Source: a virus. Taken from it: a stretch of DNA of 64,000 nucleotides. How positions within the stretch are numbered: the stretch's first letter is position 1; each line of letters opens with the position of its first letter. Below the pieces are notes generated by a model. The model saw nothing but the letters and a program-made list of their open reading frames with translations. It did not search any database and was not told the DNA's origin. Of the stretch, positions 1-64,000 are shown in pieces. A program made the translations under genes and the position numbers. The stretch is from positions 1 to 64,000 of IMG/VR virus record IMGVR_UViG_3300025117_000028. One strand, 5' to 3'.

Positions 1-4
1 TATT

Positions 5-1363
5 ATGGCAGATATTACACCAGTCGTTAGTCCTCCAAATATACCAGACATAGGGTCTACTGGAGTTGCAACCCTTCCGACCATTACAGCAATATTTGAA
101 ACATATTGTATGGACGAAGCTTCTATCACAGCTAATTCCTTTCTAATTACAGGTGTTTCTGACAGAACAACTGTAGGACCTGATGGATTAGAAGTTTCTT
201 TTACACATAGTACAGATACCTCGACTATTCAAATGTCTTCTACTATTACAGGAATAGTTCGCGGCGTTTCTACTATCGACAGAATTGATGCTTCTACTGA
301 TACAAATATTTCAGCTTATGAAGTCACTATAGATGCGATTTCTTCGGCGCAAATTACTATTGATGCAAATCTAATGTCTCTATTTGAAGTTGGAGACGTT
401 ATTATCCAAGAATCAATATGTAAGAAAATAACTGCTGTCAGTGGAACCCTAGTATGGTACATAGACAATGCCACTACTCCTTTTGTAGTAGGTCCTGCTT
501 ATTTTAGAAAAATGGTTTATATTCCTTCTACGAATCAAGAAGCATATAGAACCAAAGTTAGTTTTGTTCCCTTCAGCCCTCTCACTCCTAATACTCGTTA
601 TACCGGATTAATTTCTAGTACAATCGCGCAAAAATCTTTTGGTGATCCGAATCCAGTAGCAACCACAGTAGGATATTGGCCAAGAACTATGGGTCAGTAT
701 ACTGGCACTTCTGATACTTATACTATTGCTATAACCACTTCAGGTAACACTTCTGCTGCAGAATTTACTTGGAGTCGTGCTTCTGATTCTTATACTTCTT
801 CAGCTATTCCTGTCCGTTATATCCAGGGCAAAAATATTATTTTAGATAATGGGTTAATTGTCGATTTCGATATTTATGATAAAGACAGTAATCTTGCACT
901 CTATGAGGCTGGTGATAGTTGGACAGTAACAGCTTATGCCGCGCAAACTTTAGATAATATTTTTTCTTGGAGTTTTGAAACTGGAGATGGAGGAGTAGAA
1001 GAACCTGATAGCGATACCTCTACTTATATAGATAGCGTTACTATTGAAAATATTCCAGTAGGGGAAGAAACTGATGAAATTACCATTGAAGGGATTACAT
1101 ATAATCCAAATGGATCTTACTTATCCGTTCTTTATACCGATCCTCCTATCCATTCGTTTGGAGTAGACCCTGATATTTCTACAATAACTTTTGTTTTTAA
1201 TAGAGATTTAGACGCCAGTACTGTCACAGTTGACACTATCACGGGACTACTAGAAAGTGTTGACTTCAGAACTACATATACTGGTGTTGGAAGTGAGTTC
1301 ACTATTGAATCTGGTGATATTGCCGTCAGTGGATGTAAGCTCATCCTGACGCTAGACCTATAA
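5..1363 (+). CDS. Virion protein with bacterial Ig-like (Big_5-type) domains
   Basis: This 452-residue protein is probably exposed on the virion. Residues about 10-215 open with a proline-rich lead and a pattern seen in SbsA/Big_5 Ig-like domains, ending in an LTPNTRYT motif. A second copy near residues 375-450 contains a typical STITFVFNRDLD strand motif. The middle is Ser/Thr/Ile-rich beta-strand sequence with no recognisable enzyme motif. The ATG lies four bases from the window edge, so its ribosome binding site cannot be checked and the gene could extend further upstream. It is followed by its own promoter/stem-loop region and then a probable decoration protein. A head fibre, neck whisker or decoration role is possible; the sequence does not decide between them. 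Confidence 0.55.
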   Translation: MADITPVVSPPNIPDIGSTGVATLPTITAIFETYCMDEASITANSFLITGVSDRTTVGPDGLEVSFTHSTDTSTIQMSSTITGIVRGVSTIDRIDASTDTNISAYEVTIDAISSAQITIDANLMSLFEVGDVIIQESICKKITAVSGTLVWYIDNATTPFVVGPAYFRKMVYIPSTNQEAYRTKVSFVPFSPLTPNTRYTGLISSTIAQKSFGDPNPVATTVGYWPRTMGQYTGTSDTYTIAITTSGNTSAAEFTWSRASDSYTSSAIPVRYIQGKNIILDNGLIVDFDIYDKDSNLALYEAGDSWTVTAYAAQTLDNIFSWSFETGDGGVEEPDSDTSTYIDSVTIENIPVGEETDEITIEGITYNPNGSYLSVLYTDPPIHSFGVDPDISTITFVFNRDLDASTVTVDTITGLLESVDFRTTYTGVGSEFTIESGDIAVSGCKLILTLDL

Positions 1364-1374
1364 TATGTTATAAT
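1346..1374 (+). promoter_or_regulatory. Probable sigma70-type promoter with extended -10
   Basis: CTGACG (1346-1351), a 17-base spacer, then TATAAT (1369-1374) preceded by TGT, giving an extended -10. It overlaps the 3' end of the Ig-like gene and would serve the gene at 1438. Transcription would start close to the stem-loop at 1381. Two other intergenic sites in the window share the TGNTAYAAT core. Confidence 0.5.
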
Positions 1375-1380
1375 TTTTAT

Positions 1381-1414
1381 GTTAGTTGAATCTCCTTTAA
1401 CTAACTTTTTTTTT
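1381..1414 (+). terminator. Stem-loop with T-tract between first two genes
   Basis: GTTAGTT and AACTAAC form a perfect 7-bp stem around an 11-base loop, followed directly by nine T residues. This is the classic rho-independent form, although the stem is AT-rich and short. Because the preceding promoter would start transcription at about the first stem base, it could equally form a 5' hairpin on the downstream mRNA. Confidence 0.55.
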
Positions 1415-1437
1415 AACCCTTATATGGAGTAAAACAT

Positions 1438-3180
1438 ATGGGAAATCTTCGTAAGGTATATTATGATACCTCTGAGAAACAATTAGTTGTTCGTGGCGAA
1501 TTTTCTGGTTCTGCTAATACTGCTGAACCGGTTGTTCCGGGTGGGCAAGATGTTACCCCGTTAGATCTTGATGATGACTTAACTGGTAGTGCGATTTCTG
1601 TCACTAATGCAGATGTCAACCCGGCTGCTGCAATTGCTTATTCCAAACTTGCCGCCTTAACTACTGGTAGTATTCTTCTCGGCGTTGCTAACGTTGCGAC
1701 TGTTACCGATATTAAAACCGACGGTGCAATTCTAATCGGTAATGGGACTACTGCTGCTCCTCAAGTCTTTAGTGGGGATGTCCGTATCGATAATGCTGGT
1801 ATTACCTCAATTTTAACCGGTGCGGTTGTCAACCTTGATGTTAATGATGCTGCTGCAATTGCTTATTCCAAACTTGCCGCTCTCACCAGCGCCAATATCC
1901 TTGTCGGCAGTGCCGCAAATGTTGCAACCGTAACCCCGGTTACTGGTGACATCAGTATTGATAACACAGGGCTAACTGCAATTGGTGCAGATAAAGTTAC
2001 GGCCACTATGATGCATTCAAATACTGCTGGACAAGGTTTAGAGCAGGATACCAATGGAGCAATGCAACTAAAACTCGAAACTGATCTTTCAGTATTAAAG
2101 AGTTCCTTGGTTTTAGCTAACGACCTTAAATATCTATTAAATCAACATGCGGCTGATGCAGCTGAACATACTGCCGGTGCTGACGCCACAAACTTCCCCT
2201 TAACAAGTCCCGACGCAGCTAGCCTCGCATCTTTAATTACATTAATTACAGAAATTCTAACAGATTATACTGCTCATGATGAAGACGTAGATGAGGTTGC
2301 TCCTGTCTTCCACTCAGCTACTTCTACTCTAAATGCTTTGGCTTCGATTGTCGCTCCTGCTACATTAAAAGAATGTATTACAAGATTAAATGACGTCAAA
2401 GCAAAATATAATCTACATGATGCTGACGCAACTTCTCATGGAACAGGTTCTTTACATCAATGTGGAGTTACTAACGCAGATGACGACCTTGCTATCAATA
2501 CTATTAATCCAGCTAGCATGGACATGTTTTATCAAGTACATTTCTTTGATGACTTTTTAGGGTCTGCTATTAATTTAGGGGGAACTGGTGTCTGGGATGA
2601 TGCTCATCTTACCTCTTCTGGTGCATCGGTAACTCTAGTAGCAGATGGTGCTGCTGGTCTATTATCATTAGCGATGGATGCTACTTCTGCAGCAGTAGTC
2701 ATTTCTGTTTTAGATTGGAATAATCAATTAAATTGGGATATAGATCAAGACCCAATTATTGAATTTCGTGTTCAGGTCAATCAGAGTGCAGCTGGTGCCG
2801 CTGAAACTTGTTTTGGCATGGCATCAGATCATAACGATGATACTGATGTTATTACAGCAGGTGCTTGGTTTAAAATTGTCAATCTAGAAAGTAGTTTAGC
2901 TGTTGTTGCTGAAAGTGATGACGGCGTTAATAATGTTGATGATATTGCAACCGGAACTACTCATACTAATACTGCATTTGTTACTTATAAGATTGATTTT
3001 ACGGATAAAGCTGATGTTAAGTTTTACGTAGGAGGAGCACGAGTTGCGGCTACTCAAAAGTTTAATATGGCAAACTATAGTGCTGGGCTACAGCCATATT
3101 TTAAAATTCAGAAAGCTACAGATGTCTCTACGGCTTCAATTGTCTTAGATTATGTGAAAATTACAGCTGATCGTTATTAA
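1438..3180 (+). CDS. Virion surface/decoration protein, repeat-containing with concanavalin-like C-terminus
   Basis: This 580-residue protein has three visible parts. Residues about 55-195 hold two copies of an AAIAYSKLAALT repeat unit of the kind common in phage fibre shafts. Residues about 224-342 hold a His/Asp-rich module (motifs HAADAAEH and HDADATSH) that recurs in two fibre genes far downstream. Residues about 365-580 look like a concanavalin-type beta-sandwich, starting at the FFDDFLG motif and ending at a strand rich in hydrophobic residues. The gene has an AUG with GGAG seven bases upstream. It is flanked by stem-loops on both sides and so is probably transcribed as a short, abundant message. 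That fits a major decoration or head-fibre protein. The assignment to head rather than tail is inferred from its place before the neck genes. Confidence 0.5.
   Translation: MGNLRKVYYDTSEKQLVVRGEFSGSANTAEPVVPGGQDVTPLDLDDDLTGSAISVTNADVNPAAAIAYSKLAALTTGSILLGVANVATVTDIKTDGAILIGNGTTAAPQVFSGDVRIDNAGITSILTGAVVNLDVNDAAAIAYSKLAALTSANILVGSAANVATVTPVTGDISIDNTGLTAIGADKVTATMMHSNTAGQGLEQDTNGAMQLKLETDLSVLKSSLVLANDLKYLLNQHAADAAEHTAGADATNFPLTSPDAASLASLITLITEILTDYTAHDEDVDEVAPVFHSATSTLNALASIVAPATLKECITRLNDVKAKYNLHDADATSHGTGSLHQCGVTNADDDLAINTINPASMDMFYQVHFFDDFLGSAINLGGTGVWDDAHLTSSGASVTLVADGAAGLLSLAMDATSAAVVISVLDWNNQLNWDIDQDPIIEFRVQVNQSAAGAAETCFGMASDHNDDTDVITAGAWFKIVNLESSLAVVAESDDGVNNVDDIATGTTHTNTAFVTYKIDFTDKADVKFYVGGARVAATQKFNMANYSAGLQPYFKIQKATDVSTASIVLDYVKITADRY
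1624..1655 (+). repeat. 32-nt direct repeat, copy 1
   Basis: Identical to 1849-1880 over 32 bases. It encodes the AAAIAYSKLAA segment of the fibre-type repeat in the same gene. Neighbouring bases have diverged, so the perfect core is notable. Confidence 0.8.
1849..1880 (+). repeat. 32-nt direct repeat, copy 2
   Basis: Second copy of the repeat at 1624-1655, 225 bases downstream and therefore in the same reading frame. Recombination between copies would delete 75 codons without a frameshift. Confidence 0.8.
2107..2463 (+). repeat. His/Asp-rich module, copy 1 (protein-level repeat)
   Basis: Encodes about 119 residues with two half-motifs: HAADAAEH near the start and YNLHDADATSH near the end, joined by a helical Leu/Thr-rich stretch. 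Clearly related copies are encoded at 57033-57392 and 60286-60666. The relationship is strong in protein but the bases have diverged, so this is old module sharing rather than a recent DNA duplication. Confidence 0.8.
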
Positions 3181-3193
3181 TAACCGACTGGAG

Positions 3194-3220
3194 GAGGGTG
3201 GTTTCGGCCACCCTCTTTTT
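3194..3220 (+). terminator. Strong rho-independent terminator
   Basis: GAGGGTGG and CCACCCTC form a perfect 8-bp GC-rich stem around the loop TTTCGG, followed by TTTTT. It lies 14 bases after the decoration-type gene and should stop its transcript before the neck genes. An AT-rich stretch with TATATT at 3241-3246 could be the next promoter but has no convincing -35. Confidence 0.85.
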
Positions 3221-3267
3221 CTTATGAGAACGAGTTACATTATATTATTTTTATTTTTGATGTTTAT

Positions 3268-3978
3268 ATGAGCATAGATACTAATACTTCTGTGAAGATA
3301 ATCCTTAAGGGTGGATTAAACGGCATTATGTCCGAAGCTGATTCGGACGGAAATGTTTATACCTTGCCAGAAGATTATTATTATTTCTTTAGTTCTCGTT
3401 TTACATATATGTATGCGACAATTTTAGATATTTCTATTTTTGGCGGAACTTGGGTATCTGATATTCCAGACGACACTATAGGATATGTTATATGGAAAAT
3501 TTCGCGCGAAATAGATGCCTTTGCTCAATGTACAGACTTTACTACTTTATTAACTGATGATTACTTTGCTGCTGCAGTAAACCAATATGTAGTAGGAAGA
3601 GTAATACTTAATTTATTGGGTGCAACTTCTAGTTCCGCAATGAACAGACACATACAAAATGCGCGCGGGTATTCTAAGCGCGTAGGTGATATAGAATATA
3701 GCCAATCCGGAATTCAACCTAACGATACAACTTCTGGGTTAAAAACAATATTAGATCGCGCACAAAAAAATATATCTCTCTGGGAACAGACAATCCAATC
3801 TTGTGGAGATCTTCGACCTGGTGACGATCTTGATCCTGACTTCGCAGTTAAGAGTTCTAATAGTGATCTTATCCCGCCAGTCGGTCGTGAGTGGGAAACA
3901 GGATCTGTCCCTGCTGCTAACGCAAAATATATAACTCCTCGTTACCAAACCTACTATACAGAACGCGGAAATCTATGA
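3268..3978 (+). CDS. Putative neck/head-tail adaptor protein
   Basis: This 236-residue protein is not recognised with confidence. Residues about 50-135 are predicted mainly helical and end in a VGRVILNLLG segment; the C-terminal third is Pro/Asp-rich and probably extended. It is the first gene of a tight three-gene group that ends at the tail sheath, overlapping the next by ATGA. In contractile-tailed phages this position usually holds head-tail adaptor, stopper and tail-terminator proteins, which is the only basis for the call. No good Shine-Dalgarno sequence precedes the ATG, which is unusual in this window. The nearest upstream ATG (3260) is out of frame. Confidence 0.35.
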   Translation: MSIDTNTSVKIILKGGLNGIMSEADSDGNVYTLPEDYYYFFSSRFTYMYATILDISIFGGTWVSDIPDDTIGYVIWKISREIDAFAQCTDFTTLLTDDYFAAAVNQYVVGRVILNLLGATSSSAMNRHIQNARGYSKRVGDIEYSQSGIQPNDTTSGLKTILDRAQKNISLWEQTIQSCGDLRPGDDLDPDFAVKSSNSDLIPPVGREWETGSVPAANAKYITPRYQTYYTERGNL

Positions 3979-4544
3979 GTACTCATATTGCTTATCCAAG
4001 TAGTACTGATTTATCTACCACTACTTCTATGGGAACTAAAGAAATTGATATAAGGGATGTTCTCGATCGGTTTCTACATGGTTCTTCTGTTGAGGAAGCT
4101 CACGGTGGAGTATATATATTAAGAATAGTACGGCGCGATTCTGATGATAATAAAACTATTTGCCAATGTCGAAGGAATGGACAACCCGAAGGAGATTATC
4201 GTTGCCAATATTGCCAAGGTGTAGGTTTCTTTTTTGATGAAGAAACAGTCATTTGTTATAGAGCCCCGTTAGGGATTGCTTCTACTGGTGAAACTTTTAA
4301 TAGCCCAGGTTTGTTAACTGCTGGTACATGTATGTTTTATTTCGAAGCAGGAACTTTAATGCCTAGGCGTTCAGATTTTATTATTGAACCCAAGATAGAT
4401 ATTGCAGGGAAGATTGCAAATCCTGTAAAAATAATGTATTATTGGGATATCGATGAAGTCTATCCTTTTAGGAGTGATAGATTAGGACGCATAGAATATT
4501 ACAGAGTAATAGCGAATAGGCGTCCTGAAACTTCAGAGAGTTGA
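3975..4544 (+). CDS. Putative neck/stopper protein with four-cysteine cluster
   Basis: This 189-residue protein has a compact zinc-binding-type cluster, C63-x-C65 and C77-x2-C80, with charged residues between them. After it come beta-strand segments and a motif LMPRRSDFIIEP. The pattern of a Pro/Arg then D-F-I-I resembles strands in head-tail joining proteins. It overlaps the preceding gene by four bases, so the two are probably translationally coupled. A head-tail stopper or joining role is inferred from gene order; the metal site is inferred from cysteine spacing only. Confidence 0.4.
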   Translation: MSTHIAYPSSTDLSTTTSMGTKEIDIRDVLDRFLHGSSVEEAHGGVYILRIVRRDSDDNKTICQCRRNGQPEGDYRCQYCQGVGFFFDEETVICYRAPLGIASTGETFNSPGLLTAGTCMFYFEAGTLMPRRSDFIIEPKIDIAGKIANPVKIMYYWDIDEVYPFRSDRLGRIEYYRVIANRRPETSES

Positions 4545-4577
4545 CGGAATGTATGTTGTTGAATTAAAATATAGGTT

Positions 4578-5342
4578 ATGACATCAAGACTTTTTGACAT
4601 ATTAGAGGATTTAACAACAGACGAACAACAAATCCTTACTTCTTTAGTAGAAGGAGCCGAGTCGGAGAGGGAACAGTCTCGCGCTTCTTATGCAGGAGAA
4701 GAAGGTGTTGATATAGATACGTTTTATGATTTATGTGCAAGTGTAATACAAGAGGAACAAAGATTAAATAAAACAGGTGATAGAGTCTTTTTAAGACAAT
4801 GTTTTTCTCCGGACATGATGGGGCAAGATGAAGTTTTAAGAGAGTTTAACGTTGATAACCGTCCCAACGATATAATTTCTTTTAAGTTACTGAAACGAAC
4901 TCCCGGCACGACTAAGGGGACTAACATTCCACATGATAGAGCGAGAAGGGAACTCAATCCACATGTTAGGGCTATCGTTCCTGACGAAGAATATAGTGGT
5001 TATCAAAAGTATATTTATGGGCAATTTTTTGATAATACAGTTGAATTTACCATTTGGAGTTTGACTAACAAAAATGCCGATAAAGTTGCTTTATGGTGGG
5101 AAGATGTTTTATATAAATGGCTTTGGTATTTTCAAGTGAATAGATTGGAACCAATGTTTTATCTTGGAAGAGCCGAGGATAATAAAGTGTCGGAATCTAT
5201 GTCTACGGATAAAACCATGATGAAGGATATACGACTTTTTAATAGGCCATTAATATATTTCATTCGCACCGAAAAACGCTATGTTGTAAAGGAAAAAACT
5301 TTGGAACAGGTATTTGTAAACATACACTGCACTTCAAATTAA
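4578..5342 (+). CDS. Putative tail terminator/tail completion protein
   Basis: This 254-residue protein lies directly before the sheath gene. Its second half (about 140-254) has the look of tail-terminator proteins: a strand with FFDNTVEFTIWSLT, a helix with ADKVALWWEDVLYKW, then further strands ending in VFVNIH. The alternation of alpha and beta and the partner order fit a protein that caps the tube/sheath end and joins the head. No catalytic motif is visible. The start is an ATG with only a weak AGG three bases upstream; no better start is seen. The call rests on local pattern and position. Confidence 0.45.
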   Translation: MTSRLFDILEDLTTDEQQILTSLVEGAESEREQSRASYAGEEGVDIDTFYDLCASVIQEEQRLNKTGDRVFLRQCFSPDMMGQDEVLREFNVDNRPNDIISFKLLKRTPGTTKGTNIPHDRARRELNPHVRAIVPDEEYSGYQKYIYGQFFDNTVEFTIWSLTNKNADKVALWWEDVLYKWLWYFQVNRLEPMFYLGRAEDNKVSESMSTDKTMMKDIRLFNRPLIYFIRTEKRYVVKEKTLEQVFVNIHCTSN

Positions 5343-5351
5343 GGAGAAGAC

Positions 5352-8300
5352 ATGATTGATAATTTCAGCAACCTTCCTTCGGTTGTAACCGAACAAGTTG
5401 ATGGGAATATACGCTTCTCTCCTACTCCTCGTGGGCCAATTGTTTTAGTCCTCGGGAGTGCTTCAAAAGGAACTTCTGCGGGATATTATGTATCTCGTGT
5501 TGGTGACGCTTTTAGTACTTTCGGTAAAACTGGAACTCTAACTCGCGGACTTGAAGAAGTCGCAGGATTTGGAGCTGAAAATGTATTCTTGAAGAGGATT
5601 GGCGCAAAATCGGCCACTCTTTATAATGTGGGCGGTATTGGAAACTATATCCAAACTGCTTTAAAAGATGATTCTGCTGGAGAAGACTACGAAATAGTTT
5701 ATCTTTGCCCAAGTCAAATTGCTGGTGGAGTAACTACAGGACGTTTACGCGTTCGTAATTCTAGCGGAACAGTTGTATATGACAATTATGCCGGTCTGGC
5801 CACTGTATTAGATAATGGCGAAGTTTATGTTTCTGGTACTTTTACTGAAGACTTAGACGAAGAAACTTACATCTCTACAGACGATGAAGACTGGATTTCA
5901 ATGGCTGATCTAGCTGGTGACATTATTAATGTTGCCGGTCAAGCTTTTGCAGAAGGAGATGGCGCCACCACAGAATTTCCTTTGCCTTGGTCTTTAATCG
6001 ATCCTTTCTCTGTCAAGATTTATGTTGATGAGAGCGATGGAACTGATTATGCCGAAGCAGCTTATAAGGATTTTGATTACGGTGGCAATAGTCTTCTAAG
6101 CGAATACGGTGTGCTACTTGAAAAAGATATCGCTCCGTCGGTTTCTTTCCCGGTCGCTGGTAAATATGGTTTGATGCTTCATCAAATCGAAGTATTAGGT
6201 GGGACTCTCAGTACTGGTATTACTTTAAAATTTACTGACCAAAATGGTGATGACATCGATGGTACAGGAAATAGTTATGATACTATTTCTGTAGATGCTG
6301 CTTCTACTCCTGCACAAGTTGCTGCTGCGATTAACGGTCATTCTGTTATTGAGCATAAGCTTTTCGCCAAAGTTAGCAGCAACTATGTAAATATCTTCGA
6401 TATTCAAAACCCGACTACACAAGACTCTGGTTTATTCTATATTGAATGTACCTCTGGTGCTGCTGCTATAGTCTTAAAATCTCAAAACCCGGAAGATGTA
6501 GCTGCTGGTGTTGCTAGTAACATTAGTTTCGTAAACTCAAGTCTCCAAATCACCAAAACTGATGGTTGGGGTACTGGAGTTGAAGAAGAAATGCTATTAG
6601 AGATTTGGGGAGATGAAGATGACAATGTAGGGTCAACCTATATCACTGCTGTTATTGGTGGTGGAACTATCATAGAAGTAACAGAACAAGATTTTATTTT
6701 TGGTTGTGTCGATGAATCTGCGGGCGCAAATGTCCGTTATCGTATCTCTAACCGCATGATGCCAATAGTAAAATTCGGAACTGCTCTTCCTGCTGCGACC
6801 GGATCAACAGCTATCACTCTTGATGGTTTTGGTTTTGTTAGTGCTCATGATGGAATAGATACAACTAATAGCGTTTTATTTGTTCCTGGTACTGCAAATT
6901 CTGATGAATTACTTGCAGGACTAGATGGAGCAAGTCTCGAAATGTGTCCTCATGCTAGTACTCTTCGTCATCAAGTTGGGTTAGATGGTGGTTTACTTGA
7001 GGCCTCAGGATATACTCTTGCGACTACAGAAGAACCTACCGTTACCAATGTACAAGACTTAATTCTTGCTTATTATCCTATTGACTATACTTGTGGTACT
7101 GGCTTAAACACCGGTAAGTATGGTACAGAAGGAAATGGTAATTCTGGTGCAATTACTCTGGCGATTGCTTCAGGAGCAGCTTTAACTATTACTAATGGCG
7201 GATGGAACGAAAATATTTCGATAGCCCTTCAAACTACTAGTAGTATTTGGACTGGTGTTCCTACCACTAGTTATGCTGATGGTGAAATCACTATGACACT
7301 AAATGCTCCTTCAACAGCTGATTTATCCGACCCGATAAATTGGCTTGCTGCTGGTGAAGAAGTATATTTATATGTTGATACTACAGACGTAGCCGAAGCA
7401 GGATGGTATGAGGTTATCGATCTCAATGACACTACCGATGTATTGACACTGGTAGGTACTGCTAACTTTACAGGTAACGGAGCAAATATTACTTCCTTAT
7501 TCTTTGCGGATAATGATGCTAACACTCCTGCTTTAATCAACACAGCTCTCATTGCTGCTGATAGTTCTTATCGTTTCTTGAATGATGCTGGTGGCGTTTC
7601 TACTTCTACTATCCCTATTACTGAAGCTGTGTCGTTTGCCACTTTAGCAAGCGGCGTTGACGCTACTTGGACTTTCACTGATGCGACTAGTGCTGGTAGT
7701 GCTGTATATGATAAGGGATATTGGGAAACTACTGTAGGTTGGTCAATAGTTTGGACTGGTGGATCTGTCAATGAATTCGCACTTTCTGGTTGTATAACTG
7801 GTGGAACTTTAATCAGTGCTGCGATGTTAAGTGTCGGAGACATAATACAATTCGTAGATCTAACAGATAGTCCTGCTTTTATAGTGGAATCGGCAGTTGC
7901 TTCGGGTTCCGACTTGAGAGTTATTGTTCGAGATTCTACCCAAGATATTTCTGCCTTATTACCTGCTATCTCTCAAGGCGCTATTGTTGGTAATGTTGTT
8001 CTTGGTGGTTCTGGCGATGGTATTGTTATTCGCAAGGATAACTCTTATGAAATTCCAGAGTCAGTATTAAGTTATGACGATGTAGATATCACAACTGACG
8101 TCGTATATTGGACTCAAGACGCTACAGATCCTAAGTCTACTGCCGTTTCCATTGACGGAGATGAAAGTAACTTAGATGTTGTTGATGAACTTGAGAATAG
8201 TATTACTATTGATGCGATCACTTATGCTTCTCTATCTGACGAACAAGCAGTAGAACAGATTGCGATCGTAGAAGCCGATGAAGCTTTTGCGACTTACTCT

Positions 8301-9614
8301 TATGATTCTAATACTGTTTATTACTTAGATGAAGGAACTGATGGCACTTCGATGTCTAAAATGGAAACATTTGAAGCATTACAACGTGCTTACCGTGATC
8401 TTGAAGCTACTGATGTTGATATCGTTTATCCTGTTGGGACTTATCTTGATGACATGAATATTGCCGATGGCGACACTGTCACTATTAATCATCAGGACAA
8501 TAGAGTTGTTGGCCGTCATTATCCTGCTGCTGGTTCTACTGGTGACGTTCTTGGCTATGTATACGTAGAAGAAGTCAATGGCGAACTAGAATTCTGGTGG
8601 GATACCGATGGTGATGGAGATGCTGAAATTTGGCCCGTTGGCTATACTGGCATTACTACTCCAACTCGTGATTCAACAGATCCTTTAGTTGCGGCTGATT
8701 TCCATGAAGTTAACTTTGCTTATCAGCTTGGCGATTTCTGCTTTAGTTTATCAGTTAATGATAATGAAGCATTTGGCGTAATCGGAACTAAGGGTCCTAC
8801 TAATTATGGCGCTGCTGCTATCTCTAACTGGGTTGGACAAGCTCCTACTTATAATAGTGCTGGCGAAGTTGTTGTAAATGGTTCGGGTCTCTTAGGAAAC
8901 AAATTTATGGCCGGTGCTATCGGACATGACTATGGGTTCTTTGCTACTTCTTCGGGTTACTTACCTACTTCAGGTTCTTTCGAAGCCGATTCTGATGTCT
9001 TAACTGACTCTAACGGCGAGATGATTGATATTGGTAAGTATCTACGTATAGTTGCAGGCCAGGGACGTTACCTCAATAGTTTTGACACAACTGGATTTGG
9101 CTATGCTGATCCGGCTGCTGGTGCTCTTGCTGGTTTATTCTCTACTCTTGCTGCTGATGAAGCAATAACCAATAAGTCTCTTGTTGGTCTCAGTATGCCT
9201 TATAATATCAATAAAGCTAAACTGAATAGTTTAGTGGGTGCACGTTATATTATGTTGAAGCCTGTGAATGGTGTTGCGACTGTCGTTGACGGTCCTACTG
9301 CTACTAGGGCAACTTCAGACTATAACCGCGATACGACTTGCCGAATTGTTTCGGAAGCTCTTAATAGAGTCAGAACTGTTGCTCAGCCGTTTATTGGCAA
9401 AGGTGCTTCAACTCTCCGCATCACTTCTCTTGAACATGCGGTAAATGAAGCTCTTAATGCAATGAAGGCTAGCGGTTCACTTATCGAAAAATATGTCTCT
9501 GTGTATCAAACCTCAGAAATGAGAGCACAAGGACTAGTTGATATCGATATGACTCTGGTTGTAGCCTATGAGATTCGCAAGATCCGTGTAAAAGTCGGTC
9601 TGGCTCTACTATAA
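5352..9614 (+). CDS. Tail sheath protein, unusually large
   Basis: This 1420-residue protein has the ends of a contractile tail sheath subunit. The N-terminus (1-95) has a strand-rich domain with PTPRGPIVLVLGSA. The C-terminus (about 1285-1420) has the conserved helical/strand layout: a DYNRDTTCRIVSEALN region, a helix with ALNAMKASGSLIEKY, and a final strand pair ending in AYEIRKIRVKVGLAL. Known sheaths are mostly about 350-700 residues (T4 gp18 is 659), so roughly half of this one is extra. The middle is Thr/Ser/Gly-rich beta sequence, probably extra domains on the outer surface; one near residues 283-350 is a module also seen in two baseplate-side proteins. A strong AAGGAG lies before the ATG. 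The tube gene follows 11 bases downstream, the usual sheath-tube pair. Confidence 0.88.
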   Translation: MIDNFSNLPSVVTEQVDGNIRFSPTPRGPIVLVLGSASKGTSAGYYVSRVGDAFSTFGKTGTLTRGLEEVAGFGAENVFLKRIGAKSATLYNVGGIGNYIQTALKDDSAGEDYEIVYLCPSQIAGGVTTGRLRVRNSSGTVVYDNYAGLATVLDNGEVYVSGTFTEDLDEETYISTDDEDWISMADLAGDIINVAGQAFAEGDGATTEFPLPWSLIDPFSVKIYVDESDGTDYAEAAYKDFDYGGNSLLSEYGVLLEKDIAPSVSFPVAGKYGLMLHQIEVLGGTLSTGITLKFTDQNGDDIDGTGNSYDTISVDAASTPAQVAAAINGHSVIEHKLFAKVSSNYVNIFDIQNPTTQDSGLFYIECTSGAAAIVLKSQNPEDVAAGVASNISFVNSSLQITKTDGWGTGVEEEMLLEIWGDEDDNVGSTYITAVIGGGTIIEVTEQDFIFGCVDESAGANVRYRISNRMMPIVKFGTALPAATGSTAITLDGFGFVSAHDGIDTTNSVLFVPGTANSDELLAGLDGASLEMCPHASTLRHQVGLDGGLLEASGYTLATTEEPTVTNVQDLILAYYPIDYTCGTGLNTGKYGTEGNGNSGAITLAIASGAALTITNGGWNENISIALQTTSSIWTGVPTTSYADGEITMTLNAPSTADLSDPINWLAAGEEVYLYVDTTDVAEAGWYEVIDLNDTTDVLTLVGTANFTGNGANITSLFFADNDANTPALINTALIAADSSYRFLNDAGGVSTSTIPITEAVSFATLASGVDATWTFTDATSAGSAVYDKGYWETTVGWSIVWTGGSVNEFALSGCITGGTLISAAMLSVGDIIQFVDLTDSPAFIVESAVASGSDLRVIVRDSTQDISALLPAISQGAIVGNVVLGGSGDGIVIRKDNSYEIPESVLSYDDVDITTDVVYWTQDATDPKSTAVSIDGDESNLDVVDELENSITIDAITYASLSDEQAVEQIAIVEADEAFATYSYDSNTVYYLDEGTDGTSMSKMETFEALQRAYRDLEATDVDIVYPVGTYLDDMNIADGDTVTINHQDNRVVGRHYPAAGSTGDVLGYVYVEEVNGELEFWWDTDGDGDAEIWPVGYTGITTPTRDSTDPLVAADFHEVNFAYQLGDFCFSLSVNDNEAFGVIGTKGPTNYGAAAISNWVGQAPTYNSAGEVVVNGSGLLGNKFMAGAIGHDYGFFATSSGYLPTSGSFEADSDVLTDSNGEMIDIGKYLRIVAGQGRYLNSFDTTGFGYADPAAGALAGLFSTLAADEAITNKSLVGLSMPYNINKAKLNSLVGARYIMLKPVNGVATVVDGPTATRATSDYNRDTTCRIVSEALNRVRTVAQPFIGKGASTLRITSLEHAVNEALNAMKASGSLIEKYVSVYQTSEMRAQGLVDIDMTLVVAYEIRKIRVKVGLALL

Positions 9615-9625
9615 GGAGATAAGAA

Positions 9626-10264
9626 ATGGCTAGAACACAATATAATACTTTCGGTGGCGTAGACATTAAAGCCGTTATTGGCCCTTATGTTTTGGCGACA
9701 TTGCAGGCGATTTCTTATTCAATCGTTAGAGAGAAAGTACCTGTTTATGTTATGGGGCGCGTAAGTCCTATGTCTTTCGGACGAGGCAAACGTGCTATTG
9801 CTGGATCTATGATCTTTATAACTTTTGACGCTCATCCTATTTTGAATGATGTATTCGAAATAGAATCACAGGCGAAACCAGAAGCTGGGAAAATGTTCAC
9901 TTTCTATGCTGATGTTGATGAAATAGGACCAGCTAAACAAGAGAGAGCAACAAGCTTTGATTCGAAGGCGGTACCCTCTCAAGGACTCGCAGAGAAACCA
10001 AATTTCCCGAATGATAGCGATCTAAGGACTGCGTATTATGTCGATCAGTTAATGCCTTTCGATATTGTCCTTGTGGCAATGAATGAGGTAGGAACTAAAG
10101 CTGATATGCGTATTCTTGGTGCTGAGCTACTTAATGAAGGTTGGGGCATTTCTATTGATGACGTAGCTTCTGAAACCCAATATACTTACGTTGCTAAGGA
10201 TGTTTGGCATTGGAAACCTCGTTCCGGTAGTGTTGGGCTAGTTGCAGAAGGAAAAAGCAAGTAA
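9626..10264 (+). CDS. Major tail tube protein
   Basis: This 212-residue protein has a length and place typical of the tail tube subunit: directly after the sheath, with AAGGAG before its ATG. Residues 8-75 hold a strand layout ending in RGKRAIAGSMIFITF, and residues about 138-200 contain MPFDIVLVAMNEVG and a closing GAELLNEGWGISIDD motif. Both are recognisable features of the tube fold. The next two genes encode proteins with the same landmarks, so this one is taken as the main tube by size, position and expression signals. A hairpin follows it and probably reduces downstream expression. Confidence 0.8.
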   Translation: MARTQYNTFGGVDIKAVIGPYVLATLQAISYSIVREKVPVYVMGRVSPMSFGRGKRAIAGSMIFITFDAHPILNDVFEIESQAKPEAGKMFTFYADVDEIGPAKQERATSFDSKAVPSQGLAEKPNFPNDSDLRTAYYVDQLMPFDIVLVAMNEVGTKADMRILGAELLNEGWGISIDDVASETQYTYVAKDVWHWKPRSGSVGLVAEGKSK

Positions 10265-10278
10265 TTTAATCTTTTCGA

Positions 10279-10306
10279 GGAAGGGAGAAACGGATATCTC
10301 CCTTCC
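10279..10306 (+). terminator. Perfect 10-bp hairpin after the tube gene (weak terminator or mRNA-stability element)
   Basis: GGAAGGGAGA and TCTCCCTTCC form a perfect 10-bp stem with an 8-base loop. There is no real T-tract after it (GTTCTTAAC). It may be a leaky terminator or a 3' protective hairpin that leaves more sheath/tube message than downstream message. Confidence 0.6.
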
Positions 10307-10317
10307 GTTCTTAACTT

Positions 10318-11334
10318 ATGAATACAATTGCATCTTTTTCTGGTGTTGACACCAAGGTTATAGCCTATTTTGAAGGTATGGCTGGGTATAATATACCTAA
10401 CTTAGTCCATATTAATATATCTTCATATCGGGATTCTAAACCTGTCCGTACTCTTGGAACTAATCATGATAAGGGTCGTACTAAAGGTTGGAGAACAATT
10501 GCTGGAACAATGATCTTTAGTGTTCTTGGAGAACAACCATTAAGAGAATTAATTAATATATATAACCTACCTCTTTCTAGAGAACAGCAAAAAGCCGCTA
10601 TAGATAGAATCGAGAAAGAATTAGAAGAAATAAAGATCGAAACTCCAAATAGACAGTGGGAACAAAAAAGTCGTGAAGAAGAAGGAAAAGAAGAAGAAGT
10701 TACTATAACGAGATTAAGAGAAGCTCTACTTGATGTACAATTACTGTATGATAAGGAGTTTTTACTATATACCGATGAAGTCAGATTAAGAATGCAAAAC
10801 TGGGGCCATCGAGGAAGAACTTATGTAAATATGAGAACTGGCAATTTAGCTCTTCTCCAAAAAGAGATAAACTATTACGAACAAACAATTTTAAAAAAAG
10901 AAGGAGAGATAATAAGGAGAATCGTATCTCCAGAGACAATATCACGACTTAAAAATGAATTAGCATACTGGAATAATACTTGGAACTCAGAACGGTCTTC
11001 TATGCATGAAAATATTCCATCTATTTCTTTACTAGACCAATTACCTCCAATTTCTTTAATTGGTGTTCCGCAAAACGAAGTAGGAGATCGAGCTATATTT
11101 GCTTTATTAGGAGTGACTTTTCCTGCTTCTGTTTTAGGCATGGGAGTCAGTGACAGTATTACAGAAAATTCTATTCAATTTGTAGCAACAGATTACTATC
11201 CATTAGAATCTAGAACAGAAATAAATAGTTTACTTTGGAAACGAGAGAAGCAGATATCTGTTCCTGCTACCAATATTTTAAATCAACCTGAATTTCAAGA
11301 TTTCCTAACCCAGACAAGAAGGACAGACATTTAA
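10318..11334 (+). CDS. Tail-tube-like protein with coiled-coil insertion
   Basis: This 338-residue protein repeats the landmarks of the preceding tube protein: FSGVDTKVIAYFEG near the start, GWRTIAGTMIFSVLGEQPL near residues 60-78, and a C-terminal LPPISLIGVPQNEVG with GVTFPASVLGMGVSD. Between the two halves, residues about 80-230, lies a charged Glu/Lys/Arg-rich insertion with the heptad look of a long coiled coil. The stop overlaps the next start by one base (TAATG). It is probably a specialised tube-fold subunit, such as a tube tip/initiator or distal-tail ring, present in few copies. The fold assignment is inferred from comparison with its neighbour. Confidence 0.6.
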   Translation: MNTIASFSGVDTKVIAYFEGMAGYNIPNLVHINISSYRDSKPVRTLGTNHDKGRTKGWRTIAGTMIFSVLGEQPLRELINIYNLPLSREQQKAAIDRIEKELEEIKIETPNRQWEQKSREEEGKEEEVTITRLREALLDVQLLYDKEFLLYTDEVRLRMQNWGHRGRTYVNMRTGNLALLQKEINYYEQTILKKEGEIIRRIVSPETISRLKNELAYWNNTWNSERSSMHENIPSISLLDQLPPISLIGVPQNEVGDRAIFALLGVTFPASVLGMGVSDSITENSIQFVATDYYPLESRTEINSLLWKREKQISVPATNILNQPEFQDFLTQTRRTDI

Positions 11335-11972
11335 TGGGTCTTTATACTTACGATTATTTCTGTGGCGCAAATTGTTCTGTGTATATAGGAGATACATGGG
11401 TTGATGATCTAGTTTACTTATCCTACGAAGCCAATTCAAGTAAGATCCCTGTTTATGGATATGCTTCTACACATTGGGATGCAATGTTACCTGGTCGAGT
11501 ATTGATACAAGGAACTTTTGGTATAGCTTTTAAAGAGACTATTCTTATTCCTGCTATTATTAGATCGTTTAGGTACGACCAACTACCTCAAGAAGATTTT
11601 GATGTCAGAACTCCGTTAACTGATGGACAAAAAATAAAGGACTTAGAAGCCGAAAACATACGTTCTGGCAAATATAGAACTTCTTTATATAATTATTTGA
11701 ATTCTTTGAGTGTAAAAGACTTCAAATCTGAAACAAAAAATTTAGAACAAAAACTTTTTGGTAGCGCCTATAACTTAGATGCTATTTCCGAGTTGGAATC
11801 TCTTGAGTATTATAAAGATGGGTTTAATATATTTATTTCTTTAAAAACAGAAAACAGTCAGACTTCTAAACAGATTTTAAATGTTCATATTGTAGGCGAG
11901 TCTATGGCTCATGATACGTCTGGAGATCCAATAGGTCAAATATTTAATTTTTTTGCTCGTCAAGTTCTGTAA
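11334..11972 (+). CDS. Third tail-tube-like protein
   Basis: This 212-residue protein shows the same N-terminal layout as the two proteins before it: a GDTWVDDLVYLSYEA strand, a switch to IPVYGY, then GRVLIQGTFGIAFKE where the tube protein has its IAGSMIFITF strand. The C-terminal half carries a charged helical stretch (about 100-150) and a final strand pair. Similarity is by pattern rather than high identity. Start and previous stop share one base, indicating coupling. A minor tube-fold subunit, such as a hub adaptor or terminal ring, is a reasonable guess. Confidence 0.5.
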   Translation: MGLYTYDYFCGANCSVYIGDTWVDDLVYLSYEANSSKIPVYGYASTHWDAMLPGRVLIQGTFGIAFKETILIPAIIRSFRYDQLPQEDFDVRTPLTDGQKIKDLEAENIRSGKYRTSLYNYLNSLSVKDFKSETKNLEQKLFGSAYNLDAISELESLEYYKDGFNIFISLKTENSQTSKQILNVHIVGESMAHDTSGDPIGQIFNFFARQVL

Positions 11973-11978
11973 AATTCA

Positions 11979-11987
11979 TGTTACAAT
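11979..11987 (+). promoter_or_regulatory. Candidate extended -10 promoter element
   Basis: TGTTACAAT in the 45-base gap before the chaperone-type genes. It matches the TGNTAYAAT core seen at 1366 and 30592. No convincing -35 hexamer is present, as can happen with extended -10 promoters. Confidence 0.4.
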
Positions 11988-12017
11988 TTGTTATTCACTT
12001 CAAACTAGAGGATAGTC

Positions 12018-13025
12018 ATGCCTAAAGATTTAGATAAAGATGAAGCGGCTAAACTAGAAAGATTAGCCAAGGAAAGTGCTGCCGGAATGTTGGCTGAAAT
12101 AGAAAAAGACAAGAAAAATCCAAAGAAAATTATGTCAAATGAAGAATTCGATGATTTGATTAAGTCTGTCCCTGCATCTTTGGGAGATAGGCGCGATGAA
12201 CCTTGCCCATTTTGCGGAGAAGGACCTCAAGGATTTTGTGAATGTGATGATAGTCTTGATACATATAAACAGTTGTTAAGACAAGCAGGAAAAGAACCTC
12301 CAAAAAAGGAAAAGAAACCAGTTCCAGATAAAGCAACTTTACGAAGAACAGATATTCCTAAAGTAAATAGGCGTTTTTCTAAACCTCCAGTAGAAGAAGT
12401 AAAAGAAGAGCCTAAACCTGAGGTGAAAGTCGAAGAAAAAGTTATTGAAACTCCTGTAGAACCTCAAAAAACGTTACAAGTGGCAAGTCAGACTCCCGCT
12501 TTACGAAGAAAACGGTATAACCTTACTGAAATGTTAGAAAAAGTTGAGGATTCACATACCGAAGCAAAAGAACTTCCTCCTATCGTAGAGAAAAAAGTCG
12601 AAAAACCAAGAATTCAGCAACCCAGAGAAGAAATTCCAGAGGTAGATGAAATTGCTACTCATGTAGAAGCTTTAATTGATAAACCAGGATGGCCAACATT
12701 AGAACAAACTAATTCTTGGAAAGCGAAATATGGAAAAATCTTTTATATAGCCCTAGAAACAGATGAAATTTATTTTTATCGTCGCCTGTTAAATTATGAA
12801 GAGGCTGAAATTCGGCGTTCTATTACTAGTCAAGATGAAGATCTTCGAGGTGTTGAGTACAATGAAGCGATTATTCGTAGATGTGTCCTTTTCCCAGATC
12901 TAACCGACAGTCTTAAAATTAAAGATTTGCCTGCGGGCGTTGTTCCTACTTTAATTAATGCCATAATGTCGTCTTCTCACTATATAGATGTATCTGCAGC
13001 TATGCGTTTAGTTCGCAAACTATGA
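12018..13025 (+). CDS. Putative tail assembly chaperone with four-cysteine cluster and disordered linker
   Basis: This 335-residue protein has three parts: a charged helical N-terminus; a cysteine cluster C63-x2-C66 and C74-x-C76; and a long Pro/Glu/Lys/Val-rich, probably disordered stretch (about 90-215). A compact helical domain (about 218-335) ends it. That last domain has the layout of tail assembly chaperones from large myophages: a LLNYEEAEIRRSI helix, an IIRRCVLFPDL helix and a final LPAGVVPTLINAIM helix. It overlaps the next gene by ATGA, and the pair sits immediately before the tape-measure-type gene, the usual chaperone position. No classic -1 slippery heptamer was found at the junction. 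The cysteine cluster is unusual for this family and its role is unknown. Confidence 0.55.
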   Translation: MPKDLDKDEAAKLERLAKESAAGMLAEIEKDKKNPKKIMSNEEFDDLIKSVPASLGDRRDEPCPFCGEGPQGFCECDDSLDTYKQLLRQAGKEPPKKEKKPVPDKATLRRTDIPKVNRRFSKPPVEEVKEEPKPEVKVEEKVIETPVEPQKTLQVASQTPALRRKRYNLTEMLEKVEDSHTEAKELPPIVEKKVEKPRIQQPREEIPEVDEIATHVEALIDKPGWPTLEQTNSWKAKYGKIFYIALETDEIYFYRRLLNYEEAEIRRSITSQDEDLRGVEYNEAIIRRCVLFPDLTDSLKIKDLPAGVVPTLINAIMSSSHYIDVSAAMRLVRKL

Positions 13026-13621
13026 CAATCCCTATTGTTTCAGAAACTAAGGCTCGTTATCATACTCTTTATACATTTGAGTGTGAAGAGATGGGGCCAA
13101 TTGTTTTTGCTCCTATGTCCATAAAAGACGTAGAGCAATATCTTTATATATCTAAAGTTTCTTATCCTATTGCTGCAGAATTAGAAGCAGAATTTTTATG
13201 TAAATATATTATAGAGCCAATTTTTACTATAGATAAGATAAAGCCACTTCCTTATGGAGAAACTAAAACCGTCTTCAATATCATGCTCTATCTTTCACAT
13301 CCTAGTGGAGTAAATGATATAATCAATAATATACAAATATATAGGAGCGTTTTTAAAAATAATCTCTTAGACCAAATGTTCTCCTTTATATGTCAGGCTT
13401 TTCCTGCGTATACGCCTGATACTTTAAAAGAAAAAAAATGGCCAGAATTAATTACGTTAATTACTATGGCAGAATTTATTAACGGAGACTTTGAGATTGT
13501 AACATCAGAAACAGCTAAACAAAAAAAACGCAAACCCATATCTGAAGAAAGGATAGTCACAGAAGATCCACGAGAGGAGTACTTAAAACAACATGGCCAA
13601 CAGACCGAGACATCATGCTGA
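13022..13621 (+). CDS. Putative second tail assembly chaperone
   Basis: This 199-residue, mostly helical protein follows the previous gene with a four-base overlap. Its own 3' end overlaps the giant downstream gene by 29 bases. It has an N-terminal strand segment (GPIVFAPMSIKDVEQYL), a central helical domain, and a W-P-E-L-I-T-L helix near residue 140, followed by a basic KKKRKP stretch and acidic tail. In many phages the second chaperone is made by frameshifting; here a separate start coupled by ATGA gives the same two-protein set. The role is inferred from size and position next to the tape-measure-like gene. Confidence 0.5.
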   Translation: MTIPIVSETKARYHTLYTFECEEMGPIVFAPMSIKDVEQYLYISKVSYPIAAELEAEFLCKYIIEPIFTIDKIKPLPYGETKTVFNIMLYLSHPSGVNDIINNIQIYRSVFKNNLLDQMFSFICQAFPAYTPDTLKEKKWPELITLITMAEFINGDFEIVTSETAKQKKRKPISEERIVTEDPREEYLKQHGQQTETSC

Positions 13622-16600
13622 AAGTATCATATCTCTCGATATTGAAACGACTGGTCTAACAGACGAATCTAGAATTTATGATATTGGTATTACCGATTAT
13701 GAAGGTCAATATTTATATCAAGAACGATTTGAAGGATCTTTCATAGAAGACGTTCTAAAGCGTCCAGACGAATATAAAACATCCCCCGAAATTTCGACCT
13801 ATGCACTACGCCATATCCAGCAAATAAAAGACATGGACAGTGCTGAAGCTCTTGCTTATGCTCGATCTTTAGAAGCAAGTGAGAGATTAGATCCATCTAA
13901 ATTATATGACACCCTCCAAGAAACTATGAGAGGGAAACAGTTATGGGTTTATAACCTTAACTTTGAACGTCGTCATATCTATCATAAAAGCGGTTTTGAT
14001 CTTGGCCATCCTAAATTCCGCGATACTCGAATCGAAGAGTTAAGAAGTAAAATAAAAACTGTTCCTACTCTTAGCGAAAATTTTGGCAATTATAGAAAAT
14101 TACTTGGTAGATATAGGAACTTATTAGCCCAAGGGACTCCTGGCGCTTTCGACTTAATGGAAATGGCCAAAGCAACTATGGCTGTTGCTATTGAAGAAAC
14201 GCATAAAGGTAGAGGGTTTTTCAAACAAAGCGCACTTGCTCTTCGTGGAGAAGATGTTGTTACTGGGTTATCTGCTGAAAATTTTGCTCAAGCACTAGAT
14301 TTTCTCAATCTTGAAGGTAGAGTAGGTGAAAGTCATATTGCTTCCATGTCTAAGACTAGCGATACTATTCTTAACGTTAAAATTCTAGATGTATTAATAG
14401 ACATTTCCGATGTAGTCTTTAACCCAAAAAAGAGTATTGCAGATTTACCTCTTGCTGGGAAAACACTTTTAAATATTTTAGGCAATTCGTATTTAGAAAA
14501 TAAACAAGAATCGATGCGGAAACAGATGTCTTCTCGATGGGAAGAATTCATGAGAGGACATCGTACTAATGAACTATTACAATTCGACAACCCCGTTGAT
14601 GCCTTAAGGGCTTATGGCCAAAAATCTTTACGCAATACAGGAATAACTGGGCAAGATGCTTTAATTGATAGGCTAATATATCAGACTAGAGAAGAGGCGC
14701 GCAAAAATTTAGCAACATATCATAAAACTCCTTTTACTTCTCAATGGAATCGTCTTTCTAAGCTTACTGGTTTAGAAGATAATCGTTTCATATCGAAAGG
14801 TTTTTCTTTACTAGAAGGTAATAAAAGAGTCGTTGCTGGTGTGGGGCTAGCAGGTTTAGTAGGGATGCCTGTATTAGGACTTCTTACAAGACAAGAAAAT
14901 ACCGCAAATACAGCTTCTTCAATTTTATCTATTGTAGGAATGGGAGGCGTAGGCGCGTGGGCCTTATCTAAATTTGCTCCTAACTGGGCACCATTAAGAG
15001 GAAAAGCCGCAGGTACAGCAGGATTAGTTGGTGCTGGATTGATGGCCGCTGGTGCTATTACTGGTTTCAGTTTCAATGCATTAAGAGACAATACAAAAGC
15101 CGCAGAAATGCGTCATGCATATACCGCTTTCGGATCAGGTTATGTAGGAATGGACCAAGACACTAGAACTGCTACCATGTCTAGTGGAAACTGGCCTAGT
15201 TATCTAATGACTGGTATAGGTTGGTATGCTTCTCCCTATATGAGAAATTTGATGCAAAAATTAATGAGATTCCCAATTATGCCTTTTGACATGATGGGTT
15301 TATCTTATCTAGAAACAGAGAAGGGAGAATATGCTCGTCGAGCAGGAAAGTCGATGGCAACATTGGGTGACTGGGCGCACAACTTAGCTCGGCGCATTGA
15401 ATTATCTCCTTCAACTTTAGGTATTGGACGAATTCTTCAATTAGGAACTTTGGCTAGCGGTGTTTCTTTATATGACACTACACATGTTATAGAAATTTTA
15501 GGGAAGCAAAACGAAAAAGATCTAATCAAATATTATTCAAAATTAGTAGGTAAAACCGAAAAACAATTTCTAGATATATTACGACAAACCGAAAGCACTA
15601 AACTCTTATATAAAAGAGGAGCTATATATGCCGGTGGAAAAAATGGTCTTCGAATTGGAGAAGCCCTAACTACCAACGTTACACTTTTACAGAATCATTA
15701 TTTAAAACCATCGCGCGCACAAATCTTAAACCGGTTAGAAACTGGAGCAGATATAGAATATGGGTATAGATCTAGTTTAATCCATGCATATACCAAACCT
15801 AGAGGTATTAATCTTAGAGACGAAGAGTTTGTTGCCTATCCTAAATTTCTAAGAGAAACGCGTCCATTTAGTTTTGGGGCAAAAAAATTCGCTAATTTTG
15901 AAGAAGCCAAAGAAGACTTCTTGAAAACCATGAAGCCTCTCTGGAGAGATTTTCGTCGCACTATGTCTCACTATGTTGGTCCATACTTTAATATTGCCGC
16001 AAGACGTGCTGCACTATTAGCTCAGACTCCATTTGCTTCAGTTGCGGAAATGTTACCAGAACCCATGCAAGATAAAGTATTGGGTAAATATAAAGAGATC
16101 ATTAACAAAATCAGACAGAAGTGGATTCCAGGATTGCCCAAATGGGGCTCTCCTTTTATAGCAGAAGAAGGTGGAGCCTTCACTAAGTTTGGAGCAAAAC
16201 TAGGGGCAAAATTAGGCATTCCTGTTCATGCTTTTGCACATTCTACTCCCGGAATTTTCTGGAGAATGAGTAAGAGTGTCGCTAGTTTAAGTTTACTTCC
16301 CTTTGCTTATAAGGCCATAGACGATTTAATGTATAACTTAGTAGGAGTTGGACCTACTCAAATATTAGCAACTGCTTCTGGCGGAATTAAAACGGCCTTT
16401 TCTGCCGTTTCAGATATTACCGGATTAACAGAAATAGCCAAGACGCAAGAAGAAGCAGGAGCCCCAACTGGACCAGGTGGATTCTTAAAATGGATGCTTG
16501 GAACTACTGGTACTGGAATGGTTGCCGGAGCTGCTATTGGAGCTGCAAAGAATTTTAAGACCGAACTAGCCGCTGAAGGACTTGAACGTTTAAAAGCCGT

Positions 16601-19600
16601 GAGAGGCAGTACTAAAGTTATTCAAAATGCAGCAGTTAAAGGGATGAAAATAGGCGGGTTAGCAGGACTATTATTAGGACTTCCTTTAGGATTAGGGTTC
16701 TTAGGATCAGATAAAACAGTTGGTGAACAGATTGACGAACTACAAGGAGATACAGAAGTCCCTGTAATGAAGGGTCGTTTTTGGCCAATGGGTCGTTCTC
16801 CATGGGAAGGAACTGGGGTTGATTATTTTGCTCCATCATGGGAAGCCGAGAGTTTTGATAGATCAAGGATTGCCAGTCTATATGGAGATTCCTTAAAAAA
16901 TGACTTCTTATTAAGAGCTTTCAAAGAGTCACCTATTTTAGGAGACTTCTATCGGCCTTACTATCTTGAAGAACTTCACCACGAAGATCGTCCATATTTC
17001 GTTACAGGACCCTCTGGAGAAGGTGCAGGGTTATGGGGATCTTTATATGAAATGTCACTAGGGCAGATAATTAAACCTACTCGTGATATGCATAGAGAAG
17101 CCTTTATAGGCTTACGAGGTTATGCTGGTGGTCCTACCGAAGAGTATGGCTACCCAACTGTTGGTGGCCAAAATTATTATGTTCCTTCAGGTGAAATTGA
17201 AGGTGAAACAATGACTCTCCCAGAAACAGTTTCTCAGTATAATGTCATTCCTCAATTAGGAGAAGCTTTATACGGAGCCACTGAATTAATGGGTTTACGC
17301 GGTTATATGTTTGCTTCTGCTTTCAGTACGGAACAACTAGGAGTCTCTGAGCCCATGGTTCCTTCTGCTAAGCAAATGGTAGGTAGAAGACTGTATTGGG
17401 ATAGGTCGATAGGTGACCCTTTCGCAACTGAATTTTACAGACGAGTAAACCCTCGATATAGAGCAGATTTACAATGGGCAAATCCCCTTAGAAATCAAAT
17501 GCCTGAATGGTTGCCGGGATGTTTTTTACCGGAAACAAAGATAGAAACAGATAGAGGGTTAATTTCAATAGAAGAAGTTCGGCAAACAGATATGCTGTAT
17601 ACGCATGTTGGTAGATACCGTAAAATTTTACGTTTTTATCAGCATTTTATTAATGATGATATAACTAAAATTCAACTGTTTGGCAATAACCTTTTTCCTA
17701 TCGAATGTACAAAAGAACATCCATTTTTAGCTATAAAAATAGATGGTTGCAAATATTATCGAGATAGAAGAAAAACATGTCAGCCACATAGTATTAGAGG
17801 AAATAAGCCTTGTAGATATTGCGTTAATAAAAATAAAAAATTTGAAGTTAATTGGATTAAAGCTAATGAATTAGAAAAAGGAGATGTCTTATTATATAAA
17901 ATTCCTATTTTAGATGAGTCTGTGAAACATATTTTTATATCAGACTTTGTAAAGAATATTTCATTTACGGATGACTCAATTAGAAGTGGATTGAGAGGAT
18001 CTTATAAGGTAATTCATAATAAAATTACCTTAGATTATAACTTTGGTTTTGTATGTGGACAATTTTTAGCGGAAGGTCACGCTTCTAAATATACTTTATA
18101 TTTCGCCCATCATATAAAAGAAGGAAATTATTCTGATGCAATTCAAAATTGGTTTACAAGTATTAATTTGCCAGGAAGTCGAGTAGATAAAACAACTTAT
18201 ATAGTAGATCAATTTTACAGTAGGGTGTTAGCTAATTTTTTTGGGCAAGAATTTGGAAAAAAAGAAAATAAAAAAATTCCTTCCTGGGTTTTTAAAAGTC
18301 CTGATGATTTTAAAAAAGGATTTTTAACTGGTTATTTAAATGGAGATGGGAGTCTTGGTGAAAATAATATTTCTGCCTTTACAATTTCTTTGCAGGTTTT
18401 TTATGGAATTGTTAAGTTACTAGCTTCTTATAAAATTCCTTTATCTTATTCATATATACGATACCAAAACAATAAAGATGGTTATTGTTTTGGATTTATT
18501 GTAGACAAATATTTTATATCTAATTTCCCAATTTTAAAAAATAAAGTTCTATTTTATAAACAAGAAACACATACAGCGAGACAAAGTTTTATCTTTAATG
18601 ATGAGTATATAGCCTTTAAAATAAAAAAGATTGAAAATATTAACTATGTTGGAAATGTATATAATTTTGAAACAGAAGAAGATAATAGTTATACAGTTAA
18701 TTTTATTAATGTTCATAATAGTAATTATTTCGAAAACTTTTTAGAAGGAGACATATATTCAAGTATTCCTAGAGGTGAAGAGCGTCTTCCTGGTGCTGGT
18801 TATGAACGTAGATATCCTGAAGTGACAGGATTAGATCCTGAACTATATCCTATGGCACATAAGTTAAGTATTCTAGGAGACACTGCTCTATGGAGTTCTG
18901 AATTCCGTGATGCTCGTCGAGCTATGGAAGATCTTTATGAAGAAGGAAGTTTAACAGATCATGAAAAAGCCATGTATGAAGAAACTATGGCTCAGGTTAA
19001 CCAGCAACAACAAAAAATTAACTTTAGAAGTGAAGAAGGTGGAGGTTTATTAGGAACTTATTATCGTACTATTACAGATATTGCGCGCGCGAATCCTTTA
19101 GAGCAGATACTTCCTTTTTCGCCCGCCCATAAATTCTTTGGTCCAATGGATGTTATTAGCCATTACAAAGAAAATGTAGTTTATGGTAATGCTTTTGCAC
19201 CTTGGAATACTCCCATTAGTAGTTTTATTTCTCCGGCTATAAACAAAGCAATGGATATAGTAGGGCTAGACCATATCCCAGATGAAGTAGAACAAGAACG
19301 TGCAATCAGTGAATATTTTGACAAATTAGAATATGTAAAATTTCAAGGACTAGCAAGACAAGCTGAGAAAAGAGGCGATGATAAAGGCGCCTCTCAATAT
19401 GCAAGAGAAGCCAGAAATACATTGGTTGGGCTAACGAATGAAGCCCCCTTATGGCAAATCATGAGTGCGTTACCCGCAAGAGAGAAACCATATTTTGAAG
19501 CTTTCACTCAGATTGAAGACTTAAGTGACCGAGCAGATATATTAGATTTAGTTCCAGAATATGTAGGTAGATCTCTACAACAACAATGGTATGGAGATGT

Positions 19601-20006
19601 ATCCGAACGGACCGAAGAAGATAAAATGGAAGAGTTATCTGCATTTTTCCGTGATTATAGATTGCCGGGTCCAGAATGGAGTGGGTGGAGTGACCAGATA
19701 AATCTTGATGATATTAAGCTTAAATACGTAGAGAATCATGGACTTAACGCTCATAACTTTGGAATATGGCAAGCACAAATTCAGGCCGCAAAACATAAAC
19801 CTTATTTAGACGAATTGGCAGATAGTTTAGGCCATACTGCTTTATTGAGTAGTAGTCCCGATGTTAGACAAGTTATGGAAAATCTAGGACAATATAATTA
19901 TAATAGTTATGAGATGTCAGCGTTGGCATCTAATGTAACAAATTACACTATATATAAAGATAACACACAAAAAGTTAAAAGACTTTTAGACGATTTAGGA
20001 GAATAA
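13593..20006 (+). CDS. Giant tape-measure/ejected virion protein with DnaQ-like N-terminus and an intein
   Basis: The precursor is 2137 residues; removal of the intein (residues 1310-1709) would leave 1737. The N-terminus looks like a DEDD 3'-5' exonuclease. SLDIETTGL gives the Exo I pair D16/E18, VYNLNFERR is at the Exo II place (about 119-127), and SHIASM at 247-252 may be a degenerate Exo III. Hydrophobic Gly/Ala segments suitable for membrane insertion lie near residues 414-433, 443-462, 473-497, 970-985 and 1017-1038. The rest is long, helical and Arg/Glu-rich. The position, after the chaperones and before the hub, is that of the tape measure, and the membrane segments fit a protein released into the cell envelope. 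ATG 13593 overlaps the upstream gene by 29 bases; GAGGAG lies 13 bases upstream, rather far. Whether it sets tail length, is ejected, or both is not known. Confidence 0.65.
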   Translation: MANRPRHHAESIISLDIETTGLTDESRIYDIGITDYEGQYLYQERFEGSFIEDVLKRPDEYKTSPEISTYALRHIQQIKDMDSAEALAYARSLEASERLDPSKLYDTLQETMRGKQLWVYNLNFERRHIYHKSGFDLGHPKFRDTRIEELRSKIKTVPTLSENFGNYRKLLGRYRNLLAQGTPGAFDLMEMAKATMAVAIEETHKGRGFFKQSALALRGEDVVTGLSAENFAQALDFLNLEGRVGESHIASMSKTSDTILNVKILDVLIDISDVVFNPKKSIADLPLAGKTLLNILGNSYLENKQESMRKQMSSRWEEFMRGHRTNELLQFDNPVDALRAYGQKSLRNTGITGQDALIDRLIYQTREEARKNLATYHKTPFTSQWNRLSKLTGLEDNRFISKGFSLLEGNKRVVAGVGLAGLVGMPVLGLLTRQENTANTASSILSIVGMGGVGAWALSKFAPNWAPLRGKAAGTAGLVGAGLMAAGAITGFSFNALRDNTKAAEMRHAYTAFGSGYVGMDQDTRTATMSSGNWPSYLMTGIGWYASPYMRNLMQKLMRFPIMPFDMMGLSYLETEKGEYARRAGKSMATLGDWAHNLARRIELSPSTLGIGRILQLGTLASGVSLYDTTHVIEILGKQNEKDLIKYYSKLVGKTEKQFLDILRQTESTKLLYKRGAIYAGGKNGLRIGEALTTNVTLLQNHYLKPSRAQILNRLETGADIEYGYRSSLIHAYTKPRGINLRDEEFVAYPKFLRETRPFSFGAKKFANFEEAKEDFLKTMKPLWRDFRRTMSHYVGPYFNIAARRAALLAQTPFASVAEMLPEPMQDKVLGKYKEIINKIRQKWIPGLPKWGSPFIAEEGGAFTKFGAKLGAKLGIPVHAFAHSTPGIFWRMSKSVASLSLLPFAYKAIDDLMYNLVGVGPTQILATASGGIKTAFSAVSDITGLTEIAKTQEEAGAPTGPGGFLKWMLGTTGTGMVAGAAIGAAKNFKTELAAEGLERLKAVRGSTKVIQNAAVKGMKIGGLAGLLLGLPLGLGFLGSDKTVGEQIDELQGDTEVPVMKGRFWPMGRSPWEGTGVDYFAPSWEAESFDRSRIASLYGDSLKNDFLLRAFKESPILGDFYRPYYLEELHHEDRPYFVTGPSGEGAGLWGSLYEMSLGQIIKPTRDMHREAFIGLRGYAGGPTEEYGYPTVGGQNYYVPSGEIEGETMTLPETVSQYNVIPQLGEALYGATELMGLRGYMFASAFSTEQLGVSEPMVPSAKQMVGRRLYWDRSIGDPFATEFYRRVNPRYRADLQWANPLRNQMPEWLPGCFLPETKIETDRGLISIEEVRQTDMLYTHVGRYRKILRFYQHFINDDITKIQLFGNNLFPIECTKEHPFLAIKIDGCKYYRDRRKTCQPHSIRGNKPCRYCVNKNKKFEVNWIKANELEKGDVLLYKIPILDESVKHIFISDFVKNISFTDDSIRSGLRGSYKVIHNKITLDYNFGFVCGQFLAEGHASKYTLYFAHHIKEGNYSDAIQNWFTSINLPGSRVDKTTYIVDQFYSRVLANFFGQEFGKKENKKIPSWVFKSPDDFKKGFLTGYLNGDGSLGENNISAFTISLQVFYGIVKLLASYKIPLSYSYIRYQNNKDGYCFGFIVDKYFISNFPILKNKVLFYKQETHTARQSFIFNDEYIAFKIKKIENINYVGNVYNFETEEDNSYTVNFINVHNSNYFENFLEGDIYSSIPRGEERLPGAGYERRYPEVTGLDPELYPMAHKLSILGDTALWSSEFRDARRAMEDLYEEGSLTDHEKAMYEETMAQVNQQQQKINFRSEEGGGLLGTYYRTITDIARANPLEQILPFSPAHKFFGPMDVISHYKENVVYGNAFAPWNTPISSFISPAINKAMDIVGLDHIPDEVEQERAISEYFDKLEYVKFQGLARQAEKRGDDKGASQYAREARNTLVGLTNEAPLWQIMSALPAREKPYFEAFTQIEDLSDRADILDLVPEYVGRSLQQQWYGDVSERTEEDKMEELSAFFRDYRLPGPEWSGWSDQINLDDIKLKYVENHGLNAHNFGIWQAQIQAAKHKPYLDELADSLGHTALLSSSPDVRQVMENLGQYNYNSYEMSALASNVTNYTIYKDNTQKVKRLLDDLGE
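17520..18719 (+). other. Intein with LAGLIDADG-type homing endonuclease domain
   Basis: A 400-residue in-frame insertion inside the giant protein. It begins with Cys (CFLPETKIETDRG, block A) after Gly. It has a block B signature CTKEHPFLA with the T-x2-H pattern, a WIKANELEKGDVLLY splicing-domain strand, and ends VYNFETEEDNSYTV...FINVHN followed by Ser as the +1 residue. All catalytic positions (Cys1, block B His, penultimate His, terminal Asn, Ser+1) are present, so splicing should work. Between the splicing halves are two dodecapeptide-like motifs, FVCGQFLAEG and LTGYLNGDGSL, typical of a LAGLIDADG endonuclease; the acidic residue is E in the first and D in the second. Four extra cysteines (17740-17825 region) may bind zinc. 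The DNA is visibly richer in A/T than its flanks, suggesting separate origin. Confidence 0.93.
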
Positions 20007-20009
20007 TTT

Positions 20010-23000
20010 ATGCCGCGTTTAGGAGAAGACTCCTTAATTCCAAGTTGGGCATTTTGGGGAGGAATGGGTGCTGTTGGATTGACGTATGGCGTTAGGGCAT
20101 GGAATCAACTTGCTAATGCTCCAGGAGCAGATCTCGCTTTCCGTGGTTTGTCTTGGAGTGCCAGAAATATAGAACATAATCAACGCGCAGCAACTAATGT
20201 AGAACAGTTGTTTAAGCGTTCTAAGTATGTTAATGAAGGAATAACAAAACGCAGTTTATTGTCCGAATCAAAACCGTTAGGAATTGTAGAATTCGATGAA
20301 GTTTTAAAAGGTTTTGAAACCCGAGGATTAGTTACAGCAGAAGCAAGAACTAAATTTTTAGAAGGTATCCGTCCTGCCTTTGAGAGAGCGGTAGTTGTTA
20401 CACATGCCGAGACACAATTACCTGTCGCCTTGGATATTACATATAGAGCAGGTCAAAAAACCACTAGTTTTATGTTACCTATTTTACAGAGTCAGAAAGC
20501 TTTAACTGGCGATGTAACTCTTTCTCCTGATATCTTATCTGTATTGGCAGTAAGAAAAAGGGAAATGGGTTATATTCCCGGAGCCATGTATACAGCCATG
20601 CATGTTGCTGATCCTAGGCGAGCCTTAACTGGGTTATCAAGGAATGAAACTGTGGCGACTGATTTAAGGCGCGTTAATGTTATGCAATATTTATTTGAGT
20701 CCTTTTCGCAAGAAGGAGTGATGAAAAATATTTTATCAGGAGAGATAGATCCATCTAAATATTTAGAAGGATTTGAAGAACGAACCTTTTATGCTCCACT
20801 TACAGATTATAGAGCAGGAGCTTCAGAGGTGGCACATTCTGGAGAAGCCTTCAAGAGAAGTAGACAGACAATTATCATGAATCAGTTCTTGCAAACACCC
20901 GGAACAAGAGAATTAAAAAGTTATGCAACAGAAACATCTCCGGGTATTTTTGAGTTAACTGAGGGAGGTAGCCGACAGTTAACCATTGCACTTCCAGAAC
21001 TGTTACCTGGTAGTTCTTCTTCTCCTACTGCTGGAACCGTAATGTTACCCGAGCAACAAGCTGAAGTTAGAAAATTGTTTTATGGTTCTGCTTATAATGT
21101 AGACATGAGACAAGTCATGAGACCCAATACTGTTACTCTCGATCCTTCGTCTAAATATTATTCTTCGTTAAGCAAGGGAAGAAAATTATTTCCTGGTATT
21201 GCTACTCAAATAGGAAAAGAGGCAGTACCAATTAGTGTCAGATCTCTTTTTATAGATTCAGAGAAAATGACGGCGCATTTAGAAAGTTTAGGGTTTCCCA
21301 AGGGTTTCACCTTGGCCAAAGAAGAAATGTTCATGCCCTATGAGATGGGGAGAGCTATTCGGATTAATGGTCCTCGTAAAACCTATAGAGTTAAACAAGC
21401 ATTGTTAAATCAAGATCTACAAAATGTTTTATTAGAGTTAGAGAAATCTACGATTGACGGCAGACCTGGAGTAAATTGGGAAAATCCAGAAGGAGTACAA
21501 GCCCAGTTAAAAAAATGGGCAGAATCAGCCACTAAAGAAAAAAGATTAGTAACCTTTGGTGCTGGCGTAGAATTAGGAGTATCTCCGAATATTGTTGAAA
21601 AAGGAAATCCTGAAATAGTTAGGTTAAATAGAAGTGGTAAGAAACATATTTTAGAAAATATTAGATTATTTAAAGGAGCTAGAGGCGAAGGATATGTAGA
21701 AGCAACTTTTAAATCTCAATGGAAATTGTCCGAAGCAATAACTAAAATGTTTTTAAGCGAAAAGAAACGTGTCCGTCCAATGAGAGACATTGATGTCGCC
21801 TTAATTATGCTAGCAGAAAAACATCAGGGTTACACAGCTGGCTTATATAAAGAGAAGTTATTAGAAGATTTACCCGGATTAGAAGCTACAGGAATAGTGA
21901 AAAATTTTAGAGAATTAGTAGAGCTAGAATTTCGAACTACTTTCGGAAGAGGTCAATTGAGGGCACTGACAACGACTCACCCATTTGAAAAGTTTTTTAA
22001 AGGGGTACCGAAGACTGCAACTTTACATGATGTTTTAACTCAAAAAGGAGGAGCACTAAAATCTGCTAATATACAGTCCATGATGCTGGCTTTGTTAGAC
22101 CTAAATATATCCTCTAAAAAGAAAGGTGAGATTAAACGAATTATACAGGATCCTAATTTAGACGATCTTCAAAAGATGAATAAAGTTAGTCCAATGGTTA
22201 CTGTTGGAGATATTATAAACCCCGAATTTACTCATTCTTTTATTCCTGATCAACCGGATATTTATTATGCCGGAGGGAAAGTTCGATATACAAAAGACTT
22301 ATATGCAATGATACAATCTGGTCCAGAAAGAGAAGCACTACAACCATTCTTAGAAGATATAAGAAGTAGAGCAGTTGGAGCAGAAGTATCTGCAGAAGCC
22401 GCTTCTATATTAGAACGTACTCGTTCTATGGCTTCAACAGTATTACATAAAACAATTACAGGAGAAGTTTTGCCGTTAGAAGAATTAGCGCGTTTCGGAA
22501 ATAATTTAAATTGGGATAAATTGCAGGCAGTCTCTCAGCGGCATGGTGGTGCTTCTTGGTTAGACCTAGGAAATTTTGTGAATATAGAAGAAATGGGTGG
22601 GTCAATACGATATGTAGAATTGCCTACTTCTCCTGCCTTTGCTAATGAGATGAGAACAATGTTACAGAATGACGAAGAAATTGCGCAAAGTCTTTTAAAC
22701 TCTGTAAAGCGTTTAATTAACTCAGCTGGAGGAAAAGATATTAAATCAGCTCTTCAGGGTTATTTGGAAGAACAAAAGTCTTTGGCTATTTCTGCAAAAG
22801 GTGAAATTCAAGGATCTGTATATTTAACAGCTAGTTCTACTATACAAGAAAAAAATCCTTTTACGGTTGCAATTCCAGAGAAATATATTAAACGCATGCA
22901 TAAAGAAATAGGAACCACCTTAGATGAAGTTACTGGAGAATTTTTAGGAATGGCCGCTCGTGATCCTAATATTTCTTATTCTCGTAACGTCCCCGTAAGA

Positions 23001-24317
23001 ATTGTTTCGACTGAATCATTCTTGAGAAAGTCGATTGGAAATAAGTTCTATAATCTGATTCCAATTGGAGAAGAAGTATATATGTCTCCAATGTTGAAAG
23101 CATTGCTCGGAGCAGATAGTGACGGTGATATTATCAAAATAATGTTAGCTGGAAGTGAACTTAGTAAAACTTCTTTAGATAATGTCATAACCGGAGCAGA
23201 AGCAGCCTATGAGCAATTTTCTAAAAACTTAAGTGCAAATGTTGTAGAAGGAATTGGTACTAAATTTGGTTATGCTGCGGCATTTTTCGAGAAGGCATAT
23301 GGCCTATTAAAATCAGGAACTAATGTAAATCCATATCTATTCGAAACATTAGATGATTTAATTCAATCCGACGCAACTAGAAAGTTATTGGAAAAGGTTG
23401 GTATTGGTAAAGCCCATGGAGCTATGAACGCGGTAAGAACTTCATTACGTTTATCTTCTGAAACATCTTATAAGGCTGTTCATGCTCTTGCGACAACAGT
23501 GTTATTAGAAGAACAAATTATTAAAGCAAAATATGCAAAAGGTAGTCTTGCGGAAATTAAAAGATTAGCGACAGGCGGTTATTTGGCCGAAATGATGGAC
23601 GAAGCTATAGAAGCGGGTGATCCTCAACAGTTTGTTAATACTGCGTATGGTATCTTAGGTATAGACCCTGAAACTTTTGCAGATAAAAAAGTTTTAAGTA
23701 ACATTACAGAAGGTGCAGAAGAGATGATAAGAACTTACTCTAAATTTAGAGGAACCGACGAACTTCAGGCTGCTATTTTATTGAATCAAACCCATGGAGA
23801 TAGAGTTAAGGTTGAAGATTTCTTAAATGTTTTGCAAAAGCAAAAAAAAGTAGCCTCCCAATATTATGGTACAATACAAGAAGCAACAATGAATTATAAG
23901 GCTCTAGGTCAAGACATACCTGAACGTTTTGGTACTATGATCAATAAATTTGGAAAGTTATCTACTGGGGCTAAAGTTGGGTTAGCCGGAGGTGCATTTG
24001 CGGCTCTTGCTGGTGCTTCTTCTTTGATTGGTCAAATGAAAGCTTCGACTGCTGTTGCTGAAATTGATATAGATAAAAGTCGTAAATTTGAAGACGCATA
24101 TAAGATTTCTCGACTTCAAAAAAATGCTTATGCTTCTAGAGTTCAAGGAGAAGGTGGAAAATTCAGTTCTCTTAGTGCAGTCATAGATGAAGCATTCCCA
24201 GTAAAAGATAGAATCGCAAACATCAATAGAAGTTACGGTAATAATGTAAACGTAAGTGTATTCGATTATTCGCGCAATGTAGATATAGATATGTTACAAC
24301 ATCAAATGGAACAATAA
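20010..24317 (+). CDS. Large virion-module protein with RNA polymerase-like double-psi barrel motif
   Basis: This 1435-residue protein starts three bases after the giant upstream gene. Around residues 930-1045 it has an order of motifs resembling the catalytic barrel of RNA polymerase beta' and single-chain relatives such as YonO and QDE-1. These are a KG-E-x-Q-G-S-V opening strand, a hydrophobic T-V-A-I-P strand, a SRNVPVR segment where beta' has R-x-P-T-L-H, and GADSDGD at 1035-1040. The last places three Asp (D1036, D1038, D1040) at exactly the spacing of the metal-binding ADFDGD loop, with S in place of F. Upstream, residues about 550-600 are basic and strand-rich and might be the second barrel; this is less clear. 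An N-terminal hydrophobic stretch (about 10-30) and a C-terminal Gly/Ala segment could touch membrane. Gene position suggests a virion-packaged protein. Activity is unproven, and a tape-measure partner with a chance motif remains possible. Confidence 0.55.
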   Translation: MPRLGEDSLIPSWAFWGGMGAVGLTYGVRAWNQLANAPGADLAFRGLSWSARNIEHNQRAATNVEQLFKRSKYVNEGITKRSLLSESKPLGIVEFDEVLKGFETRGLVTAEARTKFLEGIRPAFERAVVVTHAETQLPVALDITYRAGQKTTSFMLPILQSQKALTGDVTLSPDILSVLAVRKREMGYIPGAMYTAMHVADPRRALTGLSRNETVATDLRRVNVMQYLFESFSQEGVMKNILSGEIDPSKYLEGFEERTFYAPLTDYRAGASEVAHSGEAFKRSRQTIIMNQFLQTPGTRELKSYATETSPGIFELTEGGSRQLTIALPELLPGSSSSPTAGTVMLPEQQAEVRKLFYGSAYNVDMRQVMRPNTVTLDPSSKYYSSLSKGRKLFPGIATQIGKEAVPISVRSLFIDSEKMTAHLESLGFPKGFTLAKEEMFMPYEMGRAIRINGPRKTYRVKQALLNQDLQNVLLELEKSTIDGRPGVNWENPEGVQAQLKKWAESATKEKRLVTFGAGVELGVSPNIVEKGNPEIVRLNRSGKKHILENIRLFKGARGEGYVEATFKSQWKLSEAITKMFLSEKKRVRPMRDIDVALIMLAEKHQGYTAGLYKEKLLEDLPGLEATGIVKNFRELVELEFRTTFGRGQLRALTTTHPFEKFFKGVPKTATLHDVLTQKGGALKSANIQSMMLALLDLNISSKKKGEIKRIIQDPNLDDLQKMNKVSPMVTVGDIINPEFTHSFIPDQPDIYYAGGKVRYTKDLYAMIQSGPEREALQPFLEDIRSRAVGAEVSAEAASILERTRSMASTVLHKTITGEVLPLEELARFGNNLNWDKLQAVSQRHGGASWLDLGNFVNIEEMGGSIRYVELPTSPAFANEMRTMLQNDEEIAQSLLNSVKRLINSAGGKDIKSALQGYLEEQKSLAISAKGEIQGSVYLTASSTIQEKNPFTVAIPEKYIKRMHKEIGTTLDEVTGEFLGMAARDPNISYSRNVPVRIVSTESFLRKSIGNKFYNLIPIGEEVYMSPMLKALLGADSDGDIIKIMLAGSELSKTSLDNVITGAEAAYEQFSKNLSANVVEGIGTKFGYAAAFFEKAYGLLKSGTNVNPYLFETLDDLIQSDATRKLLEKVGIGKAHGAMNAVRTSLRLSSETSYKAVHALATTVLLEEQIIKAKYAKGSLAEIKRLATGGYLAEMMDEAIEAGDPQQFVNTAYGILGIDPETFADKKVLSNITEGAEEMIRTYSKFRGTDELQAAILLNQTHGDRVKVEDFLNVLQKQKKVASQYYGTIQEATMNYKALGQDIPERFGTMINKFGKLSTGAKVGLAGGAFAALAGASSLIGQMKASTAVAEIDIDKSRKFEDAYKISRLQKNAYASRVQGEGGKFSSLSAVIDEAFPVKDRIANINRSYGNNVNVSVFDYSRNVDIDMLQHQMEQ

Positions 24318-24318
24318 G

Positions 24319-27300
24319 ATGGCAGTTATCAATTCTCCAGGAATAATTCAAATCAATGATATTCACGTTACAATTCCTCCTACTCAGATAGAAGTGAATG
24401 TAATGTATCGAAATGAAAAAGTTGATGTCCTGCGTTCTCAAAGTGAATTATATTTAAGATCAGGGTATGGGACTGTCTTTTTTAGATTCTCGTTAGTTTT
24501 CCAAGATACAAAAGCCGTCAATGAAGAATTGATTCCGTTGGTTATACAATCTAATAAAACTCCCTTCTTCTATATTTCCAATGAAGCTTTGCGGACAGAA
24601 CTAGTTCCTTACTTAATTCCCAATATGACAGAAACAACCGATAGTGTACTTTATCAATTGTCTATTGTTGGTCGATTGTTAAATTTAAAATACTCTTCTC
24701 ATCCTCAGGCTCCTGGAGTTATTGTCGCTGATTTTAGTTTTTCATTATTTAATTACCGTCCTTTTATGAAACAGTGGCTTTATAAAACTCATTGGCCTAC
24801 CCCAGATGAAGTAGTCAATGCAGTTCGAACTATTGAAAATAGTTTTGAGCGTCCCACGAAACTAGTTCCTTCTACTTCTGTACAGATAGGTCTTGGAGTT
24901 AATGGTTCTAATCCTGCTGGCTTAACAGCATTTACAAGATCACCTGGTTCTGACTTAATGGCAAATATTGAACCTTATCAAAGAGATAAGGTTCAACTCA
25001 TTTTCAGAGACAATATAAAAGATACCAGAAAAAAACTTAAAGAAATTATTGATGATCCAAAAATATATGGAAATCAAACTACCAATCCTGTTCTCTCTGA
25101 TTGGTGGAAACATTATTACATGCATAAAACTTATCTTCAGGACGAACATACTAATGAACCGTTAAATCATATTGATCAAATCGAAAACAAATTAACTATC
25201 CATTATAAAGAATTTGCAAACCTCAAAGAAGTAGGTTTTACTCCGCGTTTTGAAGAAAATTCCAATACTGAAGTCTCACGTCCCGACCTGGATATAACTA
25301 AAATAGATTGGCGTTTACCACAATTCCAAGATCTATTAATTACGGCAATGGAAAATGCTTGTAAGTTTAAAGTAGAAGACCCAAGGCCATCAACACTAAC
25401 TGTTGATCAATCTGGTCACAACATAAAACCAACAGGACGACCTCTTATCCGAGAATTGAGTAAAAAGTGGAATACAAATGGAAAACAATGGATAAACCTT
25501 GTTAAAAAAATCTTTGGGTCAGACCCAAGATTAATTCCTACATTTCTTTTTATGATCATGCATGAATCTAGTAGGCCGACTGATAAAGGTGATCGATTTC
25601 TCGTGAATAAAAAAGAAGCAAAGTCATTAGGTTCTGAGTATAACCAAGCTTTTGGATTATTACAAGTAACTGAGATACATAAAAAAGAATTAGCTAAAGC
25701 AAAAATCATAAGTAGTGTTGAAAATTTTTATAGAGAAATATTAGAGCCTGAAACTAATCTTAAAGCAGCTTTATTGGTATATAAGCAGGCTAAGAATACT
25801 TTAAATCCTTGGCAACCTAAAGAGTCTGTTGCGATTTATATGAGACATTTCGATAATGAAGTTAAAGAACTTCTTTCTAGTACTAAACTGGTACAGAAAG
25901 AAACTGTTCAAAAAAAGACTGTCCAGGACTTTAGTAATGAACTATTTGGTGATACAAATGATATAAACATGACCAGTGATGGAATCAAGATCTCTGGAAA
26001 TGAGTTGTCCAATAATATAAATAATATCGAAATCCTTTATGAAGACTTTTACTCCACTAGAGACAAGGCCCTAAAACGAATCAATGAAGATTATGCAGAT
26101 AGTTATGATCAAGGATGGAGATCTGTCTATGAAATGATGACTAATCAAGAATATTTAAGAGAAAGAGGAAATACTTCCTTAAGAAATATTTTTTATAAAG
26201 ATCATAGTTGGGAAATGCCTCCTTCTCTTGTTCTTGAAAGTGTTGGAGTTTCTATTGACAACAATAATTTAACTATTCCTATTGCTGGAGCTTTACTGGC
26301 TACATCTCAACATTTAACAACTCCTTCTGCTAGATTTGACTTAGGAATACATGCTGTTCCAGAATTTGAGGAAGGAGAATTAATTCTCAACCAAGCACAG
26401 ATAGAGTTGAATAACATTTTGAAATTAGTTCAAGAACAGAATATTTCTTATAAATATGTGAACAAGAAAAATTCTTTAGCTATATCTAACTCTATCCTAC
26501 AAGTTGCAAATGTCAGTCAACAAGGGGAAGAAGAAGGATATAATTGGGATCATGTAGGCAGAGTTCCAGTTGTAATAGACAGTATTAATATTATTAGTGA
26601 TCAAAGAAGTCCAAATACTTTTATTTTAAATATTGTGGGCGCTTTTAATAGAACACAATTTGAAGAAGTAGAAAAAATAGAAAACTTTAACCTTTCTGTT
26701 GAAGAATTGGTATCTGAAATATGTCCTCTTCTCATACAGGATGTAACAAATATTGTTAAGAGTAGATATAAGAATGAGACAACTCCTTTTGATATTTTTT
26801 GGGATGTTGCCTTTTGGAAAGCAATGAGCAATAAATTTAAACTTCCTGAGAAATCTAAATATTCACAATTTCTTCCAGATATATCTGGAGATTATACAAC
26901 AACCGAAGAAGAAGCAATACAGTTAATGGGTTCTATCTTTCTTTATTTTTTCAGTTTGGGACCTTTTAAAATTCTTGAAGATTTAACAAGTGACACTCTT
27001 GTTGAACTTGACTTATATCTTGGAGTAGGAGGTCTTATTGCAACTATTGGGACTGGAGGAATAGCAGCAATTATAGGATTATTATTATCTATTGCTTCAA
27101 TGGCTACAAGCGTTCATGAATATCTTCAAAATTTTCAGACTAAAGAAGACCTAAAATCATATATGCAATTTTTAGATAAAGGGTTTATTAAATACCCCAT
27201 TAGAGATCATAAAGATTTTTTAGTAAATTTAGGTTTATCAAGCAACTTAATAGACTCAAGATCTGAAGATCCAATTATGGTTGAAGACGCCCTGACACAC

Positions 27301-30138
27301 CATAAATATGACATTATTCGTTATGCGATTAGAAACTATTCTCGTATTACACCTAAAGCTCGTGTAATGCTCGAAGCCTTTAGTTCACGCAAGCAGTTAG
27401 GAACTAAAAGTTGTTATCCTGATATGACATTGCCTCCAAATCCTTTCTTAGAAGAATTATATAGAGATTCGGAATTTGGAGATTTTTTTACAGAAGTAAT
27501 GCCTCCTTATTTTTATTTAGTAGGATCTGGAAATCAGAAGAGTGTTATCGAAAAGAAAATTGAAGAGTATCTATCTGATGCCGCAGAAGTTATTAATGAT
27601 AGTGAAGAGACACAAACCAAATTAAAACGTATTCAAGGAAATACAAGTTTATCTCTTGATCCTGAAATGCATGCAAGTAGATTATACGAACAAGATAAAG
27701 AGAAGAAATTAACAACTAAAGATGTAACTTTACAATTATATTCTTTTGAAAACGCTAAAGAATGGATAAAAACTTTAAAAGAAGATCTAACGAATGAATG
27801 TTATATAAAATCTTCTCCACAACGTATGGCTCCGACTTATAAGGTTTATTTCAAAGAGAGAACGTCCGACAAATTTTATTTTAATTTCTTTGATGAATTT
27901 TTTGGTGTTAATGCCATTCGTCGTATTTCTATTACTTCTACAAGAAAGTTCCCCGCTAGTTATGCAGTCATAGAGATATTAAATACTCAAGGCCATTTAA
28001 ATAATAAAGTATTTTGGGGAGCAGATGGAGCTAGAAGTGATGGAGGACATGTAGTCGAGTCTTCATTGATTCGAAACATGAAGAACTATAATACTTCTAT
28101 TACTAATACCTTATTAAAAGATGGAACAGATATTCAAATTAGACTTGGTTATGCTTCTGATCCTGAAGATTTAGAAACAGTATTTAATGGCCAAATTTTT
28201 TCTATTGAAGGAGAAGACGTTCTAACTATCAAGTGTTATTCATATGGTTATGAATTAGCAAGCAAAGAATACAATCCTTATGATGGCCATGAAGATGATG
28301 AAGACTATGATGAAACTTCTGAATTATTAGAATGGTGTTTGACTAGACCAGAAGTAATGCACTTTGGACGTAAAGAACTATTAGATTTCGTGGTCCCAAA
28401 AGGCTTTGGCCTCAATCTGAGACAACGTCTTCTTGGAGGTTTGCAGACAGACCGCGAAGGGAAGATAAGTCAAACAACTTTTAGATTTATTAGTTATCCT
28501 CAAAATGATAATGTATTCGTTGAAGAAATTAGAACAAAATATAGTAGATGGAGTCCGACAACATGGTTTGCAATGGCAGTTCGAGATGGTTCAAGTCTAG
28601 ACTTAGAGTCCTCAGTTCTTTCTATCAAATTCGAAGCTTTTAAAGAATGGTTTAAAGAGTTAGTTGTTCCTTGGAGTGAAGAAATATTTTTAGGACCATA
28701 TATTCCATTCAAACAAACTCTGTGGGATATCATTCAAGAAATGACGCTAAGACATTGCGGAACTATTGCTTCAGTAGTCCCCTACGACGACTACGTCACA
28801 TTGTTTTTTGGAAAACCTAGTTTATTCTATTTTTATAGATCTAGGGATTTATATGATTATATAAGTAACATAGAACATAACAACTTAAAAGAGAGAATAA
28901 CTGGTTCACTTGAAAAAACCAAGAAACAGTTTAGGAGATATCATTATGTGGATAGTATGTCTCATATTGTCAATAATAATATTCGGGCCGATTATTCTGG
29001 CACTTTTACAGAGATAACTGTTTTAACTGCTACTAAAAGAGATGATACAGCGTCGTTTAATGCGGATTATAATGACGAGACAGATGATACTAAAGATGTT
29101 ATTAATGATCCAGGAGATTTTGACCAAATTGCTCCCATGAGATTAAATAGAAATATAGTAGACAACTATATACGTGGGGCTACGATGGGTTTCCCTAATG
29201 TCAGGAATCAGACTATTGGAGAAAGATATGCCTCTTCTTTATTAGCTTTAAGTGCTCATGAGTTATATAAAGGGACTTTAACTCTAATTGGAAATGAAAC
29301 AATAAAGCCCTGGGATTATATGTATTTATACGACTCCTATAATGATATGTACGGAGCCATTCAGGTACGAGATGTTACTCACGTTATTTCCCCGGAAACT
29401 GGATTCGTAACCGAAATTGTTCCAGACATGATTGCTGTAACAAATGACTATGTAACAACTGCTTTGAAAGATGCAATGCTAAATGTTCTTAACCAAATAT
29501 GGTTAGATTCATATATGGAAGAAGCAAAAAGTTGGCAAACTTTGTCATGGGTACATGCCGAACCGGTTGTGAAATCAATAGAGTATGCCACAACTGCTAC
29601 GTTGGCTGTAAAAGCAGGATCATGGATAAGGACAGGAGCTACAAAAGCAGGAAAATGGGCAGAAGGCAAACTCTTGTCGCAGTCAAGAACTAATCTTCTT
29701 TACGGACCTGCTAGACAGGCAGTTGGTCAACACTTGAATGAAGTATCTGAAATGATAGGAAAGGTTGCAGCAAAAGCTCCAAGACTAACAAAGATAGCAG
29801 GTACTCTTGGACGTATCCCAATTAAACATCCGGTTGCAATGATTACAGCTGGTGTTGTAATGGTAGTCTTTGCAGGGGCACTAATAGATTTAGGCAATGA
29901 AGAAAAGACAGCATTTCCTGTCGTTGTTTCACCTTTGATTAAAAATGGAAAACCCTATGTAATAGGTGTTAATGGGTATGATATGAATACATTCCATCAA
30001 CACCTTTCTAAGAAGGTCCAAAAGTTTATAAAAAAATATAATCTGACTGAAGATTTAGCCGACGAATTAATGAGTATCTCTGTGATAGGTATAAGCAATG
30101 ATACATTAACTCAAGTACTTGAAACCCTAGGAAATTAA
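24319..30138 (+). CDS. Giant baseplate hub protein with embedded SLT lytic transglycosylase
   Basis: This 1939-residue protein starts right after the previous stop. The N-terminal 150 residues are a beta-rich tail-protein domain, and a related copy seems to lie near residues 640-790. Residues about 395-500 form a soluble lytic transglycosylase: the catalytic glutamate E416 in MIMHESSR, then the AFGLLQV motif and a PETNLKAALLVYKQA helix. A hydrophobic Gly/Ile-rich segment at about 899-930 could span a membrane. Residues about 1170-1700 match the GpD/gp27-like hub: RRISITSTRKFPASYAVIEI, then FNGQIFSIEGEDVLTIKCYS, and later a TKRDDT region. The C-terminus adds another hydrophobic stretch near 1855-1875. 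It would sit at the tube end, hold the spike and degrade peptidoglycan during injection. The combination explains its size, about five times a simple hub. Confidence 0.8.
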   Translation: MAVINSPGIIQINDIHVTIPPTQIEVNVMYRNEKVDVLRSQSELYLRSGYGTVFFRFSLVFQDTKAVNEELIPLVIQSNKTPFFYISNEALRTELVPYLIPNMTETTDSVLYQLSIVGRLLNLKYSSHPQAPGVIVADFSFSLFNYRPFMKQWLYKTHWPTPDEVVNAVRTIENSFERPTKLVPSTSVQIGLGVNGSNPAGLTAFTRSPGSDLMANIEPYQRDKVQLIFRDNIKDTRKKLKEIIDDPKIYGNQTTNPVLSDWWKHYYMHKTYLQDEHTNEPLNHIDQIENKLTIHYKEFANLKEVGFTPRFEENSNTEVSRPDLDITKIDWRLPQFQDLLITAMENACKFKVEDPRPSTLTVDQSGHNIKPTGRPLIRELSKKWNTNGKQWINLVKKIFGSDPRLIPTFLFMIMHESSRPTDKGDRFLVNKKEAKSLGSEYNQAFGLLQVTEIHKKELAKAKIISSVENFYREILEPETNLKAALLVYKQAKNTLNPWQPKESVAIYMRHFDNEVKELLSSTKLVQKETVQKKTVQDFSNELFGDTNDINMTSDGIKISGNELSNNINNIEILYEDFYSTRDKALKRINEDYADSYDQGWRSVYEMMTNQEYLRERGNTSLRNIFYKDHSWEMPPSLVLESVGVSIDNNNLTIPIAGALLATSQHLTTPSARFDLGIHAVPEFEEGELILNQAQIELNNILKLVQEQNISYKYVNKKNSLAISNSILQVANVSQQGEEEGYNWDHVGRVPVVIDSINIISDQRSPNTFILNIVGAFNRTQFEEVEKIENFNLSVEELVSEICPLLIQDVTNIVKSRYKNETTPFDIFWDVAFWKAMSNKFKLPEKSKYSQFLPDISGDYTTTEEEAIQLMGSIFLYFFSLGPFKILEDLTSDTLVELDLYLGVGGLIATIGTGGIAAIIGLLLSIASMATSVHEYLQNFQTKEDLKSYMQFLDKGFIKYPIRDHKDFLVNLGLSSNLIDSRSEDPIMVEDALTHHKYDIIRYAIRNYSRITPKARVMLEAFSSRKQLGTKSCYPDMTLPPNPFLEELYRDSEFGDFFTEVMPPYFYLVGSGNQKSVIEKKIEEYLSDAAEVINDSEETQTKLKRIQGNTSLSLDPEMHASRLYEQDKEKKLTTKDVTLQLYSFENAKEWIKTLKEDLTNECYIKSSPQRMAPTYKVYFKERTSDKFYFNFFDEFFGVNAIRRISITSTRKFPASYAVIEILNTQGHLNNKVFWGADGARSDGGHVVESSLIRNMKNYNTSITNTLLKDGTDIQIRLGYASDPEDLETVFNGQIFSIEGEDVLTIKCYSYGYELASKEYNPYDGHEDDEDYDETSELLEWCLTRPEVMHFGRKELLDFVVPKGFGLNLRQRLLGGLQTDREGKISQTTFRFISYPQNDNVFVEEIRTKYSRWSPTTWFAMAVRDGSSLDLESSVLSIKFEAFKEWFKELVVPWSEEIFLGPYIPFKQTLWDIIQEMTLRHCGTIASVVPYDDYVTLFFGKPSLFYFYRSRDLYDYISNIEHNNLKERITGSLEKTKKQFRRYHYVDSMSHIVNNNIRADYSGTFTEITVLTATKRDDTASFNADYNDETDDTKDVINDPGDFDQIAPMRLNRNIVDNYIRGATMGFPNVRNQTIGERYASSLLALSAHELYKGTLTLIGNETIKPWDYMYLYDSYNDMYGAIQVRDVTHVISPETGFVTEIVPDMIAVTNDYVTTALKDAMLNVLNQIWLDSYMEEAKSWQTLSWVHAEPVVKSIEYATTATLAVKAGSWIRTGATKAGKWAEGKLLSQSRTNLLYGPARQAVGQHLNEVSEMIGKVAAKAPRLTKIAGTLGRIPIKHPVAMITAGVVMVVFAGALIDLGNEEKTAFPVVVSPLIKNGKPYVIGVNGYDMNTFHQHLSKKVQKFIKKYNLTEDLADELMSISVIGISNDTLTQVLETLGN

Positions 30139-30139
30139 A

Positions 30140-30574
30140 ATGAGCAATAAAATAAGTCTTTTTGAAAAGTTAGCAGTCAAAGCATTTAATAGTCATTTTG
30201 CAGATTTAGTATCCGACAGACTTGACCCCCTACAAAATGCAAAACAATCTGAAGTTGCTGGCATCATAGTTGAGGTCCATAAAAATAAAAAGATGGCAAA
30301 GATAAGATTAAAAGGACATCAATCTATTTTAGGTGGAAAAAAGTTTTCAATAAAAGATAATCAATATTTAAATGGAATCTGGATCCCTTGTTATGAAACT
30401 GTTTCGCAATTACAGGAAACTTCTTTAGAGATGGGAGATAGTATTATTTATCAATATTACTCCGATATATTATCTGGCGGATTTTATAGGACTAATGATA
30501 GGAGAGTAGGATTACCATCAAGAGCAACTAAAAAACCAATGGGAAGTGCATCTAGTTTTCCTGCTGCTCTGTAG
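30140..30574 (+). CDS. Small baseplate/spike-base protein, OB-fold-like
   Basis: This 144-residue protein follows the hub gene with one base between stop and start (AGGAA upstream). Residues 35-120 read as a small beta-barrel: VAGIIVEVHKNKKMAKIRLKG, a second strand GIWIPCYET, then MGDSIIYQYY and a glycine turn. That order resembles the OB-fold domain of gpV/gp5/gp138-type central spike proteins that bind the hub. It lacks an obvious beta-helix needle. The gene ends its operon segment: a promoter-like element follows. Confidence 0.4.
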   Translation: MSNKISLFEKLAVKAFNSHFADLVSDRLDPLQNAKQSEVAGIIVEVHKNKKMAKIRLKGHQSILGGKKFSIKDNQYLNGIWIPCYETVSQLQETSLEMGDSIIYQYYSDILSGGFYRTNDRRVGLPSRATKKPMGSASSFPAAL

Positions 30575-30591
30575 TCTTATGGTTTTCAAAA

Positions 30592-30600
30592 TGCTATAAT
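30592..30600 (+). promoter_or_regulatory. Candidate extended -10 promoter
   Basis: TGCTATAAT in the 52-base gap before the small Gly-rich gene. It carries a perfect TATAAT with TG one base upstream. No good -35 is visible at 16-18 bases. It would serve the baseplate wedge and fibre genes. Confidence 0.45.
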
Positions 30601-30626
30601 AATATCACACTTACATAAAGGATTAT

Positions 30627-30971
30627 ATGGCTGAGGATCTAAAGGTTTTTAAAGTACCAACCGGGGTCGCAGGATTAGCAGTTGGAAAAGAAGAAGTATA
30701 TCTCTCTTCTGGAGGAGATGGGGGATTTTATGCAGGGCAAGGACTTGGTGCTTCCATAACTGGAAAAACTATTGCTTTGAATGCTTCTCCTATGTCTATT
30801 CAGTTTTGTTCGATGGCTGTTCTTAACCCAATGGCTCTATTTGGAATTCCTTCTACTTTCGTAACTCCTACTCCTACATTTATTTTTCAAATTCCTGGAA
30901 TAGGGACTTTAGCTAGAGCAGGGGTCATGGCCGCTGCTATTGCAGGATTATATGCTAGTATGGGTGTATGA
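30627..30971 (+). CDS. Small Gly/Ala-rich protein, possible spike tip or membrane-active
   Basis: This 114-residue protein is not assigned to any family. It begins with a short strand region (VFKVPTGVAGLAVG), is Gly-rich to residue 55, and ends with hydrophobic segments: FGIPSTFVTPTPTFIFQIPG and a final ARAGVMAAAIAGLYASM helix long enough to enter a membrane. GGAT precedes the ATG and the gene overlaps the gp25-like gene by four bases. Lying between the hub/OB protein and the wedge genes, it could be a spike-tip or membrane-contact protein. It has no PAAR histidine pattern that I can see. Confidence 0.3.
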   Translation: MAEDLKVFKVPTGVAGLAVGKEEVYLSSGGDGGFYAGQGLGASITGKTIALNASPMSIQFCSMAVLNPMALFGIPSTFVTPTPTFIFQIPGIGTLARAGVMAAAIAGLYASMGV

Positions 30972-31408
30972 GGAACAAGATTTACAATGATTTGTATTTC
31001 TCCGGTCTTGGAGATTTAGCAATTGAGAATGGAGATCTCAAAGATACAGTAGGCGAGGACTATTTAAGATCTGATTATCAAGAACTACATACTATTATGT
31101 CTTCTACTCTAGGAGACTGGGGGATAAGTCCAAGCCTTGGAGCCAACTTAGATTCATTCTTAGGAAGACCATTAACAAAAAGTACTCTGCAAGATATAGA
31201 GTTAAATATAAAAAATGCAATATTCAAAGATTCTATCTTTGCTCTTAATGATGTTTTAGTCGGAGTTATCCCTATTTCAGATCATGAAATATTTGTTAGA
31301 ATTGATTTAGTGGTCGCGCCTTCTTTATTAAATTCTCCTCAAGATGAAACATATAAATTCTCTTTCGTATATGACAGTCAATCTAAAACTCAAATATTCC
31401 TGGAGTGA
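30968..31408 (+). CDS. Baseplate wedge protein, gp25-like
   Basis: This 146-residue protein resembles the GPW/gp25 family in size and pattern. It has a leading strand DLAIENGDLKDTVG, a DYLRSDYQELHTIMSSTLGDW helix region, a short loop, then LTKSTLQDIELNIKNAIFKD and a strand pair ending VRIDLVV. Family members join the sheath to the baseplate wedge and share a fold with type VI secretion TssE. The position just before the gpJ/gp47-like gene is the standard one. It is coupled to its upstream neighbour by a four-base overlap. Confidence 0.75.
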   Translation: MRNKIYNDLYFSGLGDLAIENGDLKDTVGEDYLRSDYQELHTIMSSTLGDWGISPSLGANLDSFLGRPLTKSTLQDIELNIKNAIFKDSIFALNDVLVGVIPISDHEIFVRIDLVVAPSLLNSPQDETYKFSFVYDSQSKTQIFLE

Positions 31409-31410
31409 CA

Positions 31411-32670
31411 ATGGCACTTATTAAAGAAGAAAAAAATATTCGCCTGATGCGGATGATGGATGAAATAAAAGCCAATACTAATTTAAATAGACTAAATTCT
31501 CCTGGCTCTAAAATTCGTTATCTCCTAGAACTGTTTAATGAATATATTGATAATACAGTCACGACCCTAGACACCAATATGAATCAATTACTGTTGTCTT
31601 CGGCTTCAGGCCGTGTGTTAGATATTTTAGGAGAAGCATATGCGGGTTTAACTCGTAGAAATATTAACGTTCCTAGTATTTCGTCAGGAGAAAGAACATT
31701 CTTAATTTATACAAATGAAGCAAACTTCGGAACTATCAATCGCGGAAATAAAATTGTAATTCCTGCGGGAACTTCATTGCATGATGGAAATCCAGATTTG
31801 ACAAAACGTGTTTCTTATTTCCTAAATGGCAATGTAGAACTACAACCTAATGACAGTGCAGTTTATGTGTCGGCTACAGCAGCAGGTGCAAGTGCAAAAT
31901 ACAATATTGCACCTTTTGCTATTAAAGAAATTGCCTTTACTGCTTATACAGATGCGGCCAATAAAACTCTTTTGGCTAAAAATGAAGTTGCCGTAAGTCA
32001 AGCTTCTGGAACAGAAAACGATGAGCAATTTAGATATCGTATAATGAATGCCTTTTTTGAGCGCAAAACATCAACGCAGACAGCCGTAAGGACAGCCGCA
32101 CTCCAGGTATCGGGTGTTGCAGATATAGTCTTCGTTAATCACGCCAGAGGCATAGGGACAGCAGATGTAATAGTGATGTCAACTTCTCCCGAAACATCGA
32201 ACAGACTCCTACAAGATGTCCAGACTCGAATAGACCAAGTAGCTGCTGCGGGATTTTTAGTACAAGCTAAAGCTCCAGTCTATTATGGTTTTTCTATTGA
32301 ACTAACTTTATTTCATAAAGGAAGTATAAGTTCCAGTGTCGCGACTGAAATACGAAGTAACGTCACTAATGCTATTGTCTATTACATAAACAATCTTGGG
32401 CTTGGAGAAACTTTTACTTATAATTATTTGGTAAGTTTAATTTACCAAGCAGATAGTCGGATTGTAGATATGGGATCTGTTGGCAAACCTATAGACATGA
32501 TCTATGTGTTTAAGCCTTCTAAGGTTTCTACTACAAATAAAATTAGATCCAAAGTTGATTCTTCTTATGTCTTACCAACAGCCGAAGCAAAGTTAGTTAT
32601 AGAATCGTCCATCACTTCTCCTATTGCCATTAGATTATTGAATAGCAACATGGAATCTAAAAAGCAATGA
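31411..32670 (+). CDS. Baseplate wedge protein, gpJ/gp47-like
   Basis: This 419-residue protein has the layout of the Baseplate_J family. It has an N-terminal helical segment ending LDTNMNQLLLSSASGRVLDILGEAYAG, a beta domain with KIVIPAGTSLHDG and YNIAPFAI, and a GTENDEQFRYRIMNAFFERK helix. A C-terminal domain with VTNAIVYYINNLGLGETFTYNYLVSLIYQ completes it. These proteins form the core of each wedge and trigger sheath contraction. I chose ATG 31411 over GTG 31405: GGAG at 31402-31405 is five bases from the ATG, and the GTG overlaps it. Confidence 0.82.
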   Translation: MALIKEEKNIRLMRMMDEIKANTNLNRLNSPGSKIRYLLELFNEYIDNTVTTLDTNMNQLLLSSASGRVLDILGEAYAGLTRRNINVPSISSGERTFLIYTNEANFGTINRGNKIVIPAGTSLHDGNPDLTKRVSYFLNGNVELQPNDSAVYVSATAAGASAKYNIAPFAIKEIAFTAYTDAANKTLLAKNEVAVSQASGTENDEQFRYRIMNAFFERKTSTQTAVRTAALQVSGVADIVFVNHARGIGTADVIVMSTSPETSNRLLQDVQTRIDQVAAAGFLVQAKAPVYYGFSIELTLFHKGSISSSVATEIRSNVTNAIVYYINNLGLGETFTYNYLVSLIYQADSRIVDMGSVGKPIDMIYVFKPSKVSTTNKIRSKVDSSYVLPTAEAKLVIESSITSPIAIRLLNSNMESKKQ

Positions 32671-34406
32671 GCCTCACTATCCAATATAGAAATCCGAAAG
32701 AGGGTTTTAAAATAAATAGCAATGCAGTCATTTATATTTATGGCACATCTACTGATGACTTTGCTAACATAACTGTAACTTTAAACGAAGAAGATTTAAC
32801 TTCTTATTTAAGGCAAGTATCTACTAGTGGATTTCTTTTCCTGTATGAACATGTCTTTTTGGGTTCGGAATATACTTTAACTATCGCAGACAGCGACGAA
32901 GAAAATTCGATAGTGTTTTATTCAAGTGAAGAAAAGCCTTTTATAAATCCAGTTGAAACATGTAAATATAGTACCTATACACAGCTAATGGCCAACGAAT
33001 TTCCTGAATGGACAGATGCTCGAAACAATACTTATTCCGTTACCCAACAATTATTAAATCCTTTTGCCAAAGAAATAGAAAAATTAGATAGAATTGCAAT
33101 GATGTATCCGGCGACTCATCTTCCGCAAACTTATGACACAGACGAGTTAGCTGCCATTTCTTACGTGGACTTAGATAATAGTTTCTCCTTTAAAATTTAT
33201 AACGACAGAAGCGGTGAAACAGTATATGTCTCTCCTACTGTATATGGATATAGAGACGGTGAAGTTGTTCTAGTAAGTCCTTTTTTTGCGAATTCTATTT
33301 ATGATTTAGAAAATGTTATCCCCAACAATATTTATATTACAGAAACTGAATATGAAGAGAATGAAGTCCTAGAGACGACTTCTATAAATCTATTACCGAT
33401 CACTAATTTTAAAAATTACAATATACTATATCCCTCGTATTTATATTTAAAAATAGATGACGCCACAAATCTCACATATATTAATCTGAACGCTTCTTAT
33501 ACTACCTATGTGGTTATAAATGGTAGAGATGAAGAAGGAACTAAAATATCAGAAGCTCTTTTTATTCCTTACAGTGGGACATTCGTGACGAAATATAAAT
33601 ATAGTATAGTAGAACAAATTTTATTCAGAGATGTTCATCCAGATAACGTAGGGGCGTTAGCCGTATATCTTAATAAAATAGCAGCAATGGATCAAGTCGA
33701 TGACTTGCATTATGCCAGAACTACTATAAGAAAAAGCCTTAAAAATATTACTTGGACATTAGGAGCCAATCTTAATGGAACGCTTTTACAACAAGAAATT
33801 CTTAGGAGTGACGAACTTGGGTTCTTAGATGAGAACATTGAAATTATTCGTGAATATGAACTCTTAGATAAACAAGGATCTAATGTTACTATCACAGACT
33901 TTGTGACTAAATCAGAAAGCGAATATATTTATGCAATGGATAATAAATATTTATATGTATATGATAAGAGAGACGACTACTCTCCCTATGTAAAATTACT
34001 TTCGGGTCAAACAGATAATCCGGCTTTTATATTTCTACTTGAGGATATCACTACAGCCAGATTATTAGACGGAAGACAAATTTCTTTGGCGATACAACAA
34101 ATCAGATCCACAGATAAACAAGTTAAATATTCAATCAGAATTATTCTGCCTTCTCGGGCATCTTATTATTTAATTCGTGAAGGTGAACTCAACCCTGCAA
34201 TTAATACCTTAGATGACCAAGAACATCTATTTGAATATGATAAAGAAACCAATATCTTTAATTTATATCTTCCTGAATTAGGGGATTATCTTATAGAACT
34301 AAACACTTATCTAGGAAATGAAAAACACATATATAAACTGATCACTTCATGTTATTATAAAAGACCGATAGCTCAATATAGCTTGAAACAATTACAAATT
34401 TTATAA
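32667..34406 (+). CDS. Baseplate-associated structural protein, unrecognised
   Basis: This 579-residue protein has no family I can name. Residues 1-88 look like an Ig-like sandwich (AVIYIYGTSTDDF, YTLTIADSD). Residues 100-150 are helical, with an EFPEWTDARNN and LNPFAKEIEKLDR segment resembling the wedge-binding starts of other baseplate proteins. The remainder alternates strands and Tyr-rich segments. It starts with an ATGA overlap on the gpJ-like gene, so it probably joins the wedge, at the position where T4-type phages have gp7 or P2-type phages have gpI. Confidence 0.4.
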   Translation: MSLTIQYRNPKEGFKINSNAVIYIYGTSTDDFANITVTLNEEDLTSYLRQVSTSGFLFLYEHVFLGSEYTLTIADSDEENSIVFYSSEEKPFINPVETCKYSTYTQLMANEFPEWTDARNNTYSVTQQLLNPFAKEIEKLDRIAMMYPATHLPQTYDTDELAAISYVDLDNSFSFKIYNDRSGETVYVSPTVYGYRDGEVVLVSPFFANSIYDLENVIPNNIYITETEYEENEVLETTSINLLPITNFKNYNILYPSYLYLKIDDATNLTYINLNASYTTYVVINGRDEEGTKISEALFIPYSGTFVTKYKYSIVEQILFRDVHPDNVGALAVYLNKIAAMDQVDDLHYARTTIRKSLKNITWTLGANLNGTLLQQEILRSDELGFLDENIEIIREYELLDKQGSNVTITDFVTKSESEYIYAMDNKYLYVYDKRDDYSPYVKLLSGQTDNPAFIFLLEDITTARLLDGRQISLAIQQIRSTDKQVKYSIRIILPSRASYYLIREGELNPAINTLDDQEHLFEYDKETNIFNLYLPELGDYLIELNTYLGNEKHIYKLITSCYYKRPIAQYSLKQLQIL

Positions 34407-34415
34407 GGGGTTTAT

Positions 34416-34892
34416 ATGGCAATAATTAAACATATTGTCCAAAAAGATTCTTCGAACCAAGAATATGGCGTCTGCGCTGTTGTTACAGATGGGGCAGTCG
34501 AGACAACTTATGCTGCTGACGAAGGACGAGTTTGGTATAACGAAACTTCAGAAGACCTGAAGTTCAGGCAATCTGCCACAACAAGAACTCTAGGTAAAGA
34601 TATATACCAAGACTTAATTCCAGATACAGATAATACATATGATATAGGGACAGATGCGGCTGCAATTCGAAATATTTTTACTAGAATTCTCACGCTTACG
34701 GCAATACCTACAACTGTTGATCTTACACTTCCTGTTTTATTTTATTCTGATGCTGCAGCTCCTCCAGATGGTCTTTTAACAGCCAAAGCGGGTTCTATTT
34801 GCATTTATAATGCAGGGACTGGGCTTACTGGTGCTATTCAATTTTGGGCGAACCTAGATTCGGGAACTACTTGGGAACAGATAACAACATGA
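34416..34892 (+). CDS. Small fibre-type structural protein
   Basis: This 158-residue protein begins with a short strand region and a GRVWYNETSEDLKFRQSA motif. It continues with YDIGTDAAAIRNIFTRILTL, a sequence style common in phage trimeric fibre and head-fibre proteins, and ends with a strand pair AGSICIYNAGTGLTGAIQFWANL. The AAGGGG upstream of its ATG is good. Stop and next start overlap (ATGA). It is probably a short fibre or fibre-attachment protein on the baseplate; the exact role is unknown. Confidence 0.4.
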   Translation: MAIIKHIVQKDSSNQEYGVCAVVTDGAVETTYAADEGRVWYNETSEDLKFRQSATTRTLGKDIYQDLIPDTDNTYDIGTDAAAIRNIFTRILTLTAIPTTVDLTLPVLFYSDAAAPPDGLLTAKAGSICIYNAGTGLTGAIQFWANLDSGTTWEQITT

Positions 34893-35383
34893 TTACGCGT
34901 AATTCATACCAAGGTCAAGATAGTACTATATTACTGTCTTCTCCTTTTTATATAGAAGTGAAAAGGAATGATGAAATTTCTGTCTCTTCTATAGACGTAT
35001 GGATTAATGATACTAAACAAGTAAATGATGGAGTTATTAGCCGAGATACATGGAGGGGAGCAATTACGCTTTTACCGATTCAATATGGATTTGCGGTTTT
35101 TCTTATTCCTCCTCAGTCTTGGTTAGTCGGAGAAAATACCTACAGTATCAATTGGGTAGAGATGGGCAAACCTAGAACAGTCGGTGGTAGTTTCATGGCA
35201 GTATCCGAACCTACTGTTGATCTTGTAGATAAACTTTGGTTTAATCAAGATGGAGTATTGTGCATTTCTACTACAACTGAAAAACAAGTAGAAGTCCGGT
35301 TTAAGTCAGATTATATGTTGGCTGACTACCAAAACAAACGTTTATATTTTAAAGAAAATTATGACCAGGTAGATGTAAGATGA
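34889..35383 (+). CDS. Small beta-rich baseplate protein, unknown
   Basis: This protein is about 164 residues long. The reading frame is open from an in-frame start at 34844, but ATG 34889 overlaps the previous stop in the ATGA pattern used repeatedly in this window, so I take it as the true start. The sequence is a run of beta strands (FYIEVKRNDEISVSSIDVWI, AVFLIPPQSWLVGENTYSI) and may be a single Ig-like domain. It is coupled to the next gene by another ATGA overlap. Function unknown; a baseplate periphery role is inferred from neighbours. Confidence 0.45.
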   Translation: MITRNSYQGQDSTILLSSPFYIEVKRNDEISVSSIDVWINDTKQVNDGVISRDTWRGAITLLPIQYGFAVFLIPPQSWLVGENTYSINWVEMGKPRTVGGSFMAVSEPTVDLVDKLWFNQDGVLCISTTTEKQVEVRFKSDYMLADYQNKRLYFKENYDQVDVR

Positions 35384-37215
35384 CACAATATACTCCAGTT
35401 TGTAAAAACGTTGTTACAAACCTTGATGAATTTGGTTTAATAGTAGGATTGAAACGGAACACTGGAGAGTCTTTAGCTTCTTATCGAGACAGAATTCTTC
35501 TACATACTAAAAATCCTCCGACTTCTACTGTAGAAGGCTTGAGAAATGGTATCTCAAATCTTTTTGAGCTAACCGATAATCTTGTACTTTCTTTGAGCCT
35601 CAAACCAATTGCCAGCAATCATACTATATCTACTTCTGTTTCGGTTACAGATACTATCCTTTATGATAGTGAATTGACTTTAACAGCTGGACTTTTAGCC
35701 GGAAAGACCTTACAGATTGGAACCAATAAATGGGTCATTAAAAATAATACGACTACCAGTATTGAAGTAATTAATACTGCTTCTATTATCCAAAGTGATT
35801 GGCGCAATAAACCTTATTATGTTTATCCTGGCAATCCTAAAGTAGATTTAAAACCCGGACGACTTATTTTATATTCTGACTATATTGATACTGATACTTA
35901 TTATGTAGATCTAGATATAGAATTCCTGGAAAATGAAATCCATTATTTATTTGAGTTAGTCGCGTACATTAATAGATATTCTACTTATTGGACTGCAGAA
36001 CTATTATCAGACGATTATAAATATTACCTTGTTAAAACTCTTTATCCTCAAACTAACATAAAGAATGCAACAGAACATGTTACAACTAATCCAGTTAGGA
36101 AATTAGAATACGGAGACATTGTTAGCAAAAGTCTTACTTGTAATAATACCGATGTTCTTATAACAGAAATCAACGATGTTAATATGTTGCTAAACAACGA
36201 GAATCAAACCACAGGTTCATATTATCTATATGACGTAGACCCCAACAACCAATCGACAGTAGTTGTCCCTTATATTGATCATCGGTTACCAGACTTAGTC
36301 TTACATAGCCGCTTTAATAATAGCACTTATAACTATGAGGTTTACCAAGAGAATGAAGTTGGTATAGATACAATCACTAGAGATTTACATACTCTTACTC
36401 ATTGGGATGAATCTGGTTTTTTTTATTTTACTTCTATCGGGACTAAAAGTTATAGAACACATAAGTTGCAAGCGAGTGCTTATACTAATACCCTTCATAG
36501 TCAATTAAGTTATATTGCTGCTTTTGAAAGAATTGGAAGTGTTATATATAATGCTACTAATAAAATTTCCTTAACCGTTAATAAAACTGGAACAGGATTT
36601 ACATGTGATTTCGTGCATCCCTTTGTTGGATATCTTTATGAAATTAAAGGATTTAGAAAAGGTTTAAAAGAAATTATAAAAACCGGGATTACTGGAATGA
36701 GTATCACATTAAACTTTTCTGAATACTTAATTGATTCTAGCGTCTTGTTTCTTCAGGTTTTCTATATAGACGCAACGACTTATAATTTAATTCCGCACAC
36801 CTCTTATAATATCAGTCCAACAAGTCGGGCCATTACTATTAATTTTAATGAGACTCTTTCTGGGAATTATAGAATAGTTATAGGTTGTAATGATAACGTC
36901 CCATTTAATAATTATCGTTCTACATGGGGCGACTATTTTGTAGACTATGCAAAAGGAACGTTATACACACATTCGGCAAATAATACGGGAGCAAGACTTT
37001 CATATCAATATTCAATCACTCCCTATTATGTTCGTTCTAATGATATAATTGTCTATAACATAGGGAATGAAGATTTCTTGCGTTCTAAATCTAGTAAAAC
37101 TGAACAAATAGAATATACACAATATATCAATAAGCTTATTAGAGAAGACTCACAGAAAGAATTATATGAAATTGTGAACGAACTCTTTGGTAAATCTCAA
37201 AGGTGGGGCGAATGA
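35380..37215 (+). CDS. Baseplate/peripheral tail protein
   Basis: This 611-residue protein has an N-terminus (about 10-62) of a recurrent style in large-phage baseplate proteins: NLDEFGLIVGLKRNTGE, SYRDRILLHTK and VEGLRNGISNLFELTDN. This is a small helical bundle probably used to dock on the baseplate. The rest is beta-rich with many Tyr and Asn residues, and no catalytic motif is seen. A C-terminal helical segment (about 575-611) has charged residues. It overlaps the next gene by four bases. A structural role is likely; a specific name is not supported. Confidence 0.45.
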   Translation: MTQYTPVCKNVVTNLDEFGLIVGLKRNTGESLASYRDRILLHTKNPPTSTVEGLRNGISNLFELTDNLVLSLSLKPIASNHTISTSVSVTDTILYDSELTLTAGLLAGKTLQIGTNKWVIKNNTTTSIEVINTASIIQSDWRNKPYYVYPGNPKVDLKPGRLILYSDYIDTDTYYVDLDIEFLENEIHYLFELVAYINRYSTYWTAELLSDDYKYYLVKTLYPQTNIKNATEHVTTNPVRKLEYGDIVSKSLTCNNTDVLITEINDVNMLLNNENQTTGSYYLYDVDPNNQSTVVVPYIDHRLPDLVLHSRFNNSTYNYEVYQENEVGIDTITRDLHTLTHWDESGFFYFTSIGTKSYRTHKLQASAYTNTLHSQLSYIAAFERIGSVIYNATNKISLTVNKTGTGFTCDFVHPFVGYLYEIKGFRKGLKEIIKTGITGMSITLNFSEYLIDSSVLFLQVFYIDATTYNLIPHTSYNISPTSRAITINFNETLSGNYRIVIGCNDNVPFNNYRSTWGDYFVDYAKGTLYTHSANNTGARLSYQYSITPYYVRSNDIIVYNIGNEDFLRSKSSKTEQIEYTQYINKLIREDSQKELYEIVNELFGKSQRWGE

Positions 37216-40200
37216 CAACTCCTGCTAATCCAAATAAATATGTTAAAGAGTTAGATATAGCGATCGCCCCCTTTGAAGTTGTTTCTAAGTACAATACTAT
37301 CCAACAGTCGAAAAAGGTTAATACTCCTTTTAAATGGGATGGATCTTTTTGGCTTTCAAATCAACGAAAAAATACTGCTGGATTGTTTCCTTCTTTTTGG
37401 GATCCTGTCACATATCCATTAAGTGAAACTGATTATGTTTCCGGTAATGGAGATAATGACGATCTGAAATATATTGGATTAAAACGCCGTATTATAGAAG
37501 ATGAAATAAAATGGTTACCCCAAGTTAAAACAGGAGATTATTTTGTTTTTGATAAATGGCGCCATTTATTTTCTGATGAACATGCAGTTAATATTATAGG
37601 ATATTCAACTAATAGGATCGAAGATACAAAAGAAGAAGTCATCACAACTACTTCTTTAAGAACTGCTGTTCATTTCCTCGATAAGGAAATAGTCCTTTCG
37701 TCTGTCGAAAAGATAGAAGTTGGTAGTCTATTATTCATAGACGGCAAAGTTCCTTTTACAGTCAAAGTTAAGTCTATTGACACAACCAATATAGAAGTAG
37801 AAATCACAGAACCCATCGTCCAACAAAACCTATATGTAAACTATTTTAATGTAGATTGGCTAACGGCTACAGACGCTTACAGTTATACGCCAATTATTTC
37901 GAGTAGCTTATATAAAGGTCTAGATTATGTTTATGATCCAGATAGCGATTTATTCTTTAGGTTGATTGCAGATTCAGGATCTGCTATCGAGTATGTAGCT
38001 CCGCCAGATAATACCTATAAAAAAATTGCATATCTTGTCCATATTGGAGATTATGAACATAGTTCGGTTTTCGCTTTTAATTATGACTATGGAAATATTT
38101 GTTATGTTTCTATTGATTCCGGGGCTCTTATCGCTAAACCTTTTGGAAATAATTATGTAGCTGAAGCCGGAGATACAGTTACTATATTATCTTGTCAAAG
38201 TGTTGGATATTTAAATGATCCAAAACAAGGAGAGGTGATACACTCGCATTCTTTTGAAGATAGTGAAGTTCAAGACTTTAGAAAAGTAGCAAGATTTTCG
38301 TCTTATTTCTCAGACGGAATTGAGACTAATTATAACACTCGCTCTAATATAGATATAGAACGAAATGAATTTCTAGAAGAAAATGTAGACTACTCTTATA
38401 AAACTGCTTTAATTGCCAATGAAGCCTATGCAGAATCTGATGTAAATTGGTTACATACAGAATCTGGAGATTTAGTTATTGATATTGCCAAAGTCCCTAC
38501 TATTTATACAGAAGACAGCGGCAATCCTTTATATCTAAATTACTATGATGGTACTGCTTTTTGTAGACAAATATATATTGATTCAGATAGAGCATTAGTT
38601 ATTAGCGATGAGATAGCTGGAGCATTAGGAAGTTATCAGTGTCTACTTATACAGCCTTACGATATGATCCTGTCTATCGATAGTACTATTCCAGAAATGT
38701 TAGTAGTTAGTACTTTAGCGAGTGAACCCACTTATATTACGAGTAAAACTTTTGGAGTTTGTTACCCAATTTTCTCAAATGGAGAAGGATTTTACAAAAT
38801 CCTTTTTGATGAGTTAACTTTAGAATATGGAATATCCGACATAGAATCTTCAGACTTAGAAGAAACAGACGCTTCTGATGACTGGATTATAGGAGATTAT
38901 TTATATTTTACGCACAAGAATATCAAATCTTTCTTTGTGACAAAAGACGAGAATGGCACCGATTGGACATTTGACGATAATTTAACACCCTATGAGTTTA
39001 ATGAATATAAATTAGACTATCCGACTAAATATTTATTTGCCAATGGCATATTTGATCTAGAAAAAATTGTAGTAGAAGATACAACAGATGGAAATAATTA
39101 TCATGTCATATCTACTATTTCTGGAGTCCTTTCGGGTTATATTACTAGTGATGTCGCAAAAATTATTTCATTAGATTCTACGGATGACTTGATAGATAAT
39201 TTCCTTAGAACAAAGGATGGAGTTCCAATCTGTTATTCTTCAGATCCTCTTACAGATTGGTTAGGTCCTACTCAAGTACTTCGTGGTATGTATTTAGGTA
39301 CTGTTTCTTCTTTTTATGAAGACGAAGACAATGACTATAATCGTGGTTTGGTTGTAAGTGAATCCCTTACTGGCCCTTACTTCATGTATAAAGATGGCTT
39401 ACCAGTAATTAGAAAGATACTTACCTTTACTATTCCGAGTGACGCTTTAATTGAAAGTATTCAATTTACCGACAAGTCAGTATTCAGATATCGGGTCTTC
39501 GCCATGTCCGATCTGAAAAGAGACGGTGCTTATTATATAGATGGGTATACTATCTATCTATGCCCTGCACGAAAAGATAGTGTATATGGATATATTTCTT
39601 ACCGAAAAAATGCAAACTATATCCTATACAATAGAAACATGATTAATAGAGTGGGTTCAATCATAGATCTTCCTGGTACGGTAGATCATGACATTTCTGC
39701 TCCTGCTGTTTCGGGAAGCACTACATTGATTATCACCCAGACAGCATTTGGTACGAATGAGCGTGAAGATCAGTTTTTAAGAGATGCAGATGCGGCCGCA
39801 CATTATGGCCCAGAGTATTGTGGAGATATTGTTTATTCGATAAATGGTGAAGCAGAAATCATTCATGTCCAGTCGAAAGACAACACAACCTATACAGATT
39901 TTATTTTAGATGAAGATATCTTTTTAGCAGTATCAGAACCCTATTGGATATATCCAGAGATTAGACCCGATCATGACTCTGGGTATTTGCATCTGAGTAT
40001 AGAAAGTGCCAATTTCGAAATTATTCCCTATACTTCTTTTGATGGAGCAACTGGTACTTTTACTTTAACTCGTAAGTTAGAAAACAGCCATCTATCAGGA
40101 GCCCATGTTCGTATTGGACCAAGTTGGGATACTATAGATGAAATGGTTATTGGGACTTCGTCTGGTGGCGAGAACCAAGAATTTGATACTAAATTTGCAC

Positions 40201-40589
40201 CTATTGTTGACTGTCTCACCAAGGATAGTATTAAAGTTTATAGTTTTAATAGAGACTTAGGTATATTCGAAGAGTATACTCATCCCGAATCTAACTCATT
40301 TGATTATTCTGGAACCACTGATAAACATTTCATAGTTGATTACTATAATGGGATTATTGGTTTCGGAGATGGAACTAATGGGGAGATACCCGAAGCTGGA
40401 TTGTTAATCCTTTGTACTTATGCACATTCGGTTTCCTACCAATATGAACCACAATTTACCAACAATATATTTACGTCTAGAGAGTGTTCTTTAAATCCTT
40501 TAGACTGCAGTGAGCGGAATAATTTCTTATATTTATATCCGCAAACCAAAGAAGAATTACTTTTGACCCTCTCTGTTGTTGAGGAATAA
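37212..40589 (+). CDS. Large peripheral baseplate protein, unrecognised
   Basis: This protein has 1125 residues if translation starts at ATG 37212, which overlaps the previous stop (ATGA). An in-frame GTG at 37203 is less likely, as no ribosome binding site is suitably placed for it. The protein is almost entirely beta-strand-rich, with many Asp, Tyr and Ile residues. The N-terminal 60 residues include WDGSFWLSNQRKN, perhaps a docking segment. A SIKVYSFNRDLGIFEEYTHP region near the end resembles repeated strands of baseplate arm proteins, followed by FGDGTNGEIPEAG, a motif often found in wedge proteins. No domain is firmly identified. Confidence 0.4.
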   Translation: MTTPANPNKYVKELDIAIAPFEVVSKYNTIQQSKKVNTPFKWDGSFWLSNQRKNTAGLFPSFWDPVTYPLSETDYVSGNGDNDDLKYIGLKRRIIEDEIKWLPQVKTGDYFVFDKWRHLFSDEHAVNIIGYSTNRIEDTKEEVITTTSLRTAVHFLDKEIVLSSVEKIEVGSLLFIDGKVPFTVKVKSIDTTNIEVEITEPIVQQNLYVNYFNVDWLTATDAYSYTPIISSSLYKGLDYVYDPDSDLFFRLIADSGSAIEYVAPPDNTYKKIAYLVHIGDYEHSSVFAFNYDYGNICYVSIDSGALIAKPFGNNYVAEAGDTVTILSCQSVGYLNDPKQGEVIHSHSFEDSEVQDFRKVARFSSYFSDGIETNYNTRSNIDIERNEFLEENVDYSYKTALIANEAYAESDVNWLHTESGDLVIDIAKVPTIYTEDSGNPLYLNYYDGTAFCRQIYIDSDRALVISDEIAGALGSYQCLLIQPYDMILSIDSTIPEMLVVSTLASEPTYITSKTFGVCYPIFSNGEGFYKILFDELTLEYGISDIESSDLEETDASDDWIIGDYLYFTHKNIKSFFVTKDENGTDWTFDDNLTPYEFNEYKLDYPTKYLFANGIFDLEKIVVEDTTDGNNYHVISTISGVLSGYITSDVAKIISLDSTDDLIDNFLRTKDGVPICYSSDPLTDWLGPTQVLRGMYLGTVSSFYEDEDNDYNRGLVVSESLTGPYFMYKDGLPVIRKILTFTIPSDALIESIQFTDKSVFRYRVFAMSDLKRDGAYYIDGYTIYLCPARKDSVYGYISYRKNANYILYNRNMINRVGSIIDLPGTVDHDISAPAVSGSTTLIITQTAFGTNEREDQFLRDADAAAHYGPEYCGDIVYSINGEAEIIHVQSKDNTTYTDFILDEDIFLAVSEPYWIYPEIRPDHDSGYLHLSIESANFEIIPYTSFDGATGTFTLTRKLENSHLSGAHVRIGPSWDTIDEMVIGTSSGGENQEFDTKFAPIVDCLTKDSIKVYSFNRDLGIFEEYTHPESNSFDYSGTTDKHFIVDYYNGIIGFGDGTNGEIPEAGLLILCTYAHSVSYQYEPQFTNNIFTSRECSLNPLDCSERNNFLYLYPQTKEELLLTLSVVEE

Positions 40590-40590
40590 A

Positions 40591-43227
40591 ATGCAAAAAG
40601 CAAAAGTTACGTTACAAATAACTGATACCAATTTAAATCCTATTCCCTATAGAAGGGTGACTTTTAATGCTTCAGATACAGATGATCTATCCTATAGTTT
40701 TTTAGAAGATGAAGTTCAGACCAATGAAAAAGGAGAAGTTAATACATATATAAAAGTAGATCAAGATGTTGGCTCTTTTGGTGGAGAATGTTTCTTATAT
40801 CAAGCCGGGGATACAACACGAGGTACAAATATAGAGACTAATCTGCAAGGAGAGTCGACTACAGATGCTAGAGACTACGATACTCTTTTAATTAATCGGA
40901 CAATTTCCGAATCTACAGATTTACCATTATTAGAAGTACATTCGGGTGATTCTTCAGGGTATAACTATAGAAGTAGACTAGGGGGACAAAAGAAACTTGT
41001 CACTTCTAAAGAACAAGAAAAACTAGAGAATGGAGGAATAGTAGTCTCTCAAGTGGCTATAGGAAAAGATACTGTTATTCAAGATTTTATAGGAGGAAGT
41101 ACTGATATCGTAAAAATGTCCCAGGAAATTCTAGCGATAGGCGAGACTAGAGCTGCTTTGTGGTATGTCGCCTGGAAAGATGGGACTAGTTATAAATCAT
41201 TCAGGCCTGGTTCTATATACTATATGACTAGTACAGATACTATGTATATGTCGGCGGGATTTGGACTATCGGGATTCGCTGCTTATTTACTTCCTTCAGA
41301 AACCTCTTCCCCAAGAAATGCATATTCAACAGAAGTAAGTAGTCAAACGACCGTTAGCATTACGGCAACAGAGCATCAGTTATATACAAGTGAATTGCTA
41401 GTTTTTTGTTATCGATATGCAACTGCTAGTGATCAATATGTAATGGCCGATATCGCTATACATAATACAACACTTGCTGTCACCTGTACCTTTGCTGAAG
41501 CTTTTACGGGAAAAATTTTAATAGTCCGTTCTCCGGATAAACAATCTGCTTACAGCGAGGGATATACTGCAAGCGCAACATCTGTTTCTATCCCTTATTC
41601 TTCTCATGGTTTTGGAGGATATTATATAGGAGCATTCTTATTAGAAGACGACGGGACAAGTAATATTATTGCATATCCCAATGAGGTGACAGCAACTCCT
41701 ACTGCTCCTGGTGAAACAAATTACAATATAACAATAGACCTAGGAGCACCAGCAGCTAATAATGGTACTGTTTTATTGATACCATTTCTAAAAGATACTA
41801 TTGACCTTCAAACTACCGTAAATTTAAATAAGTCTATTTACGAAATAGCCTCAGAAGTTACTGTTGGAGATTTTATATCCCAAAAATATGAGACTATGGT
41901 TGGTGATGTTAGTTTCCTCACAAAAACTCTTTGCGAGATTATAGGTATTTACGAAGATGCAGATAGCGAGACAATTGTTGTTGACGGTATTTTAACAGTA
42001 GGGAAATCTTTTAATGTTATTCGTAAAACAGAAACCAATACAATGCTGGTTTCTCCTGGTTCACAAAATATTTATCCGCGTTTTCCTTTAGTATTAAATC
42101 AAAGTTTTCAGGAAACTATTACGTGTGTTAAGGGGCTAACAACAGGACAATACTCTGTTTTAGGAGATACTATTACTGTTTATGGAGTTGACTATTCTTG
42201 GATCTCTAATATTCCAGATACTTATATTACATATGAAGGATCCGATTCTTATATAGTAGATATAACACGTACTTCTTATGACGGAACTAACACTTCCATT
42301 GTAACAACTCCTTTTCTATATTCTTCAACAACAAACGATGTAAAAATATGGTTAGGGAACTATAGGGAAACGTTAGAAAAATATATTTATCCTGTAGAAC
42401 CATACATCAATATTACTGCAGCAACCACTGAAGATTCTTTCTCTTCTAACCTTGTAGAACATAAAGTAAGAATTAAAAACAATCCCGTTTTATATGAGAA
42501 GGGGAATTATAAACCACAGAATATATATATAAAGTCTGGTTCTGACCAAATTATAGGAGAACAGTCTAGACATTTATATATTACTAGGAGTTCAGTCTCT
42601 AATGGCCAATATTTCGTACGATTTAAAGATTCTCCAAATATCTTAACAGGTGATGTCATTATACAAGGAGTAGATTCCTTTAAGGTTGTTTCAATTAGTG
42701 AATCTGACTATTTTGTTGATAAAGCAGGAGTTTTAGTTGGTTATGCTTTAGTTATTAGACCAATAGTCTTAGTGAATAAAAACTCTTCTTTTGACAGTTT
42801 TATCGAAACAACTATTGGTGGGCAAATTGTAAATCCATTATTTTTAGCTGACTCTATACGCATTGAAATCAGAAAAACAGTCGAAAAGCCAGAAGGAACA
42901 GAATTAATAATTAGAAGAGCAGATGACGTTGAGAAATACAATAGGCCATTGATTGTTTGTCCTGGAGATACTATTTCTCAAGGATCGACAATAGGTGTTA
43001 TACAAAGTGTATACTCTGAGCCAACAGATTCAATGGACAGAGTTAATTATAAAATAATGGTTAATGAAGGTTCTTTTGAAAGACGATATGCTTATTGTCA
43101 ACCAAGAAGTACTCGTATTGTATATGTTCCTCCATTGTTTGATGAAACAGGAGAAAAAGAAATCTTAATAAATAATAGTAAATATGGTTTAATATATCTT
43201 AGAGATATAATTACTTACAGAGATTAA
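40591..43227 (+). CDS. Large tail protein with invasin-type Ig domain at N-terminus
   Basis: This protein has 878 residues from ATG 40591, which has GAGG at a suitable distance; an in-frame upstream start at 40576 would overlap the previous gene and is less likely. Residues 1-75 fit a Big_1/invasin-type Ig domain: KAKVTLQITDTNLNPIPYR, then a QTNEKGEVNTYIK strand, where Big_1 domains have the T-D/N-x-x-G turn. The remaining 800 residues are beta-rich and unassigned, with a helical break near 420-450. It probably decorates the baseplate or links fibres. Its single Ig domain may provide weak surface binding. Confidence 0.45.
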   Translation: MQKAKVTLQITDTNLNPIPYRRVTFNASDTDDLSYSFLEDEVQTNEKGEVNTYIKVDQDVGSFGGECFLYQAGDTTRGTNIETNLQGESTTDARDYDTLLINRTISESTDLPLLEVHSGDSSGYNYRSRLGGQKKLVTSKEQEKLENGGIVVSQVAIGKDTVIQDFIGGSTDIVKMSQEILAIGETRAALWYVAWKDGTSYKSFRPGSIYYMTSTDTMYMSAGFGLSGFAAYLLPSETSSPRNAYSTEVSSQTTVSITATEHQLYTSELLVFCYRYATASDQYVMADIAIHNTTLAVTCTFAEAFTGKILIVRSPDKQSAYSEGYTASATSVSIPYSSHGFGGYYIGAFLLEDDGTSNIIAYPNEVTATPTAPGETNYNITIDLGAPAANNGTVLLIPFLKDTIDLQTTVNLNKSIYEIASEVTVGDFISQKYETMVGDVSFLTKTLCEIIGIYEDADSETIVVDGILTVGKSFNVIRKTETNTMLVSPGSQNIYPRFPLVLNQSFQETITCVKGLTTGQYSVLGDTITVYGVDYSWISNIPDTYITYEGSDSYIVDITRTSYDGTNTSIVTTPFLYSSTTNDVKIWLGNYRETLEKYIYPVEPYINITAATTEDSFSSNLVEHKVRIKNNPVLYEKGNYKPQNIYIKSGSDQIIGEQSRHLYITRSSVSNGQYFVRFKDSPNILTGDVIIQGVDSFKVVSISESDYFVDKAGVLVGYALVIRPIVLVNKNSSFDSFIETTIGGQIVNPLFLADSIRIEIRKTVEKPEGTELIIRRADDVEKYNRPLIVCPGDTISQGSTIGVIQSVYSEPTDSMDRVNYKIMVNEGSFERRYAYCQPRSTRIVYVPPLFDETGEKEILINNSKYGLIYLRDIITYRD

Positions 43228-43228
43228 A

Positions 43229-46200
43229 ATGAATAAACAAGTATTGTTCTCTTGGTCTTCCGAAGGACTTATTCAAGCAAAAAACTATGATATCTGTATA
43301 AATACTCAAAATGAATTAGCAGATTTACAAGTTGGACAATCTGTACCAAGCAGCAGTACCCCAATTGGGTTACTAAGTATTCCAGAACTAAATCAATACA
43401 ATGGAGTCGAAGTTTACCCGTTAGCGAATTCTATTTTTGATAGCCGGTCGCTTAGGTACGAAACAGTCAACACTTCGAATGTTTTTTATTTTAAGTATAA
43501 AGATTTTTATTTGTCTCACTATTCTTCTACGGTTAACGGAATACAATACCCATTGTACTTTTTCCATGATCTATCCTCGTACTCTACAATAGTAGACGTT
43601 ACAGTCACAGACCTCAATGGTGCTGAGGTTGATAACCTCCATTACCATTTTAGTAGCTCAGAAGATGTTCATTCAGGAAGAAAAGGTGTTTATCATAATC
43701 TTAAAAACACCTTCGACCCAAATGGTTCCAGTATTTATCTAGTAACTTTTACTGACTCTGAAGGTGTACATCGTCAAGACCTATTAGAATCTAGTCCTAT
43801 TTTTACAGAGGGTGGTGCTGATCCATTCGGTTATTCTATAGTTGAATGTTATGACGATACAGATGCTCGCTCATATCAAGTAACGATTAATTATCCTAGC
43901 GGTAGTATCAGCGCGACCACACCCATTTGGTCTATCGCAGATGAGACTTCGGTAGCTCAACTAGAAAATTATTTCAACTATTCTGATAGGCCTTGGTATA
44001 TAGACATAGCAGATGGTTCTACTATCCATACGATAAAGAACAATGCCAACAGTCCTATCTTCGAAGCCGATGATAAATATTATTATATTAAATTAACAGA
44101 AGATAATTATACTCTACATGAGAATTGGACCGATGCTAATTTAACTGGTTGGTCTGCCGGAGGAACTCAGATACTAATCAATAATGAATATGTTGTAGAA
44201 ATAAGCGCCACAGCAATTAGTTATCATTTAGGTTCTATAGCTCCTGGAGAATATAACTGGTGGACAAATTTAAAAACTTCTAGTACTAATAACTATACAA
44301 TTACATTTTCTGATGGATCGGTTATATATGATGAAGTGACAGGATCAGCAATGACAGGTTGGACTGGGGTTGGACAACCTTTTAATATTGTAACTCCAAC
44401 TGTAGATTTGGTTTTAACACTTGAACAAGATGATCCTGCTGAAACAGTTCGATTTAAAACCTTTAAATTTACAAATTTATCTTTAGACAGCGAGTGTCGT
44501 AGTGGTCTAGGGACACTAGAAACCACCAATACTTTTCAAACAATAGACAGTTACGATATAGATAGCGCGACATTATATATTGAAGACGGAGTATTGTTCG
44601 TAGATGATACTCCTCCTGGGTCTGTTTATCCTTTGACGTTTTTATCAAATAAAAATGTTCCCATAAAAGTTACATATAATGGTGGTCTAAGAGTAACAAC
44701 TTCCGAGATAACCCAACGAGATACCGAAGTGTCTTTCACTCTTCCTGAAATTGTAGGCGAAGAAGCAACGGAAGAAGAAGAACTAGTTTATATAAACGAA
44801 CATTTATTATATTTTCCTCGTGGAATAATTAAAACCGATAGTACTATAGATGTCATAGTAAAAGATATTAATGGTGTTCCGGTCAGAGTCTTCACTACCA
44901 GTACTAGTAGTTACATAGAAAGATACGTCGACTATAAAGGTTATACATATGATATTAAAAAAGAACATAACCTTATAGAAAGCGTTTCAGAAACTACTGG
45001 CTTTATTTTACTGCAAGCTTCACTATTTCCTCGTAACCGGTATTATATCTCTTGTCATTATAATGCCGATAAAGTTCACTATACTGATATCAACTTTAAC
45101 AGTATTAGTAATCCTGGGATAGAAAATAAAAAAGTAGTTTTTTACATAAAGGGTTTACCAGATAGTGTAGTTGATTGGAGAGGTTCGCGCGCGATCGAAC
45201 ATATTGTTATAGACAGTCAAGGAAGAATTGAAACCGGGAGCGAAAAATATGGATTCTATGATCTTTTAACTCCAATTCATTTAGATCCCGCTCCTCTTTT
45301 TGGATATGTTTTAGATAGTTCTGTCACTTCAGATCAAGTTGATGCAATAGAGTTAGCTGGTTTTGTAAGGATAGAAACAATCAGTGGAGCATTTGATTGG
45401 ATGTCTTTTTCTGATATTTCCAATAAAATTGTTATCTTTAGTGGTGGGGTAACCCCCATCGATGGCGACTTATTAAGAATTATGATCCCCTCAGCTAATG
45501 CAGGTCGTACTAAATATGAAATGATAGAAGGAGAGTGCTATTCTGCTGCGGGGTTAGGACTAAATCAAATTTATGATCCAACCTTAGATTTTGGTTTTGA
45601 TTTTGCTGGTGGCCGCTATCTGGAATTTTATGATAGTCCTGGCGCCGGAGAAATTTATAAAATTGACAACTATGCAGTATCGAGCAACATCTTAACTCTA
45701 GAAGAAAACATTACTACACTTCCAGAATATTCCGAAACTAGTTATTCTATATCTAAAACCAAGTATCGTATATATATAACCTATGACGACTGGAAAGAAT
45801 TATATACCATTAAGAACCATAGAATAGGAAGTAGCTGGTTATTAGATAGTATAGAGACTAATCTTGTTATTCCAGACCCTAGTAGACTCAGAGGTGGAGA
45901 TGAACTATTTATCAATAGATATCCTATTATATTGCCTCCTGATTCGGCGACATGTATACCTCCTTATACTACTTTAGAAATAGACTTCACGGGTTATACG
46001 TGTCCAATTTCAGATCCTTCTGCCATTCTAGACAAAATAGAATTAAAATTAAATATAGAAACAACAGAAGATGGGGTTACTACTGATAAAGATTATATTG
46101 CTACCTGTAGTGTTTGGAGTATAGTAGCGCCAGTTCATACTCTTACAATAGCCTTTTCTTATACAGGAACATTAAACACTATCAATAGTATCGAAGTGCG

Positions 46201-46945
46201 CTATAAAGATTTTCCTACGTCTTGTGTTTTCGATCTCGGGACAAGCGGAACCTCAGCTCGAATATATACTACTAGTCATTATGATGCTTGTGATGGTTGT
46301 CATCTTACTCTAAATCAAATGCCCTATGCTGAGTTGGGTAGTGTCGTTGTTGCATCTCCGTATGTTTCTACAGATATTTCTGTTAAAGATTCAAGACGGA
46401 GAGGAGGAGGGATTAACGCTTCTACTTTCAAAAAGTTCTCAGAACGTCAACAAGATGTTTATGATTTTTGGGACTATAAACCATGGGATGGAATCAACTT
46501 CCCAGCAGGTGGAGCTTGCTACATAGAGTTGCCTATAGATCTTTTAGACGATTATACAAGTGATGAAATAGAAGCAAAAGTACAAACTTATATGCCTTTA
46601 GGTGGATATCCTGTCGTAAAATATTATGACGAATATACTCCTATCGTTAGACAAATGAATTTTACTAATCGCAAAATGCTCATAAAGTGGATTTGTAAAC
46701 CACTCCATAGAATTGATGTTTATTTATCTACTGATTCAACTGTTCTCGAAAATCTTGACTCTGACTATTTAGTAGAACAACTTGGAGGGTATGCCGATTC
46801 GCAGCCTATCAATTCTGTATATCTTGAAAACTTAACAGTGGATGATATTTATTATTTAAGACTAGTTCCATTTATCATATATAATAATGAAGTAACACAA
46901 AGAACACCTTCGCGCATTTATAAAATAAGTTCAAGGATAGAATAA
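43229..46945 (+). CDS. Very large adhesin-like tail protein with carbohydrate-binding-like and FN3-like regions
   Basis: This 1238-residue protein is unassigned as a whole. Residues about 290-415 resemble a carbohydrate-binding jelly-roll (NLTGWSAGG, a series of strands, then VRFKTFKFTNLSL). The last 90 residues look like a fibronectin type III domain: RIDVYLSTDSTVLE at the start and DIYYLRLVPFIIYNN toward the end. The middle has repeated beta segments with Tyr/Asp-rich strands and one CDGC pair near residue 1020. The one-base TAATG overlap with the next gene suggests coupling. A role in host-surface contact is inferred from the domains only. Confidence 0.4.
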   Translation: MNKQVLFSWSSEGLIQAKNYDICINTQNELADLQVGQSVPSSSTPIGLLSIPELNQYNGVEVYPLANSIFDSRSLRYETVNTSNVFYFKYKDFYLSHYSSTVNGIQYPLYFFHDLSSYSTIVDVTVTDLNGAEVDNLHYHFSSSEDVHSGRKGVYHNLKNTFDPNGSSIYLVTFTDSEGVHRQDLLESSPIFTEGGADPFGYSIVECYDDTDARSYQVTINYPSGSISATTPIWSIADETSVAQLENYFNYSDRPWYIDIADGSTIHTIKNNANSPIFEADDKYYYIKLTEDNYTLHENWTDANLTGWSAGGTQILINNEYVVEISATAISYHLGSIAPGEYNWWTNLKTSSTNNYTITFSDGSVIYDEVTGSAMTGWTGVGQPFNIVTPTVDLVLTLEQDDPAETVRFKTFKFTNLSLDSECRSGLGTLETTNTFQTIDSYDIDSATLYIEDGVLFVDDTPPGSVYPLTFLSNKNVPIKVTYNGGLRVTTSEITQRDTEVSFTLPEIVGEEATEEEELVYINEHLLYFPRGIIKTDSTIDVIVKDINGVPVRVFTTSTSSYIERYVDYKGYTYDIKKEHNLIESVSETTGFILLQASLFPRNRYYISCHYNADKVHYTDINFNSISNPGIENKKVVFYIKGLPDSVVDWRGSRAIEHIVIDSQGRIETGSEKYGFYDLLTPIHLDPAPLFGYVLDSSVTSDQVDAIELAGFVRIETISGAFDWMSFSDISNKIVIFSGGVTPIDGDLLRIMIPSANAGRTKYEMIEGECYSAAGLGLNQIYDPTLDFGFDFAGGRYLEFYDSPGAGEIYKIDNYAVSSNILTLEENITTLPEYSETSYSISKTKYRIYITYDDWKELYTIKNHRIGSSWLLDSIETNLVIPDPSRLRGGDELFINRYPIILPPDSATCIPPYTTLEIDFTGYTCPISDPSAILDKIELKLNIETTEDGVTTDKDYIATCSVWSIVAPVHTLTIAFSYTGTLNTINSIEVRYKDFPTSCVFDLGTSGTSARIYTTSHYDACDGCHLTLNQMPYAELGSVVVASPYVSTDISVKDSRRRGGGINASTFKKFSERQQDVYDFWDYKPWDGINFPAGGACYIELPIDLLDDYTSDEIEAKVQTYMPLGGYPVVKYYDEYTPIVRQMNFTNRKMLIKWICKPLHRIDVYLSTDSTVLENLDSDYLVEQLGGYADSQPINSVYLENLTVDDIYYLRLVPFIIYNNEVTQRTPSRIYKISSRIE

Positions 46946-47709
46946 TGGCTTCTTATAGTTTAGACATAAACGTGAATAGCAATGACGTACTCAACACTGA
47001 TATTGCAGTTCTTATCGATAAGCACGTTGAATTTGGCTCGGAATCAGATCTGGCAACTATTGTTTTAAGCCATAACTATCCTTATGGAATAAATAATGTT
47101 AAGTTGTTTTTATCTCCGGTAGATAATGCTTCATATATAGGCGATACAGAGGCCGGGCTTGATTTACGTCAATTATTAGAGTTGGGTTCTAATTATCCTA
47201 ATCATGGTTTAACTCTATATCAAACTTATACTGCTACTGGTTATTTTTCAGAAGCACAAGATAAAACGTCTCAAACTCAAAGTGATCTAAACCGTTATGA
47301 ACCCTTGGATATATTCGCGAACCAAATATTAGAAATCGTTAGCGAAACACCTAATGAAGGTCAAAAAAAGATAATAGAATCATATGATTGGCAAACAAAA
47401 ACTTTTACCTTTAGAGCACCCAGTTATTTATATGAATTCCCTTACCACTTTGGAAGTGGAGCAGGGACATATGACGAGTATCAAATTGAAATAAGTCAAA
47501 CCGATTATTTTACTTTGTCTAATGGGAGTTCTATTTGGCAACCCATTAGTCTTTTACACGGAGGCGGAACAATATTATCTGAAGATACAGTAACCTTACA
47601 GTTAAGTATTAAACTTCCGTCTCATGCTCAAAAATTTCTTTCTAATACTTTTATGCAATACTTTGTTTTAAATGTAACCTATAATGAGTTGGCCGGAGAT
47701 TTAACATGA
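46945..47709 (+). CDS. Beta-rich tail protein, unknown
   Basis: This 254-residue protein has no recognisable family. It opens with strands (SYSLDINVNSND), has a central segment of mixed helices with ANQILEIVSETPNEGQKK, and ends in strands with VTLQLSIKLPSHAQKF and FVLNVTYNEL. The latter resembles an Ig-like sandwich edge. AAGGA lies before its ATG and it overlaps the following gene by four bases. It lies between two large adhesin-type proteins and may join them. Confidence 0.45.
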   Translation: MASYSLDINVNSNDVLNTDIAVLIDKHVEFGSESDLATIVLSHNYPYGINNVKLFLSPVDNASYIGDTEAGLDLRQLLELGSNYPNHGLTLYQTYTATGYFSEAQDKTSQTQSDLNRYEPLDIFANQILEIVSETPNEGQKKIIESYDWQTKTFTFRAPSYLYEFPYHFGSGAGTYDEYQIEISQTDYFTLSNGSSIWQPISLLHGGGTILSEDTVTLQLSIKLPSHAQKFLSNTFMQYFVLNVTYNELAGDLT

Positions 47710-49661
47710 ACTATTTAGAATTAAATCCCACAGAATTAAAAACCATCAAAGGTCAACTTGCTTCAGAGATTCAAAAAGAACTAGAAGCGCAGGGTATTAC
47801 AAGTCGACTCGAAATGGTGACTGCCTTACGGAAACGACTATCTGAAGATACCACAAGCTACTCTCCTTTACTTAAAATTATACCGGCGGTAGAGGGGGAA
47901 GTCATTGATTCGGAATCATTCAACCTAATGATGAGAGCTATTATTAAAGAATTAGAAGGTTTATTTGTTTGGTCGGCAACTTTAGATAAATTATTATTTG
48001 TTGAAAAAGATGTTTATGCCCAAGAAGTACAAAAGGTAAAAAGCCAACTTATATCTATTCAAGAAGAGATTGACCGATTATCATATATCTCCCAAAACAC
48101 AGATGGATATGGAGATGCTCTACATTATACTTTTGATGGTAATAGTTTTGCTTCAGAAAGTGATATTTCATACCGTGACACCGTTAAAGGATTATTATTG
48201 AATAGAAACTTTTCTGGACCTAATCGACCTCCTATATATATCATAGATACTAGTCTTTCGAGTTTACTGAACAGAGAGTCAACTTGGGGACAAGCAAATG
48301 TGAATAACAATACTGCTTTAATCAATGGAGCAACTTTAGTCCTGGTCCTTAAATATAATTCTTCTGTTGATATTAACTATTTGTTAATCGAAACTAACGC
48401 AATCATTTCTAAAGTTGAGACATATAATGAAAACGTCTTTACAGAACTCGATACTAATATTATAGATAACAAATATGTATATTTTGACGCAATTAATACA
48501 AAGCAAATTAGAGTTACATTAGTTCAACAAAGTCTTACAAATAATATTTATAACTTTACAACAACCAAGATTGAACCTAAGTATCTTGTTTATAAAAAAA
48601 CAGATAATAAGTTTGTTGGTAGTTCTAAAACTACTGAGAATGGAGTTGGAAAAATTGCGTTTCAATCTACTGAGACTCATATCTATGAGCCAAGACTAGA
48701 TCTATTAGATCCTATTAATGAAAAAAGCAGTTCCTTTGTTTATTCACTCTCTTTAAAAAGAAAAAATGGATCAGAAGATATAAAAGTGTTACCAATTAAT
48801 ACAACCGTAATAGAGAGAGAAAAACTAACTATTAGTTCAAACGACACTAGTAGTACGGCCATTCTAAATCACAGAGTCCATAGTTCTATCAGGTATATTC
48901 TAGATGGGACTATTACGGTTGCCGATAATACAGCGATAACCGGAACAACATTATCTTTCGGTTTAGATGGGATAACAGATACGCTTACTGTCGGGACCGA
49001 GTTTGCGGCTGGCGCCACTACAGACGATACAGCAACAAATCTAGCTGCCTATTTAAACACGGCTTACCCTAGTTTAACCGCTTCCCCTAGCACTGATATA
49101 GTTACAGTGTCTGCGTCTTCAGATCATTATATTACCGATATAGACACTTCTAGTACTACGAATTGGACCATTACTGCAACTGAATGTTATTCGTTAGAAG
49201 AAGCTGATGTTAAAATCTACCAAAACAACATAGAACTATTAAGAGGAAGAGATTGGGAATTTTATTACGAATATTCTGAGGCACATCCTTTACATATCTC
49301 AACAACTAGCAATGATGCGACAAGTGGTAAAACTACAATTAGTCTTTTAAGTTATAATAATTCGAATATATATAGTGCCGATTATATTCCTGTCTTTATT
49401 GTAGAAGAGTCCAATAACTTCTACTATACCAATGGAGGATACTTTGAAGAAGAAGAAGAAGGCGCTTCGGATCATAGTATAATAGTATTGCCAGATTGCA
49501 GTCTAGAATTTTTAACTGAAGAGAAACAGGCAGTAGAAAATTTTTGTGTTAAGATAGATATACATTCTCATAGTGCCGATAATCTTAAAAGTCCTCTTAT
49601 TACTGATTTAATTGTTCCATTTGCAGAACCTAACAGTTCCAAATTCTTGGAGATTCCATGA
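47706..49661 (+). CDS. Coiled-coil plus discoidin-like tail protein, paralogue 1
   Basis: This 651-residue protein is the first of three consecutive related proteins. Residues about 85-135 are a charged heptad-type helix (DVYAQEVQKVKSQLISIQEEIDR has the pattern). Residues about 165-290 have the strand order of F5/8 type C (discoidin) domains, with VDINYLLIETNAIISKVET and KQIRVTLVQQS. Residues about 402-486 carry the phage beta module also seen in the sheath (GTEFAAG...TATNLAAYLN). The C-terminal third is beta-rich with an acidic EEEEEG loop. A GGAG site precedes its start. It probably forms an extended trimeric arm with sugar-binding heads. Confidence 0.5.
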   Translation: MNYLELNPTELKTIKGQLASEIQKELEAQGITSRLEMVTALRKRLSEDTTSYSPLLKIIPAVEGEVIDSESFNLMMRAIIKELEGLFVWSATLDKLLFVEKDVYAQEVQKVKSQLISIQEEIDRLSYISQNTDGYGDALHYTFDGNSFASESDISYRDTVKGLLLNRNFSGPNRPPIYIIDTSLSSLLNRESTWGQANVNNNTALINGATLVLVLKYNSSVDINYLLIETNAIISKVETYNENVFTELDTNIIDNKYVYFDAINTKQIRVTLVQQSLTNNIYNFTTTKIEPKYLVYKKTDNKFVGSSKTTENGVGKIAFQSTETHIYEPRLDLLDPINEKSSSFVYSLSLKRKNGSEDIKVLPINTTVIEREKLTISSNDTSSTAILNHRVHSSIRYILDGTITVADNTAITGTTLSFGLDGITDTLTVGTEFAAGATTDDTATNLAAYLNTAYPSLTASPSTDIVTVSASSDHYITDIDTSSTTNWTITATECYSLEEADVKIYQNNIELLRGRDWEFYYEYSEAHPLHISTTSNDATSGKTTISLLSYNNSNIYSADYIPVFIVEESNNFYYTNGGYFEEEEEGASDHSIIVLPDCSLEFLTEEKQAVENFCVKIDIHSHSADNLKSPLITDLIVPFAEPNSSKFLEIP

Positions 49662-52600
49662 CAGAAATCTATAATGACATTTTAGATAAGGTAACTGCCT
49701 CTATACAAGAGCGTATTACCGAATATGCAGAACAGGGTAATGAAACTCAAATGAATTATGTCTTTAATTCTCAATTGGAAAGGATTAAAAGATTTGAGCC
49801 GTTTACAGATTTCATAGAGCTAAAAGAATGTGACGATCCTTCTATAGAAGAATATAATAATCTTTTTAATGATTTATATGCGGATTTTTCTGGGTTAAGA
49901 AATGGGCTAACAGTTACTCAAGAAGTATTAGAAAATAATTTTAATACAATGGTAGGTAATGTAAACGCGACCAAAAACCTAATGAAAGAACTTTATTCTT
50001 TATTGGGAGATCTCAAGATTTATAGTTATGACAGAAGTGCAGCATTATATTTTTCTGATAGTTTTGTAAACAATACTTATATAGACAACTCTTCGGAAAT
50101 GTTAAGCGGGAATAAAGCATTACATTTATTTCCTCAAGAAGGTATTGTCACGTTACCTATAGTAGAGACTGAAGATAGTAAAGTCAATGTTAGCCAAATC
50201 ATAGTTACTAAAGATAGTAATGGAAGCAAAGGCAACAACCAAGAAATAAAGAATGGAGTAAAGACACCCTATAACAGAAATGAATTAAGTATTGCAGATT
50301 CAAATCCAGATACTATTTTTGAATATGAAAGTTTTGATAACTCATCGGTCTTAGTTTTAGACTTAGTTTTAGTATTAACAGAACCAACTGTTATTAACAA
50401 TATCGTGATTGATCCGGTTTATTTTACAGACGCAAATAGACCGGAAATAGAAACGATAGAAACTTCATTAGACGGGAAAACATATTATCATATTTTTAAA
50501 GAATATTTTGACAAGAATGAATCTTTATTGGCCGCAAATTCTTTAATGCGGTTAGAACCAGGAGCTTCAAAAGGAGATGGAACTTTCTCGTATTTGTTCA
50601 GTCCAAGACTTAGTAAGTTTGTACATATTAGACTCAAAGAAAATAATACTTATTTTATTGGAGTCGGAAGTGGTTCGTCTAAGTTACGCAAGGCAATAGG
50701 ATTGAGAGAGATTTATGTTAAATCTTGGACATTTGATGATAAAGGAATTTTAGTCTCAAAATCTTGGGATACAAAATATCCTATTAGAAAAGTCGGTTTA
50801 TTGTGTACAACCGAAGGAGATCAAGGTAATCTTATTCAACATCAAGTGTCTTTAGACAATGGACAAACATGGTTAGACCTAAATCCATTAGACAGAGAAG
50901 ATGTTAAAGTCCAAGAAATCATAAGCATTAATACCGGAGATAGTAACGAAATTAAATTAGACAAAGATATTTTCAGTATTCGCTATAAAGCAATTATGAA
51001 GAAGTCTTTAGAAAGCTTCAGAGAAAACGGATATTTCGCACTATACCTAACCTCCATGTTGCAAATAGACCGAATAAAATTAAGCGAGAAACAAGCAGTC
51101 CTGGACTTATCATATACTCCTCTACAAGGAAAGATTTCTTCTTTCTTAACGACCGGTAGAATTGGTATTCCCGCTTCTCTATTTAAAAAGGATAATCTTC
51201 TCGAATCTTTTAATGCGCCGTTACCTTCAGACCCTTTTAAAAATGTTAAAGCTTGGGCAGACGAAGATCAAACTAGTCCAAAGCTTCAATTAACACTTCC
51301 AAATGAAATAAAGTTAGATGCAAAGCGTAATTATTTATGGGATTTATTTGTCGGTTATTACCATAATGGGAATCTAGTTGAATGTGTAAGTTTGCCACAT
51401 TTCCCTCAACCCGTTAATGAAACATTGAGTTATAGTGGAGCGGGAGAAACTTTTCATTTAATAGAAGGAACAGAAATTTCTTCTACAGAACCTGGATCTT
51501 TTTGGATGAGCAACTTCCAAACTTCTGGGTCTTTAGAGGGGTTTTACCAAGTATATTCAACTTTTAAAATTTTATCAACTATAGACCTAGAAAGAATAGT
51601 TAACAAAATACCTCAAATAGATTTATATATGGGTACAAATAAATATAAGTTTTTACATGTTATTGATTCAAATAGAAGTAGATATGCCCTATTTGGTTTA
51701 CAGAGCGCAACTATTACATTAACAAACAATAACATAGACGGAATGCAATGTAATATCTATGTGAATAGAGAATCAACTACCTTGACAGAAGGAGTCGACT
51801 GGACTAAAGGAGCAGATGTAAATGCTTCGGCAACACTTTTAGCTGCAGAAATTCAATCGGCGATACCAGAAATAACAGCTATAGCTGTTTTAAATGTGAT
51901 TACGCTTACTACTTCAGGATCAGACTGGATTAATGCTATTCGTAGACTGGCTAATACCTATTGGACAAATACATTCACGACAGATTTTGTCAGTACAATT
52001 CCAACATATTATTATAAATATGTTAACCAACACAGTTTCAGTAAAAATAACGTTTCCGTGACATCAACAACTCCTTCAAATACTACTTGGAGTCTTAGCA
52101 AGACTACTCCTCAATATATATTATTTGATCAAAGTGTGACTGCTTTTAGCGCAACCTTTACTCCAATGTGCAATAGATACAGAGTAACGAAACCAAATAT
52201 ACTAAAATTATATTTAGACAGTGAAACCTCTCAAGAAGATATTTTTGTTAGACAGTTCAATACAAGTAATTCTTCTGACCTTGTTTCTAGATTCCAAAAA
52301 TTAGGGAATGTGAAAGGAGGATTAGCTCCTACTGGACAACTACTTGCCGGAGAAAAAGTAAGTGTTAACCAAGAAGATATAAATGGAACCTCATATGATG
52401 TAATAAGCCTTAACTATCCTTCAGACGGAGATTTGAGTTCTCTATATATCTTGGATATAGGATTTCCAGCTAATCATTCACAGACAATAAACATAGATGG
52501 TGAAATCGCATTAGACAAGCAATTCATTAAAGTTAATAGTATAACTGGGTTAAATAAAACATACTTTGTCGAAGAAGTTTTCTCTAGAGATTTAGTTACG

Positions 52601-53227
52601 AGTACTAAATATTACATAGATTATATGGCCGGTATTATTTATATACAATATAGTGATGCCAGTGTTTCGATAGATATTGACTATCAATTTTATGATGTGA
52701 AAACAATTGAAGCCAAAGATATTTGGTTTAAAGAAGATATAGATATCCAAACCTCTTTAAAAACAATTTTGGTAACATCCGGGCTTATTCGCAAAAGAAG
52801 AATGACCGGAGAAAGTGTCACGATGATGAATAATATAATTACTCTAGACCCTGGCACTTGTAATACAGACGTTACAATTAAAACAACAGGCGGAAACACA
52901 TATTCCCAGACTCCTACTATCAAGAATGGAGTTCTCACATTTAAAGAAATATATGATCAAGCGTTATATGTTGACTATACTTATTCAAATGTTTATGTAG
53001 GATATAATAAAGCAAAAGAAATAACACCACAGATATCTTTAGAAGATAAAAGAATATCTTTTGATGTATCTAATCATCCTACTGCCACTGAACTAATTGC
53101 TGCATATAGAGTCCCGGCTGAATATGATGTAGACCTCAATCAATTAGCTCAAAAATATACACCAAAATTAAAAGACTATACTCTCATGGTTATAGAGGAT
53201 AAAGATGTTAAGACAAGTATATTATGA
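49658..53227 (+). CDS. Coiled-coil plus discoidin-like tail protein, paralogue 2
   Basis: This 1189-residue protein shares the plan of its neighbours. It has a helical N-terminus (about 1-125, with NNLFNDLYADFSGLRNG and LMKELYSLLGDLK). A discoidin-like sandwich follows (about 210-360), with PTVINNIVIDPVYF, IETSLDGKTYYHI and KFVHIRLKENN, and then many further strands. Near residues 685-770 lies the same small beta module as in paralogue 1 and the sheath (ASATLLAAEIQSAIPE). The C-terminus (about 920-1189) is again beta-rich. Coupling on both sides is by overlap: four bases upstream, 23 bases downstream. A long peripheral arm or adhesin role is inferred. Confidence 0.5.
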   Translation: MTEIYNDILDKVTASIQERITEYAEQGNETQMNYVFNSQLERIKRFEPFTDFIELKECDDPSIEEYNNLFNDLYADFSGLRNGLTVTQEVLENNFNTMVGNVNATKNLMKELYSLLGDLKIYSYDRSAALYFSDSFVNNTYIDNSSEMLSGNKALHLFPQEGIVTLPIVETEDSKVNVSQIIVTKDSNGSKGNNQEIKNGVKTPYNRNELSIADSNPDTIFEYESFDNSSVLVLDLVLVLTEPTVINNIVIDPVYFTDANRPEIETIETSLDGKTYYHIFKEYFDKNESLLAANSLMRLEPGASKGDGTFSYLFSPRLSKFVHIRLKENNTYFIGVGSGSSKLRKAIGLREIYVKSWTFDDKGILVSKSWDTKYPIRKVGLLCTTEGDQGNLIQHQVSLDNGQTWLDLNPLDREDVKVQEIISINTGDSNEIKLDKDIFSIRYKAIMKKSLESFRENGYFALYLTSMLQIDRIKLSEKQAVLDLSYTPLQGKISSFLTTGRIGIPASLFKKDNLLESFNAPLPSDPFKNVKAWADEDQTSPKLQLTLPNEIKLDAKRNYLWDLFVGYYHNGNLVECVSLPHFPQPVNETLSYSGAGETFHLIEGTEISSTEPGSFWMSNFQTSGSLEGFYQVYSTFKILSTIDLERIVNKIPQIDLYMGTNKYKFLHVIDSNRSRYALFGLQSATITLTNNNIDGMQCNIYVNRESTTLTEGVDWTKGADVNASATLLAAEIQSAIPEITAIAVLNVITLTTSGSDWINAIRRLANTYWTNTFTTDFVSTIPTYYYKYVNQHSFSKNNVSVTSTTPSNTTWSLSKTTPQYILFDQSVTAFSATFTPMCNRYRVTKPNILKLYLDSETSQEDIFVRQFNTSNSSDLVSRFQKLGNVKGGLAPTGQLLAGEKVSVNQEDINGTSYDVISLNYPSDGDLSSLYILDIGFPANHSQTINIDGEIALDKQFIKVNSITGLNKTYFVEEVFSRDLVTSTKYYIDYMAGIIYIQYSDASVSIDIDYQFYDVKTIEAKDIWFKEDIDIQTSLKTILVTSGLIRKRRMTGESVTMMNNIITLDPGTCNTDVTIKTTGGNTYSQTPTIKNGVLTFKEIYDQALYVDYTYSNVYVGYNKAKEITPQISLEDKRISFDVSNHPTATELIAAYRVPAEYDVDLNQLAQKYTPKLKDYTLMVIEDKDVKTSIL

Positions 53228-55577
53228 TCTCCTGTTTGGAGATGTTGCGCGACAATTCATAGAGGAAGGAAAATATCCTGCGCAAAGTGATCTTAATGCT
53301 GCTTATTTAGAAATGACAGGCGGCAAAGATATTTCAAGACCTTTAATTAATTTAACTAGTCTTGTTTCTGAAGGTGAAGATTCTTCAGTTGCCAAGTATA
53401 ATGATATGCTACTGAAGATAAAATGCGATCTAACTGCTCTATATAAGAATATAAAAGAGCAAGTCCAAGAATCATTAGATGACTTAGATAAGGCAAAAAT
53501 AGAACTAAAAACCCTGAATAATAGAGCCGCTGAATTAAAAGACAAATTAAGCAGTATCTTATTATCCAAAGAAGAAACAACTGGATACTTCAATCATCTA
53601 GAAGAAAGTTTTGATAATGAAAACAATGTTTATTATTTCAATGATGGAACAGATGATTGTGGAACAACCTTAGCCATAGATACAGAACATGGACTTCTAC
53701 GTTTATCTAATTTAAAACAAGAACGAATTCCATTGAAACAAAGGAACTTCAGTTCTAGTCTTTTTGGTAATATCAAGAGTCAACAGACAATCAATAACCC
53801 TAAAGATTCGTTTGAAAAGAATAACAAAAGTTGGACAGTAACTATCAGTTCTGAAACTTTTGCTCCTGTAGGAGTCAATCTATTCGTTTCTCTCGATAGC
53901 CTAGAATATATAAATAATATTACTCTGCAGGGAAATAGTCGTTACCTCCTTACTTTGAGTTATTCAGATGATGGAGTTACTTTTAAACGAATTCCAGGTA
54001 CTAATATATATAATCACGCTGGTACCAATAAACTTGCTATTAGCTTCAATTCAATACAAACCAAGTACCTTAAACTCACTTTTACTTTAAGCGAATATAC
54101 TTTGGTTGATTCTTTATATACTTTTAAGTTGATGTTAGATGAAGTTAGTTTATATAAAACAACCAATGAAAATTCGGGTGTATATTATTCTAAGGTAATG
54201 CTCGCTAAAGATTATTATCAAGATTTATCTACCTTTAGTTCGTTGTCGTTAACTTCCTGTGAAATTCTTCCTGAAGATACCTCTATAGATTATTCTGTTC
54301 ACTTAGTTCTAGAAGAAGAATTAGCAACTATTAGTGAACTCAGTACTGAAGAAACTGGTAAAACTTCAATTCATAATTTAGATTTTAAAGCAATCAATCC
54401 ATCTAATAGAGCGCAACTAGACGGAAGAGTTATCTCAACAGAAAGTTCAGGAAGAGATTATTATATTACCTATAATATAATTTCTGTAGATGGTACTTTG
54501 GTTTCATTTGCTTCTACAGATGATATAAATATGGCCGAATATTCTATTATTAGAGATACTAATAATAGAGAGTTCATGTTATACAATATTAACTCTAGTT
54601 CAAAAAGAGCAACCTATAGAGTGGTTGATGAATATGGAGATACAACGTTAGATACTCCTGCTATTGGTCAAGTTTTACATTTGAATAGAATTGCTTTAAG
54701 TGATCCAATAGATCTTACTGATCCTAGCAAAGATACTTCTTTTAGAGATTGGGACGCCAATGATCTAGCATATATAGATACGGTTTTTAGCGACAATACC
54801 TATATTCAAGATACTCAGATGTTCAGAGGAGTAGGAAATAATACTCAATATGATATTTTAGGAGAACCCAAAACTATTAACCAGATGGAAATAGGATGGA
54901 TCGAAACTGCAGAATATTTTGAAACCAATATTTATGTTCATAATCTTGAGGGTTTAAGTCTTAGCCTTGGAAGCAATGAAATTGAATACAAGGTAGAAGG
55001 TGGGACAAAATTTGATGTCGGAAAAGATATCGTAACGTTACCAAGTGGAATTATACAAGTAAAAATACACAAAGGGTATTGGTCACCCTTTACCATAGAC
55101 ACAACTTGGGACACAGCAGATCCTGGAGATAGTGTCACAGGCATAGACATTTCTAGAGGCACAAATCCTAAATATCTTTTAGAAGGGTTACAAACAATAG
55201 GAGATTATATATTTTTATATGGTTGCTTGTTCCATAAAAAATATATTTTAGGGAATATGACTAACCCTTATGTTGGTGCGACATTTTATTCCGCACATCT
55301 TTCTAACCCATTGAGCAGATATGAATTACTTAATCACAATATAAATATTAATAAAAAACATGCTTTTATAACAGATGCTAGCGGAGAAGATAAAATACTG
55401 ATAAAATATAATGTGGGGAATGAAGAAGAAATCTTTGCAAACGAACGATATATATTAAATCGTAAACTAGTAGCAGGTTCTTCTGCAGTTGGGGCAATTG
55501 TTAAAATAAAAATGGAAAGGGGAGACGCAGATTTTTCTCCTATGGTTGAAAGTATTAAATTAAAACTCTCAAGGTAA
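53205..55577 (+). CDS. Coiled-coil plus discoidin-like tail protein, paralogue 3
   Basis: This 790-residue protein is the third with the same architecture. Residues about 64-125 form a strong coiled coil (DDLDKAKIELKTLNNRAAEL). Residues about 210-320 look like a discoidin sandwich, with YINNITLQGNSRYLLTLSYS and KYLKLTFTLSEYT, the usual closing strand. Later beta regions (about 330-790) are not assigned. The gene starts inside the 3' end of the preceding gene (23-base overlap) with AGAGG eight bases before the ATG, so the start is well supported. The AT-rich tail of the gene runs straight into the fibre cluster. Confidence 0.5.
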   Translation: MLRQVYYDLLFGDVARQFIEEGKYPAQSDLNAAYLEMTGGKDISRPLINLTSLVSEGEDSSVAKYNDMLLKIKCDLTALYKNIKEQVQESLDDLDKAKIELKTLNNRAAELKDKLSSILLSKEETTGYFNHLEESFDNENNVYYFNDGTDDCGTTLAIDTEHGLLRLSNLKQERIPLKQRNFSSSLFGNIKSQQTINNPKDSFEKNNKSWTVTISSETFAPVGVNLFVSLDSLEYINNITLQGNSRYLLTLSYSDDGVTFKRIPGTNIYNHAGTNKLAISFNSIQTKYLKLTFTLSEYTLVDSLYTFKLMLDEVSLYKTTNENSGVYYSKVMLAKDYYQDLSTFSSLSLTSCEILPEDTSIDYSVHLVLEEELATISELSTEETGKTSIHNLDFKAINPSNRAQLDGRVISTESSGRDYYITYNIISVDGTLVSFASTDDINMAEYSIIRDTNNREFMLYNINSSSKRATYRVVDEYGDTTLDTPAIGQVLHLNRIALSDPIDLTDPSKDTSFRDWDANDLAYIDTVFSDNTYIQDTQMFRGVGNNTQYDILGEPKTINQMEIGWIETAEYFETNIYVHNLEGLSLSLGSNEIEYKVEGGTKFDVGKDIVTLPSGIIQVKIHKGYWSPFTIDTTWDTADPGDSVTGIDISRGTNPKYLLEGLQTIGDYIFLYGCLFHKKYILGNMTNPYVGATFYSAHLSNPLSRYELLNHNININKKHAFITDASGEDKILIKYNVGNEEEIFANERYILNRKLVAGSSAVGAIVKIKMERGDADFSPMVESIKLKLSR

Positions 55578-55580
55578 AAT

Positions 55581-56342
55581 ATGGGATTATCAAACGCGCG
55601 AGTTTCTTCGTTCCCTAAAAGGGCTCCATATTGTGGCCCCTCAAGCTCGGAACACTTCAATGATGTTATAGAAACATTAGTTTCGGATATCAGTAATATT
55701 TCTTCGGACTGGAATAATGTTCTTAAACCTTTGATTAATAGTCTACCAGGCGGAGGTGAAACCAAAGAACATATTTCTGTTACTCCTAACGCCTTTAATA
55801 ATGGTCTTGATGGATCCAACCTTTATTTAGATTCTAACGCGACAGAAACTTCTGGAGGATATTTTTATTCTCCTACATATAGAAGACCGTTAAGTATAAA
55901 AGAATCTATCCAAGAACTATATACGAAAATAAACGAAGAGACTTCAAGTCTACGGATAGAAATTAATGATATTTTGTTAGGTGGTTCAGTTTTAACTACT
56001 GCACAGAAAAACAGAATTGGCGCATCTATCTTTTTCTCAGGATCTGTATCTGCCGCTTCTTCGTTAGAAGGAAGAATTCTGGCTCTCGAATCTGCAAGTG
56101 CGGATACTAAAAAAGCAATAGATATTACTGCCGGTGCTTGGACACTAGTTGGACCCGGTGATTATTATTATGATTATAATCATAACTTTAATACTCGGGA
56201 TGTCTTTATTTTTGCCTATGGATCTTCAGATTATCTTACTCGTACCGTAGAAATCTATAGATATGATGCAGACAATGTCAGAATTATTAGCGACACCGCA
56301 GAAGCTATGCGTGTTGTCATGTTAGCCTTACCCGGTCTATAA
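55581..56342 (+). CDS. Short fibre-type protein
   Basis: This 253-residue protein begins with a small helical segment (SSEHFNDVIETLVSDISNI) that resembles the starts of the last two proteins in the window. A Gly/Pro linker follows, then a SIKESIQELYTKINEE helix, and finally a beta domain (about 180-253) with DVFIFAYGSSDYLTR and MRVVMLALPG. The last domain has the same style as the end of the next protein. AAGG lies before its ATG. It is probably a fibre base or short fibre, with the N-terminal helix for virion attachment. Confidence 0.45.
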   Translation: MGLSNARVSSFPKRAPYCGPSSSEHFNDVIETLVSDISNISSDWNNVLKPLINSLPGGGETKEHISVTPNAFNNGLDGSNLYLDSNATETSGGYFYSPTYRRPLSIKESIQELYTKINEETSSLRIEINDILLGGSVLTTAQKNRIGASIFFSGSVSAASSLEGRILALESASADTKKAIDITAGAWTLVGPGDYYYDYNHNFNTRDVFIFAYGSSDYLTRTVEIYRYDADNVRIISDTAEAMRVVMLALPGL

Positions 56343-56351
56343 GAGGAGTTT

Positions 56352-57938
56352 ATGAAAGCACGTCATATATTAGAAGCATATAAAATTAAAGGTGGTACTT
56401 CTGCTTTTGCAATTTGGGAGTTGCCAAGTATCTCTGCTGCACAGAAAGGAGCTTTAGGTGATCTAACAGGCGGTATGATTTGTTACGTTAATGATACGGG
56501 TAATTTAGAGTATTATGATCTTGTAGTAAGTGGCTGGCAAATAGCTGGTACTGTCGGTGGATTAGCGACTCATAACGATCCTATACTTACACCTACAGCC
56601 CATGGTTTCACGGACATAGGCAATGCAGTGGAAAATACTGATGACCTTAGTGTTTTTACCACTCTTACAGCTACGTCGGCTGATGTTGATGATGCTGTTA
56701 CAAAGAAACATACTCAAAATACTGATACTGGAACTACTAGTTCTACTTTTACAGTAGATACTGGTGGTAACGCCCTTGAGTTAGAATCTTATTCCTCTGA
56801 CACACTAAGAATTAATAATGCTAGTGGTCTAGCAAATATAGAATGTAACAGAGTTATTGCGCGTGTTTTTGATACTATCAGTACTGTTTATGATCAGAGT
56901 CATGTTTCTGATAATGAACTCTTACTGAACTATGACCTAACAGCAGGCGGAGAAAATGGAACCATTGCCGCTAAACGTCTAGACTCAACACAAGTTATTC
57001 AATATTTAAATGTTACGGGTTTAGGTTCTGCCTGTGCGTTAGCTAACCATTTAAAAATAATTACAAATGCACATGCTGCAGATGCCGCCGAACATACAAC
57101 TGCTATTGATAACGTTAACTATCCTATTCTAACTGCTGATGCTTCAGACTTGGCTAGTTTATTGACTCTAGTAGGAAGTCTATTGACAGCTTATGATGCT
57201 CATGATGCAGATGCAGCATTACCGGTAGGTTGGGCTTTTCATGATGCCCAAGAAACAGGGGATCATTCTTTAGTTTCGGCTGTTGCTCCAATAAATTTAT
57301 CTGAAGCCATAGCTCTTCTTAACGAATTAAAATCGGTATTTAATGCTCATGATGCAGACGTAACCCCACATACTACGGGTTCTTTACATCAAGAAGACGA
57401 GGAAAACGCAGACACAGCAGCACATAGATGTTACTTATTGGCTGGACATGGCGTAACCGCACTAGACTATATACAAATTGTTGGAGCAACCGATCCTCTC
57501 AACGACGGATATTATCTGGTAACTGCTGCTAATACACGAGCACTAGTATTAGATGAAAACTTTAGAGCCTTAACTACAGATCAGCCTACTCTTGGGATCG
57601 GGACTGCCGCAAAAGATATTTCTGCTTTACTTTATTGGAATGAAACGGATGATCTTTGGTATATAGGAGTAAGAGGTGGAACCCCAGAAAGAGTAACAAC
57701 TAAAATTGTAAGCTATACCGCAGATGTAACGTCTTGGGATGGTGTTATTCCAAATCTAAGTAAGACAATTACCCATGGCTTAGGAACGTATAATGTTTTT
57801 GTTTCTGCCAGGAATTACGCAACACCTCCAGGAGTTATAGAATTATTAACCGTTGATATTGATGATACAAATAATATAACAGTATATACAGATGTTGACG
57901 AAGATTATGTCATAAGTGTCATTGGAATTTTAGCCTAA
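56352..57938 (+). CDS. Tail fibre protein with His/Asp-rich module
   Basis: This 528-residue protein starts with a fibre-type N-terminus (about 1-70: AIWELPSISAAQKGALGDL, GMICYVNDTGNLEYYD). A shaft region follows, then the His/Asp-rich module (about 228-347; HAADAAEH and NAHDADVTPH) shared with the genes at 1438 and 59872. The C-terminal part has a GHGVTALDYIQIVGATDPLNDGYYL-type beta domain. The final tip (about 445-528) has HGLGTYNVFVSARN and a repeated Asp/Ile strand. AGAGGAG precedes the ATG. It is probably a trimeric receptor-binding or connector fibre. Confidence 0.6.
   Translation: MKARHILEAYKIKGGTSAFAIWELPSISAAQKGALGDLTGGMICYVNDTGNLEYYDLVVSGWQIAGTVGGLATHNDPILTPTAHGFTDIGNAVENTDDLSVFTTLTATSADVDDAVTKKHTQNTDTGTTSSTFTVDTGGNALELESYSSDTLRINNASGLANIECNRVIARVFDTISTVYDQSHVSDNELLLNYDLTAGGENGTIAAKRLDSTQVIQYLNVTGLGSACALANHLKIITNAHAADAAEHTTAIDNVNYPILTADASDLASLLTLVGSLLTAYDAHDADAALPVGWAFHDAQETGDHSLVSAVAPINLSEAIALLNELKSVFNAHDADVTPHTTGSLHQEDEENADTAAHRCYLLAGHGVTALDYIQIVGATDPLNDGYYLVTAANTRALVLDENFRALTTDQPTLGIGTAAKDISALLYWNETDDLWYIGVRGGTPERVTTKIVSYTADVTSWDGVIPNLSKTITHGLGTYNVFVSARNYATPPGVIELLTVDIDDTNNITVYTDVDEDYVISVIGILA
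57033..57392 (+). repeat. His/Asp-rich module, copy 2 (protein-level repeat)
   Basis: Encodes about 120 residues related to 2107-2463 and 60286-60666. The central loop is a little different (WAFHDAQETGDHS replaces the shorter loop), while the two His/Asp ends are conserved. Confidence 0.8.
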
Positions 57939-57947
57939 GAGGTTTAA

Positions 57948-59870
57948 ATGGCCATTATTAGGAATATAACAGAAACAAGTCAAATACGATTTGGGACTGT
58001 AGCGACAAGACCTCTTTTAAAATATGACAGTTTAACCAATAATACCCTTGTCGTAAGGGAAGGAGATGACTCTGATTATGGTTATTTACGTTGTCTAGGA
58101 TTAGCCCTTTCTGCAAACGGGACAGAAACTCAAACTTTTCTTGAAGCAGACGAATCTGATTTTACAGAACAGAGTTCTATAGACACGACAATGAGTGGAG
58201 ATATTCTTGCTCTGACAGATTTGCCGCGCGATTTACATTTGCATTTTGAAGACGGAGCAGGAGCAACTGTTACAGATAGTTCAGGGAATGGAAGAGACGG
58301 AACCTGTACTAACATGGAAGATGGAGATTGGGTTACAGGAGGTTCTCAAAAAGTTGGTACATACGCCTTACAATTAGGTGGAACTGATGAATATGTAAAT
58401 TTTGGCGACATCCTTAACTACGATTATACTGATAATTTCGTTATAGAAATGTGGGTATATCTAGCTGCTGGAGCTGCTGGAGTTGTAACTCCTTTGATCA
58501 GTAAGCAAAAGAATAATGGAAGTAACGGTCTTATCGGATGGAAACTATACAAAAGTGGAAGTGATTTCCTACTCTTTCAAGCTAGAAACGATTCTGGAGC
58601 TACTGCTGTTTATAATTCTTTTAGTCACAGTGTTGCTCTCTCAACTGGAGCATGGAAATATATAGCTCTTATGCACACAGGAAATGCTAATAGTCAAAAT
58701 GTTGCGGTTCAATTATATAATGGTGGTACTTGGGAGACTCCTGTAATAGGTTCAACAGGAGGAGGTCTGGGTAACGCAACCATGGATTCCGATGCTGATT
58801 TATTAGTTGGAGCAGTACATCTACTAGCTCCCTTAACTGGCGCTGCATATTACTCCCTAGCAACATTTGATGAGTTAGTAGTTTACCCAGAAGCAATGTC
58901 ACAGATTACTTTAGGTGCTCGACAAACAGCAGTGAGTAATTCAGAGGTGAATTATCCTATGAACACAGCAGGGTTTTATGTCACAACCAATGTAAATCAA
59001 ATCGATACCTCGCTTTGGGAGAATATTAATAGTGCGACTTTTACTGAATCTACTCCTGCTGGGACTACTGTCCGTTATGCTTTCTCAGATGATGGAGGAG
59101 TAACTTGGTATTATTATAAAAATACAGGGGCTTGGGATACAATAGCAATAGGGAGTTTGGCTGCAGAAACCACACATGGAACCAAGGCATTATATGAAGC
59201 TCTAGATTCCTCAGATTGGGCCAGTTGGTTTACACCAGGGACTTTGGATATTGCAGTAGGATTAAAAACAACAGATCTTGATGCGACACCAACAGTAACA
59301 TCTATCGTCTTTGATCACGATCATACTTCAAGTGAAGTTTATTTAAGTCCAAAAATATATATTGGCGGCGATTCTACAATGCCTTATTTAGAAGCCGAAA
59401 CAACAACTCTCGTAAATCTAAAATCCGGTTGTGTGTTAACCGCTGAAGGTCCACATGGAGAACTCTATATGGATACTCCTGCTGCAGTGACATTAGATGC
59501 CGATGCAACTTATGAGATAATAGCCGGAACAACCGCTGCTGGTGATCTTCAAAACTTTACTCATACTAGTCCTGGACGTTTAACTTATACAGGCACACTA
59601 ACAAAAACGTTTTCTGTAACAGCAACATTAACGACCATTACTTCGGTTGATGCAATTATATTAAGCGGAAAATTATATAAATCAGGAGTTGCAGTTGATA
59701 GCACACAAGTAGATTTATATGTTACAACTGGAGCTAATGCAATGGCTTGGCAACTCCAAGGCATGATAGAATTAGCGACAAATGATTACATAGAAATTTA
59801 TGCTGCTGTCAATGATGCAAATCCAGATGTAGATCTAACGGTTAATCGTTTAACTCTTACAATATACTAA
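57948..59870 (+). CDS. Tail fibre/adhesin with LamG-like domain and C1q-like tip, paralogue A
   Basis: This 640-residue protein has a virion-side N-terminus (1-50) with RFGTVATRPLLKYDSLTNN and REGDDSDYG, shared with the next protein. Residues about 92-318 form a LamG/concanavalin-like domain (LHLHFEDGAG, SSGNGRDGT, YVNFGDIL, FVIEMWVYL, FDELVVYPEAMS). A beta region follows (about 340-460). The C-terminal 175 residues end in a jelly-roll of C1q-like style, with LTYTGTLTKTFSVTATLT and LATNDYIEIYAAV. LamG-like domains bind sugars and the tip probably contacts the receptor. AAGAGG precedes the start. The gene lies two bases from its paralogue. Confidence 0.65.
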   Translation: MAIIRNITETSQIRFGTVATRPLLKYDSLTNNTLVVREGDDSDYGYLRCLGLALSANGTETQTFLEADESDFTEQSSIDTTMSGDILALTDLPRDLHLHFEDGAGATVTDSSGNGRDGTCTNMEDGDWVTGGSQKVGTYALQLGGTDEYVNFGDILNYDYTDNFVIEMWVYLAAGAAGVVTPLISKQKNNGSNGLIGWKLYKSGSDFLLFQARNDSGATAVYNSFSHSVALSTGAWKYIALMHTGNANSQNVAVQLYNGGTWETPVIGSTGGGLGNATMDSDADLLVGAVHLLAPLTGAAYYSLATFDELVVYPEAMSQITLGARQTAVSNSEVNYPMNTAGFYVTTNVNQIDTSLWENINSATFTESTPAGTTVRYAFSDDGGVTWYYYKNTGAWDTIAIGSLAAETTHGTKALYEALDSSDWASWFTPGTLDIAVGLKTTDLDATPTVTSIVFDHDHTSSEVYLSPKIYIGGDSTMPYLEAETTTLVNLKSGCVLTAEGPHGELYMDTPAAVTLDADATYEIIAGTTAAGDLQNFTHTSPGRLTYTGTLTKTFSVTATLTTITSVDAIILSGKLYKSGVAVDSTQVDLYVTTGANAMAWQLQGMIELATNDYIEIYAAVNDANPDVDLTVNRLTLTIY

Positions 59871-59871
59871 T

Positions 59872-62103
59872 ATGCGTTGTAGACCGAATATAGAAACCCC
59901 ACAAGTTTTAGTGGGTTCTACTGCTACCGATCCACTTTTAACATATGATCCAACTTTTGATAATGTTTGTTGTGTCAGAGAGGGGGACGATAGTGATTTA
60001 GCCATGGTCCGCTGCCAGGGAGTTAAGTTCCATGATGATAGTATCTCAACAGTTGTTGGACTAGAAGCTTCGGATAAACAACTGTGGACAGAAACATTTG
60101 AAAACTTTACTGTTATGAACGGGACTTATACTCTAAAGTCCCCTCCTCGTGCAGTTCATTATCACATGAATGAAAATGCCGGTGGAACTATTGCAGATTG
60201 TTCAGGAAATAGTAGAACTGGCACTTTATCAAATACCAGTTGGGTCACTGGTAAAACTGGAAGTGGATTAGGTTTTGACGGACTACAGAGTTCTTTTACA
60301 TTAGCCAATTCCTTAAAGACAGTTTTTAATGCTCATGCAGGTGACGCAGCCGAACACAATACGACTAGTACTCCTATTTCCTCTGCTAATGCGACAACAA
60401 TTACTACTCTCATTGCTTTAACTACTGAACTACTTACAGATTATACAACTCACGATGATGATGTCGATAATAGTCCTCCGACTATACATATTACATCTTC
60501 GGCTTTAAATGCATTGGCTTCAACAGCAGCTCCGACAACTCCCGCAGAGTGTGTCACAAGACTAAATGATATCAAAGCCAAATATAATTTACACGACGCC
60601 GACGCGACTTCACATACTACCGGAGGAACCCATCAGGAAAGTACAGTAAATGCAGTAGATCCAGGTTACGTCTCTATCGGCGACTATTGTCAATATGAAC
60701 AAACAGATTCTTGGACAGTAAAATTTTTTAGTAGAGTTCCTACTGCGTCGTCTACTATTCGGCCAGTAGTTGGGCGTGTAAATGTAGTTGCTGCCGATAG
60801 ATATATAGGCTGGAGGATCTGGTTCGATACTGGTGGTAATCTAAATTTTGGATTGTTTGCCGATACTGCTGGTGCTGCTTATAGAAAAATTTGGACAAGT
60901 TATTATACTAATAGTACATCATATAAATTATGGACATTATGCTATGATGGGGTTACAAGTTCTCTAAGATTATATGTCGATTCTAGTAATATTGGACATA
61001 CGGTTACAACAAATACATTAGGAACAAGAAGTATTAGCCATAGTGGGGATATTCTTTATGTTGGGAAAAGTAGCGAATATTATTTTCATGGTTACATGGA
61101 TGAGTTAGTAGTATTCGATCATAATTATTATAATATCCCAACTACTCAGATGGCAAACCAAACATATCAATGGACACAAGTTCTTAACAAAGAAAGTGAG
61201 AATAATTACCTAAGATATGAGTGCATGCAAGGAACGGGTTATACAGGGATGACTCGCCTTAATACTACTGACTGGGGCGCCATAACAAGTATAACCGTAT
61301 CTGCTATTGCTCCGACAAATACTGAAATACGTTTTCTCTTTTCTAAAGACTTAGGAAGTACCTGGCAACGATATATAGCAGGATGGAGTACTATTGCTTT
61401 AGTGAATCTAGTGCCAGACGGAAATAGTTCCAGTAGCGTTACGGCTATTACTGCTGGACAATGGGCAACTTGGTTTGCTTCAGGAACACTAGACATTGTT
61501 TGTTTCTTAAAAACTTCTGAGTGTCAGGTTACACCCACTATAAATAGTATAACTATAGTACACGATGGAATTACAGAGGAAGCAACTTTTACTCCTAAAG
61601 TATATTTAGGTAATACAACTAGGCCGCATTTAGAGTCTAAAACAACAACAGATCTAGATTTATCTGGTTGTGTTTTGACAGCAGATACTTCTCATGCAGA
61701 ATGTTATATCAGTACTGCTCTTACAACTACTCTAGATGTTAATGATACATTCGAGAAAGTTGTTTGTAGAACTACTGCTGGAGATTTGGCCAACTTTACC
61801 CATAATGGCATAGGAAGATTAACTTACAAAGGATCAAACCCTAAAACTTTTAAGGTAACCGCAACAGTTAGTGCCACTTCCGATACTGATGCTCGGCTAC
61901 TTAGTGCTATGATATATAAAAGTGGAGTAGCTGTTACTAGTACACAAATAGATAATTATATTGTAACGGGCGCTAACGCTGTAACTTTGCAAGTCCAAGG
62001 GTTGATAGAATTAGTGGCCGATGATTATATAGAAATTTATGCCGCCGTTAATACTGCTACCGTCTTACTTACTGTTACTAAAATGTCTTTAACGATATAT
62101 TGA
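59872..62103 (+). CDS. Tail fibre/adhesin with module-interrupted LamG domain, paralogue B
   Basis: This 743-residue protein is clearly homologous to the preceding one along its N-terminus, LamG-like domain, middle domain and C1q-like tip. The difference is a roughly 127-residue insertion (about 139-265), the His/Asp-rich module, placed inside the LamG domain between GLGFDGL and YVSIGDYCQYEQ. The flanking halves align with residues about 92-136 and 137 onward of the paralogue. The C-terminus repeats LELVADDYIEIYAAV-type strands. No clear ribosome binding site precedes the ATG and only one base separates it from the previous stop, so translation is probably coupled. Confidence 0.65.
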   Translation: MRCRPNIETPQVLVGSTATDPLLTYDPTFDNVCCVREGDDSDLAMVRCQGVKFHDDSISTVVGLEASDKQLWTETFENFTVMNGTYTLKSPPRAVHYHMNENAGGTIADCSGNSRTGTLSNTSWVTGKTGSGLGFDGLQSSFTLANSLKTVFNAHAGDAAEHNTTSTPISSANATTITTLIALTTELLTDYTTHDDDVDNSPPTIHITSSALNALASTAAPTTPAECVTRLNDIKAKYNLHDADATSHTTGGTHQESTVNAVDPGYVSIGDYCQYEQTDSWTVKFFSRVPTASSTIRPVVGRVNVVAADRYIGWRIWFDTGGNLNFGLFADTAGAAYRKIWTSYYTNSTSYKLWTLCYDGVTSSLRLYVDSSNIGHTVTTNTLGTRSISHSGDILYVGKSSEYYFHGYMDELVVFDHNYYNIPTTQMANQTYQWTQVLNKESENNYLRYECMQGTGYTGMTRLNTTDWGAITSITVSAIAPTNTEIRFLFSKDLGSTWQRYIAGWSTIALVNLVPDGNSSSSVTAITAGQWATWFASGTLDIVCFLKTSECQVTPTINSITIVHDGITEEATFTPKVYLGNTTRPHLESKTTTDLDLSGCVLTADTSHAECYISTALTTTLDVNDTFEKVVCRTTAGDLANFTHNGIGRLTYKGSNPKTFKVTATVSATSDTDARLLSAMIYKSGVAVTSTQIDNYIVTGANAVTLQVQGLIELVADDYIEIYAAVNTATVLLTVTKMSLTIY
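60286..60666 (+). repeat. His/Asp-rich module, copy 3, inserted in a LamG domain
   Basis: Encodes residues about 139-265 of paralogue B. It is absent from the otherwise matching paralogue A, which marks its boundaries. It is related to copies at 2107-2463 and 57033-57392. Confidence 0.8.
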
Positions 62104-62104
62104 T

Positions 62105-62389
62105 ATGACTAAAAAAATCGAAAAAAAACTTCCGTCAGAATTTCAAATTACAAATGAACAATTTCTTTTGTATAAGAATATTATTTTGCAAATTGAGAAT
62201 TTGAGGCTTAGATTTAAATTAGATTTGCAAGAATTAGATAATAAATTGTTGATCTTCAAAAGCGGTTTGGCCGATTCCAAGAATATTCCAACTTTAGAAG
62301 AATTAAATTGTTATGTTCTAGACGAGAAAAATTTAACCTTTCATTTATCAAAACCTAAAATTGAAGAGTTAATGAATGGGAATCCTTAA
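62105..62389 (+). CDS. Small coiled-coil protein, unknown
   Basis: This 94-residue protein is rich in Lys, Glu and Leu. It has a likely continuous helix from about residue 18 to 52 (LLYKNIILQIENLRLRFKLD pattern) and a short C-terminal strand/helix. Only a single base separates it from the preceding stop. The next gene starts 14 bases before its end. A small coiled-coil protein in a fibre cluster could be a fibre-assembly chaperone or connector; nothing in the sequence proves this. Confidence 0.45.
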   Translation: MTKKIEKKLPSEFQITNEQFLLYKNIILQIENLRLRFKLDLQELDNKLLIFKSGLADSKNIPTLEELNCYVLDEKNLTFHLSKPKIEELMNGNP

Positions 62390-63710
62390 TAGTTCATATA
62401 CTCCTTACCCTTTTTCTATAAAAAAGGATTTTGTAACTACGGTTATTGCAAAACACATTAACGATCTTCAAGATGCGGTTAATGAGATTGTGCGCTTTTT
62501 GCGTCAACCAGGAGCCCTAAGTAATACAGTTTGGGATGTAGTTGTCACTCCTTATTTAAGTTCTCGTAATGTTTCAGTTCAAACAGCAATAGAAGAAATT
62601 TGCGGTTGGTTAGATACCTACTATAGCGGTGTTAGTTTCCCGGGAAATGCACTAAAAGTACTTAGAGTAAATGTTACTGAAACAGGATTAGAAGCTGTTG
62701 ACGCTGGAGATGCAGTTGCAGATGCCTCTAATACAGTCGGAGATAAAACTACAACTCAAATGGAGTGTTCTAGAATTACTTTTTCCGATGATACGTATAT
62801 TGAAACCGCCACCAACAAAATTAAATATGAATTCGAGTTAGACCCAGATGAACAATATATCATAGATTTAGGTGCTGGAAATGAAATAACAGATAACAAA
62901 TATTTATTTCAGTTGTTAGAGAAACCAACTACTGTTATCCCAGACGATGTAAACTATGATCTATATGAAGGAACTGCCCAAATCAATTGGAATACAGGAG
63001 ATCTATTAAGTACTGATTGGACAAGAGTAACAGATACTGGTAGTCAAGCAGACGGATATAGTCATCTAGGAAGAACAGTTTTATATCTCGTTACTCCAAG
63101 AGATGGTGCTGGTCTTGCCAATGGAGCACACAAAATAAATTGTGGCCCTCTTGATGCTTCTGATTATTACTTCCGATTAGGGTTAAGAACATCTGGTTTA
63201 GGAGCTTGGCCCGGAGGTGCAGGTTATTCAAATTCATTATGGATTGCTATCTCATGTAGTGCTTTAGCATATATTCATATCCAAATATTTTCTGATGGAA
63301 TTTATTATTTAAATTTAGTGGGCGGAACATTTGTTAAGGCTTGTGATTGGACTGAAGATGTTTACCATGACATTGTTTTTAACTTTGATGGTTCAGTTGC
63401 AGGAGATGGAATCGCAATCAAAAATCTGTGGGTAGATGGGACTCTAGAAGGCTCTAGCTTTTTGAATTCAATGAGAGGGTCTGCTTGTACTCCTCAAATG
63501 GTTACTGTCTACAGTTATTCTACTGTTAATACTGGAGGCAATGAATATATTTATATAGATAAGATGGCTTTAGGGACACGCAACTATACTACTTATGCAG
63601 TTCCGGTTAATCCCGAAGACTATACTTTAGAATTAAGAGATGGACGTTATTTAGAAATAGTAAATAATAGAACTATTACTACAAGTCTTGTTGGAGTTTT
63701 AACAAGATGA
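62376..63710 (+). CDS. Fibre protein with attachment helix and concanavalin-like domain
   Basis: This 444-residue protein has an N-terminal module (1-85) with AKHINDLQDAVNEIVRFLRQ, VWDVVVTPYLSSRNVSVQ and AIEEICGWL. The last gene in the window repeats this module, and it resembles the start of the protein at 55581. A linker (about 90-165) follows. Residues about 195-415 form a beta-sandwich of concanavalin type (YYFRLGLRTSGL, LWIAISCSALAYIHIQIFSDG, YIYIDKMALG). The start at 62376 overlaps the previous gene; the ATG at 62372 is out of frame. The N-terminal module is probably the virion-binding part. Confidence 0.55.
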   Translation: MGILNSSYTPYPFSIKKDFVTTVIAKHINDLQDAVNEIVRFLRQPGALSNTVWDVVVTPYLSSRNVSVQTAIEEICGWLDTYYSGVSFPGNALKVLRVNVTETGLEAVDAGDAVADASNTVGDKTTTQMECSRITFSDDTYIETATNKIKYEFELDPDEQYIIDLGAGNEITDNKYLFQLLEKPTTVIPDDVNYDLYEGTAQINWNTGDLLSTDWTRVTDTGSQADGYSHLGRTVLYLVTPRDGAGLANGAHKINCGPLDASDYYFRLGLRTSGLGAWPGGAGYSNSLWIAISCSALAYIHIQIFSDGIYYLNLVGGTFVKACDWTEDVYHDIVFNFDGSVAGDGIAIKNLWVDGTLEGSSFLNSMRGSACTPQMVTVYSYSTVNTGGNEYIYIDKMALGTRNYTTYAVPVNPEDYTLELRDGRYLEIVNNRTITTSLVGVLTR

Positions 63711-64000
63711 GTATATTAGATAGACGTTATTCCTTCTACCCTTTTGGAACAAAGTACGACAAGACCGATATATGTTTTGCCGAACATGTAAATGAACTCC
63801 AAGATTCTATACATGATATTTGCGATTTTTTGCGAGGTACACACCCATATAATCTATGGGATTCAACTGCTGAAAATATAGTCGGGAGTAATAGTAACGT
63901 TATAGATTCCATAGAAAGTTTATGTTCTTATATTACTAGTGAACATAGTTCCATTGTTATATCTAGCCATTTGTTAGAAGGTATAATTGTTAATCTCGCA
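63707..64000 (+). CDS. Fibre-type protein, partial (runs off the window)
   Basis: Only the first 98 residues are present. They start with an ATGA overlap on the preceding gene and match its N-terminal module in order: YPFGTKYDKTDICFAEHVNELQDS, a helix ending CDFLRG, YNLWDST and SIESLCSYITSE. This is another member of the same attachment-domain family, so the fibre array continues past the window edge. The C-terminal domain and length are unknown. Confidence 0.65.
   Translation, partial: MSILDRRYSFYPFGTKYDKTDICFAEHVNELQDSIHDICDFLRGTHPYNLWDSTAENIVGSNSNVIDSIESLCSYITSEHSSIVISSHLLEGIIVNLA

Follow-up and report, generated by a model that had tools for sequence, protein, structure and literature searches.

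Gene A, a large gene of a phage tail module, encodes at its N-terminus (residues ~10-280) a domain that belongs, fairly securely as regards fold and family, to the DEDDh/DnaQ-type exonucleases (here DEEDh-like). The neighboring gene B is identified as a two-barrel RNA polymerase (RNAP) homologue, predicted from sequence and modeling of its β′-type barrel. We put the probability at roughly 55% that gene A supplies a 3′-5′ exonuclease carried in the tail, which works with a virion RNA polymerase as the genome enters the cell. The delivery, catalysis, and substrate of this exonuclease are what we infer from the evidence below. Both genes lie in the window, i.e., the whole 64-kb stretch of DNA analyzed here, which is the first part of a 190,284-base virus record.

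Gene A (13593..20006, plus strand) encodes a 2137-aa virion protein of the gp145/ME3-gp35 type, with the N-terminal exonuclease domain and an intein. The ORF is open throughout, its N-terminal sequence is MANRPRHHAESIISLDIETTGL, and its start overlaps the 3′ end of the upstream gene (13022..13621); a previous reading from the sequence only had begun at 13617, 8 codons inside this ORF. From 5 kb onward, the window appears to be a contractile-tail module, mostly by comparison of gene order with ME3 and KLEB27-3. A gene at the sheath position and three tube-like paralogues are followed by two chaperone-type genes, gene A, gene B, a gene at the hub position, and baseplate genes. The baseplate-hub-position gene (24319..30138, plus strand), downstream of gene B, is named by position only (cf. 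ME3 gp37). The sheath-position protein (5352-9614) is very large, with 1420 aa versus 665 aa in the ME3 sheath. The three adjacent paralogues at 9626-11972 match phrog_9206, which is named major head protein, and they occupy the tail-tube position as annotated in KLEB27-3.

ME3 gp35 is a homologue of gene A (29.6% identity over 311 columns, E = 1e-34), as are KLEB27-3 gp31/gp33 and one MTATph1 protein. ME3 gp35 and gp37 are annotated as homologues of a virion structural protein and the hub protein, respectively, of Bacillus phage 0305phi8-36, and the gene A and gene B products of KLEB27-3 are both annotated "structural protein." The window shares gene order and gene A homology with ME3 gp35/gp36 and 0305phi8-36, whereas ME3 gp35 lacks the N-terminal exonuclease. 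In the 0305phi8-36 literature, the tape measure is orf146 and the hub is gp147; thus, the gap between the gp35- and gp37-type genes, where gene B lies, is the tape-measure position of this lineage. Tape measures diverge fast according to the same literature, and the conserved part of gene A keeps about 26-38% identity to the first sequence across 17 phages. Both gene A and gene B sit between the chaperone-type genes and the hub. On these comparisons, gene A seems to fit the gp145-type virion protein known from the 0305phi8-36/ME3 lineage better than a tape measure, and we infer a virion location for its product in the present phage. The previous suggestion of an exonuclease fused to a tape-measure-type protein was therefore only partly right: the fusion is to a probable tail protein, but the tape-measure label would belong to the orf146/gene B position. 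Two conserved regions of gene A lie at 16758..17516 (residues 1056-1308) and 18720..19784 (residues 1710-2064), both on the plus strand, and a PDB search with the gene A conserved region found no relative.

The exonuclease domain occupies 13620..14432 (plus strand). Exo I (13623..13658, plus strand; residues 11-22, SIISLDIETTGL) contains D16 and E18 in invariant columns, just as the sequence-only reading had it. The probable Exo II (13944..13976, plus strand; WVYNLNFERRH, with N121, F124, and E125) reads NLNFERR at residues 121-127. Its E in place of D, also recognized previously, recurs in HNAIFE of another gene A, that of locus L020 (IMGVR_UViG_3300014839_000010). Exo III (14328..14366, plus strand; ESHIASMSKTSDT) contains H248 and D257. 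Residues 247-257 are SHIASMSKTSD, so that the Asp after H248 comes at +9 and not at +5, a 4-residue insertion relative to Hx4D. In a MAFFT alignment of the window domain with 17 exonuclease domains from related phage tail genes (18 sequences altogether), D16, E18, H248, and D257 were invariant and D187 nearly so. Exo I and the His/Asp of Exo III lined up with all gene B exonucleases and with L020. The former uncertainty over Exo III, voiced because Asp is missing at +5 and D257 lies further on, is thus eased by the invariance of D257. Among the residues proposed for a conservation check, D16, E18, and H248 proved invariant in the 18 sequences, and E125 is shared with L020. The pairing of E125 (YNLNFE) with HNAIFE of L020 was made by eye, and the motif stayed unaligned with the gene B proteins in MAFFT.

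By single-sequence statistics, the window domain beats chance only modestly. Its Pfam RNase_H_2 match (E = 0.0087) is under the curated cut-off of the family. An HMM of the relatives' exonucleases, built with the window left out, gives it 7.8 bits; among 2708 natural segments, 9 score as high or higher, as does 1 among 2000 shuffles. The domain has no confident sequence match of its own, which counts against our best reading. As direct queries against viral contigs, neither the domain nor the whole of gene A found a relative; the sole match of a two-sequence profile was L020 itself, and a search of genome contigs turned up a single gene A relative, which lies in the MAG of a gammaproteobacterium. 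When the window domain was compared by itself with the gene B exonucleases in hhalign, nothing was significant beyond Exo I, so we make no claim that the exonucleases of gene A and gene B share an ancestor. The exonuclease profile A8 matches the TREX1-like 9mrc at 4.9e-6, mainly via the gene B sequences. The stronger evidence for an exonuclease domain is positional, with the aligned motif residues and the structural matches of the model, rather than single-sequence statistics.

Two further points counted against the best reading, the Glu at Exo II and the +9 spacing from His to Asp, raise the question of whether the domain is active. Both points would be accounted for, along with the weak profile score and the patchy distribution, if the domain were a decayed DnaQ-like fold that has lost catalysis and persists, or drifts, as an appendage with a structural or nucleic-acid-binding role. 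Conservative substitutions at the equivalent positions of Klenow lower activity by >96% (cited in PMC7654266). However, the other four catalytic positions are all kept in the window, and L020, whose Hx4D is canonical, likewise has Glu at Exo II. Furthermore, coronavirus nsp14 ExoN is an active DEEDh enzyme, whose E191D mutant retains most activity (PMC7654266). Because L020 gene A shares the Glu and coronavirus ExoN is active with it, the Exo II residue of the window is compatible with catalysis. We therefore regard a dead fold as unlikely, although it survives better than any other alternative.

Gene B (20010..24317, plus strand; 1435 aa), which occupies the tape-measure position, is a homologue of two-barrel RNA polymerases that had no prior annotation and itself has neither a Pfam nor a PHROG match. 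Neither its polymerase homology nor the exonuclease-polymerase fusion in sister phages featured in the sequence-only reading. Its predicted RNAP β′/Rpb1-like region (22791..23792, plus strand; residues ~928-1261) includes DSDGD (23115..23129, plus strand; residues 1036-1040, in the context GADSDGD), a DxDxD metal-binding motif of the RNAP β′ type. All 26 window-type gene Bs that were inspected have DxDxD: 23 were aligned, including seven chosen without regard to the motif, and in the misaligned L051, L081, and L085, DFDAD or DSDAD was read directly. Most window-type gene Bs also have an R-x-P motif upstream. Between the window-type and KLEB-type polymerase regions, hhalign shows homology (Prob 97.7, E 2e-12). 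The KLEB-type profile matches RNAP β′ chains of AR9, phiKZ, and cells (E 2e-4), and four members match Pfam Rpb1_2 (best 1.5e-4). An AlphaFold2 model of gene B residues 250-1435 has an overall pLDDT of 46, with about 80-88 around DSDGD and low confidence in the part upstream of the polymerase motif region. With this model, the top Foldseek match was the AR9 nvRNAP β′ (E 1.8e-4), the best 50 were all RNAP β′/Rpb1-type chains or chains of the two-barrel polymerase QDE-1, and VIA-align against Rpb1 gave a Z of 11.5. The same polymerase homologue stands at the tape-measure position in KLEB27-3 (gp34) and in Acinetobacter phage ME3 (gp36), whose DHDQD aligns with DSDGD of the window. Elsewhere in the 190-kb record, Pfam PF00929, PF00623, and profile A4 had no match; the nulls for A4 and PF00623 say little, because both also miss the window's own gene B. 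A search for a YonO-type RdRP found none, with the control matching in B. subtilis only.

Profiles of the conserved regions of gene A, run in two scans of viral contigs, recovered about 115 loci. In a KLEB27-3-like group, gene B is 2250-3100 aa long, and its N-terminal domain shows the motifs DIET, N-x(2-4)-F/Y-D, and Hx4D. One HMM found this exonuclease in 27 gene B ORFs, some of which end at a contig edge, and individual members match Pfam RNase_T, RNase_H_2, and PolB exonuclease families as well as phrog_192. A DEDDh exonuclease and DxDGD occur within a single ORF at 20 loci (19 distinct proteins); one such protein matches both phrog_192 (polymerase exonuclease, 1e-7) and phrog_2987 (RNA polymerase, 8e-4). 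Gene A and gene B are mostly shorter in the window/ME3-like group, in which the exonuclease is found in the window and L020 only, on gene A and not on gene B. Since most close relatives are without it and L020 (motifs ALDIETRG, IHNAIFENRFL, and HSSTGDAWL) is the sole other carrier, the gene A exonuclease is dispensable in this lineage. In a large third group (L055-L117), gene B, often split into two ORFs, is without exonuclease or RNAP motif. Neither motif is found in gene B at 56 loci, mostly of this group, and the arrangement is therefore not universal. In MTATph1 (L004:13513-15000), gene B is seemingly broken by a gene annotated transposase, with the exonuclease half upstream.

The gene B exonucleases of the KLEB27-3/MTATph1 type (e.g., KLEB27-3 gp34) belong to the same tail-gene pair as the window's, and their DxE, final His, and Asp align with it. 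In contrast to the window, they share gene B with the RNAP motif and have N-x(2-4)-F/Y-D and Hx4D. L020 gene A resembles the window in its N-terminal exonuclease, in its gene A family, and in an Exo II ending in E, but differs in its canonical HSSTGD and about 280 extra N-terminal residues. The N-terminus of L020 gene A reads GHID...GDIKT...QLNFYLN upstream of the exonuclease. A Cas4/RecB-type PD-(D/E)XK assignment for its residues 1-180 (L020:4124-4663) was made by eye only and was set aside, as Pfam and PDB searches were unsupportive.

In about 20 phages, the exonuclease and the polymerase share one chain; in the window, they are on neighboring chains. This fusion in relatives suggests that the gene A exonuclease and the gene B polymerase of the window may act together. 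Because both domains are on one tail protein in about 20 relatives, the trimming enzyme probably enters the host with the polymerase. Thermus phage P23-45 gp96 is comparable to gene B, as it is a tail tape-measure protein that contains a two-barrel RNAP with DxDxD; this TMP-fused RNAP can transcribe the pre-early genes and is proposed to act at the entry pore (PMC10770324). P23-45 is, however, a siphophage with the RNAP at the N-terminus of a 5002-aa TMP, and the paper mentions no exonuclease (PMC10770324). Another likeness to gene B is gp66 of the crAss-like phage phi14:2, a virion-packaged single-chain two-barrel RNAP as named there (PMC10770324); it is set apart, by description, as a different virion protein from a different phage order. 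From the fusions in relatives and the P23-45 precedent, the likeliest reading is a tail-borne exonuclease beside the polymerase at entry. The gene A and gene B proteins would travel as parts of the tail and, on genome entry, end up in the cell envelope or at it. There, the gene B polymerase might transcribe the first genes, as in P23-45, and the exonuclease might trim DNA or RNA 3′ ends in the same complex, whether of transcripts, of the leading end of the genome, or of nucleic acid from the host. The likeliest substrate would be RNA or ssDNA close to the polymerase, followed by the genome end and then host nucleic acid. That a virion-delivered RNAP of cellular type has a dedicated DEDDh exonuclease for trimming or proofreading its RNA or the incoming DNA end is a more tentative proposal, and we hold it to be doubtful.

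TMP-fused and other virion RNAPs are already known from the literature found. The main texts of openly accessible papers covered here mention neither a DnaQ-like exonuclease on virion RNAPs nor an RNAP identity for the tape-measure gene of the 0305phi8-36 type; priority for the finding is not certain. In the literature searched, pairing of a polymerase with an exonuclease is known for DNA polymerases and the coronavirus replicase, but not for a DNA-dependent two-barrel RNAP. Our analysis makes a family-wide case for tail-position proteins with polymerase and exonuclease modules, and would extend the tail-borne RNAP, so far that of P23-45, to large contractile-tailed phages, where the gene is annotated as hypothetical or structural. 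The cultured relatives ME3, KLEB27-3, and MTATph1 make it testable whether tail proteins bring transcription and nucleic-acid-processing enzymes into the cell.

The exonuclease could also be a tail-carried nuclease for counter-defence or host takeover, acting on host RNA/DNA or signaling oligonucleotides on entry and unrelated to the polymerase. Enzymes that degrade oligonucleotides, e.g., NrnC, belong among the DEDD exonucleases. NrnC is among the Foldseek matches of the exonuclease model, and in gene A the domain is an N-terminal extra that may be present or absent. In the sister phages, however, the exonuclease is built into the polymerase-bearing protein as a constant component, which points to a role bound up with that protein; we find an independent host-directed role improbable.

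The AlphaFold2 model of gene A residues 1-300 is of low confidence (pLDDT 54, pTM 0.47), with pLDDT <50 over 99-139 and 238-247, i.e., the Exo II segment and the loop before H248. Nevertheless, every one of its best 50 VIA-align PDB matches is either a DEDD-type exonuclease or a DNA polymerase that carries a DEDD exonuclease domain; Z runs from 8.2 down to 7.1, and the matches span residues 2-300. ISG20 comes first (Z 8.2), DnaQ epsilon has a Z of 7.9, and others among the 50 are ERI, ExoI, Cas2-DEDDh, RNase T, TREX, Pan2, and phi29 and B-family polymerases. The top Foldseek match was ISG20L2 (E 0.11), and Foldseek gave no match at E <= 0.001. A Z near 8 alone is indecisive; it is the uniformity of the best-50 list that counts for this modeled fold. 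Since the relatives were in the AlphaFold alignment, the structural evidence is not fully independent of the alignment evidence. A chance Exo I-like match, or another RNase H-like domain that is no exonuclease, would suit the weak single-sequence statistics and the low model confidence, but is very improbable given Exo I and His/Asp in order and alignable with 17 relatives and the uniform best-50 list. The DnaQ-like domain first proposed for this N-terminus is thus upheld by the invariant D16, E18, H248, and D257 and by the DEDD-only structural matches. Its active-site pattern and predicted fold are those of the DnaQ/DEDDh exonucleases (epsilon, RNase T, TREX, and ISG20), and its putative DEEDh pattern that of coronavirus ExoN; those are stand-alone or replisome enzymes, whereas the window's is a domain of a tail protein.

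Gene A also holds an intein (17520..18719, plus strand; C1310-N1709, with Ser1710 at +1) that has Hint and LAGLIDADG matches and lies directly 3′ of the conserved motif NPLRNQMPEWLPG. The gene is a hotspot for inserts: several further conserved sites carry intein-like insertions in L020, L009, and L014. In KLEB27-3 (L003), L026, and L027, gene A is in two ORFs, with the break near the window's intein site, probably due to introns. The gene A of KLEB27-3 (L003:16244-18277) and MTATph1 (L004:3623-9472) has an insert that, by eye, resembles a staphylococcal-nuclease-type domain and is missing in the window and ME3; several of its active-site-like positions look substituted.

Follow-up and report, generated by a model that had tools for sequence, protein, structure and literature searches.

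The closest described parallel to the locus analyzed here is Thermus phage P23-45. Its virion RNA polymerase (RNAP) gp96, a two-barrel enzyme fused to the tape measure, is encoded in the tail-core region, and a second, non-virion RNAP, gp64, is encoded elsewhere in the genome. A single-polypeptide two-barrel virion RNAP is also found in the crAss-like phage phi14:2 (gp66), which has a different virion type and is likened here by description rather than by sequence. The phiKZ-like phages likewise possess an RNAP pair (vRNAP and nvRNAP), although these enzymes are multisubunit, in contrast to the single chain with beta-like and beta'-like barrels proposed here. In N4, the giant ejected RNAP gp50 is accompanied by the conduit proteins gp51 and gp52 (PMC12633501); gp50 is a parallel in how it works, but it is a T7-like polymerase, from an unrelated family. 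In gene order and lineage, our locus corresponds to orf145-147 plus orf99 of Bacillus phage 0305phi8-36 and to gp035-037 plus gp152/154 of Acinetobacter phage ME3. In publications the middle gene is annotated either as the tape measure or as a hypothetical protein, and only orf99 is called an RNAP (PMC2147016, PMC7824862); orf146 of 0305phi8-36 was named tape measure "mainly" from tail length.

The window, meaning the whole 64,000-nucleotide stretch that was analyzed (positions 1 to 64,000 of IMG/VR record IMGVR_UViG_3300025117_000028), carries three consecutive plus-strand genes, P0001, P0002 and P0003, separated by 3 and 1 nt (Table 1). A previous sequence-only reading had described three adjoining giant genes spaced by 1 to 3 bases, without a promoter between them and in a phage with a contractile tail, and all of this could be confirmed: promoter-like sites across the region are at chance level (59 versus 65.4 ± 9.1 in shuffled sequence), and a tail sheath protein and a baseplate wedge subunit are both encoded. 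Terminator-like sites showed no excess over shuffled sequence either (10 versus 10.0 ± 2.9), and searching intergenic DNA for candidate phage promoters as repeated 8-mers yielded only A/T-rich and ribosome-binding-like words. The trio is kept across the 0305phi8-36/ME3/KLEB27-3/MTATph1 lineage, and in the intact loci examined the middle gene is flanked by the genes for the conserved virion protein and the hub. P0001 additionally overlaps the preceding gene by 29 nt, which the earlier reading had missed.

Table 1. Features of the locus (window coordinates unless marked otherwise)
Feature	Position	Strand	Basis or remark
Tail sheath protein	5352..9614	+	PHROG 16991, E 3.4e-48
P0001	13593..20006	+	ORF, 2137 aa
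P0001 N-terminal DnaQ/DEDD-exonuclease-like domain	13593..14387	+	Pfam RNase_H_2 E 0.016, below cut-off
Intein with LAGLIDADG domain inside P0001, C1310 to N1709, next residue Ser	17520..18719	+	Pfam Intein_splicing, Hint_2, LAGLIDADG_3
P0002	20010..24317	+	ORF, 1435 aa
P0002 beta'-type double-psi beta-barrel block, residues 931-1090	22800..23279	+	AF2 model, Rpb1 match, invariant triad
P0002 R984-x-P986	22959-22967	+	nearly invariant in family alignment
P0002 catalytic D1036-S-D1038-G-D1040	23115-23129	+	triad invariant in 28 sequences
P0003	24319..30138	+	ORF, 1939 aa
P0003 SLT-transglycosylase-like stretch, residues 432-496 (AFGLLQVTE ... NLKAALLVY)	25612..25806	+	Pfam SLT E 0.001
Baseplate wedge subunit	31405..32670	+	PHROG 6, E 1e-25
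P0004, second RNAP candidate, unlinked	genome 128085-131108	-	DxDGD gene, ME3 orthologue

We consider it likely that P0002 is a divergent single-polypeptide two-barrel RNAP in a tail-core operon, delivered for the first transcription, with P0004 acting later. In an alignment of P0002 with 27 relatives (9-18% identity to P0002), which were reached through the neighbouring P0001 and not from P0002 itself, D1036, D1038 and D1040 are the only invariant columns, and R984-x-P986 is nearly invariant. DxDxD is present in 48 of 52 distinct complete middle proteins, compared to 9 of 52 P0001 orthologues and 11 of 47 hubs (Fisher p 2e-15 and 8e-13, respectively, uncorrected for shared ancestry). The middle proteins of two clades, that of the window and the KLEB-like one, could be aligned by profile (410 columns, 99.3%, E 7e-21), with the RxP, DxDxD and K(H) motifs in register. 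Profile A8 matched the phiKZ nvRNAP beta' subunit co-linearly at RxPT...DxDGD, in the same order (E 0.0019), and profile A7, which includes P0002, found bacterial beta' in the correct register at E 0.22. With the E limit set at 10, three of 14 members matched Pfam Rpb1_2, the best at 7.6e-4. The glycine of DxDGD is missing in most members of the ME3-like clade; P0002 keeps DSDGD. Since a few middle genes (L014, L054 and perhaps L076) lack the motif, the polymerase is dispensable in some relatives.

When used alone, P0002 gave nothing significant by phmmer against the PDB, in Pfam or PHROGs, or by tblastn against phages up to E = 0.1. Relaxing tblastn with P0002 to a limit of E 10 brought up, at E = 8, Vibrio records carrying the annotation "virion RNA polymerase", which we rejected as chance. 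No relative was obtained from a P0002-seeded scan of viral contigs or from genome contigs scanned with alignment A5. The Pfam RdRP model matched none of three relatives and is uninformative here, because its controls were also unmatched.

The full P0002 model is poor (mean pLDDT 49, the N-terminal half matching nothing). Within the beta'-type barrel region, AF2 gave blocks reaching to residue 1070 in which pLDDT was mostly 65-91. For a P0002 fragment model, mostly of low confidence, the 50 best PDB matches in Foldseek were all RNAP largest subunits (best E 2.7e-4), and residues 931-1090 (model residues 551-710) superposed on Rpb1 with a VIA Z of 11.3 at 2.2 Å over 111 residues. A beta'-type barrel with the metal-binding DxDxD triad is thus indicated both by the invariance in 28 sequences and by the agreement of the P0002 model with Rpb1/beta'. 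The beta-type barrel in the same chain is seen in the KLEB-like clade, where residues 12-421 of one member (AF2, pLDDT 67) match beta/Rpb2 (Z 15.7, 307 residues, 3.7 Å), the upstream half of P0002 being modelled too poorly for this comparison. With the KLEB-clade model, the 50 best PDB matches were again RNAP largest subunits (best E 4e-6), and a BFVD search led to an uncharacterised ME3 protein (E 1.9e-10), the 802-residue second segment of which fits the 1603-aa ME3 middle protein. Two lysines of the KLEB-like clade, K1354 (15/15) and K1391 (13/15), are candidates for the DPBB-B basic pair; their counterparts in the window clade could not be placed with confidence. The earlier description of the middle protein as RNAP-like is strongly supported by the invariant triad, the neighbour-gene controls and the profile and fold matches.

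The flanking genes could be placed by homology. P0001 found counterparts by tblastn in ME3 (E 3e-28), KLEB27-3 (1e-11) and MTATph1 (5e-13), with ME3 gp035 and MTATph1 CDS0026 as orthologues (alignments A1, A4 and A5), and is the virion protein conserved among 0305phi8-36-like phages. P0003 matched ME3 gp037 (E 1e-22), MTATph1 (2e-22) and KLEB27-3 (3e-19). ME3 gp037 is annotated as homologous to the 0305phi8-36 hub, and on this homology we identify P0003 as a baseplate hub of the T4 gp27 type, which also bears a weak SLT transglycosylase domain. Of the transglycosylase hub proposed before, the hub stands, whereas the SLT domain scores 19.1 bits, below the curated cut-off of 21.3; the corresponding domain of 0305phi8-36 gp147 has been described as a transglycosylase (PMC2147016). 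Hydrophobic segments, previously ascribed to all three proteins, were found in P0001 (residues 413-431 and 1020-1038, outside the intein) and P0003 (907-925 and, C-terminally, 1833-1856) but not at the standard threshold in P0002, where a stretch near 1322-1340 is borderline at most; one or two such windows are common in shuffled sequences. P0001 is a candidate tape measure or membrane conduit; as a tape measure it is at least as good a candidate as P0002, although the position of P0002 fits orf146.

It had also been predicted that other RNAP genes would be absent, which probably fails given P0004 elsewhere in the genome. Its ME3 orthologue (E 2e-17) keeps DxDGD and a GIKH motif; the traits considered in comparing P0004 with YonO/QDE-1-like enzymes were the DxDGD, RNPxxxPG and KH motifs and a family-model match. 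P0004 has no Pfam match, and HHalign of the vRNAP profiles against it gave no significant match. The sole structural hint is a second protein found in BFVD with the KLEB-clade model (798 aa, E 1.1e-6), the length of which equals that of ME3 gp152, the P0004 homologue. ME3 thus resembles the window phage in having both a DxDxD middle protein and a P0004 orthologue. By analogy, the best reading would be a pair of virion and non-virion RNAPs like that of P23-45. The nearest relationship in kind is to the tape-measure-linked RNAP of P23-45, which the earlier reading did not name, rather than to the T7 core that it invoked alongside crAss-like cargo. There are nevertheless differences: in P23-45 the RNAP occupies the N-terminal part of a single 5002-aa tape measure, whereas here the tail is contractile and a separate RNAP gene precedes the hub gene; and the two P23-45 RNAPs cluster together, whereas no relation was seen between P0002-type sequences and P0004. 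Aligning the vRNAP profiles to gp96 with HHalign also gave no significant match, the shared sequence being DxDxD alone.

Several other explanations of P0002 were weighed. It is possible, if doubtful, that P0002 is mainly a tail tape measure with a fused RNAP domain, as P23-45 gp96 is, and acts as a polymerase only after delivery. Besides this precedent and the assignment of orf146 by length, such a role would suit a gene directly before the hub and soon after chaperonin-like genes, and middle proteins of mostly 1390-3100 aa in which DxDxD is distant from the N-terminus. However, an RNAP core needs about half of P0002 in the window phage, the hydrophobic segments typical of tape measures are found in P0001, and in two motif-less relatives the middle protein shrinks to 745-805 aa while P0001 is still 1100-1291 aa. 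It appears unlikely that P0002 is instead a structural protein of the tail whose RNAP fold has decayed and lost its catalytic activity. The extreme overall divergence and the glycine loss in the ME3-like clade would fit such decay, but three metal-binding aspartates are the sole invariant residues in 28 sequences, with DSDGD kept in P0002, and exactly these would not be expected to persist in a dead fold.

We regard it as quite unlikely that the enzyme is made and used only late, is not carried in the virion and owes its operon position to coincidence, since its gene lies between virion protein and hub genes, since KLEB27-3 gp034 is labelled a structural protein in its record, as are gp031 and gp033, and since a separate RNAP candidate, P0004, is already present in the other genome arm. 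A chance DxDxD in a protein that is no RNAP at all would account for the missing pairwise similarity of P0002 to PDB or phage-collection proteins; it is contradicted by the fold searches, as well as by the family-wide invariance, neighbour-gene controls and profile matches, and seems extremely improbable.

A virion RNAP for early transcription is the most economical reading, by analogy with those of P23-45, crAss-like phages and N4, and the phage probably brings in a polymerase of its own beside a wall-opening protein. Computation supports the RNAP fold and catalytic signature of the family, the gene order, the hub homology and a second DxDGD gene, also in ME3; that P0002 is packaged, ejected and active, which promoters are chosen and how the two enzymes share the work are inferred. 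After sheath contraction, the hub tip with its transglycosylase-like domain would thin the wall, and the hydrophobic segments of P0001 might help to form a conduit. P0002 would exit the virion from the tail lumen or the capsid, either together with the DNA or before it, and transcribe the first genes, and P0004, made from the other genome arm after entry, would take over later transcription.

None of the literature searched describes an RNAP at this position in the lineage; the supplementary survey of PMC10770324 lies outside that coverage. P0002 is likened to 0305phi8-36 orf146 by position, the orf146 sequence lying outside the comparison. On balance, we lean towards the view that a widespread contractile-tailed lineage (0305phi8-36/ME3/KLEB27-3-like; 48 distinct loci) carries a virion RNAP so far annotated as a tape measure or a hypothetical protein. 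This enzyme would be delivered along with a wall-cleaving hub and interchangeable nucleases, and its partner would be a non-virion RNAP that has another ancestry. If so, phage-driven early transcription would be general in a large-phage lineage whose very different hosts include Bacillus, Moorella and Acinetobacter, the protein called "tape measure" in 2007 would be re-annotated, and the tail-core-tied RNAP of P23-45 would be no mere curiosity of thermophilic siphoviruses. Direct tests would be possible in the cultured phages ME3, KLEB27-3 and 0305phi8-36, and very divergent two-barrel RNAPs would be added to the material on the origin of transcription enzymes.

The nuclease component varies. 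P0001 had been described as exonuclease-like, and a resemblance does exist at its N-terminus, where RNase_H_2 scores 15.6 bits against a cut-off of 22, short of DEDD/DnaQ membership. The domain has no PDB match and its DEDD set is not intact: LDIETTGL is followed by YNLNFERR, in which E replaces the D of Exo II, and by SKTSD as Exo III with unusual spacing. The DIET, NxxFE and TSD motifs are partly kept in one aligned relative (L033). The domain is absent from most window-clade relatives, and in the KLEB-like clade an exonuclease domain sits on the RNAP protein itself. Because the domain is absent or relocated in this way, the idea of three enzymes ejected as a set that always includes the exonuclease was rejected. 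P0001 also contains an intein of 400 residues (1310-1709), missed in the earlier reading; homologues align precisely across the insertion.

The middle protein of the three-gene locus, P0002, is most probably an RNA polymerase (RNAP). As a lone query it gave no significant match in sequence searches; middle proteins were obtained by fetching loci via the conserved domain of P0001, the product of the preceding gene, and reading the following gene. Of the 52 distinct middle proteins that were complete, 48 contained DxDxD and 19 DxDGD, whereas the flanking proteins used as a control had DxDxD in only 9/52 and 11/47 (Fisher tests, relatedness ignored). In the 28 sequences of the window-like clade, which share 9-18% identity with P0002, the sole invariant columns were P0002 D1036, D1038 and D1040, and R984-x-P986 was almost invariant. 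The KLEB-like clade keeps an equal motif order (RYPT...DxDGD...SKHG), and profile-profile alignment of both clades covered 410 columns with the motifs in register (99.3%, E 7e-21). The KLEB-clade profile also matched phiKZ nvRNAP beta' co-linearly (E 0.0019). Family-wide DxDxD, together with profile and fold matches, bears out the RNAP-like call of the sequence-only reading.

For an AlphaFold2 model of a KLEB-clade fragment (pLDDT 67), the top 50 Foldseek matches were all RNAP largest subunits (best E 4e-6), and its first part resembled the second-largest subunit (Rpb2/beta; Z 15.7, 307 residues). Since the model matches both subunits, the KLEB-like clade is predicted to hold both barrels within a single chain. 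The P0002 model was poor overall (pLDDT 49) with a confident block around the triad; RNAP largest subunits once more filled its 50 best Foldseek matches (best E 2.7e-4), the fold match (Z 11.3, 2.2 Å, 111 residues) being limited to the second-barrel block. In BFVD, the KLEB-clade model retrieved two uncharacterised ME3 proteins, paired by length rather than accession: an 802-residue second segment fitting the 1603-aa ME3 middle protein, and a 798-aa protein of the length of gp152.

The virus record totals 190,284 bp, the window being its first 64 kb. As previously described, the three giant genes are consecutive and tightly packed (gaps of 3 nt, then 1 nt), with promoter-like and terminator-like sites occurring at chance level. 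The trio sits within an uninterrupted plus-strand gene run, preceded by a tail sheath and followed by a baseplate wedge. Matches for P0001 and P0003 came from Acinetobacter phage ME3, Bacillus phage KLEB27-3 and Moorella phage MTATph1, which share the annotated order of sheath, tail/head structural genes, P0001, middle gene and hub; in the ME3 record, the homologues named are the virion protein and the hub of 0305phi8-36. Virion RNAPs, one of them fused to a tape measure, have been described before. For the contractile-tail lineage of 0305phi8-36, the literature searched, largely open-access papers, contained no report of a two-barrel RNAP in this place.

Features of the three-gene locus and the second RNAP candidate
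Feature	Position	Strand	Remark
P0001 gene	window 13593-20006	+	
P0002 gene	window 20010-24317	+	
P0003 gene	window 24319-30138	+	
Intein with LAGLIDADG domain	window 17520-18719		P0001 residues 1310-1709
P0004 (1007 aa)	genome 128085-131108	minus	DxDGD looking RNAP-like

The proposed transglycosylase hub stands as a hub homologue, P0003, in which the SLT domain is only weak, and the exonuclease-like character of P0001 comes down to a weakly DnaQ-like N-terminus. Among the window-clade P0001 proteins that were read, that of locus L033 has a DnaQ-like domain and most have none; in the KLEB clade, many of the middle proteins have an N-terminal exonuclease-like domain of their own. Because these nuclease domains vary among relatives, exonuclease, RNAP and hub do not form the fixed set once envisaged; the nuclease domains are variable passengers, and the constant set is P0001, RNAP and hub. 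By eye, the L033 P0001 orthologue (L033:4124-7000) has an extra N-terminal RecB/Cas4-like stretch (GHIDLI, DIKT) before its DnaQ-like domain. Staphylococcal nuclease-like VxDGDT/NDGDT motifs were seen in the hubs KLEB27-3 gp035, ME3 gp037 and MTATph1 CDS0032, and such a likeness has been reported for the BtI1 hub (PMC2147016).

The expectation of no other RNAP gene is probably contradicted by a second candidate predicted from sequence, P0004, the only other ORF with an RNAP-like DxDGD among those read along the remainder of the record. A further DxDGD, in the tail sheath protein, is not of the RNAP-like kind. The ME3 orthologue of P0004 (E 2e-17) retains DxDGD and GIKH; there (gp152-gp154), an endonuclease-bearing insert splits it directly before the DxDGD part. 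The RNPVIWPGQ stretch of P0004 resembles the RdRP/YonO family; a model search with P0004 gave no family match. Phage 0305phi8-36 has a separate YonO-like RNAP, orf99 (PMC2147016, PMC7824862).

The RNAP fold, catalytic signature, gene order and second candidate gene were shown computationally. In phage P23-45, a tape-measure-fused vRNAP is present in virions and extends RNA in vitro, and a second RNAP acts after it (PMC10770324). By analogy, P0002 would be packaged and ejected as an active, early enzyme, most likely entering the cell together with the DNA and transcribing the first genes, and P0004 would act after it. Either P0001 or P0002 may be the tape measure.

P0001 is an intein hot spot within the lineage. 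Close to the conserved motif RNQMPxW, where the window intein lies, the KLEB27-3 P0001 gene is likewise interrupted, by an insert that contains the homing-endonuclease-like ORF gp032; this insert is probably an intron, and the two elements use nearly the same site. A second common site, after KGRWWE.G, holds intein-like inserts in the L016, L021, L033, L073 and L075 orthologues. A transposase gene seems to have fragmented the MTATph1 middle gene (L004:22539-24026); the MTATph1 middle protein lacks DxDGD, and the C-terminus of KLEB27-3 gp034 finds its match in CDS0031, an ORF lying downstream. The middle genes of L014 and L054 encode just 745-805 aa without DxDxD and are possibly natural RNAP-less cases, which would help in finding which protein is the tape measure.

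Follow-up and report, generated by a model that had tools for sequence, protein, structure and literature searches.

A probable single-chain virion RNA polymerase encoded in the tail module of a contractile-tailed phage

Our analysis of the window, the whole stretch of 64,000 nucleotides from IMG/VR record IMGVR_UViG_3300025117_000028 (positions 1 to 64,000), points to a 1435-aa protein of the tail module as a probable single-chain virion RNA polymerase (RNAP). A pattern formed by R-x-P followed by D-x-D-x-D holds one gene position across a diverse lineage of contractile-tailed phages, and the conservation of this site at the same position in distant relatives suggests that the virus probably delivers a transcription enzyme of its own into the host along with its DNA.

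Gene position in the tail module

The phage of the window, a virus of bacteria, is a member of the 0305phi8-36/ME3/KLEB27-3 lineage, ME3 being a phage of Acinetobacter. The presence of a tail sheath gene indicates that the tail of the window phage is contractile. The genes considered here were the following:

5352..9614, + strand: tail sheath (phrog_16991 tail sheath, E 3e-48)
13593..20006, + strand: upstream protein of 2137 aa, homologue of ME3 gp035 (E 1e-33)
20010..24317, + strand: candidate single-chain virion RNAP of 1435 aa, in the tail module upstream of the hub (ORF and synteny)
24319..30138, + strand: baseplate hub/lysin homologue of 1939 aa (PHROG lysis and phage matches; alignment A1)

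The 2137-aa upstream protein carries a DEDD-type exonuclease at its N-terminus (DIETTG at residue 16, with a match to RNase_H_2) and also an intein (matches to intein, Hint, and LAGLIDADG). An exonuclease is either fused to the candidate RNAP, in relatives, or encoded on the neighbouring gene.

The candidate gene is syntenic with KLEB27-3 gp034, ME3 gp036, and the homologues from Bacillota. On its upstream side is the post-chaperonin tail gene, and on its downstream side the hub. This order was found in the window phage, in ME3 and KLEB27-3, in one IMG/VR jumbo phage, and on phage-sized plasmids of Bacillus, Cytobacillus, and Paenibacillus, in which the candidate is the second gene after the chaperonins. 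Every relative examined has it under the label of a structural, tape measure, or hypothetical protein. Among 48 IMG/VR loci obtained from the hub alignment, it was seen in this form only in ME3 and one further phage, most of these loci showing fused hubs of 3,300–4,000 aa without DxDGD.

Candidate catalytic motifs and the homologue family

Within the 1435-aa protein, the following segments were located:

22518..23150, + strand: residues 837–1047, matched by hhalign to the beta'-type barrel in the tail-RNAP family of Bacillota
22797..22820, + strand: KGEIQGSV, residues 930–937, aligned to the TSSKG-S-I segment of the family before the barrel (alignment A8)
22866..22901, + strand: VAIPEKYIKRMH, residues 953–964, presumably resembling the GLPKxMALEL segment of beta' (sequence reading)
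22956..22976, + strand: ARDPNIS, residues 983–989, candidate R-x-P motif, corresponding to R-Y-P-T/S of the family (alignments A3 and A8)
23109..23129, + strand: GADSDGD, residues 1034–1040, candidate metal-binding Asp triad D1036/D1038/D1040 (Asp columns invariant in alignment A8)
23979..24032, + strand: GLAGGAFAALAGASSLIG, residues 1324–1341, hydrophobic segment rich in glycine, some 95 aa before the C-terminus (sequence reading)

The original prediction had placed three Asp in GADSDGD at residues 1034–1040, a position that was verified, and had read a KG-E-x-Q-G-S-V strand at residue 930, which corresponds to the KGEIQGSV segment listed above. In contrast, SRNVPVR (residues 991–997, with R992 located 44 residues ahead of D1036), which had been proposed as the R-x-P site, was dropped, as the alignments place the R-Y-P of the family on ARDPNIS, probably the true site. 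The R and P of this candidate motif are invariant in five divergent sequences, and the Asp columns are so in A8, which aligns the window protein, ME3, and three family members. The GADSDGD motif lies 401 residues before the C-terminus, on a separate ORF, and hydrophobic segments were found near both ends of the protein, those near the C-terminus of KLEB27-3 gp034 and ME3 gp036 being comparable to GLAGGAFAALAGASSLIG.

The homologue family comprises nine proteins, mostly from phages of Bacillus, Cytobacillus, and Paenibacillus, all of which show R-Y-P-[TS] 38–41 residues ahead of [AG]DxDGD; the corresponding spacing is 52 residues for the R-D-P of the window protein and 43 for the R-E-P of ME3, before D-x-D-x-D. 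In two-barrel RNAPs, this segment is expected 35–50 residues ahead of the triad. The ADSDGD reading of the window protein is also present in the homologues of B. halotolerans and Paenibacillus TCA20, and the DGD stretch scored highest for conservation in the full-length family alignment. The window protein is encoded by one continuous ORF of 1435 aa, and in relatives the length is 2264–2446 aa. None of the searches gave a close homologue for the window protein, whose conservation was therefore judged only against remote relatives; a motif-directed scan of IMG/VR matched 133 stretches, none of them related to the window protein.

DxDGD was conserved in the nine remote family members but not in ME3, whose triad reads DHDQD, with Gln in place of the motif Gly. 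In addition, MTATph1 has no polymerase core, showing that some relatives can do without the gene. Both observations would suit a virion protein that derives from a polymerase but has lost catalysis, such as a DNA-binding ejection factor, since some lineages may not need the activity. We regard this as very improbable for the window protein, in which, as in all nine homologues, the full Asp triad and DGD are kept.

The chance level of the motif was estimated from 200,000 shuffles of the 1435-aa protein: DxDGD appeared in 0.66% of them, [AG]DxDGD in 0.11%, and R-x-P located 25–70 residues upstream of [AG]DxDGD in 0.0075%. The window has approximately 21,000 residues, for which the shuffle rate predicts about 0.1 DxDGD by chance, and therefore the motif alone proves nothing. 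That it goes beyond chance becomes credible because distant relatives retain both R-x-P and the Asp triad in their syntenic gene.

Profile comparisons with RNA polymerases

As a single sequence, the 1435-aa protein gave no match in Pfam, PHROG, or PDB, and none was obtained by tblastn of phages and IMG/VR patterns. A profile built from eight of the nine homologues was searched against PDB, and all of its 47 matches corresponded to RNAP beta'/largest subunits, with a best E of 0.0014 and phiKZ055 as the nearest phage match (E 0.0087). The family also showed weak matches to PF00623 (E 7e-5 and 4e-4 in a genome search) and to phrog_2987, annotated as RNA polymerase (E 8e-4).

When the family barrel was compared by hhalign with 217 proteins, the window protein ranked first (E 6.5e-4, 199 columns, collinear), being the best match of the family within its phage, and none of 250 shuffles attained its score. 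ME3 gp036 ranked third, and its score was not attained by any of 150 shuffles. Scrambling the Asp motif lowered the hhalign score from 39.8 to 21.0 (E 0.18), so the motif itself supplies much of the signal. By HMMER, the link of the window protein to the family had no significance (E 0.16) and was absent from a further search, and the full-length family HMM matched neither the window nor the ME3 protein; it is thus only via hhalign to the family that the window protein is tied to RNAP largest subunits. In AlphaFold models from shallow alignments, the window protein had a pLDDT of 32 and a family domain one of 56, and Foldseek with these low-confidence models returned nothing significant.

These data bear on an alternative, that the protein is simply a tape measure or belongs to the tail lumen, with DxDGD being either a chance occurrence or a metal-binding loop that has no polymerase function. 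The absence of RNAP matches in single-sequence searches and the chance level of the motif agree with it, and so does the assignment of orf146 of 0305phi8-36, in this slot, as the tape measure, which was made mainly on its length (PMC2147016). However, the motif and R-x-P are at the same position wherever a syntenic homologue has an intact gene, no other stretch of the family is as conserved as the motif, and RNAPs were the only matches of the family profile, all of which makes this alternative unlikely. The claim that a tail-module protein adjoining the hub of a contractile-tailed phage contains a probable beta'-type catalytic barrel is supported by the family profile, by the weak PF00623 and PHROG matches of the family, and by hhalign.

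Proposed role and comparison with known systems

The 1435-aa protein would be a highly diverged single-chain two-barrel (beta/beta'-type) RNAP, which would travel in the tail of the virion, enter the host together with the DNA, and transcribe the pre-early genes. Residues ~840–1050 would form the beta'-type barrel, with D1036/D1038/D1040 binding Mg2+, and a second, beta-type barrel with two basic residues would precede it within this one chain. Storage of the protein is presumed to be in the tail adjoining the hub, and its hydrophobic near-C-terminal segment may hold it at the envelope. We infer its virion location from the position of the gene in the tail module and from the label of KLEB27-3 gp034 as "structural protein". 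A second DxDGD protein, of 1007 aa, is encoded at 128085–131108 of the record and could take over as a non-virion RNAP. No convincing second DxDGD polymerase was found in KLEB27-3, and a search for phage promoters as repeated k-mers in intergenic regions yielded only short A/T-rich words.

If true, the 0305phi8-36 lineage would include contractile-tailed phages with single-chain virion RNAPs, able to begin transcription without the host enzyme; phages of Acinetobacter and of several Bacillota genera, together with uncultivated phages, would share one re-annotated gene family; and both the passage of a very large polymerase through a contractile tail and the single or repeated origin of tail-borne RNAPs would become testable.

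Whether such an enzyme is separate cargo or also acts as the tape measure, in a bifunctional protein like gp96 of the Thermus phage P23-45, is a matter within the RNAP reading and no alternative to it. The bifunctional version, which we find rather doubtful, is favoured by the P23-45 precedent (PMC10770324), by the hydrophobic segments near both ends of the chain, and by a slot that is the same as that of the 0305phi8-36 tape measure (PMC2147016). Against it, the upstream ORF at 13593–20006, directly after the chaperonin position, could be the tape measure instead. The original prediction had put a tape-measure-type gene upstream of the candidate and the hub downstream; the hub does adjoin it, but the slot of the candidate itself is the one assigned to the tape measure in 0305phi8-36. 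There, orf146 is likened to our candidate by description, as a long gene just upstream of a gp27-like hub and apparently in the same slot, and only its last 60 residues can be aligned to the prophage counterpart (PMC2147016). As a tentative and rather doubtful proposal, what has long been called the tape measure of this ancient lineage of contractile-tailed jumbo phages might itself be a virion RNAP, commonly fused to or beside a DEDD exonuclease. In such a case, transcription would be an integral part of the machinery by which contractile tails deliver DNA. P23-45 offers a parallel, but the branch here would be a distinct one, with greater sequence similarity to the cellular and phiKZ beta'.

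Among phage RNAPs, the YonO-like/RdRP-family single-chain two-barrel enzyme of the same lineage, 0305phi8-36 orf99 (PF05183; PMC2147016, PMC7824862), differs from our candidate in that its gene lies outside the tail module, on the right arm. The 1007-aa protein may be its counterpart; PF05183 had no match at E up to 10 in five phage records, including the window phage, ME3, KLEB27-3, and MTATph1. The multisubunit RNAPs of phiKZ/AR9-type jumbo phages resemble the family in that phiKZ055 and phrog_2987 were matched by it, but they are split over several genes, whereas here the catalytic part is in one long tail-module chain. The phi14:2 gp66 protein of crAss-like phages, a large two-barrel virion RNAP (PMC10770324), is likewise a single chain, but it belongs to another phage lineage; neither it nor the P23-45 RNAP was among the PDB matches of the family profile.

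The closest parallel is P23-45 itself, with its virion RNAP gp96 fused to the tape measure and its non-virion RNAP gp64 (PMC10770324). It presents a single-chain beta'-type active site in a tail protein (DFDGD in gp96), for which the window phage has a probable counterpart. Both systems show hydrophobic segments in the same chain, and a second DxDxD polymerase elsewhere in the genome, which in the window phage is a candidate, suggests a similar pair of virion and non-virion enzymes. The phages are unrelated, and the tail of P23-45 is non-contractile. Moreover, gp96 is a 5,002-aa fusion with its RNAP at the N-terminus, whereas here a separate gene (1435–2446 aa) bears the motif in the C-terminal part of its product, and the exonuclease, fused in relatives or on a neighbouring gene, further distinguishes the window lineage. 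The setting of the enzyme is thus less new than had been proposed: tail-encoded virion RNAPs are not wholly new, given the P23-45 precedent (PMC10770324), and the protein described here probably represents a new branch of them.

The motif and its slot in the tail module

The original prediction of an RNA polymerase (RNAP) rested on motifs in a 1435-aa protein, and GADSDGD (residues 1034-1040), KGEIQGSV (930-937), and SRNVPVR (991-997) were all found as described. The family alignment, however, assigned the R-x-P role to ARDPNIS and not to SRNVPVR. DxDGD arose in 0.66% of shuffles of this protein, which scales to ~0.1 per window of equal size, so GADSDGD taken alone is weak evidence for an RNAP; [AG]DxDGD arose in 0.11%, and together with R-x-P at a plausible distance in 0.0075%. 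Single-sequence searches revealed no relatives of the protein. The relevant window features are:

13593-14050: DEDD-type exonuclease, N-terminus of a 2137-aa tail protein
17520-18719: intein (Hint + LAGLIDADG), ~400 aa, inside the same 2137-aa protein, upstream of the candidate
20010-24317, plus strand: candidate ORF, 1435 aa

The source record, an IMG/VR virus of 190,284 bp (window, bases 1-64000), carries in the window a contractile-tail module with a sheath, tube-like proteins, a hub/lysin, and a baseplate wedge. Relatives of the sheath, tube, and hub, and of the gene preceding the candidate, occur in phages ME3 (Acinetobacter), KLEB27-3 (Bacillus), and MTATph1 (Moorella). The ME3 record annotates homology of these tail genes to 0305phi8-36, whose pre-hub slot is apparently orf146, named tape measure chiefly from its length (PMC2147016). 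A single long gene directly precedes the hub in ME3 and KLEB27-3, and this slot is fragmented in MTATph1. There (stretch L003:8589-15945), an IS21-like istA/istB pair lies between an exonuclease ORF and a C-terminal remnant, and the RNAP core is absent, which looks like a natural loss. The window sheath (5352-9614) is unusually long, 1420 aa, with its match to known sheaths confined to the C-terminal 950-1418.

The syntenic family and membership of the window protein

KLEB27-3 gp034 (2434 aa, labelled 'structural protein') occupies the slot and reads RYPT...ADYDGD. Homologues were detected in plasmid records of Cytobacillus, Bacillus halotolerans, B. licheniformis, B. paralicheniformis, and Paenibacillus, as well as in two IMG/VR phages, Paenibacillus TCA20, and one additional Bacilli genome. 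R-Y-P-[TS] was kept 38-41 residues upstream of [AG]DxDGD in all nine sequences compared, and the Asp triad region had the top conservation score in the full-length alignment, followed by the exonuclease motifs and a C-terminal stretch. When a profile of eight barrels was searched against 177,635 PDB sequences (E up to 10), all 47 matches were RNAP beta' or largest subunits, phiKZ055 included, every one aligning through the triad region (lowest E 0.0014). PF00623 (RNA_pol_Rpb1_2) matched gp034 (E 7e-5) and an IMG/VR homologue (E 4e-4), at genome scale and below Pfam's cut-off, and phrog_2987 (RNA polymerase family) matched a third member (E 8e-4). On these sequence comparisons, the family can be called RNAP-like with high confidence.

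HMMER gave no significant link between the window protein and this family. By hhalign, the family barrel region ranked it first among 217 proteins of the window phage and its relatives (E 6.5e-4; second, 0.011; third, ME3 gp036, 0.042), aligning residues 837-1047 over 199 columns, collinear to the triad. Shuffling the window protein 250 times and ME3 gp036 150 times never yielded a score as high as that of the respective native sequence. Scrambling the triad of the window protein left a best alignment over 837-1035, but its score fell to chance level. A five-way alignment kept 14 invariant columns, and the R, the P, and each Asp of the triad are among them. The window protein is a likely family member on the combined strength of its slot, the order of its motifs, and weak similarity over a longer stretch. 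AlphaFold models reached a mean pLDDT of 32 from five sequences and 56 from three, and Foldseek found no significant match.

Bacillota members of the family carry the exonuclease domain at their N-terminus; in the window phage it lies on the neighbouring 2137-aa protein, suggesting that the domain has relocated.

The tail module was also seen on 200-240 kb 'non-mobilizable plasmids' of Bacillus, Cytobacillus, and Paenibacillus (stretches L068-L074), probably phage genomes or phage-plasmids. In a separate group of large uncultivated phages (L014-L060), the hub domain is part of giant proteins of 3,300-4,000 aa, in which a DLDDDIYDEVSF-type motif recurs.

A second DxDGD protein in the record

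128085-131108 of the record (L009:8085-11108), outside the window, minus strand: second DxDGD protein, 1007 aa, DQSDCDGD

This protein is a candidate non-virion RNAP. Its ME3 homologue is split into gp152 (E 2e-23) and gp154 (E 3e-14), with DVDGD kept; the endonuclease gene gp153 separating them is perhaps an intron or insertion. In 0305phi8-36, orf99 is by description a YonO-like RNAP (PMC7824862). Together, these three suggest that part of the lineage has a virion plus non-virion RNAP pair. KLEB27-3 encodes two sigma factors but, on checking, no convincing second DxDGD protein.

Elsewhere in the record, 100-153 kb (L007-L010) holds several copies of small paralogues MFKxINGxTIDF...WGPTQ (~117 aa) and of a second set, MTCKILEKLQELCQECE (~126 aa). 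Many long ORFs run antisense across a 3,317-aa ORF at 160976-170929 (L011); the composition may be unusual here, or this part of the record may be chimeric.

Proposed role and known virion RNAPs

The candidate RNAP would travel in the tail next to the hub, pass into the cell along with the DNA, and there transcribe the pre-early genes, later transcription being taken over by the non-virion candidate or the host RNAP. A glycine-rich hydrophobic segment close to its C-terminus, with comparable ones in KLEB27-3 and ME3, could lodge in the envelope.

Single-chain RNAPs are already known in crAss-like phages. The literature searched reported no tail-module RNAP in the 0305phi8-36 lineage and no single-chain tail-protein RNAP for a contractile-tailed phage. 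A tail-encoded virion RNAP as such has had a precedent since 2024 in Thermus phage P23-45 (PMC10770324). Virion RNAPs of the phiKZ type are multisubunit, in contrast to the single-chain candidate described here. P23-45 has a virion and non-virion RNAP pair like that suggested for part of the window phage's lineage.
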